Source of the DNA: Oncomelania hupensis
Lineage: Eukaryota > Mollusca > Gastropoda > Littorinimorpha > Pomatiopsidae
NCBI GenBank assembly: GCA_036898135.1
Contig: CM072515.1
Span: 53,262,736 to 53,326,735 of the forward strand
Length of the DNA stretch: 64,000 bases
Reading direction: 5' to 3'
Below the pieces are notes generated by a model. That model had not been told where the DNA came from and made no database searches. It worked only from the letters and a program-made list of their open reading frames with translations. Below are positions 1-64,000 of the stretch, piece after piece. Position 1 is the first letter of the stretch. Each line of letters opens with the position of its first letter. The position numbers and the translations under genes are program-made.

Positions 1-283
1 TGCAGACGATTAAAGATAGTTTCGGGAGTTGTCCTTAAAAATCGCATGCGCGCGCATTGTAAACTTCCTCCAAGCAATACAATTACTGAACAGAAGAAAT
101 CTTCGTGAATCCATTCTTTGATTCTATCATACACGATCATGTCACTTCTGACTTGGTTGACTGGGCCCAAAACCCGTTCATACACCGATTTGGGGACTCT
201 CCAAATTTGCACAAGGACTCTTAAAATTTTATACCTGGGAGTCCCAAGGACTCTCATTTTTTGTGTGTGGAGGGAACACTGGA
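1..283. other. Unassigned sequence at window start
   Basis: No coding region, RNA or repeat family was recognised. A short repeat of the words 'ggactct' and 'caaggactct' occurs at about 195-255. The stretch borders a decayed RTE LINE that begins near 284. Confidence 0.5.
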
Positions 284-1163
284 GGTGTTATCCACAGTTT
301 CTTCTTTAAGCGGTGCTTGCCAAGGATCTCAGTGGAAGCATCTGTCACAGCTGAGTTGAAGGTGGTGGTCATGGTGTTGACATCTCCTTCACCAGCTCTC
401 AAAATGAGCAGTGTGCAAATTTCCCTCCAATTGTGGCTTGAAATATTTCTGCCATCTCCGGGTCTTGCAGTTTGTCCAGGTCGAACTTCAGTCTAGTGCA
501 CTTTGCTGTGTTTACTCTCTTTAAGTGGAGTCGGAAGAAAATCATCATGAGATCGTGGTCACTTCCGATGTCTCCTCCTGGAAAAGTGCGTGTCCTGCCA
601 ATGTTGATCCTTGATCTGAAGCCTGGCTTGACCATGATGTTGTGGATCTTGTTATGATGCTCCCTGCCAGGACTGTGCCATGTCCATCATCTGGATTTTT
701 TTGTGGAGACCAAGCGTGTTTGCCAGTATCAGATTGTGTATCAGGCAAACTCCATGAGTCTCGGACCTCTTTCATTTGTCTCGTCGTTGCAGTGGGGGTC
801 CACATGTGTCTCCCCAGTTGTGGTGCGCATCTTGGCCAACCTTGGCATTCCCGTCGCCTTGCACTATGACTATGTCAGACCTGCCTACCCTTCCGTAATC
901 TTCCGTAATTTTACAAAATTTTACCCTCTATTACGGGAGTACGAAATTTTATGCAAAATTACGAAGAAAACAGTTGAAAAACTACGCAATTTTTAGAGCC
1001 GTGTAAACTTGTTAAATTGTTGTCTGCTAGGCCTAGAACTAGTAGAAGCCGACAGAGTAACCGCCCTTGCATGAGAGCAAATGTTTCGAGAGTTGTGATT
1101 GGACGTCGTGAATCAATGAACATGCTCAAACGTTACGAGCTTAGATTGTCGCACCGATCTTGA

Positions 1164-1507
1164 GTGAAAGTGGCGAGTGGAGAAAGTTCTAATCAGGCTA
1201 AAGTTGCACGTTTACATGAGACAGACTACGAATCAGAAGAGTCTGAGTGTGTAGAGATTGCTCAAGTGCAGAAGAAGAAGAAAATGCTGCAGTTGCATGT
1301 ATTTCGTTCGTATTACACGCGGACTTGCCCTTGTCTTGTGGCTTCAAAAAACGTGGCCTAGAATTATACGTCTACTGTTCTGTGTGCGATTCTGACTTCT
1401 CAGTTCTTCTTCTTCAATTCTTCTTTGGGGGCTGCCACCCTCAGCTTATTGAGGACTCTGCAGCCAAATGCTTGTTATGTTCTTGTTACCGGCACTCACC
1501 CGTCTAG
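1164..1507 (+). pseudogene. Decayed BED-like zinc-finger ORF of TIR element
   Basis: The reading frame contains YCSVCDSDFSV, which matches the start of the finger in the related elements at 33.3 kb (YCKICKLDFSV). The downstream GG and His residues expected for a BED-like finger are lost, and an upstream acidic segment lies in another frame. It probably derives from the DNA-binding N-terminus of a hAT-type transposase. No DDE or RNase H-like catalytic domain follows. Confidence 0.5.
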
Positions 1508-1598
1508 GAAATGAGCGTCAGGATCTTTAAAGTCCGTTATGATGGAGTGCATGCGACACAGACTAGACCTCGGTTTATACTCTCATCCGAAGGAGTAG

Positions 1599-1712
1599 GA
1601 AACGGGAGTAAAGTGTCTTTCCCAGGGACACAACACAAGGGCCCGGACAGGGCTCGAACCCGGGACCTTCAGATCCGCAAGCCGAAGCACTACCATTAGA
1701 CCACCGTGCCTC
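1599..1712 (-). mobile_element. tRNA-derived SINE, minus strand
   Basis: The minus strand starts GGAGGCACGGTGGTCTAATGG (A-box-like) and holds GGTTCGAGCCC, a near-perfect B box of the internal Pol III promoter. A segment resembling a SINE central domain follows (gtgtccctgggaaagacac). The tRNA-like fold is only approximate, so this is called a SINE and not a tRNA gene. It lies inside the 876-2463 element. Confidence 0.7.
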
Positions 1713-2879
1713 CTCTGTGGGGCATGGAGGAGCAAACATCTGTAAGCGGTTGGTCCTCAAATCTCGCCATGAAGACACCAGATGTGTCAGGCCAGAAGAG
1801 CTGGACCATCTCAAATGTGCCTACTCCAGGCAGCTGGCACAATATATTAAAAAAAAACTGCAAAATTTGTACAGGGTGCAGTCTTTTCAGTGTGGTCGAT
1901 TTCAACTGGAATTAAATTAACCTCACAATGTGCTATTGTTATTGGTAAACATATTCACAGTTACAAGTCCTTATTTTGACAGCTGATGAAACAAAAAAAC
2001 AAAAAAAAAAAAGGGGGGGGGGGGGCACTTCGAATTCATTTATGTGTAGTGCCTATTCAGAGTATTCCTGTGAAGTACACATCTTTATCATGAAAATTAC
2101 ATTTGAGTCAATCACCGTTTGGTGTTAATGTAAATAAAACTCCTGTGGAACAGTTATCCTTCATCACAACCGGGTCAGTGATGTGCAGGTTTATCTTTTG
2201 TTGCATGCCATGGTCTCTCATGATACTAATTAATCATTTTTTTAAAAATCTATTTGATATTGTTTCCTTCTTTTTGCTATCCTTTTAAAAACTGGTTTTT
2301 TTGTGCTTTTTAAGTATTAAACGTGCGGTGAATTTATTCATACCTTAGTTATTCAGAAACACCATGTTTCCTCATGTCTGTAGAATTACTGAAGGGAAAT
2401 GCAAAATTACTGAAATTCACAGGGAAAACTACTGATCAGTAATGCGTAAGGTAGGCAGGTCTGCTATGTCCTTCTTCGGCACTTGGTTAAGGACAGCCTG
2501 TAGATGTTCATAGAAATCTTCTGATGTTGGGGCATAGGCCTGGATGATGATGTTGAAAGGGGTTGCTTTCAGACGAATGGTAATGAGTCTACTGGAGACT
2601 AGGCGGCAACCCATGGCAGTGACTAGAATGTCTCTGTGGACCAAGAATCCAACGCCGTGTCAATGCATGTCTTCTCTTCCGCTGAAATAAAGGTTGTGGC
2701 CTTTGTCGGTCATGGTTTCACTTAGGCCTTTCCATCACAGTTTGCTGAAGCCTAAAATGTTCAATCGGTAGGGGTCCAGCTCGTGGTCCAGTTCTTCTAA
2801 TTTTCCCTTCGCAGTTAGGGTCCTGACATTCCAGATTCCTATGATGATGTTGTCTCACATGCGATCTTGGTAAGTTGTC

Positions 2880-3490
2880 CATCAGTAACACACTTATCAC
2901 CTCCATCCTGGGCTGTTCAAATATAGTAAATGTAAAATGTAGAATATCTTTAAAAGAATAACATATAAAAACAAAACAAAAAAAATAGTGCCACGCATAA
3001 AATATAATAAAACAAATACTATCCCACACCCCAAACATACTTGCGCTGTACACTCCCACATACACACCAACACACCATCACAAACCAGCACCACTACGCA
3101 CGAACACCAAGAACAGGCGCATGACGCACACAACCCAAGCACCAATATAATCATCACATGCTAAGTCAAATCACAAAATAGACTGGTTGAAAAATTAACA
3201 CACACACATACCAGACACGTAAATAACCACAATGCACAGTTTTCACAAGTATTGTATTAGACACTGTATATATACTATAAGCTACATCATACATAAGCAG
3301 TACACACACAACAAATGCTGTATTAGACACTGTATGTGTACTATATGCTACATAATACACACACACAACCGGCACACTATTTCACTCACTTAAATCACGC
3401 CATCACACACACACGAACGCAGTAAGACAAACATTCTGGCTGACTAGTTAACTTTATCAGCCTGACAGACTGACTACCTGATAAAATTTC
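2880..3490. repeat. A/C-rich low-complexity spacer
   Basis: From about 2940 the plus strand is rich in A and C and almost free of G until about 3170, with scattered (CA)n. At 3255-3360 two imperfect copies of a ~70 bp unit occur (agacactgtat...ctacat). No gene is seen; open frames here are by-products of base composition. Confidence 0.5.
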
Positions 3491-4431
3491 ATTAAGTCAA
3501 ATAATAATGTTTGTAAGTCAAATGGCGCTCGGCAGAAAGGACTGGGAGAACCTGTAGGTCCTCGCTCAGCAACTGATAAGCCTGATGGATCTGGAGGAGG
3601 TATGCACCAGCAGCTCGTCACACAGCGGATGGGTTGTGTCGCACTACTTTTGCCTCGAAGTGCACCTGAAAGTCAAAGACAGGTCTGCCAATAGGCTTGC
3701 CGGCAGTCTTTGTGACGTTTGCCAGCCTGGCCTTGTCCTGCTCTTTTAAGCTGCCGAATAAGCACAGGTTGTTGTAGGTCAGTATGGACTCCACCTTCGA
3801 CTAGTAGAAAAGCTCCAACAACCTTGAGCTCACATTAAAGGCATTCAGCCTCCTCATAAAGTAGAGGCGTTGGTTGGCCTTCTTGAGGAGCTGCAGAGCT
3901 TTGGGGACCAGTCGAACTTGATATCGATGATGGAGCCCAAGTACTTGTACTGGTCCACCACCTCACCCCCATTGACCAGTGGGTCGAGTGTCAGAGAGCT
4001 CATCCTGTAATCAACAACCATCTCCTTTTCTTAGAGATGTTGAGGAGGAGATGGTTGTTGTCACACCACCTGATGAGGCGCAGCTTTACGAGCTCTCACT
4101 CATTGTGATAAGGCCGGTCAAGGATGTGTCATCAGAAAACTTTACTTGGAGGGTGTCTTCAGCGGTACAACGATAGTCGGCCGTGTAGAGGGTAAAGAGT
4201 GTTGGTGATAGGACGCAGCCCTGAGTAACCCCTGTGTTGGTGTGAAGGTATCCCGATGCCTTTACGGGAGTTGTGGCCTGTCTGTGAGAAAGTTGCAGAG
4301 CAATGTTGTGATCAGGGAGTTGGCGTCCATTTTCATTCTCATCAGTTTTCACATCATCTGGTGAGGCTGGATGATGTTGAAAGCTGATGAAAGATCCAGG
4401 AAAAGAATTCTGGCATATGACATCGGCCTCT

Positions 4432-4636
4432 CTAGGTGCCTCAACACACAGTGGTCTATGGTGATGATAGCCTCTCTAGGTGCCTCAACACAGAGTGGAC
4501 CACAGTGATGATGGCCTGTCTAGGTGCCTCAACACATTGTGGACTACAATGATGATGGCCTCTCTAGGTGCCTAAGTACAGAGTGGACTACAGTAATGAT
4601 GGCCTCTCTAGGTGCCTCAACTCATTGTGGACTATG
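4432..4636. repeat. 44 bp tandem repeat inside LINE RT region
   Basis: The word ctaggtgcc recurs at 4432, 4476, 4520, 4564 and 4608, a 44 bp period, and a sixth unit follows at 5372 beyond an inserted TIR element. On the minus strand a unit encodes AIITVVHCVLRHLER, an RT segment that precedes the RILFLDLSSAFN motif. The array is therefore a local expansion of coding sequence. Since 44 is not a multiple of three, it breaks the frame. Confidence 0.85.
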
Positions 4637-5350
4637 CAGACATGCGTACCCGTACAGAATTTCCGTATTTTTTCCGGAAATTTGAAAAACTCGGCAAGAA
4701 AATACGGATATTTGTTTTACGGTACGGAAATTTAAAAAAATGATAAAGAAAAAAAATCGAAATCGTTGGCCTGTGGTAATGCACCGCATGACCTTTTTCC
4801 GAAGGTTTAATGCCGCAATGCTCAGTCGCAGTGGAGACCTGTGACATCGAAGTTTCCGGTAGAGGCACCGAAGTTTGCCGAACCCGTTTTTGCACAGTCG
4901 CAGTTAAGATCGATGCTCGTGAGACAGATTTGAAAACATGGCGTTCAAACGAATGGCTAAGCAAAGTGATTGTGAATCTGAATCTTTAAAAAAAAAACGC
5001 GCAAGGGGCAGACATTTCTTGCCTCGTATTCGGAAAAGTGTCCTTTCGTTATTCGCGGCAGCACTGACTCAAAAGTACGATTTGTGCCAACCAGTTTGGC
5101 ATCTCCGCCGGTGATATGTACGACATCAAGCGGCACGCGGAAGGCCCACAGTATATGAAGAATTACGAGGCTTTGGAGAAGAAAAAGATCATTGTGGCAG
5201 CAAATTAATCTATCACTGGATTCTTCGCATAATGTCAAAAAGGATGAGTGCAAAAACAAGGTAGTAAAAGTAAATACGGAAATCGTAATAGTAATACTGA
5301 AATTTGAAAAAGCTAATACGGAAACTTCAAATTGAGGGTAGGCATGTCTG
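4637..5350. mobile_element. hAT-like TIR element, CAGACATG ends, 7 bp TSD
   Basis: The ends are CAGACATGCGTACCC and the reverse complement of CAGACATGCCTACCC. The TSD is gactatg (4630-4636 and 5351-5357). The surrounding 44 bp repeats act as the empty site: removing element plus TSD restores the repeat spacing to within one base. The ends and the encoded finger relate it to the elements at 876 and 33301. A 7 bp TSD differs from the 6 bp of those relatives. Confidence 0.85.
4938..5208 (+). pseudogene. BED-like finger ORF in TIR element
   Basis: An ATG at 4938 opens a basic N-terminus (MAFKRMAKQSDCESES). In another frame FGISAGDMYDIKRHAEG is followed by KNYEALEKKK and a stop near 5208. This resembles the second half of a BED-like finger (hydrophobic, GG-like turn, RH), but the first cysteine pair and the HGG motif are lost by mutation and frameshift. 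No catalytic transposase region follows. Confidence 0.5.
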
Positions 5351-5860
5351 GACTATGTGATGATGGCCTCTCTAGGTGCCTCAACACACAATGGACTACG
5401 GTGATGATGGTGTCTTCGATGTTTCTGTTGAGCGTGTATGTGAACTGCATGTGTCCTGGAGTGGGCGCTTTCCCCCAAGCAGCCGTTGAAGAACAATGCG
5501 CTCAAAGCACTTAAAGGAAACCCAAGACTTGTTGTTTGGGTAGGTCTTCACCTCTCTAGTTGGCACGAATATGTCGATACAGAACTGGACATAGGAGGTG
5601 ATGAAGTCGACCTTTTCGTCTAGCGACGACCCATCCAGCGGAGCGTCCCAGTCAGTGCACTACTAACAACACAACAAACACATATTCATCTGTCAAACAT
5701 GTTGTGTAAAGGAAAGTGGCTATTAGAAAACAGAAAGGAAATCAAATGTTAAGTTTGGGAGATTTATATTTTTTTAATTTAAGTTGATTGTATCCGACAC
5801 CATTACTGAAGGTTATCACTGCTATCACCCATGATAAGTTTGCTGATTTCTTTGTTACAG

Positions 5861-5940
5861 AGAGCACTGACCCATTGGAAACAAAGATGGTGTGGGAGAA
5901 GACAAAGAGATACAAAGATTTACATCCAATGGAGTCTGAG
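5861..5940 (+). CDS. Candidate internal exon, unidentified protein
   Basis: A pyrimidine-rich acceptor (gctgatttctttgttacag) precedes 5861 and a GTAATA donor follows 5940. The 80 bp segment is open in a phase-1 to phase-0 frame and includes TDPLETKMVWEKTKRYKDLH. I do not recognise the family. It sits between two LINE remnants (3.5-5.7 kb and 6.15 kb). It could be a host exon, a TE exon or chance. The rest of 5661-6150 holds nothing I recognise. Confidence 0.3.
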
Positions 5941-6152
5941 GTAATAATTGAACTCAAGGTCTCTTTTACAAATCTTCCACACAATAACTATGTGGTACAG
6001 TAATCCAATAATAAATCAATAATAATAATAGTAATAACAATGGATGCTATTTACTGAGATACCTTTGGTTACGAACACCTCAGGTCACGAACAATTTGGG
6101 TTATGAACAACACTTCTCGTAAGGAACCGTGCAAATTTCAAGCCGCTCATTT

Positions 6153-6722
6153 TGGGAGCTGGTTAAGTAGATGTCAACAGCATGACCACCATCTTCAACT
6201 TGGCAATGACAGATTCCGCCTCTGAGATCCTTGGCAAGCACCACCCAAAGAAGAAACTGTGGATCACACCTGAACTTTTAGACCTGTGTGATAATCAAAG
6301 AAAGATGAAAAAAAAAAGAACACCTCACAGGGAGCTGATGCCTACCAAAAAATCAACAATGACATCTGAAAAGGCATGCAAACAGCAAAGGAGAACTGGA
6401 TAGAAGATCATAGCCAGGAAATAGAGAACAGTCTGAACAAGAACAACAGCAAGAAGGCTTACCAGACTATGAAGCGGCTGACAGATGTTAAACAACCCAA
6501 GGTCTCCACGATCCAAAGCAAGTCTGGCATATATATGCCTTACAGAAGAACAAGAAGTCTTGGATAGTGGACAGAGTACTGCTCTGACCATTACCACCAC
6601 ACACCAAACTGACTCATCAGTTCTAGCATGTCCCCAGAACAGATAAGAGGAATAAATCCTCCCAATTCTCCGAGAAGAAGTTGAGGCAGCAGTGCAATCA
6701 CTGAAGAAGGGGAAGTCACGAC
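6153..6722 (+). pseudogene. RTE LINE copy 2, internal fragment
   Basis: This matches the linker between endonuclease and RT of the intact RTE (its residues about 360-550), including ENSLNKNNSKKAYQTMKRL and KRLTDVKQPKVSTIQSKSG. Both ends of the element are missing and stops and frameshifts interrupt it. It ends abruptly near 6722. Confidence 0.85.
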
Positions 6723-6814
6723 CGACCTCTGCGCCCAATGGCTCGGGGACGACCATTCATGAGGATATTTTGGGGAAAATGCGGAAAGGGTCATCAGTCC
6801 ATTAGAGTTTTTGT

Positions 6815-7205
6815 ACTGGGTACATATACCCAGCCAACACGCCAAAGTATTGCCAAGCATGGCACAACCTTGGATGCCAAGTTGGCACAAGGTTGGCAAA
6901 CTGCCTCGGGCCAGGCCAGAACTGCTCATTGGCCCAGGCTTGGGACATGCTTGGCATCCAACCTAAGCCCAATGTCAGTTGTACCTTGGCACCTTGATTG
7001 TACCTACTATGGCAACCATTGGCCCAGGCTTGGGACATGCTTGGCATCCAACCTAAGCCCAATGTCAGTTGTACCTTGGCACCTTGATTGTACCTACTAT
7101 AGCAACCATTGGCCTCCAACCATGGCCCAATGTCGGTTGTACCCTGGCGCAACCTTGGCCCCTTGATTGGCCCCTCTAACCTACGCCCAATGTTGGTTAT
7201 ACCCT
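6815..7205. repeat. TTGGC/GCCAA-rich repeat with 90 bp duplication
   Basis: The segment is dense in TTGGC and GCCAA words. A 90 bp unit is present twice in tandem (6927-7016 and 7017-7106) with about one difference, and degraded relatives continue to 7190. A similar TTGGCA/TGCCAA-rich block occurs at 13195-13500. Possibly the body of a non-autonomous element, but no convincing terminal repeats or TSD were found. Open frames on both strands are composition artefacts. Confidence 0.6.
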
Positions 7206-7424
7206 GTAGAGCCTTGGAATAACTTTGACACAAGATGTATGTATCAGTATGTGTGATGAAGTACAAAGTTTGAGTAGCAGGAGATGTGTGATGAGGCTCA
7301 AAGTATGAGTTGCATGAGATATCTTATCCATACGCACCTACAATGACAAATGAGAAAAAAATCAAATAATTTATTAACCGAATTTGCATAAGGATATTGT
7401 TCCGACGAGCAGATAACATTTAAA

Positions 7425-9240
7425 CAGGGTTGGAAGATTTAACGGTTTAGCGAATTAAATTTTGGGTTACAGAAAATTTAACGCGTTAATGTTTTTAAAA
7501 TGTTAAAGAAAATTCAACGAATTAAAAAATAAAAGTAACGATTATCGAATTTTGTTTTGGTTAAAAATTTCGTTACTTCAGTTTGATTTTCCGCCACGAA
7601 CAACAGGTGCCTATGCGCGAAGCCGGTTTGACCCAGTTGCAGACAGTTTGAGGCGGTTTGGATTAGCCTAGGTAGACGTTGCTCAGTTCATATTAAATTT
7701 TGAGATCGTAAAAAGAAGATGGCTTCCAGTTCCTGCAGTGATTCGAGTGACGAAAGTTTGCCAAAATGTTTTGAACCGTTTATGGAATACTAGGACTTAG
7801 TTGGAGAAAATTCAGCCGAGAAACCTCATTTTTAAATTTTGATTCTTTTTATTCTAGCTGCTGTATTTGAATGCTTAGCTTAATTTCTTTGTCTCGTTGG
7901 TGTGCGTGGGTTAAAATGCTTGGAAGGGGTGTGAATGAGTGTTGCAAGGACAGATTACAACAAAAATTAGTCTAATATCTCTATTCTTGTTGTTAATAAA
8001 ATATCAAATCCATAGCTGGCAACCATCCGGGAATATCCCGTTTTTAGCTGCTACTCCCGTTTATCCCAGAACGCATTTGAAAATTCCGTTTTGTTTTTTT
8101 TTCTTCGAATTTTGAGTTTTTTTCCCCTCTCTCTCCTAGACGAGATTCTTAAATGCTAAGCCGTGCGAAATTGTAAGTATAGTTTTGAAACCTGAAGTCA
8201 GTGTTGATGCATTCTGTGCGAGACTAACCTTTTTTTCCCACTTTTTGTTAGTCCTACTAGCTTTGTGTTGTGCGATTAGGCCTAGACCTATCGTTGTGAT
8301 GGCTAGAATAACATTGCAAAAAGTGTATTCTATATGAGGTACTAGCTTCAAAACAGACTTTATTACAGCTAAACTTTTCTTTTTAAAAGATTGACATAAA
8401 TTTACAGTATTTATTTATTATGTCTTAATATAGAGAGAGACTATAGTATAATGTCTAATGGTATACTAGCTTCAAATGACATTATTAATATTACTTCAGT
8501 GTTGACTCTTTAAGATACTGGCTTCAAAACATTATTACAGCTAAATTTAATGAAAATGCTTCACTTTATTATTTTATGTAGCCTCTTTAATAAAGGCACT
8601 ATCCTAGAAACATTCTTCTTTATCATTTGCTTTTGTATGAACATGTCATGCCTGCCTTTTTTGTAATTAAACACATGATCAAAATGCTACTGAACTTTTT
8701 ATCTGACTCTACCATGTATTTTCTGTCTTCAGTGTGTCCACCGTCCTAAAATAGTGAAAGATTGAGAATAAAATTGAACATAAAACAGTGTGAAATTTTA
8801 TGCTCCCATAGCGCCAGATTGCACGATTTTGCTTCATTAAAAAAAAAAAGCCCCCTCCCCTCCCCCCGGACACCCTTGTGCGCGCCCTCAATGGATCCCT
8901 GTTTTCATTTCCAAAAAGTTGGCAGCTATGCAAATCAAATCACATTATTTGTTCTTGATTTTTTTTGGGGGGAGTGTGTTCATAGATTACATGGGTTCTA
9001 ACACAAGTTGTATGTAATTTTTTTTAACTGCATACCACTTTTTTTTTTGGATCTGAGCTGAGCAATAAATAATTATTCATGTATTTAACGCAAATTTATT
9101 TCTTAAAAAAAATAAAATAATATAATTTATTTATTTAATTTTGGGAAAAAATTAAAGAAAATTTATTTCTTTAAAGTTTTACCCAAATAAACCAAAATGT
9201 TGATTTCTTTAAAGAAAAGAAGTAAAGACTATCAACCCTG
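7425..9240. mobile_element. hAT-like TIR element, CAGGGTTG ends, 8 bp TSD
   Basis: The ends are CAGGGTTGGAAGA and the reverse complement of CAGGGTTGATAGT. The flanks are catttaaa (7417-7424) and catgtaaa (9241-9248), an 8 bp TSD with one mismatch. The tandem units around it show the target was 'gataacatgtaaaa'. A short ORF at 7719 (MASSSCSDSSDESLPKCFEPF) resembles a Ser-rich transposase N-terminus but soon stops. A second TIR element is nested at 8011-8930. Confidence 0.8.
8011..8930. mobile_element. TIR element, CATAGCTGSCAAC ends, 6 bp TSD
   Basis: The left end CATAGCTGGCAACC and the reverse complement of the right end, CATAGCTGCCAACT, form imperfect TIRs. The TSD is caaatc (8005-8010 and 8931-8936). 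The element is 920 bp with no coding region I recognise, A+T-rich inside, with a C-rich run at 8850-8870. It is nested inside 7425-9240. The superfamily is uncertain; a hAT-like group is suggested only by the company it keeps. Confidence 0.75.
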
Positions 9241-9780
9241 CATGTAAAACTCATTTCAAATTAAAATCATTTATATTTCACTGCCATTATACACACACAC
9301 TATTGTATACTTACAGATATCCTAGGCATATAAATTATCCTCATACAGTGACAAATATCAGATCAGATAATTTATTAACCTACTTTGCACATGGATTTTG
9401 TTCCGACGAGCAGATAACAAGTAAAATACATTTCAAATTAACATCATGTATGTTTCACTGCCATAATACACACATAGTATTGTATACTTAGCCACTTACA
9501 AATATCCTATACATATAAATTATCCACACAGAGTGACAAATAAGATCAGATCACATAATTTATTAACCTAGTTTGCAAGTACATGCATTTTCTTCCGACG
9601 ATCAGATAACATGTAAAATACATTTCAAATTAAAATCATTTATGTAAGGCTGCCATAATACACACATTGTATACTTAGCCAACAATCAACGTATACATCT
9701 GCCTACAAGAACACGATATCAGACAGGTAAATATCAATCGTGCATCATGTTACACACTACAATGGGATCACAAATAGACA

Positions 9781-10573
9781 ATAGGTGAAGTCAGGGTTAC
9801 AGTCTAATGAGGTCAAGGGTCGATGAAAAAGAATGACTGAGCCAAGTACTTAGGACATAAAACGCAAACAAAAATACACATTAAACAAGAACATGCATCT
9901 CATTATACACACGAAAGGGGAAACAACATGGATCCACAAAAACAGGGGACATAACTGTTTCTCTAAAAGCCTTTATGCATTTAACAACTGACTAATCAAG
10001 CTTGGTTAATCAACATGCCTGGCCGGCATGTACAGCCATATTTGGGGAGAGAAGTGTGGGGGTCAAGAAAAAGGAATTACCGCTTTAAATTGATGAATTT
10101 TATGCCTGATACTATCTAATATAAATAAAGTAAGATTAACAAAAATGCAGTGGGGAAGACACTGGTACAGCACTTCAAATCGCAGTAACTATGAATATAT
10201 TAAGAGTTATTTTTATACAAATTACATTGAACACCTTGGCTAACCACATTTAGTAAAAACAGAAATACAGGTTAAAAAATGACACGCCAAAACGCAAATT
10301 AAAAAAAGAAAGCTTTAACCTATCGGACCGATTTCTGCATTTTGGTTTGACAATTTGTATGTTTGTATTTGATAAAGAGCAAAGCTAAAAAATTCAATAT
10401 GACTTTGCATTGTCATGAGTGAATGAATGACAACTTATACAGCGCAATAAATTTAAATAGTAACCTGAATATTTTTTAACTTTGGTGGTGTTTTTATTGC
10501 ACTTTAAAAAAATTAATAGGCTACTAAGTTTTTTGTTTTTTTATTATTGCATTTTTTTATATGGACATTGTTC
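9781..10573. other. Unassigned A+T-rich sequence
   Basis: No coding region, terminal repeats or known repeat family was recognised. A 'cttatacagcgcaataaattt' word near 10433 resembles the 3' ends of some L2-like LINEs. The frame open across 10482-10784 runs through T-rich sequence and is not supported as a gene. Confidence 0.5.
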
Positions 10574-10690
10574 TTATCTAGTTACTCTATATTTTTTCCT
10601 CCTTCCATCAGGTCCGTCCAACTGCTCAGCCATGTGCTCAGATAAGAATTTAACTGTGTCAAGTCTGTTTTGTGACGGCTCTGGACTGCA
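10574..10690 (-). CDS. Candidate 3' terminal exon, unidentified protein
   Basis: On the minus strand an acceptor (atatgtgtgtttgcag) precedes an open segment ending in a stop at 10574. One frame reads CSPEPSQNRLDTVKFLSEHM and then AEQLDGPDGRRKKYRVTR, which looks protein-like (charged, basic C-terminus). A second frame is also open, so the frame is not certain. It could be the last exon of the gene whose better-supported exon lies at 12131-12305. The phases do not match in the preferred frame, so an exon may be missing between them. Confidence 0.3.
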   Translation of the reverse strand, partial: CSPEPSQNRLDTVKFLSEHMAEQLDGPDGRRKKYRVTR

Positions 10691-11124
10691 TCTGCAAACA
10701 CACATATTCAGAAAATGGGTCAATTCAGTATACAACAGAAAGACCAACCAATATAAAAATGATGGTAACTTGTCTTCCATTTAACATACACTTAGTAAGC
10801 ACTCAAATTTATAATGGGACCGAAAGCCGGCAGGCAAGGTAAGTATTAAATGCCCCTGAGCTATCAGAAAAATGACAAGTTTCACTTCAGACCTTTAACT
10901 AAGTCGTATCACAATTATTAAAAACCTGCCTCATTTAAATTTTTTGTTATCTTTTGTATTAATTCCTACTTTACCAAATATGCTACATGTAGATGAGACA
11001 TATCAATGTACTAGGCAAATAAAAACTCAAAGACATAATGCTTTAAACAAAAAAAAACAAGACCAAAGTAACTCAAGATTTATGGTAACAACAAAAGCTG
11101 AAACTCACTTCTGCTAATACTACT

Positions 11125-11215
11125 AATAATAATGGACATTTATGTAGCGCTATTACTTGTCTTTTTATAGACAAGCTCATAGCGCTTTACATGAAAAGAA
11201 ACATGAAACAACTTA
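11125..11215 (-). repeat. L2-like LINE 3' tail remnant
   Basis: The pattern (aat)n, 'ggacatttatgtagcgc', a spacer, 'agcgctttacat' is the reverse complement of the 3' end of the L2-like LINE seen at 22.2 kb. An isolated tail of this kind is usual for heavily 5'-truncated copies. No coding sequence is retained. Confidence 0.5.
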
Positions 11216-11424
11216 CAATATTGCATTAGAAATTATACAATGAGAAAAATAAAAAAAAAATTCAAAAAGTACATAAAGTTAACTTTCTGCAAACAAGTCG
11301 TCACAATCACAGCAAATCCACTAATGTAGAAAACATATGGATGGGGAGAGTTGGTGGTAGAGGTTAGAAGGACTAAGTTAAATTAGAAACCTCTAACTCT
11401 AAGTTGCCATGTCTAAATCTTCTC

Positions 11425-12112
11425 TGTAAACACAAAGATCCTCAGTTTGTTTTACCAGTCTTTTATAGAAAGTTTGCTGACTTTTTCTTTTATCTGTTGG
11501 TTTCACGGTCTGACTGTGAAGGATAGGAACAGCCTGAATAGCATAGTCAATGTCTGCTCAAAGATTATTGGAGTTAGGCAGAGAGATCTTTCTTCTTTCT
11601 GTGATCAGCAGATCTTACGGAAAACCGGGAGCATCCTTAATAGTCATCAGGAACATTGTTTGAAAGCCGAGTTCACACTGTTGCCATCCAGACGCCGATA
11701 TGCTATGCCCATCTGTAAGGGAAATCGGCGTTCTAAATCTTTTATTCCCAGTGCAATCCGTCTTCTTAATAGTACTAACCGCTTTTAGTTTTCGGCACTT
11801 TGGGGATCTTATTTGTTATATAGTGAGAGTCTCCCTTTAGTGTCTATGTGTACTGGCTGAACTTTTTCATCAACTTGTTGAATTTTGTTGACTTTTGTGA
11901 TATCACTTGTGATCTTGATTCGCGTGTGTGTGCTTGTGTGATGTTTTTTAAATTTATGGTTTTTTTTGTTGTTGTTGTTGTTGTTTTTTTCAAAAAATGG
12001 TTTATGATACATTTTTTGAGTTTCTTTATGCTGCCTCATAAACTTATAATGTAATTGCCCTTTGGGATGAATAAAGTTGTATTGTATTGTATTGTATTGT
12101 ATTGTAAATATT
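11425..12112 (+). pseudogene. CR1/L2-group LINE, 3' terminal fragment
   Basis: The frame 11447-11788 encodes the C-terminal region of a LINE reverse transcriptase (FYQSFIESLLTFSFICWF, KDRNSLNSIVNVCSKIIG, LLPSRRRYAMPICKGNRRSK). A 3' UTR ends in 'tttgggatgaataaagttg' and a (TATTG)n tail at about 12075-12110, typical of this LINE group. It is 5'-truncated. The tail ends about 20 bp from the splice donor of the minus-strand exon at 12131, so it appears to have landed in an intron in antisense. Confidence 0.85.
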
Positions 12113-12130
12113 TTGTAGACGTGCACTTAC

Positions 12131-12305
12131 TGAAAAGAACACGGTTGAGCACTTGAAATTGGGAAAACGCCCATTTCCTTTGCCCCGTCTGATTGCTTCC
12201 TGTCCGGTTATACTGGCCCTGCAAGTTGGGCGTCATCAAACAGGCTCCAATGGTCCGGAGAGACTTCTTGTAGTTCTTACCTCCAAGGTTGAACTGGTAT
12301 TGCTC
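12131..12305 (-). CDS. Candidate internal exon, unidentified host gene
   Basis: On the minus strand the acceptor is ...tctgtactacag and the donor is TTTTCA|GTAAGT, a perfect consensus. The 175 bp are open from phase 0 to phase 1 and encode EQYQFNLGGKNYKKSLRTIG and later GQRKWAFSQFQVLNRVLF. I do not recognise the family. An internal GGAG|GTAAGA could act as an alternative donor and shorten the exon. A LINE tail lies directly downstream. The composition is less A+T-rich than the surroundings, which supports coding. Confidence 0.45.
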
Positions 12306-12835
12306 CTGTAGTACAGATTTATTCATACATAAAAATAAGGATTTCTTTTCCTGTGTTCTAAGCTTATTTCTACAAGATAATATAATAATGAAAAATGGGC
12401 TAACAAATGCTAGCATGGCAGCTGTTAGGTTGGTGTACTGTTTAAGCCTGCTTTCTGAATCAAGACCAAAAACAATGGACAGCTCGTCATCAAAATTATC
12501 CTTCATGAAATCGTCCACATCAGTATGATCAGTCGAGTCGCTTTTCTCTGAACCTATATAGTTGGTATATTGGTTTTGCCAGTGCTGGTACTACCTTTGA
12601 AACAGTCTGAACATGATTCCTCAGTTTCAATAGGCAGGGTTTTCACTACTTGCTGCTGCTGTTCACTGTTTCGATGGTTACTTTCAGGTTCTATTCCTAA
12701 GGGTAAGGCTAGTTTGTTCACCATTTTAGGTAGTTTTTTTTCAGCAGAGATAGATATATGCCATTTCTTTTTCGCATGCAGAAATGGTTTGTTCATCCCT
12801 TTTCCGAATTCGTATATTTTGCGACATTCTGATTA
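12306..12835 (-). CDS. Candidate 5' coding segments of the same gene
   Basis: On the minus strand two abutting frames look coding. One starts at ATG 12796 (MNKPFLHAKKKWHISISAEK) and contains NSEQQQQVVKTLPIETEESC. The other (12518-12420) is acidic: TDHTDVDDFMKDNFDDELSI. They differ by one base of phase at 'ccaactatataggttcag' near 12560, which implies a frameshift or a misjudged border. A stretch read as LAFVSPFFIIILS at about 12380-12420 may be intron. 12880-13020 is G+C-richer and could hold the promoter. No function is assigned. Confidence 0.25.
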
Positions 12836-13019
12836 ATGCAATGAAAATAATGAAAGAAACGATACTCACAAAACGAAATTTGCGAAGTGACAAATCCCAG
12901 AGTCGAAATTTGCGAAGTGATAAATCCCAGAGTTAACAAACAACACGTTTACGTACTACGTGCGTTCACGGCTGTGTGTGAATACACAAAGGAAGAAGAA
13001 ACCGGAATAGGACATTTGA

Positions 13020-13640
13020 ATTGCGCGGAACGGATAAGACCCGCGGTTGAAAAGAAATACAAATAAAATAAATAAAATAACTAAGTGAATAAAAATAAAT
13101 ATAAAGTTTTATAGAATGCAATAAATACCCTTTTAAATTATTTTTGTTTTGTTTACAGTTTCGATTCTGCAGATTGTTCTAGGCTAACGCTTAGATGCCA
13201 AGAAGTTTATTTTTAGCTGCAGTGGATATTCCTTGGCATCCAACCACGCGCGCGGTCAGACTGGCTTTAACTAGGATGCCTTGCTTGGGGCAAGGTCGGT
13301 GTGCCAATGCCAAGAACCCCAAGTAATTCCCAGCCTTGGCACGGGGAGTTTCCAAGAAGCATATGTAATGTTTACTGGGGAGGGTGGACTGGGAATAGGG
13401 ACACAAAGAAACTCTCCACCCGGACATCCTCAACATCCTTGTGTCCATCAGCGCCCTGCCAATGGACAGAAACACAGACACAGGCCTAGCAGCCACTATT
13501 AGATATAGTGTTAATTAGTTATTCATATGGTGTCTTTTTTCATAATCATATTAAATTTAGGTTTGAAATGCAAACCATGACATAATGAATTCAAATGGAC
13601 TAGATGATATAAGCGATTTTGATGAACGCATTAACTACCA
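13020..13640. other. Spacer with TTGGCA-rich repeat block
   Basis: 13050-13110 is (AAATA)n-like. 13195-13500 is rich in TTGGCA/TGCCAA and resembles the block at 6815-7205, so it is probably the same repeat family. No gene was recognised; frames open on both strands here follow the repeat composition. Confidence 0.45.
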
Positions 13641-13645
13641 TTACT

Positions 13646-14206
13646 TCCCGTTGGGGTGCCGGGGGTTTCAGTATAAATAGTATCCCCACTTTGTGGAAAT
13701 TTAGTGCTTTAAATTCCCACTGTCGCTGTCTTTCTCATTTGCTCTTTCTCATTCCTGCTCTGTTCTATCAAGCTGCTATGCTATCGTCTTCTTCGCTATA
13801 CCAGTCATCTACCTTTTTTCTTGAAAACTCTTCCGGGACAAGACTCCTTGTTCGTGTATGAGGTCTGTTGGATCAGCTTGGGAATGTTGGACGCTTTCTG
13901 CCAGGTGGTCACTAGGGCTTCCTATGATGTTAATATTTAGCAATGTAGGCATTTTATATGTGTATGTGTTTTGTTGATAATTTATAATGATGTTTGTATT
14001 CTATTTTGTTTTTGTAAACGGGGGTTCGATTAGTTGGGGTTAAGCCTCAGCCGTCCCCTGCGTGGGATGTCTTTATTGTAAAGTGACTGGCTGGTGGAGG
14101 GCATTCAGTTTTCCCACTAGGGTTGTTTCAGCAGATCTTTTATGCGGATCGGGGGTTGTCCGGTCCTGATTTGGCTTGGAAGAGTCCGCTGGATCTAAAG
14201 CAACAA
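13646..14206 (+). mobile_element. NAR short copy
   Basis: It begins at the 'cccgttggggtgccggggg' palindrome, then cagTATAAATAG, the pyrimidine-rich block, 'gaggtctgttggatcagcttggga', 'gtaaagtgactggctggtgg', and ends in the shared tail 'ggtcctgatttggctyggaagagtccgctgga' with a gtaatgtaatg tail. The body has short-type diagnostics ('ccgggacaagact', 'gccaggtggtcac'). A TSD is not clear here. A (CT)n run with 'ggtctctc' follows at 14220-14275. Confidence 0.85.
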
Positions 14207-14325
14207 TTATGTAATGTAATGCTCTCTCTCTCTCTCTCTCTGGTCTCTCTCTCTGGTCTCTCTCTTTGGTTGAGTCTATTTGGCTTGAAATAAATAGATT
14301 TTAGATTTAGATTTTAATGCTTTAT

Positions 14326-14663
14326 TGTCCCTTTTTATCAGGAAATTCTGGGACGCCTCCCCTGTGGGAGGCGTGGTCGCAGCCTGTGGCGCGCCCAAAC
14401 CCAACCTACCTAACATTAGTTGTGATTTTTAAAATTTAGAAATTCTTTAAATTTTTGAAAATTTTTGAAATTTTTGCTGGGGGAGCAAACCGGAGTACCC
14501 GGAGAAAACCCCCGAGACGTTGCCCGAGTCGAAAGTAAATAATATTCGGAGAAACATAACGCCCCGATGCAGGATCGAACCCACACCTGTCAGGCGCCAT
14601 TTGTTTCTGGCCTGTGGACAAGGCAAGTTAGTCCCGCCTTAGCCCACTTGGCCACAACGCTCG
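14326..14663 (-). mobile_element. tRNA-derived SINE, class II tRNA-like head
   Basis: The minus strand begins near 14663 with gcgagcgttgtggccaagtg and a long variable region, then GTGGGTTCGATCCTGC (B box) at about 14575. The head resembles Ser/Leu tRNAs with a long variable arm. The body has 'ggttttctccgggtactccg', a motif seen in other invertebrate SINEs (from memory, not checked). The 3' limit is approximate. Confidence 0.6.
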
Positions 14664-17600
14664 CTAATATATATAAAATATAAAACATTCAGCACCAATA
14701 ATCATCGGTTTCTTATACAGGCATCCTGATGTACATGTAGACTGGATTAATAACTTCACTTCTATGCTTGATGCTCTAATATTAGAATCTAAAGATTTAT
14801 TCATTTTAGGGGATTTTAATATTGACCTGTATAAACCTAATAAACACTGGACTGATACTATCAAACTTTGCAACATTGAACAACTAGTATCGGGACCAAC
14901 CAGAGTAGCTGCGACTTCTAGCACACTCATTGATCATATATATACAAATAACAAGACGCATGTTGTAGAAGTTTGTGTGCCCGTATTTGCTTGCAGTGAT
15001 CATTATCCTGTTTGAATGTTTAACCTGGAAAAAGAAAGGAGCTAAAATTCCAAAACCAGGACATAAAACAATAACATACAGATCTTTTTCAAAATTTAAT
15101 GAAAATGATTTTCTCTTTGATCTCAGCAACAGCGGTCTCTCAAATGTTTATAATTTTACTGACCCTGAAAATGCTTTATCATACTGGTATTCATTTATGA
15201 ATATTATACAATATGCCTTCTCCTATCTATACCAGAAGAGTTAAATACTATACTAAACCGCCTTGGCTAGACACAGAACTACAAAAGGTCATTTATTTGA
15301 GAGATTATTTAAAGAAACGTGGTAAAGAATATGAATATAAGAAACAAAGAAATGCAGTAACTTCACTAAAAAGAAAGAAAATGAAAACATTTATTACAAA
15401 TTTAATATCGTCCAAAAACAGTTCTAAAAAGATTTGGACAGCAATTCATCACTTAACAAACAAATCAAGTATGTCAAAGGTAATTACCGATATTTCTCCT
15501 AATACTCTGAATTTATTAAAACGTCTGACAGAATTATTACTATTGACAAATCGAAAGAAAACACTAAAAAAATTAACAGACTTTTGTCACTCTAAGAATA
15601 TTAAAAACAAGAGAGATATTCCGTATTTGTCTACAGAATTTGTATATAAAGCACTAAGAAACCTTAAGCAAACAAACTCAAAAGGTGTTGATGAATTGGA
15701 TAGTAAAATATTAAAATTGTCCGCGTCATTCATTACTAACACTTTAACGTACATATACAACTTATGCATAGCCAGATCATATTTTCCTAAAATAACTTAT
15801 GCATAGCCAGATCATATTTTCCTAAAATGTTTAAAAAAGCTAAAGTTATACCCCTTTTCAAGAATGGTGATAGCACTGACCCATCGAACTATAGGCCTAT
15901 TTCAATTCTTTCTACTCTCTCGAAGCCTCTTGAAAAGCACTTAAATAATAATATTCTTGATCATTTTACTAAAAACAGCCTGTTACATGAAAATCAATCA
16001 GGTATTAGAGCTAAACATTCTTGTCACACGGCTCTTACATCTATGATAGAACAATGGCTAAATAATATTAATCAGGGAAAATTGTCTGAAACAATATTTG
16101 TTGACTTTGAAAAAACTTTTGATGTAATAGATCACGACCTTCTTCTACGTAAATTATATGGCATTCATTCTAAATCGCTTGAATTTCAAAAATCGTTTAT
16201 TTCTGACAGAGAACAGTGTGTTTATATAAATAACAAAAAAATCACAATTTGAAATTGTTAAAGCTGGAGTACCACAAGGATCTATTTTAGGACCTTTGTT
16301 ATTTTCTATCTTCATAAATGATCTCCCCCTTCATATTTCTACTTCTTTTGAATTCTTTGCTGATGACACTACATTACACTCTCAAAATACATCAAAGTTT
16401 CTAAACAAGTAAAATTTTTGGGTATTATTTTTGACAGCAAATTTACTTTTCTGCCGCATATTAAATACCTGAGGGAAAGCTGCCAGAAAGGTCTTAACGT
16501 TTTGAAAGTTATCAGCCACACAGACTGGGGAGCAGACAAGCAAACTCTGCTCCTCCTCTATCGTTCTCTGGTACGCTCTAAATTGGATTATGGTAGCATC
16601 GTATATGGTTCCGCTAGGAAAGGCTATTTAAAAGCCTTGGATCCAATCCATCATCAAGGTCTTCGGATCTGTCTGGGTGCGTTTCGCACTTCACCAAAGG
16701 AAAGTCTCTACGCTGAGGCTGGTGAACCTCCCTTAGAGATCCGCAGGCTTCAGCTCGCCATGAATTATTTTCTTAAACTTAAAGCAAACCCTGAAAATCC
16801 CGCTTATGATTGTGTTCTAATTATTATTTATTTAATCAGTTTATAGTCCCCTCTCTTCCCGGTAAGGATTTTCAGAGAGTAAACCCGTTATTTACACTTA
16901 AATACTCCAACAAACCGACAGAAATTCCTCCTTTTGGTATCAGAATACGTCCTCACTTTGACACTGCAGGCATAGATGTTGACTCTGTTAATGATGATCA
17001 ATTGCTAACTGTACTTCCCTCTTGGAACCTCATCAACCCTATTATCAATTTCAGTCTCACATCCTTCAAAAAGACCGAAACTTCTGAAGCTGTTTATAAG
17101 CAACTTTATCTCGAACAATGTTCACTATATAAAGGATATGACAAACTTTTTACAGACGGGTCGAAGAAAGGAGACTCAGTTGCTGCTGGGTCGGTCTCAG
17201 GAAGACACCTAGACCAGCATTTGCAACAGCGTCTACCTGATTTTTGTTCTGTTTATACAGCTGAGCTCAAGGCAATTCATCTAGCTCTGAAACAGGTTTA
17301 TCAATCCAAGAGAACCTCGTTTTTAATCATGTCTGATTCACTGTCAGCACTTCAGGCTCTTTCCACGAGAAAGATATCACACCATTTTCTGGCAGAGATC
17401 CATAACCTCCACACAGAACTTGTTTCTGAGGGTAAAAAGATAGTTTTTATGTGGGTACCTAGTCACATGGGCATCCACGGCAATATTGCAGTGGACAAAG
17501 CGGCTAAAGAAGCTCTGCATCTAGATTTCCCTTCAGAGATTTTCCAGTTTGTTCCATACTCTGACCTGCGTTGTATGACTGGAGTTTATTGTAAACGGCT

Positions 17601-18049
17601 GTGGCAGACTGAATGGTCTTACCCCTTGGGGTCATGAGCAATCTTGCCACTGTAGATTGTTCAAACCTATAAAGGGAACAGTGAAAGCCACAGTTGAAAA
17701 CCTGTCTTTCCTTTATAGGCAAGACGCTTCACTGCGGCAACAGTACCCCCGTTGGAGTGCCGGGGGTTTTCAGTATAAATAGTATCCCCACTTTATGGAA
17801 ATTTAGTGCTTTAAATTCCCACTGTCGCTGTCTTCCTCATTTACTCTTTCCTATTCTTGCTCTGTCCTTCACTCTGCTATACTATCTTCTTCTTCGCTAG
17901 ATCAATGACCTACCTTTTTTCTTGAAAACTCTTCCTGGACAAGACTCCTTGTTTGTGTATGAGGTCTGTTGGATCAGCTTGGGAGTGTTGGACGCTTTCT
18001 GCCGGGTGGTCACTAGGGCTTCCTATGAATGTACTATTTAGCACTATAG

Positions 18050-21000
18050 TGGATTTCGGCTGTGGCCAACAGCCTGGAGAGGATTGGGCCCTGCCAGGTC
18101 TTTTTTTTGCCCAAGACACAACACATGATGAGGCTATCCACTAATTCCATGCCGGATCGGTCGTCGCCCGGCTACACAAGGACCGCGCCTTCCGTTGGCC
18201 ACCAGGACGGAGGTGAAAAGTATGCTACTGATGGACAAATTAGCAAGATCCGCACGAGAAACAACATCGTCATAGGAACCTGGAATGTCAGGACCCTAAC
18301 TGCGGAAGGAAAATTAGAAGAACTGGCCCACGAGCTGGACCACTATCGATGGAACGTTCTAGGTATCAGCGAACTGCGCTGGAAAGGCCTAGGTGAAACA
18401 ACGACTGACAAAGGCCACAAGCTCTATTTCAGCGGTAGAGATGACAGGCACGAACACGGCGTTGGATTCTTGGTCCACAAGAACATTCTAGCCACTGTCA
18501 TGGGTTGCCGCCCAGTCTCCAGTAGACTCATTACCATCCGTCTAAGAGCAACCCCTTTCAACATTACCATCATCCAGGCCTATGCCCCAACATCAGACTA
18601 TGAAGACAGCGAAGTGGAGGATTTTTATGAAAATATACAGGCGGTCCTTGACCAAGTGCCGAAGAAGGACATAGTCATAGTGCAAGGCGACTGGAATGCC
18701 AAGGTTGGCCAAGATGCGCACCACAACTGGGGAGACACATGCGGACCCCACTGCAACAACGAGACAAATGACAGGGGTCTGAGGCTATTGGAGTTTGCCA
18801 GATACAACAATCTGGTACTGGCAAACACGCTTGGTCTCCACAAAAAATCCAGACGATGGACATGGCACAGTCCCGGCGGGGAACATCACAACCAGATCGA
18901 CTACATCATGGTCAAGAAACGCTTCAGATCAAGCATCAACATTGGCAGGACACGCACTTTTCCAGGAGCAGACATTGGAAGTGACCACGATCTCGTGATG
19001 ATGTCTTTCCGGCTCCATTTGAAGAGAGTAAATACAGCAAAGTGCACTAGGCTGAAGTTCGACCTGGACAAACTGCAAGACCCGGAGGTGGCAAAAATAT
19101 TTCAGGCCACAATTGGAGGGAAATTTGCACCACTGCTTATTTTGGGGGCAGGCGAAGTAGATGTCAACACCATGACCAATACCTTCAACTCAGCTGTAAC
19201 AGATGCCGCCACTGAGATCCTTGGCAAGCACCGACCAAAGAAGAAGCCGTGGATCACACCTGAACTTTTGGATCTGTGTGATAAACGAAGAGAGTTAAAA
19301 AAGAAAAAGAACACCTCACAGGGAGCTGATGTCTACCGAAAAATCAACAATGACATCCGAAAAGGCATGCGCACAGCAAAGGAGAACTGGATAGAAGATC
19401 AATGCCAGGAAATAGAGAACAATCTGAACAAGAACAACAGCAAGAAGGCCTACCAGACGGTGAAGCGGCTGACAAGTGTTAAACAGCCCAAAGTCTCCAC
19501 TATCCAAAGCAAGTCTGGCATTTGCCTTACAGAAGAACAAGAAGTCTTGGACAGATGGACAGAGTACTGCTCTGACCTTTACAACCATACACCAAATGGA
19601 GACCCATCAGTTCTAGCATGTCCCGAGAGCAGAGAAGAAGAAGAAATCCTCCCAATTCTCCGGGAAGAAGTTGAGGCAGCAGTGCAATCGCTGAAGAAAG
19701 GGAAGTCAGCGGGAGTGGACAACATACCAGCGGAACTGCTACAAGCAGGAGGAGAAGCGATGACTGATGCTCTCACCATTATCTGTAACAAGATCTGGCA
19801 GAGTGGGGAATGGCCTACACCATGGACCCAGTCGCTTGTCATCACTCTTCCCAAAAAAGGTAACCTTCAGGAGTGTGAAAATTACCGCACCATCAGCCTC
19901 ATCAGCCATCCCAGCAAGGTCCTCCTGAAAATAATACTCAACAGGTTGAAACCACAAGCTGAACAAATCATAGCTGAAGAACAAGCAGGATTCATGGCAG
20001 GGCGAAGTACCACTGAACAGATTTTCAACCTCAGAATAATCTGTGAGAAATACCTACAGCACCAACAACATCTATATCATGTGTTCATAGACTTCAAGAA
20101 GGCATTTGACCGAGTCTGGCATGCAGCTCTATGGGCAACCATGAAAGTTTACAACATCAGCCCTAAAATTATAGAAGTCATCAAAAGCCTGTATGACAAG
20201 GCTACCAGTGCAGTCCTCCATAACAGCGTCATCGGGAACTGGTTCAGAACAACAATCGGTGTGCGTCAAGGATGCCTACTCTCTCCAACACTCTTCAACA
20301 TCTTCCTAGAGCGCATCATGTCAGATGCTCTTGCAGACCACGAAGGCACAGTCAGCATAGGGGGCAGAGCAATCTCCAATCTTCGTTTTGCGGATGATAT
20401 TGATGGATTGGCTGGAGAGGAACAAGAACTTGAACAGCTTGTACAGAGGCTTGACACCACCTCCAGAGCTTATGGAATGGAAATAAGTGCAGAGAAGACC
20501 AAAATGATGACCAACAACACCAATGGCATCAACACGGACATCAAAGTACAAGGCCAATCCCTCAACACAGTGCACAGCTTCAAATATTTAGGAGCCATTG
20601 TGTCAGACAATGGGTCTCGACAGGAAGTCCTCTCCAGGATCGCACAAACAACTGCTGCCCTGACAAGGTTGAAGCCCATTTGGAAAGACAGAACCATCAG
20701 TCTACATTCCAAAGTAAGACTGCTGCGCTCTCTGGTCATCTCCATCTTCCTATATGCTTGCGAAGCATGGACCCTCACAGCAGATCTCCAACGAAGAATA
20801 CAAAGCATGGAGATGAGGTGCTACAGAAGACTTCTGTGCATTTCCTATACCCAACACATCACCAACATTGAAGTCCGACAGACCATCACACAAGCCATTG
20901 GACAACACGATGACCTGCTCACAGTGGTGAAGAAACGGAAACTCCGATGGTATGGCCACGTCACCAGATCATCAGGCCTTGCAAAGACCATTCTGCAAGG

Positions 21001-21196
21001 CACAGTGCAAGGAGGTAGAAGAAGGGGGAGACCGAAAAAGAGGTGGGAGGACAACATTCGAGAATGGACTGGTTTGACACTGAGCAAAGCCATGAGGGCT
21101 GCTGAGGACAGAGAAAGATGGAGTATGCTGGTTAAGCGATCATCTGTGGTGCCCCTACGACCTTCGGGTTATGGGACAGGATAGGATAGGATAGGA
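18050..21196 (+). mobile_element. RTE-type LINE copy 3, intact ORF
   Basis: Flanked by tagcactatag (18039-18049 and 21197-21207); the effective TSD is 8-11 bp because the end of the (GGATA)n tail overlaps it. The copy lacks about 170 bp of 5' sequence present in copies at 26.88 and 59.95 kb. The short 3' UTR with a pentamer tail is typical of RTE elements. With its single long uninterrupted ORF it is the youngest-looking autonomous element in the window. Confidence 0.95.
18062..21184 (+). CDS. RTE retrotransposon polyprotein (endonuclease + RT)
   Basis: A 1040-residue ORF. Residues 72-78 are GTWNVRT, followed by SELRW (103-107), QGDWNAKVG (208-216), NQIDYIM (277-283) and SDHD (307-310), the set expected of an APE/EEP endonuclease that nicks the target. 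The RT domain spans about 540-800: GVDNIPAELL (551-560), YRTISLI (608-614), FIDFKKAFD (675-683), GVRQGCLLSP (733-742) and catalytic FADD (776-779). A basic C-terminal region (GGRRRGRPKKRWEDNIREW) is typical of RTE proteins often labelled 'craniofacial development protein 2-like' in databases. The first ATG is used; the natural start may lie in the missing 5' part. All visible catalytic residues are present. Confidence 0.95.
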   Translation: MANSLERIGPCQVFFLPKTQHMMRLSTNSMPDRSSPGYTRTAPSVGHQDGGEKYATDGQISKIRTRNNIVIGTWNVRTLTAEGKLEELAHELDHYRWNVLGISELRWKGLGETTTDKGHKLYFSGRDDRHEHGVGFLVHKNILATVMGCRPVSSRLITIRLRATPFNITIIQAYAPTSDYEDSEVEDFYENIQAVLDQVPKKDIVIVQGDWNAKVGQDAHHNWGDTCGPHCNNETNDRGLRLLEFARYNNLVLANTLGLHKKSRRWTWHSPGGEHHNQIDYIMVKKRFRSSINIGRTRTFPGADIGSDHDLVMMSFRLHLKRVNTAKCTRLKFDLDKLQDPEVAKIFQATIGGKFAPLLILGAGEVDVNTMTNTFNSAVTDAATEILGKHRPKKKPWITPELLDLCDKRRELKKKKNTSQGADVYRKINNDIRKGMRTAKENWIEDQCQEIENNLNKNNSKKAYQTVKRLTSVKQPKVSTIQSKSGICLTEEQEVLDRWTEYCSDLYNHTPNGDPSVLACPESREEEEILPILREEVEAAVQSLKKGKSAGVDNIPAELLQAGGEAMTDALTIICNKIWQSGEWPTPWTQSLVITLPKKGNLQECENYRTISLISHPSKVLLKIILNRLKPQAEQIIAEEQAGFMAGRSTTEQIFNLRIICEKYLQHQQHLYHVFIDFKKAFDRVWHAALWATMKVYNISPKIIEVIKSLYDKATSAVLHNSVIGNWFRTTIGVRQGCLLSPTLFNIFLERIMSDALADHEGTVSIGGRAISNLRFADDIDGLAGEEQELEQLVQRLDTTSRAYGMEISAEKTKMMTNNTNGINTDIKVQGQSLNTVHSFKYLGAIVSDNGSRQEVLSRIAQTTAALTRLKPIWKDRTISLHSKVRLLRSLVISIFLYACEAWTLTADLQRRIQSMEMRCYRRLLCISYTQHITNIEVRQTITQAIGQHDDLLTVVKKRKLRWYGHVTRSSGLAKTILQGTVQGGRRRGRPKKRWEDNIREWTGLTLSKAMRAAEDRERWSMLVKRSSVVPLRPSGYGTG

Positions 21197-22214
21197 TAGC
21201 ACTATAGGCATTTTATATGTATGTGTTTGGATGATGATTTATAATGATGTTTGTATTCTATTTTGTTTTTGTAACCGGGGTGTTCGCGTAGTTGAGGTCA
21301 ACCCTCAGCCGTCCCCCGCGTGGGATGTCTTTATTGTAAAGTGACTGGCCGGTGGAGGGCATTCAATTTTCCCCCTGGGGTTGTTTCAGCAGATCTTTTA
21401 TGCGGATCGGGGGTTGTCCGGTCCTGATTTGGCTCGGAAGAGTCCGCTGGACCTAAAGCAACAATAAATCAATCAATCAATCACTGAATGGTCTAAGCAA
21501 ATCAATAACAAATTATTTGAAATTCTTCCGGATTTATCTGCTTCTTTGCCTAACTTTGCGTCCACCCGCAAAGAGGAAACTGTTTTGGCTCGCCTTCATA
21601 TTGGGCATACTTGTGTCACCCATAATTTCCTTTTAAAAGGAGAGGAACCACCATGGTGCTTTGCATGTGACAAAACGTTTTCCGTTCATCATTTTATATC
21701 TGAATGTGCTGATCTTTTTAATGAGGTTTTTAAAGTATGCAATCGTCAGAACCTGTTTCAATTTTTACAAGATGTTGGTTTGTTTTATCGCATCTAAATC
21801 ATGTCGTCTTGTCTTGTATTCTTGTTTGGATTTTATTGAAGAAACTGATTTTATTTACATCTTTCAAAATATTTAATTGTTAACAGTTTAATCTCATTTT
21901 ACTTAATTTTTTGTGGTCCTGATTCGGCTCTTGGCAGTCCGCTGGACCCTATAAGCACTGAGTATCTAATCTAATCTCAAAATACAGACTTGAATCATCT
22001 GTGCTCCTCCTTACAACAAGGGGCTATTGAACTACAAGAATGGACTGAATCCAACCACATGGCCCTCAATCCAGACAAAATGAAATCCATGCTAATTACA
22101 ACAAGACAAAAAAGACAAAATTTATCTATACAACTTCGTCCATTAAAAATGTGCAATAAAACAATTGATGAAGCACAATTTCATAAACTTCTTGGTATAA
22201 CTTTAGACAATAAT

Positions 22215-22267
<53 letters not shown>

Positions 22268-22370
22268 GGATTTTTATATAGCAGGTACTCCAGCCTATGA
22301 CCAGACTCACCACGCTTTACATAGTCATTACATAAAAATACATGCACTCGATCAAACATCGCTTTTGCTA

Positions 22371-23062
22371 CCCCTTGGGGTCATGAGCAATCTTGCCACT
22401 GTAGATTGTTCTAACCTATAAAGGGAAAAGTGAAAGCCCCAGCTGAAAACCTGTCTTTCCTTTATAGGCATGACTTTTTCACTGCGGCAACAGTACCCCT
22501 GTTGGCGTGCCGGGGGTTTCAGTATAAATAGTATCCCCACTTTCTGGAAATTTAGTGCTTTAAATTCCCACTGTCGCTGTCTTCCTCATTTGCTCTTTCC
22601 CATCCCCGCTCTGTCCTATCACTCTGCTATACTATCTTCTTCTTCGCTAGATCACTGACCTACCTGTTTTCTTGAAAACTCTTCCTGGACAAGACTCCTT
22701 GTTTGTGTATGAGGTCTGTTGGATCAGCTTGCGAGTATTGGACGCTTTCTGCCGGGTGGTCACTAGGGCTTCCTATGATGTTCATATTTAGCAATGTAGG
22801 CATTTTATATGTATGTGTTTTGTTGATGATGTATAATGATGTTTGTATTCTATTTTTTTTTTGTAACCGGTGGTTCGAGTAGTTGGGGTAAAGCCTCAGC
22901 CGTCCCCTGCGTGGGATGTCTTTATTGTAAAGTGACTGGCCGGTGGAGGGCATTCAGTTTTCCCACTAGGGTTGTTTCAGCAGATCTTTTATGCGGATCG
23001 GGGGTTGACCGGTCCTGATTTGGCTCGGAAGAGTCCGCTGGACCTAAAGCAACAATCAATCA
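22371..23062 (+). mobile_element. NAR long copy in L2-like LINE 3' UTR
   Basis: The TSD is atcgcttttgct (22359-22370 and 23063-23074), 12 bp exact. It runs from accccttggggtcatgagc to an (aatc)n tail and is 692 bp long. It lies opposite in orientation to the host LINE. The TATA-like cagTATAAATAG is present near 22520. Confidence 0.92.
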
Positions 23063-25631
23063 ATCGCTTTTGCTACGATACACCAAAAGACGGAACAGTA
23101 AAGGTAAGAACTATTTACAACTATGTACACAAATGACCAAAAAAAGACGGAAATAGACTATTTACAACTATGTACATAAATGACAAAAAAGAAAGAAATA
23201 GAATAGCAAAAACCTATTCACAGCTATTTATAAGCCCGGTTAGACCCAGGAAGAAAAACAGTATAAATATTTACAGCCGTGTATACACTTACGGATCAGA
23301 CAGAGACAAAAGAGGAGAGAATGGCAGCGGGATAAAAATCAGTCTGAATAATGCAGTTTGAAGAGGTGGTTTTTGAGGGCCTTTTTGAATGTCTGTGTTG
23401 ATTGTATGTTGTGGATGTGGGAGGGAAGGGAATTCCACTGCTTGGGTGCGGAGTAAGCGAATGTACGTTGGCTGTATGTCTTAGTGCGGGTGACGGGAAC
23501 CTTGAGTGTGCGAGTGTCAGCAGAAGATCTTAAAGTGCGTGAAGGGGAGTAGACAGACAGTAGATCAGCAAGGTAGGAAGGACAAGAATCTGTGAAGAAG
23601 TTGTGACAGAGAACAGATAGTTTGTACTCTACACGTGCTTGCACAAGAAGCCAGTGAAGGGAATGTAATAGAGGCGTTTCTTTGCTAAAAATACTAGTCT
23701 AGCTGCTGAGTTCTGAACTTTTTGTAGTTTGTCAATGATGTGTTTTGGGGAGCCAGCGAGGAGAGAGTTGCAATAATAGTCAAGACGAGGAAGGGCGAGA
23801 GCGCAGACTAGGGTTTTGGTGGCAGTGACTGTAAGATAGTGGCGAAAGGAGCTGATTTGGCGGATGGCCGTGTATGCAGAGCGACAGACGTTGGAGATGT
23901 GGTTGTTGATGGACAGGTCTTCGGAGAGAATGTAGCCGAGATTTCTCGCTGAGGATGAGAACTGAATGTTTGTTGTCCCTACTATAAGCGATGTTGGGAG
24001 AGGCGAGAGTGAGGAGGAGGTGTTGTGCTTGTGAATGAGGAGGGCTTCAGTTTTATCGTCATTAACCTTGAGCTTGTTGAGTGTCATCCATGACTTAATG
24101 TATGTGATGCAGTTCTCCAAAGTCTGAACAGTGGAACTAATGAGAGAGGGGGCAGTGAATTTATAAAGTTGTGTGTCATCTGCAAATGACCGACTCTCAA
24201 CAGCTTGCTTTCCGAGCAGGAGAAGCAGTGGCTTGGTGTACAGAGTGAATAACACCGGCCCTAAAACGGAACCCTGAGGCATGCCGCACACCAAGTCTGC
24301 TATGCTGGAGAAACAGCCATCGACAGTGACTGCTTGTGATCTGTCAGAAAGATATGAGTGAAACCAAGCCAAGACCGAGCCAGAGATTCCACAGTAGTGT
24401 TGAAGAGTGTTAAAGAGAATGTGGTGGTCGACTGTGTCAAAGGCGGCTGATAGGTCTAATAAGGTGAGAATGGAGACGTTACCATTATCTAAGGCAAGCA
24501 ACAGATCATTGGTTACCTTTAGGAGGGCTGTCTCAGTGCTGTGGAAGGGTCGGTAGGCAGACTGGTTGGGGCAAAGTAAAGCGTTATGATATAGGTAGGC
24601 AAACAGTTGTTTGATAACAATTTTTTCTATGACTTTGGACAGGAAGGAGAGGTTTGAAACAGGTCTATCCTATCCTATCCTATCCTGTCCCGTAACCCGA
24701 AGGTCGTAGGGGCACCACAGATGATCGTTTAACCAGCGTACTCCATCTTTCTCTGTCCTCAGCAGCCCTGATGGCTTCGCTCAGTGTCAAACCAGTCCAT
24801 TCTCGAATGTTGTCCTCCCACCTCTTTTTCGGTATCCCTCTTCTTCTACCTCCTTGCACTGTGTCTTGCAGAATAGTCTTTGCAAGGCCTGATGATCTGG
24901 TGACGTGGCCATACCATCAGAGTTTCCGTTTCTTCACCACTGTGAGCAGGTCATCGTGTTGTCCAATGGCTTGTGTGATGGTCTGTCGGACTTCGTCGTT
25001 GGTGATGTGTTGGGTATAGGAAATGCACAGAAGTCTTCTGTAGCACCTCATCTCCATGTTTTGTATTCTTCGTTGGAGATCTGCTGTGAGGGTCCATGCT
25101 TCGCAAGCATATAGGAAGAAGGAGATGACAAGGGAGCGCAGCAGTCTTACTTTGGAATGTAGACTGATGGTCCTGTCTTTCCAAATGGGCTTCAACCTTG
25201 TCAGGGCAGCAGTTGTTTGTGCGATCCTGGAGAGGACCTCCTGTCGGGACCCACCATCTGACACAATGGCTCCCAAGTATTTGAAGCCATGCACTGTGCC
25301 AAGGGATTGGCCCTGGACCCTGATGTCCGTGTTGATGCCATTGGTGTTGTTGGTCATCATTTTGGTCTTCTCTGCACTTATTTCCATACCATAGGCTCTG
25401 GAGGTGGTGTCAAGCCTCTGTACCAGCTGTTCAAGTTCTTGTTCCTCTCCAGCCAATCCATCAATGTCATCTGCAAAACGAAGATTGGAGATTGCTCTAC
25501 CCCCTATGCTGACTGTGCCTTCATGGTCTGCAAGAGCATCTGACATGATGCACTCTAGGAAGATGTTGAAGAGTGTTGGAGAGAGTAGGCATCCTTGACG
25601 CACACCGATTGTTGTTCTGAACCAGTTTCCG

Positions 25632-25722
25632 ATGGCGCTGTTGTGGAGGACTGCACTGGTAGCCTTGTCATATGCCTGTATGACAAGGCTACCAGTGCAG
25701 TCCTCCACAACAGCGCCATGAT
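25632..25722. repeat. Inverted duplication inside RTE copy 4
   Basis: A 41 bp segment of RT sequence (atggcgctgttgtggaggac...) is followed by its exact reverse complement around a short 'tgcctg' centre. Intact copies have this segment once. It breaks the RT ORF between GNWFRT and the upstream EVI motif. Snap-back synthesis or template switching would produce it, and an assembly artefact is possible. Confidence 0.85.
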
Positions 25723-28010
25723 GACTTCAATAATTTTAGGGCTGATGTTGTACACTTTCATTGTTGCCCATAGAGCTGCATGCCAGACTCGGTCAAACGC
25801 CTTCTTGAAGTCTATGAACACATGATATAGATGTTGTTGGTGCTGTAGGTATTTCTCACAGATTATTCTGAGGTTAAAAATCTGCTCAGTGGTACTTCGC
25901 CCTGCCCTGAATCCTGCTTGTTCTTCAGCTATGATTTGTTTAGCTTGGGGTTTCAACCTGTTGAGTATTATTTTCAGGAGGACCTTGCTGGGATGGCTGA
26001 TGAGGCTGATGGTGCGGTAATTTTCACACTCCTGAAGGTTACCTTTTTTGGGAAGAGTGATGACAAGCAACTGGGTCCATGGTGTAGGCCATTCCCCACT
26101 CTGCCAGATCTTGTTACAGATAATGGTGAGAGCATCAATCATCGCTTCTCCTCCTGCTTGTAGCAGTTCTGCGGGTATGTTGTCCACTCCCGCTGACTTC
26201 CCTTTCTTTAGCGATTGCACTGCTGCTTCAACTTCTTCCCGGAGAATTGGGAGGATTTCTTCTTCTTCTCTGTTCTCGGGACATGCTAGAACCGATGGGT
26301 CTCCATTTGGTGTATGGTTGTAAAGGTCAGAGCAGTACTCTGTCCATCTGTCCAAGACTTCTTGTTCTTCTGTAAGGCATATGCCAGACTTGCTTTGGAT
26401 CGTGGAGACTTTGGGCTGTTTGACACTTGTCAGCCGCTTCACAGTCTGGTAGGCCTTCTTGCTGTTGTTCTTGTTCAGACTGTTCTCTATTTCCTGGCAC
26501 TGATCTTTTATCCAGTTCTCCTTTGCTGTGCGCATGCCTTTTCGGATGTCATTGTTGATTTTTCGGTAGACGCCAGCTCCCTGTGAGGTGTTCTTTTTCT
26601 TTTTTATCTCTCTTCGTTTATCACACAGATCCAAAAGTTCAGCTGTGATCCACGGCTTCTTTTTTGGTCGGTGCTTGCCAAGGATCTCAGTGGCAGCATC
26701 TGTCACAGCTGAGTTGAAGGTGGTTGTCATGGTGTTGACATCTACTTCACCAGCCCCCAAAATGAGCAGTGGTGCAAATTTTCCTCCAATTGTGGCCTTA
26801 AGTAATTCTGCCACCTCCGGGTCTTGCAGTTTGTCCAGGTCGAACTTCAGTCTAGTGCACTTTGCATTCTTAAATAGAATAGACCCAACGTTTCCCGGCG
26901 TGTCGTAAGAGGCGACTAACAGGGGTGATGTTAGCATGGCATCACTGGGCGAAAGTCTTCTACACAGAAGTCACCGGCCAGGGCAGAGGAACCTCACGTT
27001 ACTACAGGTTCAACGACCACGTGCTCAGGGCCAAGGCGAGCCACACTGTATTCGTGGATTTCGGCTGTGGCCAACAGCCTGGAGAGGATTGGGCACCGCC
27101 AGGTCTTTTTTTGCCCAAGACACACTACATGATGACACAATCCACTAATTCCATACCGGATCGGTCGTCGCCCGGCACAAGGACCGCTCCTTCCGTTGGC
27201 CACCAGGACGGAGGTGTTAAGTATGCTACTGATGGACAATTTAGCAAGATCCGCACGAGAAACAACATCGTCATAGGAACCTGGAATGTCAGGACCCTAA
27301 CTGAGGAAGGAAAATTAGAACTGGCCCACGAGTTGGACCACTATCAATGGAACGTTCTAGGCATCAGCGAACTGCGCTGAAAAGGCCTCGGTGAAACAAC
27401 GACCGACAAAGGCCACAAGCTCTATTTCAACGGTAGAGATGACAGGCACGAACACGGCGTTGGATTCTTGGTCCACAAGAACATTCTAGTCACTGTCATG
27501 GGTTGCCGCCCAATCTCCAGTAGACTCATTACCATCCGCCTGAGAGCAACCCCTTTCAACATCACCATAATCCAGGCCTATGCCCCAACATCAGACTATG
27601 ACGACAGCGAAGTGGAGGATTTTTATGACAACCTACATGCGGTCCTTGACCAAGTGCCGAAGAAGGACATAGTCATAGTGCAAGGCGACTGGAATGCCAA
27701 GGTTGGCCAAGATGCGCACCACAACTGGGGAGACACATGTGGACCCCACTGCAACAATGAGACAAATGACAGGGGTCTGAGACTCTTGGAGTTTGCCAGA
27801 TACAACAATCTGGTACTGGCAAACACGCTTGGTCTCCACAAAAACTCCAGACGATGGACATGGCACAGTCCCGGCGGCGAACTTGTTTTTCCCAACCTAG
27901 TTCCAGTCACTTTCCCGAAAAAGGCATTTACCGAAGTCGAACGAAGCTCTCCGAGTCGAGCGAAGCTATCCGATGTTTTACGAACGAATGCTGGCAGGAC
28001 TACGTGAAAC

Positions 28011-28113
28011 CACAGGCTGGGAAGTCTCGTCTTTCGTAGGCCTCAATAACATACTATACTACGTACGTATTTAGGAGTTTACAAAGACAAAAGAAAAGAC
28101 TTCAGAGCCTGTG
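28011..28113. mobile_element. Foldback MITE, CACAGGCT ends
   Basis: The ends cacaggctgggaagtctcg and the reverse complement of gacttcagagcctgtg pair imperfectly. The flanks are gtgaaac (28004-28010 and 28114-28120). The inner word 'cgtaggcctcaataacatactat' matches the palindromic MITE at 50833-50927 (same family, older copy). 103 bp, non-coding. Confidence 0.7.
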
Positions 28114-28750
28114 GTGAAACATCCGTGCATAAAAATAGCCGCTGTTGCTTCTAGATCTAATTCTATTTCGATCTGCACAGCTTCAAGCTCAAGTCGAGAT
28201 TTGCATTTTGAAGCAGTTAGTATTATTATTATTATTTTATTATGAATAATATACTGACACAATTAGTAATAACGAGTAAAAGTAATACATAACACATAAA
28301 GCACACATACAACGATTTCACATCTATATCAACAATAAAACCATGACAAAACTTCAAAGCGCTATGGATACGTTGATGTCCCTTCAGCACAACAAGGCAA
28401 AGCAAGTTTATAATGGTCTCAAAAATACAGTGACATTTTTATTGCAAGCACCAAAGCAATTATTTATTTAACTAATATTATTCTTTTTAACTGATACAGT
28501 AAATTTGTTATATGTATTTCAATGATATGCATTTTAATGAGAAACACGTATTAAAAAAAAAAGTTGCGTGGCGGGCGGAAATTTCTCATCTGAAAACTTT
28601 GGTAAATCTATAAGAAAAAATAACCAGTAACACCATCTGAATATTTCGGGTTACACCGAACTTCAGCAAAAACAAACAAAACGTCACTGACCATATTTAC
28701 ACCATTGAGCACGCACAGCAGCACACTATTCTTTTATTTTTTTAAAGTAG

Positions 28751-28751
<1 letters not shown>

Positions 28752-28795
<44 letters not shown>

Positions 28796-28800
28796 GAAAC

Positions 28801-28865
<65 letters not shown>

Positions 28866-28913
28866 CACACACAAAACAAATAAATAAATTAAAGATTTAA
28901 CTAAATATCTATT

Positions 28914-29006
<93 letters not shown>
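28752..29006. repeat. (AAT)n and (CTA)n microsatellites
   Basis: About 28752-28861 is (AAT)n with a short interruption near 28795. About 28915-29005 is (CTA)n/(CTC)n-like. Both lie inside the Mutator-like element; the (AAT)n may be a LINE tail. Confidence 0.95.
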
Positions 29007-29019
29007 GCGAAGTTGTGGT

Positions 29020-29218
29020 CTCGATTTTGTGGTCCTGATTCGGCTCTTTGCAGTCCGCTGGACTCTGTAAGCAATGAATAACTAATTAGCTTTTAATTTA
29101 ACTCTGATCTCGAGTTGTCTTGATTTTGTGGTTCTGATTCGGCTCTTTGCAGTCCGCTGGACCCTGTAAGCAATGAATAACTAACTATTAATTTAACTCT
29201 GGTCTCGAGTTATGGGCC
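29020..29218 (+). repeat. Two tandem I-LINE 3' tails
   Basis: Two copies (about 29020-29118 and 29119-29218) of a ~100 bp unit contain 'gtggtcctgattcggctctt', 'tgcagtccgctgga' and 'taagcaatgaataacta', matching the 3' end of the I-clade LINE at 21.9 kb. Similar lone tails occur at 37335-37383 (minus) and 40428-40470 (plus). Confidence 0.8.
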
Positions 29219-32200
29219 TAAAAAAAAATTCGCTTAGCCTACTCGTCCTTCCCCGGAAATTTCAAGATTCGAATATTATAAAGTATAGGCCTAAATATTA
29301 TTAATTAGAATAGATATAGTTTATACATTTATTTACGTATAAAACAAACAATACAGGTCTAAGTATTATATTCAGCTAGTGAGCTTCTTCGCTGCGCGGA
29401 GACTGACTTATAATATAATAATGTAGATTAAGCCTATGTATACTGTATAACAGTGTCTACTGTAACTGTCTTGGTTCTAGGCAGGAAATGGGCAATGCTA
29501 TTATTAGTCTTTACTGCTGAGAACTAACAAAATTCAAATCAAGGAACGCAACTATTAAATATGGTCGATAATAATTATGCTCATATTACCAAAGTATACC
29601 GTTGCGAAATGCTAAATCTGTGTAAATCGAACAGAATTAGAAGCAACAGCGATCATTTTTAATGTCAGCTAGTCGTAGTCATGCAAGCATCATTTCGTAA
29701 CACATCGGAGAGCTTCGTTCGACTTCGGTGATTGCCTTTTTGGGCGAATGACTGGAACTAGGTTGGAAAAAACAAGTTTGCGTCCCGGCGGGGAGCATCA
29801 CAACCAAATAGATTACATCATGGTCAAGAAACGCTTCAGATCAAGCATCAACATTGGCAGGACACGCACCTTTCCAGTAGCAGACATCGGAAGTGACCAC
29901 GATCTCATGATGATGTCTTTCCGGCTCCACTTGAAGAGAGTAAACACAGCAAAGTGCACTAGACTGAAGTTCGAAACAGGTCTATAGTTCTTTAGATTAT
30001 TTTTGTCTAAACTTGGTTTTTTAAGGAGGGGTTTGATGACCGCCGCTTTGAGCACAGATGGAACAACACCAGAGGACAGACTCTCGTTGATAATGTGGGT
30101 AATGGTCGGGAGTAGAGGGTCAAGATTCTCTATCAACATGGGGGTAGGAATGGGGTCAAGAGAGCAAGATGTTGGTTTTGAGCTTAAGATGACTTTCTTG
30201 ACTTCTTGCTCTGTTATTGGTTGAAAAACTTCCAGCTTTGCAGTAGTTAGGGAAGGTGATAATGGGTTAATGAGTGGGATCTCATGGCTATCAAGGGCGG
30301 CCCTTATGTCAGCCACTTTCTGTGTGAAATAATTACAAAAGACATCTGGGAGCTGACATGGTGGATGCGTGGATGGGAGTGATGTTGCATTGCTCTTACC
30401 CCTTAGCTGATTGCAAATGTCGAACAACTGTTTACAAGTTTCGCTGCTGCTAATTCTGTCGCTAAGTACCGGGTTTTGGCAGTCTGGACTATTTTAGTGA
30501 CCCGTTTTTTTTGCAGCGGTAAAAATCTGCTTGCTGACTTCTAAACCTGATTTAAGCCACTTTTTCTCTGCTTTGCGTTGGTGTTTCTTCGCCTCGGAGA
30601 GCTCATCCTTAATAGACTCGTACCAGGGTGCTGAGCGTGTTGCTTTGACCTTTTTCTGGGCCACGGGAGCGTGCCGATCAAGCACCGCATGAAGTGTACT
30701 ATTCAGCTGATCCACAGTGGGGCACAGTTCTGGGGTCAATTTAGCGGTACGCTCTTGCTTGAAAGCATCCCTATCCATGGTACGCAGGCTGCGAGCCTCC
30801 CTGAACATGGGGGGAGGGGGGGGGGGGGGGCTGCGATGCTTAGTTCGCACACGACACAGAAATGGTCAGATGTTAATTCCTGGGTGACTGAAGTTGATCT
30901 AACAACATTATCCTGAGGCCTATGCATAACCCAATCTATGATGTGACCACGGCTGTGGGTGGGCTCTGAGGCTCTGTGACTGACTAAGAAAGACTAAATT
31001 GATCTAAAAGTTCAATCATTTTTGCGGTGGAAGGTTGCTGGGGTTGGTCAAAATGAAAGTTAATGTCTCCTAAAACTATGTATGTTCCTGACAGTGTGTT
31101 GCAATAATCGAGCAGGACTGGAAATTCTTGGTGGAAGATTGCATCAGTTAATTTATTTTTCTTGCTTGGAAAGGTGTGATATATGCATATGAAGTGAATG
31201 TTCTGCTGTGGAACGGACAAACTAAGGTGAACAACTTCAAAGGACGAGTGAGTGAATGCGAAGTCTGTAATGAAGCCAAGGTGACGGGACAGACTATCTC
31301 TGTAAATAATAGCAAGGCCATCAGCGCGATTTGAGCAAGGCAGCGAACATACAGAATAGCCAGATGGCGTTAAATCAGAGCATTTACCCTCGTCACCAGT
31401 CTGCCGAAACCATGTCTCTTGAATGAACATAATGTCAGTCCTGCTGTCCGAGATGAAATCATGCAGAGCGGTACGTTTTTCGTGGGGACCTAGTGACTGA
31501 GCGTTGAATGATGCAATGCGTAGAGGGCTGTGACTATTGAGGTGTGAAGACAGAGGTGGAGGGGAGAGGTTGATGTGAATGAGATTGTCTGTGTTACTGC
31601 GATGTGTCTTAGGCCTAGTAATACACACTGGGTGTGAATGTGAAGCGTGGGGTCAGAGTTGAGAAGCATAGACGATATCTGTAAAAGAACAACAGGGATA
31701 GACGAGATGTTTTGTTTCCGTTTGCCTCCACGACTAGTCCGTTTTCTGGGCAAATGATGGCCGATCGAGAACTCATTTAATCAGAACACAAGGTCGGGAG
31801 CGATCTGTGTATGTTTAGAGCGCAATGACAAGAGCTCATCGCGTGTGTAGCTTGTGGATGGAATATTACTGTCGAAACAAAATGGCGGACCACGTGAGTG
31901 CGAGACAGCACAATGAATGAAGCGAAAAAACGATAGAGCAAACAAACGAACATAAAAAGAGAAGCAAAGCAACGCCACACTTACTTGACGATCCATGAGA
32001 CAACAATTACACTACACAAAACTCACAACAAAACACTATAAACACCACAAAATCACAAAATTCAGCAGAGCTCGGGTCATTACAGCCTCTTGGCGTCAAC
32101 CGGAACCAGCTAATTTGTCCTGGATCAATCATATTTTAAATGTTAGTAATAAAGGACTTATCAGTTATCAAGAATTAAACATTTATTACATTTACATTCT

Positions 32201-32476
32201 CGTAAACTTTTTTATTCTGGTCATATTCAACCATTTATTGATTATTCCTCTACTATTTGGGATTCTGCTAGTGGCAATGCAATGAAGCTTTTAGAGTTCA
32301 CAAACGTGCAATTAAACAAATTATTCTTAAACAAAAAATATCTCCAGATGATTATAAACGGATTAATATTCTACCTTTTGCCAACAGACTAAAATTTAAT
32401 AAAGGGGTTTTCATGCACAAGATCCTTTCTTGCAATGCACCTTCCTATCTTTGTTCTCTTTTTTCCCAAAAAACCT

Positions 32477-32501
32477 TAACCCTAACCCTAACCCTAAACC
32501 A
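32477..32501. repeat. Interstitial telomere-type CCCTAA repeats
   Basis: About three and a half CCCTAA units occur inside the C-terminal coding region of LINE-1, between SYLCSLF and the next recognisable motif. CCCTAA/TTAGGG is the common metazoan telomere repeat. Confidence 0.85.
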
Positions 32502-33300
32502 GATCGTCCACAAAATTAAATGTTCCTATTCCAAGAATTGATCTTTTCAAAACTTAACTAGTCTACCTTATTCTGGTTCAACTCTGTGGAATAACTTTCC
32601 TGACGATCTTCGCACTCCAGAATATAAAATTACATCATTTAGAACACGTCTCTTAAAACACATTAAAAACAAAATAAACGTTATTTGTTGTTAAAAATAT
32701 TAACAACAATAATATGATTTAATGTTTTAAATTTAAAAAAAAAATTATTCCATGACCATGATATTGTTTATTTGTTATTGTTCCACAATGTTAATGTTAT
32801 AACATTCATTTGTTGTATTTAATAGTTCTTGTTACAAACCCCAAGGGCAAGATGTAAAAAAAGCGCATCCAGCGCTTACTCGTTTACCCTTTCAAAATAA
32901 AATTATCTTATCTTCAGGGCTTAAAATCCTCCTCGGATCTGAGGTTTTCCTCATGAAAGTAATCTTCCTCGGGAAAAAAAAATTTCCTCTCAAAAAATAA
33001 ACCCTTCTAAAAAAAAATTGAGAAGTATAAGGTGCGCTTTATTCGCAAATGGTTATGATTCTCAAATGGCTCAAGTCATCAGTTGGTTATTTTGTTTGGT
33101 TTGCTAGCTACATTCTTAGCTAATAGTCAAAATGGCGGCGACAACCATTGTGAACCGGGAAGATTCTTTTGATGACAGTTCCGCAAAGAATAAGTGGCAG
33201 TGGGAATGGACTGAAAAATCAGTAAAGGTTCAGTCGAGTCCAGATGGAGAAGAAAAGTTTGAGCTAATTGGCCAGCATATTCGCAAAGTAAATGTAGTAG

Positions 33301-34069
33301 CAGAGCTGTTCACTCCTCCGGTTTGACCGGATTTTCTCCGTTTTGACTGTAAAAATCCGCTTATCCGTTTTGAAAACAAAAACTCCGGTTTCTAACGCGA
33401 GCGATGAAAAAAAAAAAGTAGTTTTTTCAGTAGTAAGACGCTCTTTCTGCCGTTTCGTAAGTTTTCCGTAATAAGACAAAAACTGGAATTTCCTGTACAA
33501 GTTTCGATTTCCGGCTCTCGCACTTTCTTTCGTGTGTGATCGAGCATTTGTGCATGTTTTCGAAGTGACTACTCTGTTCGCGATGCCGAACATAAAAAAC
33601 GCAGAAGATGGTGGACAAACACCACCCAAAAAGAAGATGCTTCACACACAGAAGTGGAATGCTTCTTATTCAGAAGACAGAACTGCATAAGTGCTTAACG
33701 AGCTCCGAAAGGTCTGAAAACTATGCTTACTGCAAAATTTGCAAACTTGACTTCAGCGTTGCGCACGGCGGTAGAAATGCCATTGAAAGGCACGTGAACT
33801 GTGGTAGACACAAGCAGTTGCAACAAGAGCAGGCTAACCAACACACAATAAGCTCGTTTATTGCTAAAGCAATAAATAAGTGAATGCTTTTTCAAATTTA
33901 CTTTTTAATGTGTTTTTGTAGTAAATTTAACTGTCTTTTTGTTTTCTTTTTTCTCAATCTCTCAAAAAATGTATTCCAGTACTGTAGGTCTACTCCTGAC
34001 AGACAGATGAAACTCCTGACAGACAGTCTGCTTACTCCTGACTGGCATTGGTAGGGGTGAACAGGTCTG
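33301..34069. mobile_element. Nested hAT-like TIR element, CAGA(C/G)CTGTTCAC ends
   Basis: The left end is CAGAGCTGTTCACTCCT and the reverse complement of the right end is CAGACCTGTTCACCCCT. The TSD is tagtag (33295-33300 and 34070-34075). 769 bp. It is related by ends and encoded finger to the elements at 876 and 4637. It splits the BED-like ORF of the larger element. Confidence 0.88.
33583..33883 (+). pseudogene. BED-like finger ORF of nested element
   Basis: ATG 33583 opens MPNIKNAEDGGQTPPKKK and soon stops. In the next frame AYCKICKLDFSVAHGG is followed by ERHVNCGRHKQLQQEQ and SSFIAKAINK. The C2H2 arrangement C-x2-C, HGG, H-x5-H is complete. The rest of a transposase is absent. One frameshift separates start and finger. 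Confidence 0.7.
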
Positions 34070-35085
34070 TAGTAGGGAGGGCGCGATGTGTGTTTTGCTT
34101 GGCCGAGATTGTTTACAATTTCCGAGGCTGTGTGGCGCTCAGCGAACATCTGACCACTAGTGGTGACATAACTTGCAAAAGTGACATGGCCTGGCTAATT
34201 CGTCTGAGCTTACTGGTAGTAACTTAGCTTACTGGGAGTAACTTAGCTTACTGGGAGTAATTTCAACTTCCAGTTCCAGGTAGGATACACATTTTCATAA
34301 TATAACTGTCAAATGCATTTATAATTGACACAATCTCCTGATTTCTGTTCAATGTTTGTGTACAGCTGAACTAACGCAAAAACAACTGTTTTGTGTTTAA
34401 TTTAATTTAAATTTATTGTTTATAATAATTTTTTAAACCAAATAATTTATGTTGATAAATCTCTTTGGACTTGTTGGAAGCAGTCAACAACACACACTGA
34501 TTATCATTAATTGTGCTAAATTTTAGTGTTTTACTCCTAGTAGTTTTTTTTAAATCTAGTAAAAAGAACAAAACAAGTAAATTACATTAATTTGTTCCAA
34601 GGCGTATAACCTACAAGGTGCATTTATACTCAGCAGTAAAGGGGTAAACACTACTGCCCATCACAAAAAGTGCACATATTTTGAGCTAGATTCTGAATAA
34701 AAATTATTGAGGAGCATGTCCCCAGACTACTTTAGACAGTGCCAGACCCAAGGGATGGTCATGCTGCCCAGAAACCCCCTCTTCTCCCTGACTGACTGTG
34801 TACCTCTTCCAAGGGTAACCAAAATAAATATCAAAGAAATAAAAAAAAGTTTGTCAGTTAATTTAATTATTATAACAATTTTATTTTTCAGAATACTTCC
34901 AGAATGCACCAGATTGCACATATTTTAATCTATTTTTAATTTTTTTTCCGGAGGAGCATGCTCCCGGACCCCCCTAGAATTAGTTTGGGTGCTTTGCACC
35001 CTCATCTGATGTACTCCTACATAGTTGGGAAAACGAGCTGATTTTCCTCTTTTTTCTCAGAGGACCATTTTAAGCCCTGTATCTC

Positions 35086-35519
35086 ATCTTATCTCTCTCT
35101 CTTACTCCATAATGCACACACTGAGACAAACAAATATGACTGGTTATTCCAACTATTTATAGACATAACATCTACACAACCACCTGTTGAACCAATTCTG
35201 GGTACCAATCTGGGTCGCCACACCAACGAACATCAATGCGATGTTACTTGTTGAGATCTAAAAAAAAAATCTAAAGTCTAACTGCCGATACAATTACGGA
35301 TTTTTTTAACCGTATGAAAACATTTAATGAGATTCATACGTAACGCCAACCAATTTCACGTGCAAACCAAAAACTAAAAAAATAAATACGTTATTTGCAA
35401 CAGAAGAATGATTAGCTATAAATCAATTACTCCACACCACAGGCACCCAAAATGAGAAATTAAATATAGGTCCGTGGCACTCTGCTTGTTAATGCAAATT
35501 AATATACCATCGTAATTGT
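35086..35519. other. Unassigned sequence
   Basis: It follows the (ATCTT)-like tail of LINE-1. No gene or repeat family was recognised. It ends where an RTE copy begins, and no TSD was found for that copy. Confidence 0.5.
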
Positions 35520-37222
35520 CAGCCCAAAGTCTCCACGATCCAAAGCAAGTCTGGCATATGCCTTACAGAAGAACAAGAAGTCTTGGACAGATGGACGGAG
35601 TACTGCTCTGACCTTTACAACCATACACCAAATGGAGACCCATCAGTTCTAGCATGTCCCGAGAACAGAGAAGAAGAAGAAATCCTCCCAATTCTCCGGG
35701 AAGAAGTTGAGGCAGCAGTGCAATCGCTGAAGAAAGGGAAGTCAGCGGGAGTGGACAACATACCCGCGGAACTGCTACAAGCAGGAGAAGAAGCGATGAT
35801 TGATGCTCTCACCATTATCTGTAACAAGATCTGGCAGAGTGTGGAATGGCCTACACCATGGACCCAGTTGCTTGTCATCACTCTTCCCAAAAAAGGTAAA
35901 CTTGAAAATTACCGCACCATCAGCCTCATCAGCCATACCAGCAAGGTCCTCCTGAAAATAATACTCAACAGGTTGAAACCCCAAGCTGAACAAATCATAG
36001 CTGAAGAACAAGCAGGATTCATGGCAGGGCGAAGTACCACTGAACAGATTTTCAACCTCAGAATAATCTGTGAAAAAAAAACAACAGCACCAACAACATC
36101 TATATCATGTGTTCATAGACTTCAAGAAGGCGTTTGACCGAGTCTGGCATGCAGCTCTATGGGCAACAATGAAAGTGTACAACATCAGCCCTAAAATTAT
36201 AGAAGTCATCAAAAGCCTGTATGACAAGGCTACCAGTGCAGTCCTCCATAACAGCGTCATCGGGAACTGGTTCAGAACAACAATCGGTGTGCGTCAAGGA
36301 TGCCTACTCTCTCCAACACTCTTCAACATCTTCCTAGAGCGCATCATGTCAGATGCTCTTGCAGATCAGGAAGGCACAGTCAGCATAGGGGGTAGAGCAA
36401 TCTCCAATCTTCGTTTTGCGGATGACATTGATGGATTGGCTGGAGAGGAACAAGAACTTGAACAGCTTGTACAGAGGCTTGACTCCACCTCCAGAGCTTA
36501 TGGAATGGAAATAAGTGCAGAGAAGACCAAAATGATGACCAACAACTCCAATGACATCAACACGGACATCAAAGTCCAAGGCCAATCCCTCAACACAGTG
36601 CATAGCTTCAAATATTTGGGAGCCATTGTGTCGGACAATGGGTCCCGACAGGAAGTCCTCTCCAGGATCGCACAAACAACTGCTGCCCTGACAAGGTTGA
36701 AGCCCATTTGGAAAGACAGGACCATCAGTATACATTCCAAAGTAAGACTGCTGCGCTCCCTTGTCATCTCCATCTTCCTATATGCTTGCGAAGCATGGAC
36801 CCTCACAGCAGATCTACAACGAAGAATACAAAGCATGGAGATGAGGTGCTACAGAAGACTTCTGTGCATTTCCTATACCCAACACATCACCAACGACGAA
36901 GTCCAACAGACCATCACACAAGCCATTGGACAAAACGATGACCTGCTCACAGTGGTGAAGAAACGGAAACTCCGATGGTATGGCCACGCCAACAGATCAT
37001 CAGGCCTTGCAAAGGCCATTCTGCAAGGCACAGTGCAAGGAGGTAGAAGAAGAGGGAGACTGAAAAAGAGGTGGGAGGACAACATTCGAGAATGGACTGG
37101 TTTGACACTGAGCGAAGCCATGAGGGCTGCTGAGGCAAAGAAAGATGGAGTATGCTGGTTAAACGATCATTTGTGGTGCCCCTACGACCTTCGGGTTATG
37201 GGACAGGATAGGATAGGATAGG
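35520..37222 (+). pseudogene. RTE LINE copy 5, 5'-truncated, one frameshift
   Basis: It begins at RTE residue ~475 (PKVSTIQSKSG) and ends in the (GGATA)n tail at 37222. Two frames cover it: 35583-36137 and 36070-37221. The break is at an A-run near 36070 where the intact copy reads CEKYLQHQQH. FADD and GVRQGCLLSP are intact, and the C-terminus is altered after RAAE. Very similar to copy 3, so a recent insertion. Confidence 0.92.
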
Positions 37223-37334
37223 AAGTAGGCCTATTTTAACCATTATCGAGAAACTCAACACATTGTTGTTGTGATAATGGTATAATAATAATGATCGATT
37301 ATATTAAAACAAAAAATACCAAAGATTAGTTAGT

Positions 37335-37383
37335 CATTGTTTATAGGGTCCAGCGGACTGCAAAGAGCCGAATCAGGACCACT
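37335..37383 (-). repeat. I-LINE 3' tail fragment
   Basis: The minus strand reads 'gtggtcctgattcggctctt', 'tgcagtccgctggaccc' and 'tataaacaatgac', the 3' end of the I-clade LINE. It lies just upstream of the zinc-finger exon and is followed by (GAT)n. Confidence 0.75.
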
Positions 37384-37457
37384 TTGATGATGATGATGAT
37401 AATGATGATGATAACGATGAACACTTTATTTTTAGTATTTTTTGTTTTCTTTTTCAG

Positions 37458-38738
37458 ATTCCAAATGCATGTGCTACACAACTGCTTACTGTCAACTCAA
37501 CACCACAGTCATTATTGGTCAAGTTCTCTTCTGCCTCAGTCACTCCCCACAGTGAAGTCGGTCTCAAAGATCATGAGTGTAGAAGAGAGACAAAGCAGCA
37601 ACAGAAGACCAAAGAGCAAAAGAATCTTGTGTGTGATGTTTGTAATAAAGCTTTTCCTAATGCTAGCAGATTGAAGAAACATAAGGTTATACATACAGGA
37701 GAGAAGAATCACGTGTGTGATGTTTGTAGTAAAGCTTGCAATAAGGCTGGCAATTTGAAGAAACATAAGCTTATACATACAGGAGAGAAGAATCATGTGT
37801 GTGATGTTTGTAATAAAGCTTTCCTTCTGGCTAACCATTTGAAGAAACATAAGCTTATACATACAGGAGAGAAGAATCATGTGTGTGATGTTTGTAATAA
37901 AGCTTTTACTCTGGCTACCCATTTGAAGAAACATAAGCTTATACATACAGGAGAGAAGAATCATGTGTGTGATATTTGTAATAAAGCTTTCGCTCAGGCT
38001 GCCAGTTTGAATTTACATAAGCTTATACATACAGGAGAGAAGAATCATGTGTGTGATGTTTGTAATAAAGCTTTCATTGACTCTCGCCATTTGAAGGTAC
38101 ATAAGCTTATACATACAGGAGAGAAGAATCATGTTTGTGATGTTTGTAATAAAGCTTTCACTGTGGCTCGCAGTTTGAAGTTACATAAGCTTATACATAC
38201 AGGAGACCTCCGAGAGAAAAGTCATGTTTGTGATGTTTGTAATAAAGCTTTCCCTGTGGCTGGCAGTTTGAAGAAACATAAGCTTATACATACAGGAGAG
38301 AAGAATCATGTGTGTAATGTTTGTAATAAAGCTTTCACTCAGGCTCACGTTTTGAAGTTACATATGCTTATACATACAGGAGAGAAGAATCATGTGTGTG
38401 ATGTTTGTAATAAAGCTTTCGCTCAGGCTTGCTCTTTGAAGTTACATAAGCTTACGCATACAGGAGAGAAGAATCATGTGTGTGATGTTTGCAATAAAGC
38501 TTTCACTGAGGCTGGCAGTTTGAAGAAACATAAGCTTATACATACAGGAGAGAAGAATCATGTGTGTGATGTTTGCAATAAAGCTTTCAATCAGGCTGGC
38601 AGTTTGAAGAAACATAAGCTTATACATACAGGAGAGAAGAATCATGTGTGTGATGTTGTTAATAAAGCTTTCACTAGGGTTAGTGATTTGAGGAAGCACA
38701 AGTTGACACATTCGGGACACAAAAAGTCATGTGTTTGA
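37458..38738 (+). CDS. C2H2 zinc-finger protein, 3' terminal exon, 12-13 fingers
   Basis: A strong acceptor (ttttgttttctttttcag) ends at 37457 and the frame is open from 37458 (IPNACATQLL) in phase 0, so this is a last exon whose upstream exons are not seen. Tandem 28-residue fingers (84 bp units) follow the pattern HVCDVCNKAF, variable helix, LKKHKLIHTGEKN. Twelve are complete; the thirteenth reads CDVVNK and has lost its second Cys. Finger 7 is followed by an enlarged linker (TGDLREKSH). Helix positions -1, 2, 3 and 6 vary (for example N-S-R-K in finger 1, Q-H-V-L in finger 9, R-S-D-K in finger 13), as in DNA-binding arrays. A one-base A-run expansion before the TGA at 38736 shifts the frame and truncates the array. 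Nuclear DNA binding is inferred from the family. Confidence 0.85.
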   Translation: MPNACATQLLTVNSTPQSLLVKFSSASVTPHSEVGLKDHECRRETKQQQKTKEQKNLVCDVCNKAFPNASRLKKHKVIHTGEKNHVCDVCSKACNKAGNLKKHKLIHTGEKNHVCDVCNKAFLLANHLKKHKLIHTGEKNHVCDVCNKAFTLATHLKKHKLIHTGEKNHVCDICNKAFAQAASLNLHKLIHTGEKNHVCDVCNKAFIDSRHLKVHKLIHTGEKNHVCDVCNKAFTVARSLKLHKLIHTGDLREKSHVCDVCNKAFPVAGSLKKHKLIHTGEKNHVCNVCNKAFTQAHVLKLHMLIHTGEKNHVCDVCNKAFAQACSLKLHKLTHTGEKNHVCDVCNKAFTEAGSLKKHKLIHTGEKNHVCDVCNKAFNQAGSLKKHKLIHTGEKNHVCDVVNKAFTRVSDLRKHKLTHSGHKKSCV

Positions 38739-38783
38739 CGTTTTTAAGAAAATCTTTTATTTCAGGTTGCCAGTTAAAGAGAC

Positions 38784-40003
38784 TCCCCCCGTTGGGGTGC
38801 CGGGGGTTTCAGTATAAATAGTATCCCAACTTTCTGGAAATTTAGTGCTTTAAATTCCCACTGTCGCTGTCTTTCTCATTAGCTCTTTCTCATTCCTGCT
38901 CTGTTCTATCAATCTGCTATACTATCGTATTCTTCGCTAGACCAGTCACCTACCTTTTTTCTTGAAAACTCTTCCGGGACAAGACTCCTTATTTGTGTAT
39001 GAGGTCTGTTGGATCAGCTTGGGAATATTGGACGCTTTCTGCCAGGTGGTCACTAGGGCTTCTTATGAGGTTATTATTTAGCAATGGACCCCTTGGGGTC
39101 ATGAGCAATCTTGCCACTGTAGATTGTTCTAACCTATAAAGGGAAAAGTGAAAGCCCCAGTTGAAAACCTGTCTTGCCTTTGTAGGCATGACTGATTCAC
39201 TGCGGCAACAGTACCCCCGTTGGAGTGCAGGGAGTTTCAGTATAAATAGTATCCCCACTTTCTGGAAATTTAGTGCTTTAAATTCCCACTGTCGCTGTCT
39301 TCCTCATTTGCTCTTTCCCATTCCTGATCTGTCCTATCACTCTGCTATACTATCTTCTTCTTCTTCGCTAGATCAATGACCTACCTTTTTTCTTGAAAAC
39401 TCTTCCTGGACAAGACTCCTTGTTTGTGTATGAGGTCTGTTGGATCAGCTTGGGAGTGTTGGACGCTTTCTGCCGGGTGGTCACTAGGGCTTCCTATGAA
39501 TGTACTATTTAGCACTATAGGCATTTTATATGTATGCTTTTTGTTGATGATTTATAATGATGTTTGTATTCTATTTTGTTTTTGTAATCGGGGAGTTCGC
39601 GTAGTTGAGGTCAACCCTCAGCCGTCCCTCGCGTGGGATGTCTTTATTGTAAAGTGACTGGCCGGTGGAGGGCATTCAATTTTCCCACTGGGGTTGTTTC
39701 AACAGATCTTTTATGCGGATCGGGGGTTGTCCGGTCCTGATTTGGCTCGGAAGAGTCCGCTGGACCTAAAGCAACAATAAATCAATCAATTTTGTAAACG
39801 GGGGTTTGATAAGTTGGGGTGAAGCCTCTGCCGTCCCCTGCGTGGGATGACTTTATTATAAAGTGACTGGCTGGTGGAGAGCTTTCGGTTTTACCACTTA
39901 GGTTGTTTCAGCAAATCTTTTATGCGGATCAGGGGTTGTCCGGTCCTGATTTGGCTCGGAAGAGTCCGCTGGACCTAAAGTAATAATAATGTAATGTAAT
40001 GTA
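38784..40003 (+). mobile_element. NAR short copy in finger 14, itself split
   Basis: The TSD is agttaaagagac (38772-38783 and 40004-40015), 12 bp exact. It starts at the ccccccgttggggtgccggg palindrome and ends in a (gtaat)n tail. Its own sequence is 38784-39086 plus 39788-40003; a long copy lies between. About 60-75 bp of its body expected at the junction (taggcatttta...ttctattt) are missing, so the second insertion came with a deletion. Confidence 0.88.
39087..39787 (+). mobile_element. NAR long copy nested in a short copy
   Basis: It runs from accccttggggtcatgagc to the (aatc)n tail. No TSD: the left flank is 'ttagcaatgg' and the right flank 'tttgtaaacg', which are about 65 bp apart in an intact short copy. 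This suggests insertion with target deletion or recombination between copies. Confidence 0.85.
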
Positions 40004-41022
40004 AGTTAAAGAGACATACACTTACATGTTCAGAAGATAAAAATCATATTTGTGATGTTTGTATTAAGTCTTTATCTGTGGCTGACAATTTGAAGCAACA
40101 CATGTTGATACATACTGAAGTGAAAATGTCTGAGACATATGTGTAATACAGTATATAATGCTTTTATTCATGCTGACAATTTGATGAATTACATGTTGGT
40201 ACATACAGAAAAGACAATTAGAGTCTGTGCAATAAAGCTTTTAATTAAATTGAGTACTTGAAGAAAGTTACAGTAACATAAGATGGAGACAGAAAAGAAG
40301 AAAAAAAACAACACAACGCGTCTTCAGATAAAACCAAGCTTTCCAGTTTATTTTGAAAGTTTTTCTCATGGTAAAATAAGTCGGAATTCCTAAATCTCTT
40401 GACAGCCTCTTTCATCCAAGTTGATCCGGCTCTTTGCAATATGGTGGACCCTATAAACAACTAACTCTTGACAGAAATTCTATATATTGGTTGGAATAAT
40501 ATTGTGAACATTGCTCAGATTAAAATTTAAACATAGTATCCAAAACATTCTGGAGAGAAAATGGTGTGAAATGTATGTAATATAATTATGTTGAATGCTG
40601 GCAGTGATTTTTTTTTCTTTTATTTATTTATTTTTGTGAACCTCAGATGCATGCAGATCAAGTCCTTTTTTTTTTCCTTTTTTTTTTTTGGTTTCAAATA
40701 AAGGGGTTTCTCAGATCTTCATTTTTTTTTTCATTTTTTAATAATATTTTTTGGTTTTAATATTTCTGTCTTTACCTTTGTTCTCTTTTTCTAAATAATT
40801 TTAAAAAATGCTGTCAGTGAATATTATTTGTAACATTTAACCATTGAATGCAAAGAGACAACATTTATGCTAGGAGTTTGAGGTATCACAAGTTGTCACA
40901 TACTATAAAGACAAATTATGCATGTGATAAGTGTTGACTCAAGTTGAGTACTAAAAGAAGCATAGATTGAGAAACGCAGGGTAGAATATATGATACATGC
41001 GATATTTGTGATCCCTGGAATT

Positions 41023-42200
41023 CCACCATTGTATAGCATAGGATGTTTGTAACCACCATTGTATGGCATGGGATGTTTGTAACCACCATTATATGGCATG
41101 GGATGTTTGTAACCTAAACCACCATTGTATGGTATGGGATGTTTGTAACCACCATTGTATAGCATGGGATGTTTGTAACCACCCTTGTATGGTATGGGAT
41201 GTTTGTAACCACCATTGTATAGCAAGGGATGTTTGTAACCACCCTTGTATGGTATGGGATGTTTGTAACCACCATTGTATACCCCTTGGGGTCATGAGCA
41301 ATCTTGCCACTGTAGATTGTTCTAACCTATAAAGGGTACAGTGAAAGCCCCAGTTGAAAACCTGTCTTGCCTTTGTAGGCATGACAAATTAACTGCGGCA
41401 ACAGTTCCCCCCGTTGGAGTGCCGGGGGTTTCAGTATAAATAGTATCCCCACTTTCTGGAAATTTAGTGCTTTAAATTCCCACTGTCGCTGTCTTCCTCA
41501 TTTGCTCTTTCCCATTCCCGATCTGTCCTATCACTCTGCTATACTATCTTCTTCTTTGCTAGATCAATGACCTACCTTTTTTCTTGAAAACTCTTCCTGG
41601 ACAAGACTCCTTGTTTGTGTATGAGGTCTGTTGGATCAGCTTGGGAGTGTTGGATGCTTTCTGCCGGGTGGTCACTAGGGCTTCCTATGAATGTACTATT
41701 TAGCACTATAGGCATTTTATATGTATGTTTTTTTGTTGATGATTTATAATGATGTATAATGATGTTTGTATTCTATTTTGTTTTTGTAATCGGGGAGTTC
41801 GCGTAGTTGAGGTCAACCCTCAGCCGTCCCTCGCGTGGGATGTCTTTATTGTAAAGTGACTGGCCGGTGGAGGGCATTCAATTTTCCCACTGGGGTTGTT
41901 TCAACAGATCTTTTATGCGGATCGGGGGTTGTCCGGTCTTGATTTGGCTCGGAAGAGTCCGCTGGACCTAAAGCAACAATAAATCAATCAATCAATCAAC
42001 CACCATTGTATAGCAAGGGATGTTTGTAACCACCCTTGTATGGTATGGGATGTTTGTAACCACCATTGTATAGCAGGGATGTTTGTAGCACACATTGTGT
42101 GGCATGTGATGTTTGTAACCACCCATGTATAGCATGGGATGTTTGTAACCACCTTTGTATGGCATGGGATGTTTGTAACCACCATTGTATTACATGGGAC
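41023..42200. repeat. 30 bp minisatellite, ~16 units, split by NAR
   Basis: The unit is 'ccaccattgtatggcatggg' + 'atgtttgtaa'. About nine units precede the NAR copy at 41281 and seven follow it. Part of the array alternates two variants (ccaccattgtatagc / ccacccttgtatggt), a 60 bp higher-order period. With a length divisible by three, both strands stay open (for example GGYKHPMLYN on the minus strand), but no start context or splice sites support a gene. Confidence 0.9.
41281..41999 (+). mobile_element. NAR long copy in the 30 bp minisatellite
   Basis: The flanks are ccaccattgtat (41269-41280 and 42000-42011), 12 bp, although the array itself repeats this word. The copy starts accccttggggtcatgagc and ends (aatc)n. 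A small duplication of 'ataatgatgt' is present near 41755. Confidence 0.88.
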
Positions 42201-42281
42201 CTTTGTGATACCAGTACTGTTATATGATGTGTAATATTTTAACATTGATTGTAAAGGAGACAAAAAGAGAGTTACCCTGCT

Positions 42282-43960
42282 ACCCCCGTTGGGACGCCTG
42301 GGGTTTCAGTATAAATAGTATCCCCTCTTTATGGAAATTTAGTGCTTTAAATTCCCACTGTCGCTATCTTCCTCATTTACTCTTTCCCATTCCTGCTCTG
42401 TCCTATCACTCTGCTATACTATCTTCTTCTTCGCTAGATCAATGACCTACCTTTTTTCTTGAAAACTCTTCCTGGACAAGACTCCTTGTTTGTGTATGAG
42501 GTCTGTTGGATCAGCTTGGGAGTGTTGGACGCTTTCTGCTGGGTGGTCACTAGGGCTTCCTATGATGTTAGCAGGGTTCAGCCTGACACAAAAAAGCTAT
42601 GGGCCATTGGGCCCCTCGGATCAAATTTCAACGGGCCATGATTTCAGCAGTAATTTACGTACATGTAAAAGATAACCTGGAGATATTATTACAGAAATTA
42701 AAACAAAATAGATTATTGTGAGTGTGCATGTGTTGTAAAGCATGTTTACCAACAAAACACTAACCAGAACAGGGATCAGTATTTTGACTTGACTCGGGGC
42801 TCACACAATCATCTTGCGTAGGATTAGCGGCGGTAGACTGTAGTTTAACAGCAGCAAACGACAGTCTAGACTGTCCTACCTCAAGTTTAGTTGGTTTTTT
42901 TGTTTTGTTTATTTTGGGGGAGGGGGTGGGCATTTTCAAAGCGGCACTAAGAAAAATACAAAATCCTCTTTGCACGGACACAACATACGCGCAGACGATA
43001 GCAAATTCTGATTTGGAAGAATCGTACAAAACATCTTATTGGCTGAAAGATCAACATCCGGGCCCTCATAGCCAATCGCTGAACTTGCCTTAGCAAAAGC
43101 ACGTTTGTCGCCTCCAATACAGTGCACTGTTATTGTGGTGGCGCACTGGTACCATAAATCGAAGCGCCATTCGGCCCCTGGCAAGAATTGTAGATGGGTC
43201 ATTTTTAATTTTTATGCGTTAATGGCGCAGGGCGCGCTAGTAAACTGATCCCTGTGTTAGTATTTAGCAATATAGGCATTTTATATGTTTTGTTGCTAAT
43301 TTATAATGATGGTTGTATTCTATTTTGTTTTTGTAACCGGGGGTTCGAGTAGTTGAGGTAAACCCTCAGCCGTCCCCCGCGTGGGATGTCTTTATTGTAA
43401 AGTGACTGGCCGGTGGAGGGCATTCAATTTTCCCACTAGGGTTGTTTCAGCAGATCTTTTATGCGGATCGGGGGTTGTCCGGTCCTGATTTGGCTCAGAA
43501 GAGTCCGCTGGACCTAAAGCAACAATCAGTCAATCAATCAAAGACCAGTCTCCTACCTTTTTTCTTGAAAACTCTTCCGGGACAAGACTCCTTGTTTGTG
43601 TATGAGGTCTGTTGGATCAGCTTGGGAATATTGGACGCTTTCTGCCAGGTGGTCACTAGGGCTTCCTATGATGTTATTTAGCAATGTAGGCATTTTATAT
43701 GTATGTTTTGTTGATAATTTATAATGATGTTTGTATTCTATTTTGTTTTTTTTAAACGTGGGTTCGATAAGTTGGGGTGAAGCCTCAGCGTCCCCTGCGT
43801 GGGATGTCTTTATTGTAAAGTGACTGGCTGGTGGAGAGCTTTCGGTTTTACCACTAGGGTTGTTTCAGCAGATCTTTTATGCGGATTGGGGGTTGTCCGG
43901 TCCTGATTTGGCTCGGAAGAGTCCGCTGTACCTAAAGCAATAATAATGTAATGTAATGTA
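42282..43960 (+). mobile_element. Composite of two NAR copies with TIR insertion
   Basis: The first copy (42282-43542) starts at the CCCCCG palindrome, has a long-type body ('atcaatgacctacc', 'cctggacaag') and an (aatc)n tail; a TIR element interrupts it at 42572-43254. A 5'-truncated short-type piece follows (43543-43960, 'ccgggacaag', (taatg)n tail). The outer flanks gttaccctgct (42271-42281) and gtcaccctgct (43961-43971) match at 10 of 11. Recombination between copies is likely. Confidence 0.8.
42572..43254. mobile_element. hAT-like TIR element, CAGGGWTCAG ends, 6 bp TSD
   Basis: The ends are CAGGGTTCAG and the reverse complement of the right end, CAGGGATCAG. The TSD is tgttag (42566-42571 and 43255-43260). 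A minus-strand ORF (42760-43029) contains QSRLSFAAVKLQSTA and MPTPSPKINKTKK, like the low-complexity N-termini of some hAT transposases (weak). 683 bp, no catalytic domain. Confidence 0.8.
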
Positions 43961-44334
43961 GTCACCCTGCTGTTAGATTGCTTGTTTCTGTATTGATGGT
44001 ACATGAATATGGATGTGATGAGTTACTGAATGTAGGTATGCATGTGAAAAGTGTAGATAAAATCTGTCCTTTTGTGTTAACGCTCATCAGATCCTTTTTA
44101 CTACAACTACTTCATGCTTGCTACAGCTACAGGAGACAATATGGGAGATCTCTAGTGTTCCAGGATTGCATTCCAAAACAATAAAATTGAATGGATTAAT
44201 AAAACTTAAAGAATAATATCTAAGTAAGACTTTTGTGTAAAAATTAATATGGTGTTAATATTCTATGTATTTTTACTTTTTTTGACCTATTTTGTAAATT
44301 CTGTTATTCTCTGCAATATTATTAACCTGGGTTT
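43961..44334. other. Unassigned spacer
   Basis: It continues the sequence that was target for the composite NAR. It may be the far end of the decayed zinc-finger region (a 'gaatatggatgtgatgagtt' word), but no finger can be read with confidence. A+T-rich, no gene seen. Confidence 0.4.
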
Positions 44335-45753
44335 GCCCCTTGGGGTCATGAGCAATCTTGCCACTGTAGATTGTTCTAACCTATACAGGGAAAAGTGAAA
44401 GCCCCAGTTGAAAACCTGTCTTTCCTTTATAGGCATGACTGATTCACTGCGGCAACAGTACCCCCGTTGGGAGTGCCGGGGGTTTCAGTATAAATAGTAC
44501 CCCCACTTTTTGGAAATGTAGTGCTTTAAATTCCCACTGTCGCTGTCTTTCTCATTTGCTCTTTCTCATTCCTGCTCTGTCATATCAATCTGCTATACTA
44601 TCTTCTTCGCTAGATCAGTGACCTACCTTTTTTCTTGAAAACTCTTCCTGGACAAGACTCCTTGTTTATGTATGAGGTCTGTTGGATCAGCTTGGGAATG
44701 TTGGACGCTTTCTGCCACCCCTTGGGGTCATGAGCAATCTTGTCACTGTAGATTGTTCTAACCTATAAAGGGAACAGTGAAAGCCCCAGTTGAAAACCTG
44801 TCTTGCCTTTGTAGGCATGACTAATTCACTGCGGCAACAGTCCCCCCCGTTGGAGTGCCGGGGGTTTCAGTATAAATAGTATCCCCACTTTCTGGAAATT
44901 TAGTGCTTTAAATTCCCACTGTCGCTGTCTTCATCATTTGCTCTTTCCCATTCCTGATCTGTCCTATCACTCTGCTATACTTTCTTCTTCTTCGCTAGAT
45001 CAATGACCTAACTTTTTTCTTGAAAACTCTTCCTGGACAAGACTCCTTGTTTGTGTATGAGGTCTGTTGGATCAGCTTGGGAGTGTTGGACGCTTTCTGC
45101 CGGGTGGTCACTAGGGCTTCCTATGATTGTATTATTTCGCACTATAGGCATTTTATATGTATGTGTTTTGTTGATGATTTATAATGATGGTTGTATTCTA
45201 TTTTGTTTTTGTAACCGGGGTGTTCGCGTAGTTGAGGTCAACCCTCAACCGTCCCCCGCGTGGGATGTCTTTATTGTAAAGTGACTGGCCGGTGGAGGGC
45301 ATTCAATTTTCCCACTAGGGTTGTTTCGGCAGATCTTTTATGCGGATCGGGGGTTGTCCGGTCCTGATTTGGCTCGGAAGAGTCCGCTGGACCTAAAGCA
45401 ACAATAAATCAATCAATTAAATCAATCAACGCTTTCTGCCGGGTGGTCACTAGGGCTTCCTATGATGTTATTATTTAGCAATATAGGCATTTTATATGTA
45501 TGTGTTTTGTTGATAATTTATAATGATGTTTGTATTCTATTTTGTTTTTGTAACCGGGGGTTTGAGTAGTTGGGGTAAAGCCTCAGCCGTCCCCTGCGTG
45601 GGATGTTTTTATTGTAAAGTGACTGGCCGGTGGAGGGCATTCAATTTTCCCACTAGGGTTGTTTCAGCAGATCTTTTATGCGGATCGGGGGTTGTCCGGT
45701 CCTGATTTGGCTCGGAAGAGTCCGCTGGACCTAAAGCAACAATCAATCAATCA
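44335..45753 (+). mobile_element. NAR long copy A, split by NAR copy B
   Basis: The flanks are attaacctgggttt (44321-44334 and 45754-45767). Its own sequence is 44335-44716 plus 45441-45753. Starts gccccttggggtcatgagc, ends (aatc)n. Copy B is inserted into its 'ggacgctttctgcc' segment. Confidence 0.9.
44717..45428 (+). mobile_element. NAR long copy B nested in copy A (reference copy)
   Basis: The TSD is acgctttctgcc (44705-44716 and 45429-45440), 12 bp exact, within another NAR. At 712 bp it is a good reference: 5' palindrome ccccttgggg at 44718, TATAAAGGG near 44765, second palindrome CCCCCGttggagtgcCGGGGG near 44845, TATAAATAG at 44871-44879, shared tail at 45355-45400, then (aatc)n. Confidence 0.93.
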
Positions 45754-45765
45754 ATTAACCTGGGT

Positions 45766-46315
45766 TTCCCCCGTTGGGGTCCGGGGGTTTCAGTATAAAT
45801 AGTATCCTCACTTTCTGGAAATTTAGTGCTTTAAATTCCCACTGTCGCTGTCTATCTCATTCCTGCTCTGTTCTATCAATCTGCTATACTATCTTCTTCG
45901 CTAGACCATTCACCTAACGTTTTTCTTGAAAACTCTTCTGGGACAAGACTCCTTATTGGTGTGTGAGGTCTGTTGGATCAGCTTGGGAATATTGGGCGCT
46001 TTCTACCAGTTGGTCACTAGGGCTTCCTATGATGTTCATATTTAGCAATGTAGGCGTTTTATATGTATGTGTTTTGTTGATAATTTATAATGAAGTTTGT
46101 ATTCTATTTTGTTTTTGTAAATGGGGGTTCAATAAATTAGAGTATAGCCTCATTGTCCCCCGCGTGGGATGTATTTATTGTAAAGTGACTGGCTGGTGGA
46201 TAGCTTTCAGTTTTACCACTAGGGTTGTTTCAGCAGATCTTTTATGCGGATCAGGGGTTGTCTGGTCCTGATTTGGCTCGGAAGAGTCCGCGGGACCTAA
46301 AGCAATAATCATGTA
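45766..46315 (+). mobile_element. NAR short copy at reused target
   Basis: The TSD is attaacctgggt (45754-45765 and 46316-46327), the same 12 bp that flank copy A. It starts ttcccccgttggggtccggg and has a short-type body ending 'caataatcatgta'. It is more diverged than copies A and B. Confidence 0.9.
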
Positions 46316-46458
46316 ATTAACCTGGGTAGCAACAAAATAAATTATAATAACATTGTTACCCAGCTATCAAGTTTGTAGGAATCTTCTGAGACTAAAGCTA
46401 ATTATTTTATAACACATGGGAAGTGGAGTAAGAGAGAAGGAGATTAAAAAAAGAGCAT

Positions 46459-46705
46459 GTGTGTGTTTGTACGTGTATATGTGTGTGTTTGTACGTACGT
46501 GTGTATGTGTGTAAGAGAGAGAGGCAACACATAATGATCACAAAACACCAATGTAAGTTAAGCTTACAACACAATACCACAGAACACAAATGTAAGCTAA
46601 GCTTACAACACAATACCACAAATCACAGAACACAAATGTAAGCTAAGCTTACAACACAATACCACAAATCACAGAACACAAATGTAAGCTAAGCTTACAA
46701 CATAA
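46459..46705. repeat. (GT)n-like tract and 46 bp palindromic tandem repeat
   Basis: 46459-46515 is GT-rich with 'gtacgtacgt'. From about 46550 a ~46 bp unit occurs about four times; each carries TGTAAGCTAAGCTTACA, a near-perfect palindrome. No gene is seen. Confidence 0.8.
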
Positions 46706-47371
46706 TACCACAAAAACGCCTTCAATCAAAATTTGGGGGAGGTCAAGGCCACTGATTTCGTGTGTTGGAACTGTGCAGAGCTCTTTCCTTTTTTGTTCAA
46801 AAAGAGGAGTTTCAACAATGTATACATGTTTTATCTTGTAAACATTCTAATTTACAAGACAACCTGATAAAATGGAACATTTTCCGGGATAAAACTTCAA
46901 GTTGAAGGCCAGTAATCTGTGTTTCTTTTTTTCAGCCGGTAATGGAGAAGGGTTTGGTGACTTGAGGATCGAGCCGAGTTCTAGAACTCTGGAAAAATAT
47001 GTCTTCAACTTGTAAAGCACACTTTGCTCTACCGGAGATAATATTATTTTAATCATTTGAGGCGACTTTCTCTTTTTGAAAATGTGTCACTGACCTTTTT
47101 GTTGAAAAAGCTGTTATTTTTATTGACACCCGTACGGTTTGTTTTCTGTTTTCAAAAGACGTTCTACAGACATTCCAAAGTGCACGTAAGGAATCTTTTT
47201 CAACACCGGAAATGGCGTGAACTGTTTTATTTTTAGTCAACGTTTGCATCATCTATGAATTGTGTCTGCAGCCATAACAAAGGCGAATGAAATGAATATT
47301 TTATAACAAGGTATTACAAACATGTTTTACAACGATGCAGAGTTTTCGAAAAAAAAAATATTGACAGAACA
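46706..47371. other. Unassigned, possibly 5' part of a LINE
   Basis: No gene was recognised. Its position before the ORF1-like segment at 47372 suggests LINE 5' sequence. An inverted word (cttgtaaa/tttacaag) occurs at 46834-46858. Confidence 0.35.
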
Positions 47372-48347
47372 TCACTTGCTAAGGAAAATGAAAATCAGTA
47401 TATTGTTACAACACCTGGAAAAGAAATCACTTTAAAATATGATAAAGAAACAGTGAATAAACAAACATTCCCTGCAATTGTTCACGATTATCACACTGGA
47501 ACTGTCACATTAACAAAACTTTCAATTTCAAACAAGTTTCCATTTCATGGCATTATTGGTGATGTATCTGCTAGAAAACTGCGAAATGGAAATCTGTATG
47601 TTTAATGTGTAAATCTGAAACAACAAGAAAAATTATTATTAATAAATAATATTGGAGGTGCTCAAGTGAAATGCTTCATCCCAACTGTAAAAACTGAAGG
47701 GGTAATTTTTTACTTAGAAAACAAGCATGCCTTGAACAAAAATGACTTCATCATTAAATACAAACACATTGTCACAAAAAAAGAACAATAAAATCATCAC
47801 AAGGATCGTATTTTTTGACAGCTGTACCGAAGAGAAGGATCTGGGGATCACTTTTGATAAAGAGTTAAAATTTGATAAACATAATAATGCAATTGCAAAG
47901 GCAAATAAAATGCTGGGGATTATCCGAAGAGCTTTCACCTGCCTTGATAAAGATACGTTAACATGTCTGTATAAGACACTTGTCCGACCTCATGTGGAAT
48001 AATTATGCAAATGCTGTTTGGTCACCGCTACTGAAAAGACAATCGTCAGTGATTGAAAAAGTGCAGCGAAGAGCAACAAAATTGGTAAAATCCTTGAAAA
48101 ATCTGCCTCACAAAAAAAGACAAAATAAACTAGGCCTTCCGAGTTTGAAATTTAGAAGAGTTAGAGGTGATCTTATACAAACATACAAAATATTAAATAA
48201 CATCGACAAAGTCAATGCTAATACATTCTTTAAGTTTTATGATGGAGGCAAAACTAGAAACTCAGAAGACACAATTTTTATCCAGCACTGTCGTACTAAC
48301 AAAAGAAAGCACTGTTTTAGCCATAGAATTGCACCACTGTGGAACAA
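47372..48347 (+). pseudogene. CR1/I-like LINE: ORF1 remnant joined to RT C-terminus
   Basis: 47385-47740 reads like a LINE ORF1 (RRM/gag-like) segment: FPAIVHDYHTGTVTLTKLSI, GDVSARKLRNGNLYV and NNIGGAQVKCFIPTVKTEGV, with one in-frame stop. From 47800 it joins an RT C-terminal region: KDLGITFDKELKFDK, YKTLVRPHVE, EKVQRRATKLVKSLKNLP and SHRIAPLWN. The middle of the element is missing. It is cut after 'gtggaacaa' by the TIR element at 48348; the related copy at 55421 runs on past this point. Confidence 0.75.
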
Positions 48348-49680
48348 CCCAGACAGCACGGCAATATTGGTGCAACATATTTTGCCCTAATATTGACAGT
48401 TACATTGCCCTAATATTGGAGTACAACATTGCTGCAATGTTGGAAGCGCAAATCGCCCTATTATTGGAGCAATATTGGATTTTACATTGTATCCAATGTA
48501 TACCCAATATTAGTGCAATATTGCATCTACACTGCAACAATATTGCTCTAACATAAGCTGAATATTGCATCTGTATTGGATTTAGTATTGATTCCAATAT
48601 CTATCTAATGTCAGTGTAATGTTGCTCTTATGTTGGTTCAATATTGGTATGATTTGTGATTTTAATTAGTCGTTGGTTCCAACATCTATCCAATGTGAGT
48701 GTAATGTTGCTCCTATGTTGGTTCAATATTGGTCTAATTTGTGATTTTCACTATTCATAAGTTCCAATATCTAGCCAAAGTCAGTGTAATGTTGCTCCTA
48801 TGTTGATTAAATATTGGCCTGATTTGTGGTTTTTATTTGATAAAAGGTTTCTCCTACTTCGATGCATTATTATAAGAGTACAGAGCAATGAATAATGCAT
48901 CGAAGTAGGAGAAACCTTTAATCCAATGAAAATCACAAATGAATAATGCATCAACATATGTAATTGATGGAACAAAGCAACCAAAATAAGAACTTCAGGT
49001 TTTATATTAGTACAAACATTTGACGAGTTTCTCAAATAAAATTTAAAAAAAAAAAAGTTTTATCAGCAATGAAATCATAATTATTCAAAAATGAAGTATT
49101 TTAGAGCATTAGTTTTCCGTAACTTACGAAACTAACTTCAGACACAACAAATACATTGCAGTAACAGTACACCTGAATTATTCCTGATTTTTTTTGCTTG
49201 TTCTGCATCAATAAACAGTACAGTCAACTTTAATTGCAATAAAGTTTAAAGCTCCAGATACCAATACCAAATAAATTTCATTTGCTTTTTTATTGCAAAA
49301 TGTCCCTTTGGAAACTTATTTATCTTTTTTTCTGTTTGTTTGGTGAGGTGGGGAGTGGGATCAGTATTCCATTTAGTTTCACTGAAAGTTGTACATACAC
49401 CTGGATGTTGTGTTCTGAATGTGATAGTTGCAGGGCCTGACATATTGCAGAATTTCACCTTATAAAGTTTCTCAAGTATACATCATTTTAAGAGATTGTT
49501 AACTTAAAATGAATTAGTTAACGTAGCACACACACACCATACACTCGTACGAAACCAGAGGCAAAATTCTGTATAGCTCATTTCACTATTGAAATAAAAT
49601 AAACCACATAAGCAATAAAAAATAAAACAATATTTCAATTTTATTGCTCTGCATGCCAATTGTTGGACTGGATTGGCATG

Positions 49681-51204
49681 TCAGATTGATTCTGCTGGCT
49701 GTTGGATTGATTCTGTCAGTCTTTTCTCATCCTCTTCTTGATTTTTACGAGTCTCCCTCTCTTGCCCTGTCACAATGACCTCGTAAAGAAGTGGCTGTTG
49801 ATGGTGTCCCGCTTTGTTGTTTTGGGAATCTCTTCCTTGCAGCCGCTGAGGAACAAAAGACAGAGAAAATGTCACAAACAGCATACATGTCTGAAGCAAT
49901 GAAATGTGTACATTTGTAGAACCTTCACTGTTCATACAACATTACAAGCAAATTCTGAGAATGTTTTAATATATTTCAGTGTTTTCGTTAAATCTGTAAA
50001 TTAGATCACCAAAGTGTAAGCAATAAGCCAATATATATGTACCTAGAGAATGAGGGCCCAGTGAGCCACGTTGAGAATAGCATCATGTTAAAGTTATTTA
50101 TTTCTGTCAACCATTTAAAGTCACAAAACTGCAAATCAGCTGTCTACAGCATTAAATTAACAAATTTCCTAAAATCTTGTAACTGTTGCCAATTCTATTC
50201 AATCTGTTTAATGCTCAATCAGAATGGTAGCTTCTCACTTTGCCAGTGGAGAAAACAAGATCTCTACGTACCATAAACTGTATTTTAGGAGATCCTGAAA
50301 GTCTTTCAGCCTCCCAGTCTTCACTTTTCCAGTTGCTGTATACCTGAAGGCCGGTCTTGGGGCTCACGAGCTACTTCCATATTTTTTCTGTCACGGCCTT
50401 AAGGCTAGTGCCTCCTATGGCTGCCAGTTTCAGGACCTGTAATCATGAATACAATAATTTTTATTTAGTCATTTTAGTTAAACTCATTAGAACTGCTAAA
50501 ACAAAACGTTTTTACTAATTTTAGCAATAAAATGATTCAAATGACCTTGACCTTTCGTGAAGTATTGCCAGCAAAGCAGAAATTGCAACTAGTGTTATTC
50601 CAAACAAAGTAGTAGCATATATGTTTAAAAAAAAAATCAAATGCTAGGCTAGCTGAAGTCTGATCTTTATATTATCCTCAAAGTCAAACTGTTCACTTTC
50701 TGAATCAGAAATCTCATCAACTGACGATTCTCTTGCTTCTACTTCAGCCAAAAATTCCTGCATATCTACATCTTCCACATTGTCAGAAAAAAACCATCGA
50801 TTTTATCAACCAAGGCTAAGTCTATTACCACATAGGCTGTGAAGTCCGTAGGCCACGCCTCAATTACATACTATACATAGTACATAGTATGTAATTGAGG
50901 CGAGGCCTACGGACTTCACAGCCTGTGATTACCACAGTCTTATCAACATCACTTTCTCTTGCCACATTCTCTTCTGTTTGGCCCATTTCTGTAGTTGATC
51001 CATCCAGAATTTCTTACTCATGTGAACCTAAACTATATGACCATCGGATGAGCTGAATCTTACTACTTTGGATGGACTCAGTCTACTATTAAGGAAAACT
51101 CGCCATTGCCGTTGGCAGGCCTGAATTTTATCACCTGCCCTACATGCTAACAAATAATCTCTAGTCATGTTACGTATTTCCCGCCTTTCTGACCAGTATG
51201 ACAT
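49681..51204 (-). pseudogene. Decayed spliced gene inside TIR element
   Basis: Minus-strand pieces: a first ORF 51204-51028 (MSYWSERREIRNMTRDYLLA, 58 residues); an acidic segment 50800-50650 (DNVEDVDMQEFLAEVEARES); an exon 50436-50272 (VLKLAAIGGTSLKAVTEKIW, one stop) that resembles the DUF4806 domain by eye; and a last exon 49845-49681 after a strong acceptor (ttctctgtcttttgttcctcag), ending RLTESIQQPAESI. Stops, a frameshift and a MITE show it is dead. Probably a TE-encoded accessory protein; the domain call is tentative. The last exon recurs in the second copy at 53972-54137. Confidence 0.45.
50833..50927. mobile_element. Palindromic MITE, 9 bp TSD
   Basis: The TSD is attaccaca (50824-50832 and 50928-50936). 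The 95 bp are almost entirely two arms (ggctgtgaagtccgtaggcc... / ...ggcctacggacttcacagcc) around 'acatagt'. A 9 bp TSD fits Mutator-type mobilisation. Relative of the element at 28011. Confidence 0.88.
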
Positions 51205-52619
51205 AGAAGATATTGTCTCTTAAAGTTTAGTTTTAATATGATAAAAACAACAGTATTTACCTTGTAGGTTAAACACTTCACAAACTGCTGGCGTCAACTG
51301 CATTCCCTTCCTCGCTCGTTCGCGCTGTTTGGGTCACGTGGCACACTTCTGTACAGGGCTGCTGCAGTGATGGCGCGAGGAATGGATTAGATAGTATAGG
51401 CTTAGTTTGACTGTAATTTCTGCCTTTATTTTTTTTTCTTTCCCCACAACTTCGCCGTTCTTTTCAATTTGTGTGTATTTGATTTATTAAGATTTTGTTT
51501 TGATGAGGATTCCGTTTTTTTTTTAATATATTTTTTTAATAGTTGTACCTGTCCTGTGTAGAGCGATAGAGATAAGGGTTGTGTGTGTTCTTTGTTACAT
51601 TAAAAAAAAAGTGTTAATATGGAGGTGGGTTAAAGTTGTTGCAGACAATATTGTAAACTTAACTTGTGTCGCACAGCTAATTCATCAGTTGTCCATATTG
51701 AAAGCAAAGGAGAGTTGGATATATAGATTAGCTCTACATACAAATTGCATTGTAGTTGGATTCCAAGGCAGATACAACATCCATGCAATATTGCTCAACT
51801 ATGGGCCGATCTTCACTGCGCGTGCGCTTAGTTATATCGCGAAAGCAATGAAGCGTAGTATTGGCTCCACATACGAATTGCATTGTAATTGGATTCCAAG
51901 GCAGAGACAATATCCATGCAATATTGTTCCAATACTCGGTGCTGTCTGGGTCTATCCAATGTCAGTGTAATGTTGCTCTTATGTTGGTTCAATATTGGTA
52001 TGATTTGTGATTTTAATTAGTCGTTGGTTCCAACATCTATCCAATGTGAGTGTAATGTTGCTCCTATGTTGGTTCAATATTGGTCTAATTTGTGATTTTC
52101 ATTATTCATAAGTTCCAATATCAAGCCAATGTCAGTGTAATGTTGCTCTTATGTTGATTAAATATTGGTCTGATTTGTGGTTTTCATTTGATAAAAGGTT
52201 TCTCCTACTTCGATGCATTATTATACAGTACAGAGCAATGAATAATGAATCGAAGTAGGAGAAACCTTTAATCCAATGAAAATCAGAAATGAATAATGCA
52301 TCAACATATGTAATTGATGGAACAAAGCAACCAAAATAAGAACAACTTCAGAATTTATATTAGTACAATTTGACGAGTTTCTCAAAAAAAATGTTTAAAT
52401 TTTTTTTTTAATCAGCAATGAAATCATAATTATTCAAAAATTAAGTATTTTAGAGCATTTATTTTCCGTAACATACGAAACTAACTTCAGACACAAAAAA
52501 TACATTTCAGTAACAGTACACCTGAATTATTCCCGATTTTTTTTTGCTTGTTCTGCATCAATAAACAGTACAATCAACTTTAATTGCAATAAACTTTAAA
52601 GCTCCAGATACCAATACCA

Positions 52620-53328
52620 TTGATTGATTGATTGATTTATTGTTGCTTTAGGTCCAGCGGACTCTTCCGAGCCAAATCAGGACCGGACAACCCCCGATCC
52701 GCATAAAAGATCTGTTGAAACAACCCCAGTGGGAAAATTGAATGCCCTCCACCGGCCAGTCACTTTACAATAAAGACATCCCACGCGAGGGACGGCTGAG
52801 GGTTGACCTCAACTACGCGAACTCCCCGATTACAAAAACAAAATAGAATACAAACATCATTATAAATCATCAACAAAAAAACATACATATAAAATGCCTA
52901 TAGTGCTAAATAGTACATTCATAGGAAGCCCTAGTGACCACCCGGCAGAAAGCGTCCAACACTCCCAAGCTGATCCAACAGACCTCATACACAAACAAGG
53001 AGTCTTGTCCAGGAAGAGTTTTCAAGAAAAAAGGTAAGTCATTGATCTAGCGAAGAAGAAGATAGTATAGCAGAGTGGTAGGACAGATCGGGAATGGGAA
53101 AGAGCAAATGAGGAAGACAGCGACAGTGGGAATTTAAAGCACTAAATTTCCAGAAAGTGGGGATACTATTTATACTGAAACCCCCGGCACTCCAACGGGG
53201 GGAACTGTTGCCGCAGTTAATTTGTCATGCCTACAAAGGCTAGACAGGTTTTCAACTGGGGCTTTCACTGTACCCTTTATAGGTTAGAACAATCTACAGT
53301 GGCAAGATTGCTCATGACCCCAAGGGGT
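52620..53328 (-). mobile_element. NAR long copy with a paralogous empty site
   Basis: The TSD is ataccaatacca (52608-52619 and 53329-53340), 12 bp. The first copy of the duplicated unit has the uninterrupted site near 49256 ('agataccaataccaaataaa'), which fixes both ends. 709 bp, minus orientation, (aatc)n tail at the left. Confidence 0.96.
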
Positions 53329-53372
53329 ATACCAATACCAAATAAATTGAATTTGCTGTTTTATTGCAAAAA

Positions 53373-53584
53373 CCTGTGGGGCCGGGTAGCTCAGTTGGTA
53401 AGAGCGTCTTGCTAGTAACCGAAAGGTCGCTGGTTCGAATCCCGGATTGGTCAACGTGTGATCATATTATTTTCCCCTTTACCAACAACTGGCCCGCTGG
53501 TGTCAGTATAAATCGGTCCAGTAGTCACCTATATGCGAAAGTGTCGTGTGACTATAATCTACAAACAACAACAACAACAACAAC
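53373..53584 (+). mobile_element. tRNA-derived SINE with (CAA)n tail
   Basis: The head ggggccgggtagctcagttg (A box), an anticodon-loop-like ctagtaa as in Thr-AGT tRNAs, and ggttcgaatcc (B box) resemble a tRNA. The T-stem does not pair well and there is an unrelated body, so this is a SINE. The tail is (caa)n. The TSD is attgcaaaa (53364-53372 and 53585-53593); the empty site is at 49294-49302 in the first copy of the unit. Confidence 0.85.
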
Positions 53585-54488
53585 ATTGCAAAATATCCCT
53601 TTGGAAACTTATTTATCTTTTTTTCTGTTTGTTTGGTGAGGTAAGGAGTGGGATCAGTATTCCATTTTGTTTCACTGAAAATTGTACATACACCTGGATG
53701 CTGTGTTATGAATGCGATATTTGCATGGCCTGACAAATTGCAGAATTTCACCTTATAAAGTTTCTCAAGTATACAGCATTTTAAGAGATTGTTAACTTAA
53801 AATGAATTAGTTAACGTAGCACACACACACACCACACACTCGTACAAAACCAGAAACAATATTCTGTATAACTTATTTCACTATTGAAATGAAACCACAT
53901 AAGCAATAAAAAATAAAACAATATTTCAATTGTAATACTCTGCATGCCAACTGTTGGACTGGATTGGCATGTCAGATTGATTCTGCTGGCTGTTGGATTG
54001 ATTCTGTCAGTCTTCTCTCATCCTCTTCTTGATTTTTACGAGTCTCCCTCTCTTGCCCTGTCACATGACCTGGTAAAGAAGTGGCTGTTTTAAGGTGGGC
54101 CGCTATGTTGTTTTGGGAATCTCTTCCTTGCAGCCGCTGAGGAACAAAAGACAGAGAAAATGTCACAAACAGCATACATGTCTGAAGCAATGAAATGTGT
54201 ACATTTGTAGAACCTTCACTGTTCACACAAGCAAATTCTGAGAATGTTTTAATATATTTCAGTGTTTCCGTTGGATTTAAAAATTAGATCACCAAAGTAT
54301 AAGCAATATATATGTACCTAGAGTGTGAGGGCCCAGTGAGCCACCTTGAGAATAGCATCATGTTAAAATTATTTCTTTCTGTCAACAATTTAAAGTCACA
54401 AAACTGCAAATCAGCTGTCTACAGTACTAAATTAACAAATTTCCTAAAATCTTGTAACTGTTGGCAATTCTATTCAATTTGTTTAATT

Positions 54489-54571
54489 ACCCCCGTTGGA
54501 GTGCCGGGGGTTTCAGTATAAATAGTATCCCCACTTTCCGGAAAGTTAGTGCTTTAAATTCCCACTGTCGC
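54489..54571 (+). mobile_element. NAR 5' fragment cut by a gypsy LTR
   Basis: It starts at the CCCCCGttggagtgcCGGGGG palindrome, then cagTATAAATAG, and stops at 'cactgtcgc' where an LTR begins. The rest of the copy is not found in the window. Confidence 0.85.
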
Positions 54572-54683
54572 TGTAATAACTGAGCCAGGACACAGAGCAA
54601 CCGTTTTGCTTCTTTATTACGTTCTCGCCAAGTGCGCCTCCTCGCACGAGAGTTACAAGGGAGGTAATTCTATTGTCTTAACA
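54572..54683 (-). repeat. 112 bp LTR of a Ty3/gypsy element
   Basis: Minus strand: tgttaagacaatagaattac ... cagttattaca, with TG..CA ends and an aataaag word. It is preceded on that strand by a polypurine tract 'aaaaggaggag' (54684-54694), as expected for a 3' LTR. The LTR is very short. Confidence 0.75.
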
Positions 54684-54921
54684 CTCCTCCTTTTAAGTTT
54701 TAACGTAAGTTAACAGTGAACAATAAAACTAATAAGCATTAATTCAAATGCTTGCAATGTAAACTAAAACTACTGTCTCTGAGATCCCTGGGTAAAATAA
54801 TAAAAATCAACAACGTCCATCAGGAAATATTTCAACTACAAAAGAATACGAAAAGAAAACGTCCAGTCTTCTGGTAAAAATGATTAGATTAGATCGTGAA
54901 TTTGAACACATATCAAACGAT

Positions 54922-55420
54922 TTACAAGTTCAGTCTGTCCGGAGGTTTATGTGTTCTTTTTGGGCGGTCAGCTAAAGCAGAAGCAGGTCGGTTGAACTCA
55001 GCCAGCTGTGGGGCGGATTCTCCAAGGCTCAGGCGCAAACTGGAACTTCCTTCTGGAACATCATTAGGCGAGCCCGTTCGTAGTGAAAGACTTCTGCTTT
55101 GTAGACCACTGGTAGAACGTGGAGATCTGGAACACGCAGCTGTGGCTGGACACGCGCCACCCGAGACCTCAGGTACAGCTGGCTCTGGGGCAGGAGCAAC
55201 ATCGGACTTGTATGGTGCAGGATTAGCAAGAGCCAAGGTTTGGGGCGTAACTTCTGAGGGATCCTCAAATGGAATAGACAAATCAGAAGTCATGGCAAAA
55301 GGAAGGGTTTGTTCTTGCTTTTCAGCTACCCAGCATCTGCGAATCTGGTCAAGATGGCGACGCACAACTCGGCAATCTTGGAGCTTGACTCTGTAGGACA
55401 AAGGACCAGTGACTTCTAGT
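54922..55420 (-). pseudogene. Ty3/gypsy pol C-terminus (integrase tail)
   Basis: The minus-strand frame contains VTGPLSYRVKL and VVRRHLDQIRRCWV, resembling the integrase C-terminal (GPY/F-type) module, then a Pro/Ser-rich tail ending RPKRTHKPPDRLNL and a stop. This arrangement next to the PPT and LTR identifies the 3' end of a gypsy element. The 5' rest is missing: at 55420 the sequence changes to a CR1-like LINE. Confidence 0.75.
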
Positions 55421-56112
55421 CTGGGGGTCACTTTTGATAAAGAGTTAAAATTTGATAAACCTATTAATAATGCAATTGCAAAGGCAAATAAAATGCTGGG
55501 GATTATCAGAAGATCTTTCACCTGCCTTGATAAAGATACGCTAACATGTCTGTATAAGACACTTGTCCGACCTCATGTGGAATATGCAAATGCTGTATGG
55601 TCACCACTACTGAAAAGACAATCGTCAGTGATTGAAAAAGTGCAGCGAAGAGCAACAAAATTGGTAAAATCCTTGAAAAATCTGCCTTACAAAAAAAGAC
55701 TAAAGAAACTAGGCCTTCCGAGTTTGAAATTTAGAAGAGTTAGAGGTGATCTTATACAAACATACAAAATATTAAATAACATCGACAAAGTCAATGCTAA
55801 TAAGCCTACATTCTTTAAGTTTTATGATGGAGGCAAAACTAGAAACTCAGAAGACAAAATTTTTATCCAGCACTGTCGTACTAACAAACGAAAGCACTGT
55901 TTTAGCCATAGAATTGCACCACTGTGGAACAAACTACCATTATAAAAAAGCTAACAACTTAAATACTTTTAAAAACCTTCTGGAAAATTTAATTCTAATT
56001 CTCTGAACAATTGCAAAACTAACCGGAAAATTTTATGTTGTATAAAATCAGGGACACAAAAAAAGCTGCGAAGCTTAACATAGTCCCTTGAACTGAACTG
56101 AACTGAACTGCA
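55421..56112 (+). pseudogene. CR1-like LINE, RT C-terminus and 3' UTR
   Basis: The frame 55409-55945 encodes LGVTFDKELKFDKPINNAIA, GIIRRSFTCLDKDTLTCLYK, LVRPHVEYANAVWSPLL, VQRRATKLVKSLKNLPYKKR and HRIAPLWNKLPL. The 3' UTR ends 'cccttgaactgaactgaact', a pentamer tail. Nearly the same as the copy ending at 48347 but without a TIR insertion. 5'-truncated, no internal stop in the remaining frame. Confidence 0.88.
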
Positions 56113-56515
56113 TACTGCGACTCAAACAAACATGGCTGCGCCCATACCAAGTGAAAAGAACCATTCGCAGTCAGGACTGACAATGAGTAAATAGTAGTTT
56201 TGAGATTGTTGCAATTACGCATCTCGTAAATCTTGATCCATAATTTCTATGTTAGAGACTGAATATCGACTGGAGTCTTATTCATTTCTACGTGTGTACA
56301 TGTACTGTCACTAACCAAGTGTCACATGTTTTGATCACAGATCAGTCTTATGCCCTAGAAGTAGAACACAGAAGTAGAAGTACTGCGGTTTTATTTGTAA
56401 TGTAAATTTAGGAGCATGGACTGGATCTACGGAATGGAATTTCACGGCAGAGTTCACTTTCAGCGAAGAGCCACAACAGTCGTCGTTTAAAAAATAAAAA
56501 AAATAATTTCTTATA
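56113..56515. other. Unassigned spacer
   Basis: No gene or known repeat was recognised between the LINE tail and the next LINE remnant. It could be intron or upstream sequence of the helicase gene. Confidence 0.4.
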
Positions 56516-56770
56516 TTGTATGAGGAAATATTAGAAAGGATGAGGCTGTCAAGTTGTATACTAATAGCCTACTATAGACGTATCCGAGGAAACTTGATCG
56601 AGACATATAATTTAAAATGTGTACACTCATTATCTCATATGATGTACAACGTGCAGAGCAAAACGTTTCCATTTGTAAAGGACCGTAGCACCAGAGGCCA
56701 TGCCTACAAACTCTCAAAGCCTAGATGCAAGACTTTGAACTTCTTGCAGAGAAGGATTAAAAGGTCATAA
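56516..56770 (+). pseudogene. CR1-like LINE C-terminal remnant
   Basis: The frame contains YYRRIRGNLIETYNLK and STRGHAYKLSKPRCKTLNFL, matching the region after the RT of CR1-like LINEs. A short old fragment. Confidence 0.65.
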
Positions 56771-57000
56771 GATGGAACCAGTTGCAAGTGTAGAAGAACT
56801 TCCCACCTCAGTAGAAGTTAGAAAACACTTGTAAAAAAAAGTTAAAATAATAGAATAGTCGATAGCGGATAGGTCTTTTCAAAAGACCAGTTTTCTGAAG
56901 TATTTGATTGAATAGGATGAGATGTGGAAACATGAAAATATCTCATAGACACAAACGACTATACTGTTACAATACAGTACAATACAATACAATACGAACT

Positions 57001-57275
57001 ATCATCCTATCCTATTCTGTAATTCGAAGGTTGTAGGGGCACCACAGATGATCGTTTAACCATCGTACTCCATCTTTCTCTGTCCTCATCAACCCTCATC
57101 ACTTCGCTCAGTGTTACACTGCTATACTATACTACTATAATGAGTGTCAAACCACTATACTATACTATACTATACTATACTATACTATACTATACTATAC
57201 TATACTATGCTATACTCTATACTACACTCTATACTACACTATACTACACTAGATACTATACTATACTAGCATATA
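57001..57275 (-). repeat. RTE 3' end fragment plus (TATAC)n array
   Basis: 57001-57105 on the minus strand matches the last ~100 bp of RTE (same gene-end sequence, tail 'tatcctatcctatt'). 57119-57270 is a degenerate (CTATA)n array; a short 'gagtgtcaaacca' RTE word inside it shows the array grew within the LINE fragment. Confidence 0.85.
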
Positions 57276-57339
57276 TATGTAGTCTAGTAATCTAGTCCAT
57301 ACACCAAATTGTGTTTTGATTTTTAAATATAATTTATAG

Positions 57340-57473
57340 GTGAACTGGAAACATTTCGTCGGCAGTTGCCAGTGTACAAGGTGAAAGCCCACCTATTGAC
57401 AGAAGTGAGTAAGGTTCCATCCGCCATTGTCATTGGTGAAACTGGCAGCGGCAAAACAACACAGATCCCACAG
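57340..57473 (+). CDS. DEAH-box RNA helicase, exon with motif I
   Basis: The acceptor 'aatttatag' ends at 57339 and the GTAACA donor starts at 57474. Phase 1 in, phase 0 out. It encodes ELETFRRQLPVYKVKAHLL and SAIVIGETGSGKTTQIPQ. GETGSGKT is the Walker A/motif I of DEAH/RHA helicases and 'RRQLPVYK' is the usual lead-in. Together with the exons at 57680-57730 and 63367-63438 it forms the start of RecA domain 1. The protein would unwind RNA or remodel RNPs using ATP. By eye it is closest to DHX33/DHX40-type members, but the paralogue cannot be fixed from 85 residues. Upstream exons were not found, and the gene continues beyond the window. Confidence 0.9.
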
Positions 57474-57679
57474 GTAACACCATATTGACAATTGTCAAGC
57501 CTTCATTTTTAGAAAATTCTGTACGTTTTGCACTTAGATTTTGTATAAAACTGACTCATTGACTGTTATCCTTGGAAAATTTCCCATGACAGATAGTTTT
57601 TATGTTTTTGTTTGTGTCTTAATCTTATGTTGAACGTCTTTACTGTAATGGCACTTAACTTGTCATACTTTTGTTTTAG

Positions 57680-57730
57680 TTCTTACTGGAGAGGGGGTTC
57701 AGCAAACATGGCAGGATTGCTGTCACGCAG
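57680..57730 (+). CDS. DEAH-box RNA helicase, next exon
   Basis: The acceptor 'cttttgttttag' ends at 57679 and the GTAGAG donor starts at 57731. The 51 bp, phase 0 to 0, encode FLLERGFSKHGRIAVTQ, the stretch between motif I and motif Ia. It follows a 206 bp intron and ends exactly before the PRRVAA motif of the next exon. Confidence 0.88.
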
Positions 57731-57968
57731 GTAGAGCCACTTTGCATATTAATTATTATGATAAGCATTATTTTAACTGTCATTGTACTTTAAAATTTCA
57801 AATATAACATTTGAATTCCTTTCCGTTTTGTAGCTACTTGCCTTTAGTTTACGACACATTTAATTGAGTGATCAATATGTGTTTGCTGTGTATGTAGGAG
57901 TATTTGTAACATAAAATGAGTGTGTATCTGTATGTTTGTTAGATTTAGGAATAAGCTCTTATAGCATC

Positions 57969-57969
<1 letters not shown>

Positions 57970-58018
<49 letters not shown>
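57970..58018. repeat. (AAT)n microsatellite in helicase intron 2
   Basis: About 16 AAT units. 57741-58500 is otherwise A+T-rich intron without recognised elements. Confidence 0.95.
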
Positions 58019-58502
58019 GGCATGAGTGGGGGATTTGGCGTATGTCAAAATGTAAAATTACTCTGTAAAGTATAAAGAATCAACGTCTCTAGGACACACT
58101 ACGATGACTATGTAACTGGTTCTTGATGTAGAAAACAACCAAATATATACGGTCTTTTTCCAGTCTTGATCCAAATTTTAAGACTGTGAAATTTAATTTA
58201 ACTTCAGTTAATGCCTTAAAACGCTATCTCAGTATCTGAAGGACTAGTTGAGTATTGCATGTTATTTTCATTTTGTTTACTTATAATTATTATTCACCAG
58301 AATTTTGTTCAAATGAATTTCATTTTGCTTGATAGAACTAAGACTCAACTTTTCATCCAAGCTAAGAAATTGTTACATGCAGCTTTTGTTACCCTTCCAA
58401 ACAATTTCTTCTTGTCTTCAGTGATCACTCTAGCATTTATTTTCAAAACTATGCAAAAGTCGGTAATAAAATGAGTTTGGTTAGAATAATTTTGTGTCAC
58501 TA

Positions 58503-58855
58503 CAGGAGTGAGATTTAGCGGTCGCCCGGTCGCCCGAGGCGACTTAAAACCGGCTCGGGCGACCTCACTTTATAATTGAGCCAGCCCGCCTGGCGACCAC
58601 TGTTCGTCTGCTACGAGTATGAAGCATACGCAAGCGTTATTTCCCTTTGCCTACTGCCCTTTCGCGCCAAGCGCGCTGTCTAGCTTTGTTTGTGAAAAAG
58701 ACACCCGCTACAAATTACGTGTATTGTCAAAATTTGTGTTTTATATGTGAACGATTGTAATTGTCGGGCTGCCTAAAAATCATGCGGGCTACCTCACTTT
58801 ACTTACTAGCTAGCCCGGCGGGCTAGTTAGTCTCCTGGGTTAAATCTCACCCCTG
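58503..58855. mobile_element. Small hAT-like MITE, CAGGRGTGAGATTTA ends, 5 bp TSD
   Basis: The left end is CAGGAGTGAGATTTAGC and the reverse complement of the right end is CAGGGGTGAGATTTAAC. The TSD is cacta (58498-58502 and 58856-58860). 353 bp, with repeated 'gcccg' and 'gggc(t/g)a' words near both ends and no ORF. It lies in helicase intron 2. Confidence 0.82.
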
Positions 58856-59073
58856 CACTATATCACAAGATTCTTGTGAGTTTGTTTTTAATCAGACCAT
58901 AAAAAAGGCATAATTAGCAGCTTTGTGCATGAAGCTTGAAGTCTGTTTTGGCTTTACAATGAAAGACCAGCAGAGACTGGAGTAAAGATGCATTTAAAAA
59001 TGCATCAAATAGTTGAAATACATAGAAAGCATGCATACTCGTGACCAATGGCCTTTTTTTTTTTTCGTATATT

Positions 59074-59945
59074 AGCCGGAGGTGGCAGAAATATTCAAAG
59101 CCACAATTAGGGGGAAATTTGCACCACTGCTCATTTTGGGAGCTGGTGAAGTGGATGTCAACTCAACTGTGACAGATGCTGCCACTTAGATCCTTGGCAA
59201 GCACCGCCCAAAGAAGAAACCGTGAAACACACCTGAACTTTTGGACCTATGTGACAAACAAAAGGGAGATGAAAAAGAAAAAGAACACCTCACAGGAAGT
59301 TGATGCCTACAGAAAAATCAACAGTGACAGCTGAAAAGGCATGCACACAGCAATGAAGAACTGGATGGAAGATCAGTGCCAGGAAAAACAGAACAGTCTG
59401 AACAAGATCAACAGCAAGAAGGCCTACCAGACTGTGAAGCGGCTGACAAGTGTTAAACAGCCCAAGGTCTCCATGATCCCAAGCATGTCTGGCATATGCC
59501 TTACAGAAGAACAGGAAGTCTTGGGTTGATGGACAGAGTATGGCTGTGACCTTTACAACCACACACCAAACGGAGACCTGTCATTTCTAGCATGTCCCCA
59601 GAACACAGAAGAAGAAGAAATCCTCCTAATTCTCCGAGAAGAAGTTGAGGCAGCAGTAAAATCTCTGAAGAAGGGGAAGTCAGCGGGAGTGGACAACATA
59701 CCCACAGAAATGCTTCAAGCAGGAAGAGAAGCGATGATTGATGCCCTCACCATTATCTGTAACAAGATATGACAGAGTGGGGAGTGGCCTACACTATGGA
59801 CCCAGTCGCTTGTCATCACTCTTCCCAAAAAAAGTAACCTTCAGGAATGTGAAAACTACCGCACAATCAGCCTCATCAGCCATCCCAGCAAAGTCTTCCT
59901 GAAAATAATACTTAACAGGTTGAAACCACAAGCTGAACAAATCAT
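59074..59945 (+). pseudogene. RTE LINE copy 7, internal fragment
   Basis: It matches RTE residues about 340-640 (from PEVAEIFKAT-like sequence to 'caagctgaacaaatcat') with many stops and frameshifts. It lies on the sense strand of helicase intron 2, directly before a second RTE copy. Confidence 0.88.
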
Positions 59946-59947
59946 GG

Positions 59948-62900
59948 TCCCTGTTGGTTTGGGCATTGAATAGAATAGACTGAACGTTTCCCGGCGTGTC
60001 GCAAGAGGTGACTAACAGGGGTGATTTCAGCACGGCTTCACTGGGCGAAAGTCTTCTCCACAAAAGTCACCGGCCAGGGCGGAGGACCTCATGTTACCAC
60101 AGGTTCAACCCACATTCTCTTGGCCAAGGCAAGTCACACTGTACTCGTGGATTTTGGCTTTGGCCAACAGCCTGGAGAGGATTGGGCCCTGCCAGGTCTT
60201 TCTTGCCTAAGATGCACTATATGGTGAAAAGAATCCGTCACACCATACCGGATCGGTCGTCGCCCGGGTTATGAAGGACCGCGCATTCCGTTGGCCACCA
60301 GGACGGAGATGATAAATTTGCTACTGATGGACAACTTAGCAAGGCCTGCATGAGAGACAACATCGTCATAGGAACCTGGAATGTCAGGACCCTAACTGCG
60401 GAGGGAAAATTAGAAGAAATGGCCAACGATCTGGATCACTATCGATGGAACATTTTAAGTATCAGCGAACTGCGCTGGAAAGGCCTAGGTGAAACAATGA
60501 CCGACAAAGGCCGCAAGCATTATTTCAGCGGGAAAGACGACAGTCACGAACACAGCGTTGGATTCTTGGTCCACAGAGACATCATTCCTAGCCACTGTCA
60601 TGGGTGGCCGCCCAGTCTCCAGTAGACTCATTACCATCCGTCTAAGAGCAGCCCCTTTCAAAATCACCATTATCGAAGCCTATGCCCCAACATCAGACTA
60701 TGACGATAGCGAAATGGAGGGTTTCTATGAACATCTACAGGCTGTCCTTGACCAAGTGCCGAAGAAGGACATAGTCACAGTGCAAGGCGACTGGAATGCC
60801 AAGGTTGGCCAAGATGCGCACCACAACTGTGGAGACGCATGTGAATCCCACTGCAACAATGAAACAAATGACAGGGGTCTGAGACTCTTGAGTTTGCCAG
60901 ATATAACAATTTGATACTGGTGAACACGCTTGGTCTCCACAAAAAAATCCAGACGATTGATATGGCACAGTCCCATCAGGGAGCATCACTACCAGTTTGA
61001 CTACTTCATAGTCAAGACACACTTCAGATCAAGCATCAACATTGGTAGGACACACACTTTTCCAGGAGCAGACATCGAAAGTGGCCACTGTCTTGTGATA
61101 ATGTCCTTCTGGCTCCACTTGAAGAGAGTAAACACAGCAAAGTGCACCAGACTGAAGTTCGACCTGGACAAACTGCAAGAACCAGAGTTGGCAAAAATAT
61201 TTCATCCCACAATTGGTGGGAAATTTGCATCACTGCTCATTTTGGGAGCTGGTGAAGTAGATGTCAACACCATGACCACCACCTTCAACTCAGCTGTGAC
61301 AGATGCCACCACTGAGATCCTTGGCAAGCACCGCCCAAAGAGGAAACTTGTGGATCACACCTGAACTTTTGGACCTGTGTGATAAACGAAGAGAGATGAA
61401 AAAGAAAAAGAACACCTCACAGGGGGCTGATGCCTACCGAAAAATCAACAATGACATCCGAAAAGGCATGCGCTCAGCAAAGGAGAACTGGATAGAAGAG
61501 CAATGCCAGGAAATACAGAACAGTCTGAACAAGAACAACAGCAAGAAGGCCTACCAGATTGTGAAGGGCTAACAAGTGTTAAACAGATGGTCTTCACGAT
61601 CCAAAGCATGCCTGGCATATGACTTACAGAAGAACAAGAAGTCTTGAATAGATGGACAGAGTACTGCTCTGACCTTTACAACCACACACCAAACGGAGAC
61701 ACATCAGTTCTAGTATGTCCCCAGAACAGAGAAGAGGAAGAAATTCTCCCAATTCTCCGAGAAGAAGTTAAGGCAGCAGTGCAATCTCTGAAGAAGGGGA
61801 AGTCAACGGGAGTGGACAACATACCTGCGGTATTGCTTCAAGCAGGAGGAGAAGTGATGATTGACATGCCCTCACCATTATCTGTAACAAGGTCTGGCAG
61901 AGTGGGGAGTGGCCTACACCATGGGCCCATTTGCTTGCCATCACTCTTCCCAAAAAAAGTAACGTTCATGAGTGTGAAAATTACCACACCATGAGTCTCA
62001 TCAGCCATCCCAGCAAAGTCCTCCTGAAAATAATACTCATCAGGTTGAAACCCCAAGGTGGGTAAATCACAGCTGAAGAGCAAGTAGGATTCAGGGCAGG
62101 GCGAAGTACCACTGAACAGATTTCCAACCTCAGAATAATCTGCGAGAAATACCTACAGCACCAACAACATCTATATCATCCGAGTCTGGCATGCATCTCT
62201 GTGGGCACCATGAGAGTGTACAACATCAGCCCTAAAATTATTGAAGTCATCAAAAGCCTGTATGACAAGGCTACCAGTGCAGTCCTTCACAACATCGCCA
62301 TTGGGAACTGGTTTAGAACAACGATCGGTGTGCGTCAAGGTTGCCTACTCTCTCCAACATTATTTAACATCTTCCTGGAGCGCATCATGGCAGATGCCTG
62401 TGCAGATCACGAAGGCACAGTCAGCATTGGGGGTAGAGCAATCTCCAACCTCTGTTTTGCGTATGACATTGATGGATTGGCTGGAGAGGAACAAGAATTT
62501 GAACAGCTGGTACAGAGGCTTGAAACCACCTCCAGAGCCTTTGGAATGGAAATAAGTGCAGAGGAGACCAAAATGATGACCAACAACACCAATGGCATCA
62601 ACTTGGACATCAAAGTCCAAGGTCAATCCCTCAACACGATGCATAGCTTCAAATATTTAGGAGCCATTGTATCAGACAATGGGTCCCAACAGGAAGTCCT
62701 CTTCAGGATCCCATAAACAACTGCTGCTTTGACAAGATTGAAACCCATTTGGAAAGACATGACCATCAGCCTATACTCCAAGGTAAGGCTGCTGTGCTCC
62801 CTTTACATCTCCATTTTTCTATACGCTTGTGAAACATGGCCCTGACAGCAGACCTACAACGAAGAATGCAAAGCATTTAGATGAGGTGCTACAGAAGACT

Positions 62901-63263
62901 TCTGGGCATTTTTTTATACCCAGCACATCAGCAACAATGAAGTCCGACAGACAAACCATTGGACAACATGATGACATGCTCACAGTGAGTGGTGAAGAAA
63001 CTGAAACTCCGATGATATGGCCACGTCACCAGATCATCAGACCTTGCAAAGACCATCCTGCAAAGCACGATGCAAGGAGGCAGAAGAAGATGGAGACAGA
63101 AAAAGAGGTGGGAGAACAACATTCGAGAATGGACTGGCTTGACACTGAACGAAGCCATGAAGGCTGATGAGGACAGATGAAGATGGAGTATGCTGGTTAA
63201 ACGATCACCTGTGGTGCACCAACGACTTTCGAGTTACAGGATAGTAAAAGATATGATAGGATA
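59948..63263 (+). pseudogene. RTE LINE copy 8, full-length but decayed
   Basis: It begins 'gaatagaatagactgaacgtttcccggcg', the same 5' start as copy 4 at 26.88 kb, and ends in a degenerate (GGATA)n tail. Recognisable pieces: GTWNVRTLTAEGKLEEMAND, VQGDWNAKVGQDAHHN, a damaged DYFIV region, GVRQGCLLSPTLFNIFLERI and FAYDIDGLAG (FADD changed to FAYD). More than ten frameshifts or stops. It lies in sense in helicase intron 2. Confidence 0.92.
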
Positions 63264-63366
63264 GCATTTTTAAAAAAAGATGTTAATTCAATTTATTGAG
63301 ATTTTCACAGTAAAGTTCGATAAATGATGCAATTTATGAAGTGATCAACTGCATTTTATGTTCCAG

Positions 63367-63438
63367 CCAAGACGAGTTGCAGCTATTTCACTGGCCAAGC
63401 GTGTTGCCACAGAGATGGGGCTGGACTTGGGAACAAAG
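63367..63438 (+). CDS. DEAH-box RNA helicase, exon with motif Ia
   Basis: The acceptor 'tttatgttccag' ends at 63366 and the GTAGAA donor starts at 63439. The 72 bp, phase 0 to 0, encode PRRVAAISLAKRVATEMGL and DLGTK. TQPRRVAA is motif Ia. It joins in frame to 57730 across a 5636 bp intron loaded with RTE copies. The following exon (expected to start VGY..RF and lead to DEAH) is outside the window. Confidence 0.9.
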
Positions 63439-64000
63439 GTAGAAATAAGAAACAGGCCATCTACAAGTACAAGTACATTCTTACACACAAACACACATGT
63501 GTGCATATGTGCATTCTTTGTTTAGAAGTGAGCCTGCTTGTTGTGTGTGTGGGTGTGTGCATGTGGTTATTTGTACATTATAAGTGACACACCAAATTTT
63601 TACTGTATTTTTTTGTGTGAATAAACTCACAGAAATATTTCTTCACCAGACTTCACACACACACAAACACACACATTTTTGTAAAAACGACATTCTGATG
63701 ACTGTTGTGAAAAAAACAAGGATTTTGTTGACACACTTTTCATTTTCGTGACATTATTTTGACATTTTCAAATTTTTGAACCTAACCCTAACCCCTAACC
63801 CAAACACTAACCCTAACCCTTAACCTAACCCTAAAACAGCTGTAACTCTACCGGAACTCTATTTTGACGTCAAAATAGGGCAGCCTTCCAAAAAAGTCAA
63901 AAGAAACCATGTGGAGTTCCATGAGTGTGTCACTGTAACGTCGTTTCTACATGCCCACACCCACCCACCCACACACACACACACACAAACACACACCCAC
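63439..64000. repeat. Helicase intron 3 start: (GT)n/(CA)n and telomere-type repeats
   Basis: GT- and CA-rich tracts occur at 63475-63560, 63650-63680 and 63955-64000. 63780-63835 is a degenerate (CCCTAA)n array of about nine units. 63859-63878 is a perfect 20 bp palindrome centred on TGACGTCA. No exon is seen. Confidence 0.8.

Follow-up and report, generated by a model that had tools for sequence, protein, structure and literature searches.

A putative non-autonomous retroelement family of Oncomelania hupensis with target duplications of about 12 bp and a 3′ hairpin region in common with an RNase H-carrying LINE

Copies of NAR in the window

The window, by which the whole 64,000-bp stretch of Oncomelania hupensis DNA analysed here is meant (G000:C5:53262736-53326735, in a genome of 1.45 Gb and 428 contigs that was searched as well), harbors numerous copies of NAR, an element with a length of 550-710 bp. 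A blastn search of the window with the 712-bp query 44717-45428 returned 17 pieces, which were read as 11 copies and two fragments, so the at least ten copies announced by the original prediction are indeed present. Seven of them are of the long form, starting at 17620, 22370, 39088, 41281, 44333 and 44717 on the forward strand and at 53328 on the reverse strand, and four are of the short form, with starts at 13646, 38784, 42282 and 45766. The fragments are represented by a 5′-truncated copy (43258-43545) and an 85-bp piece of the 5′ end (54490-54574, forward strand). The long form has about 127 additional bases at the 5′ end compared to the short one, and the tails differ as well, being (TGTAA)n in the short form and (AATC)n in the long form. 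The elements had been described as seemingly encoding no protein, and in agreement with this no stop-to-stop frame of at least 120 aa lies wholly within any NAR of the window; three frames of such length reach briefly into NAR edges (ends at 17637, 22421 and 41291).

The focal long copy (44717-45428, forward strand) is nested in another NAR and flanked by two copies of the 12-bp sequence ACGCTTTCTGCC located at 44705-44716 and 45429-45440, its target being position 374-385 of the host element. In the unbroken NAR, which is the query itself, this site is single, which shows that ACGCTTTCTGCC was truly duplicated. The host (44333-45753, forward strand), a long NAR that the focal insertion divides in two, stands in tandem with a short NAR (45766-46315, forward strand), with one common 12-bp duplication between them. 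As the two elements of this tandem (44333-46315) share the middle copy, ATTAACCTGGGT is present three times, namely at 44321-44332, 45754-45765 and 46316-46327.

A second empty site is provided by the long NAR at 17620-21482 (forward strand), which is itself split by an independent RTE-type LINE and flanked by ACTGAATGGTCT at 17608-17619 and 21483-21494. It interrupts the coding region of an RNase H-carrying LINE of greater age, and joining the flanks with one ACTGAATGGTCT restores the open frame of the latter up to its stop codon.

The other long copies include those at 22370-23062 on the forward strand (duplication ATCGCTTTTGCT at 22358 and 23063), at 52620-53328 on the reverse strand (duplication ATACCAATACCA at 52608 and 53329) and at 41281-42000 on the forward strand, the last being located inside a 30-bp tandem repeat. 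The short NAR at 38784-40003 (forward strand) is flanked by AGTTAAAGAGAC at 38772 and 40004 and is split by the long NAR 39088-39791; around the latter no duplication is present, and some 65 bp of target are missing. An old short NAR at 42282-43959 (forward strand) carries the 5′-truncated copy mentioned above and has an imperfect 12-bp duplication, AGTTACCCTGCT/AGTCACCCTGCT, at 42270-42281 and 43960-43971, while for the short NAR at 13646-14221 (forward strand), which ends in a (TGTAA)n tail, a duplication was looked for and none was found. All six 12-mers quoted in the original prediction are located where it had put them.

In the genome, the best 40 of 2140 first-look candidates were scored, and all of these copies are nearly full length with 98-100% identity to the query, so that at least part of the NAR family is young. 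Older copies are under-sampled, since these 40 are those most like the query.

Length and sequence of the NAR target duplication

The duplication was measured in two sets of long copies, with its length taken as the longest match between the flanks, which may contain tail bases. The first genome-wide set consists of 40 copies, 32 of them fetched with short flanks and eight, including the focal one, coming from the initial genome search. In 38 of these (the two unmeasured copies lack the 3′ motif as written) the duplication was 8 bp in one copy, 10 bp in one, 11 bp in eight, 12 bp in 18, 13 bp in five, 14 bp in three and 15 bp in two. The second set of 45 copies was found via a 5′-end pattern, with window copies included and duplicates removed, and gave 10 bp in one copy, 11 bp in eight, 12 bp in 22, 13 bp in five, 14 bp in five and 15 bp in two, with no duplication in one copy and a location in a tandem repeat in another. 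The 8-bp case of the first set, L035, is absent from the second one, its match beginning at base 6.

Thus, 43 of the 45 long copies have a duplication of 10-15 bp, which is exactly 12 bp in 22 of them (mean 12.3, SD 1.1). When possible bases of the (AATC)n tail are removed, the lengths are 8-14 bp with a mean of 10.4, and on this tail-corrected reading 31 of the 43 copies are compatible with exactly 12 bp and 34 with exactly 11 bp. In a control with mismatched pairs, in which the 5′ flank of one copy was compared with the 3′ flanks of others, matches of at least 9 bases occurred in 5 of 1806 pairs. The distribution in the sampled copies is therefore not broad, and the near-constant 12 bp of the original prediction stands as a narrow range with its mode at 12, though not as a strict constant.

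As for the short form, 11 starts found by pattern gave 12 bp in two copies, 8 bp in one (the imperfect 12-bp case) and no duplication in eight, three of which have no 3′ end within the available stretch; this count omits the copy at 45766 with its 12 bp. The four short copies of the window have 12 bp in two cases, an imperfect 12 bp in one and none in one, and a short NAR at the genome locus L042 has a 12-bp duplication, the other short starts of the fetched loci giving none, in two cases because the 3′ end was absent. The constancy in the short form rests on few copies.

Alignment of 43 sites revealed no strong target motif; the only departures are a preference at the base with which the duplication begins and a weak bias directly in front of it. 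The targets, which had been said to share no obvious sequence, conform to this in general, with the exception that the duplication starts with A in 29 sites and with T in 11. Bases of the tail may account for part of this excess in the first position of the longest match.

The RTE-type LINE inside NAR

The LINE that splits the NAR at 17620 is of the RTE type and occupies positions 18050-21198 on the forward strand (edges approximate). It is 5′-truncated, has a tail of (GGATA)n and contains a 1044-aa open frame coding for an endonuclease (EN) and a reverse transcriptase (RT), in which no RNase H match was found. The NAR-ORF-NAR layout made it a candidate parent of NAR. However, 36 of its 37 other scored copies match the internal 3.15 kb only, with 100% identity as printed, and the remaining one (L042, 96%) does lie in a NAR, though elsewhere in that element and flanked by a separate duplication, GGGAATAT. 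A few other RTE-type copies have NAR pieces near by, and at other genome loci the element reaches further in the 5′ direction. The repeat of 9-11 nt found at its edges in NAR is the LINE's own duplication.

Both ends of the RTE-type LINE were found at 25 of 30 loci, and a script slightly more permissive than the one used for NAR gave no duplication in seven cases, 5-7 bp in five, 8-12 bp in 12 and a microsatellite in one; chance matches of 5-6 bp occurred in 147 of 600 mismatched pairs in the corresponding control. With 36 of its 37 other scored copies printed at 100% identity, this LINE shows a very recent burst.

The RNase H-carrying LINE group

The older LINE interrupted by the NAR at 17620 (16367-21970, forward strand) is a decayed relative of the LINE group described below and retains the end of an RT (recognized by eye), an RNase H domain (Pfam), a C-terminal knuckle, a 3′ UTR with a hairpin of the sister form described below and a (TAATC)n tail. 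The genome search with its RNase H part, in which 144 matches out of 15,251 candidates were scored, revealed a group of LINEs with RNase H homology across the query, open frames of up to 1233-1256 aa and several subfamilies, which is hereafter considered the candidate helper of NAR. One of the subfamilies, represented by the five copies L084-L088, which are about 77% identical to the query of this search, is referred to as the 77% subfamily.

Judging from coordinates, members of the group are 5.96-6.09 kb long without the tail. They begin with (T)GCCCCCACGGGCTCGG and have a 5′ UTR of about 0.64 kb, followed by ORF1, which in L091 codes for 486 aa with three CCHC-like motifs recognizable by eye and no Pfam match. 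At the start of ORF2 lies an AP-type endonuclease, which was read in a single member of the 77% subfamily (PF14529, 3.4e-21), and a C-terminal knuckle is visible by eye. EN, RT and RNase H were seen together only in database relatives, where they occur in one frame and through which the putative RT of the helper was assigned; the named ones come from arthropods and a limpet. Over about 0.7 kb at the 5′ end, identity is 93-94% between L092 and L090/L091, which belong to two helper subfamilies, and beyond this stretch the ORF1 part of L092 has no blastn match to L090/L091, which hints at an exchange of 5′ ends between subfamilies.

Both ends could be read for 18 copies, 12 of them full-length and six 5′-truncated. 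All 12 full-length copies are flanked by duplications, the lengths of which are 11, 11, 12, 12, 12, 13, 13, 14, 14, 14, 14 and 16 bp, with the 16-bp one sitting in a (GATT)n microsatellite and some lengths including 1-2 bases of the element start. Two of the truncated copies have 13 and 12 bp, and the other four have none (one of them with 13 bases of flank only). The five copies of the 77% subfamily gave 11, 11, 13 and 16 bp (the last in the repeat) and none; as only these five of the 18 belong to it, the footprint mostly comes from sister subfamilies. The footprint of the helper group is like that of NAR and unlike that of the RTE-type LINE.

The 45-nt 3′ hairpin region

The 3′ end is identical in all five fetched copies of the 77% subfamily, consisting of the 45 nt GGTCCTGATTTGGCTCGGAAGAGTCCGCTGGACCTAAAGCAATAA and, after them, a tail of the (TTGTA)n type. 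The same region is found at all 12 NAR 3′ ends of the window, with one mismatch in nine of them, two in two and three in one, and the first 42 nt agree in six of the 12. In the focal copy it occupies positions 45360-45404 on the forward strand and has one mismatch. Out of the 18 fetched LINE 3′ ends, five have the NAR form of the hairpin and 13, from two subfamilies with a (TATC)n tail, have the sister form. The predicted stem-loop of the short NAR folds better than shuffled sequences (z -3.3, 0 of 200 shuffles as good) and that of the long NAR less clearly so (z -1.8, 10 of 200), while the sister hairpin is no better than shuffles (z +0.7 for the window LINE end and +0.5 for a mini-copy). The (TTGTA)n tail of the helper is near the (TGTAA)n of the short NAR and unlike the (AATC)n of the long one, a tail that none of the LINE 3′ ends read possesses.

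The likeness between NAR and the LINE ends abruptly above the hairpin, so that the 45 nt alone are in common. A blastn comparison (word size 7) of NAR with five LINE 5′ loci from two subfamilies returned short matches only (E ≥0.27), apart from an inverted match of the NAR tail (best E 6e-4), which lies next to L090 in the DNA that served as its target. The search with the exact hairpin pattern found 32 sites outside NAR and helper contexts, a few of them in local clusters, and none with the reversed pattern as a control; no third large family carrying the hairpin was seen in it, with a filter that passes only about one fifth of unrelated contexts.

There are also mini-copies of about 50-60 bp consisting only of the LINE-type 3′ hairpin and the tail, located in the window at 29053 and 29152 (forward strand) and 37358 (reverse strand) and in the genome at L064, L042, L008 and L066. 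They look as if reverse transcription often halted near the hairpin base, and some of the 32 pattern sites may be such mini-copies.

Comparison with known systems

The ingi clade of trypanosomes is described as having target duplications with a conserved size of 12 bp, short LINE partners and tandems of autonomous and short elements with the duplication alone between them (PMC3820030), and a duplication of about 13 bp is given for a family from Leishmania (PMC2323293). Like the trypanosomatid pairs ingi/RIME and L1Tc/NARTc, NAR appears to have a LINE partner and a duplication of about 12 bp (10-15 bp, mode 12), which is narrow and not exact, and the tandem of the window resembles those of the ingi clade, with the difference that it is formed by a long and a short NAR. 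L1Tc is reported to encode RNase H (PMC4035085).

There are several differences from these systems. RIME and NARTc are described as having the 5′ end in common with their LINE (PMC4035085; PMC2323293), while NAR shares the 3′ 45 nt only, and no common 5′ end was found in the two LINE subfamilies compared. Unlike in ingi-type pairs, no HDV-like ribozyme match was found (E ≤10) in 44200-46400 or in L090-L092, and unlike the ingi-type LINE, the helper has a separate ORF1 with CCHC motifs. In this respect it is similar to the Drosophila I factor, the ORF1 of which contains three Cys-His motifs and the ORF2 an AP endonuclease, an RT/RNase H and, at its C-terminus, a further Cys-His domain (PMC2881922), the likeness being one of layout only.

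NAR also resembles the SINEs with a LINE-derived 3′ end in that it codes for no protein and has a body of its own with a LINE-like last stretch, but differs from them in the absence of a tRNA head (ARAGORN) or an Rfam match and in its length of 550-710 bp. Persaeus of a CR1 LINE and other short internally deleted elements (SIDEs) are described as non-autonomous and LINE-related (PMC6740152); unlike in those, no match to the 5′ part of a LINE was found for NAR. Duplications of 10-12 bp are given for two copies of SR3 from the RTE clade (PMC1291365), and an insertion signature of their own is ascribed to RTE LINEs (PMC13295347). LINEs of this clade, such as SR3 and Bov-B, differ from the candidate helper of NAR, the RTE-type frame of the window having no RNase H match and the element having another tail. 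Ingi-type LINEs are mentioned as abundant in some gastropods (PMC11203168). No description of the NAR/helper pair was recognized among the papers listed by literature searches.

Nature of NAR and proposed mechanism

ARAGORN found no tRNA in the window, and no Rfam match reached the gathering threshold; 44200-46400 gave three chance-level matches (E 4-9). Neither HDV nor hammerhead ribozymes had an Rfam match at E ≤10 in this region or in L090-L092. The tRNA, 5S or 7SL head of a classical SINE was thus not found in NAR, and since neither program showed a small-RNA head, the element is called SINE-like and not a SINE. It has the other features of such elements, namely no coding capacity, a 3′ end shared with a LINE, a variable simple-repeat tail and a target duplication. 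A variable 3′ repeat tail and a LINE-type 3′ end speak against a DNA transposon or MITE.

Based on these comparisons, it is quite reasonable to suggest, with a probability of about 78%, that NAR is a non-autonomous, SINE-like retroelement and owes its mobility to an RNase H-carrying LINE of the same genome with an I-superfamily layout. The helper itself is very probably another LINE of this genome, carrying RNase H and arranged like members of the I superfamily. NAR RNA would be made from a putative promoter, and the LINE protein would then recognize the 45-nt 3′ hairpin region, the likeness of which in the two elements is observed directly. The AP-type endonuclease would nick the target, and reverse transcription would presumably prime on the short tail repeats, the number of which varies between NAR copies, as slippage would give. 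A second nick about one helical turn downstream, made by what may be the same enzyme, would produce the duplication of mostly 11-13 bp seen with both NAR and the LINE.

The original prediction of one enzyme with a fixed nick spacing is supported, with the refinement that the spacing is better described as 12 ± ~1 bp than as an exact value. The one-enzyme reading is favoured because both the 3′ hairpin region and the duplication length of NAR recur in one LINE group of this genome.

Among other explanations, NAR might, like RIME with respect to ingi, be a short internal-deletion element, in this case of some further subfamily of the LINE group that escaped the search, with which it would have both ends in common. 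The missing tRNA and Rfam matches and a length that is large for a SINE would fit this, several helper subfamilies exist of which few were read, and both the short NAR and the LINE open with a run of C and then a run of G. It is nevertheless considered unlikely: apart from the inverted tail piece, the five LINE 5′ loci gave only short matches, the similarity at the 3′ end breaks off above the hairpin, and the 32 other hairpin sites revealed no third large family, with a filter passing only about one fifth of unrelated contexts. None of the fetched subfamilies matches NAR at both ends, and NAR is classified as SINE-like rather than as a proven internal deletion because nothing detectable is common with the helper 5′ part or with the 3′ UTR above the hairpin. 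Derivation by deletion from the RTE-type LINE at 18050-21198, suggested by its location inside NAR between two 9-11 nt repeats and by the second such case at L042, is refuted by the internal-only matches of 36 of the 37 copies, the other NAR position and the separate duplication GGGAATAT of L042, the (GGATA)n tail, the shorter and looser duplications and the further 5′ extension elsewhere.

It could also be argued that the way in which copies were picked and matched made the duplication length look narrower than it is, as the 40 genome copies are the closest to the query and the longest-match lengths contain tail bases. This is very improbable given the 5 of 1806 matches in the mismatched-pair control and the agreement of the window copies; besides, a similar measurement gave another distribution for the RTE-type LINE and a similar one for the helper group.

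If NAR is indeed SINE-like and mobilized by this LINE group, it would represent an unusually regular insertion footprint tied to a specific helper LINE via the common 3′ end. The combination known from the ingi clade, a 12-bp duplication and short partners, seems to be resembled here outside trypanosomes, at least at the sequence level, which suggests that conserved duplications of about 12 bp also occur with RNase H LINEs elsewhere. Since the helper frames are intact and NAR copies are young, the pair may serve as a natural system for the distance between the first and the second nick in non-LTR integration. A more tentative idea, which we would sooner doubt than adopt, is that a nick spacing of about one turn (11-13 bp) is conserved in RNase H LINEs of the I superfamily well beyond trypanosomes and that NAR belongs to a headless SINE-like class docking by the 45-nt hairpin region alone, so that another lineage would have its own equivalent of RIME and NARTc.

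Other elements of the window

The L2-like LINE at 23632-24669 (reverse strand) was rejected as a helper, as its 3′ end, read across an inserted NAR, enters a (TTA)n stretch without such a hairpin. Many open frames of about 1147 aa, the longest one with 1294 aa, occur among its 117 scored genome matches. The region 37347-38738 (forward strand) contains a 463-aa open frame with what looks by eye like a C2H2 zinc-finger array of 12.5 repeats of 84 bp, the start of which overlaps a LINE-type hairpin fragment.
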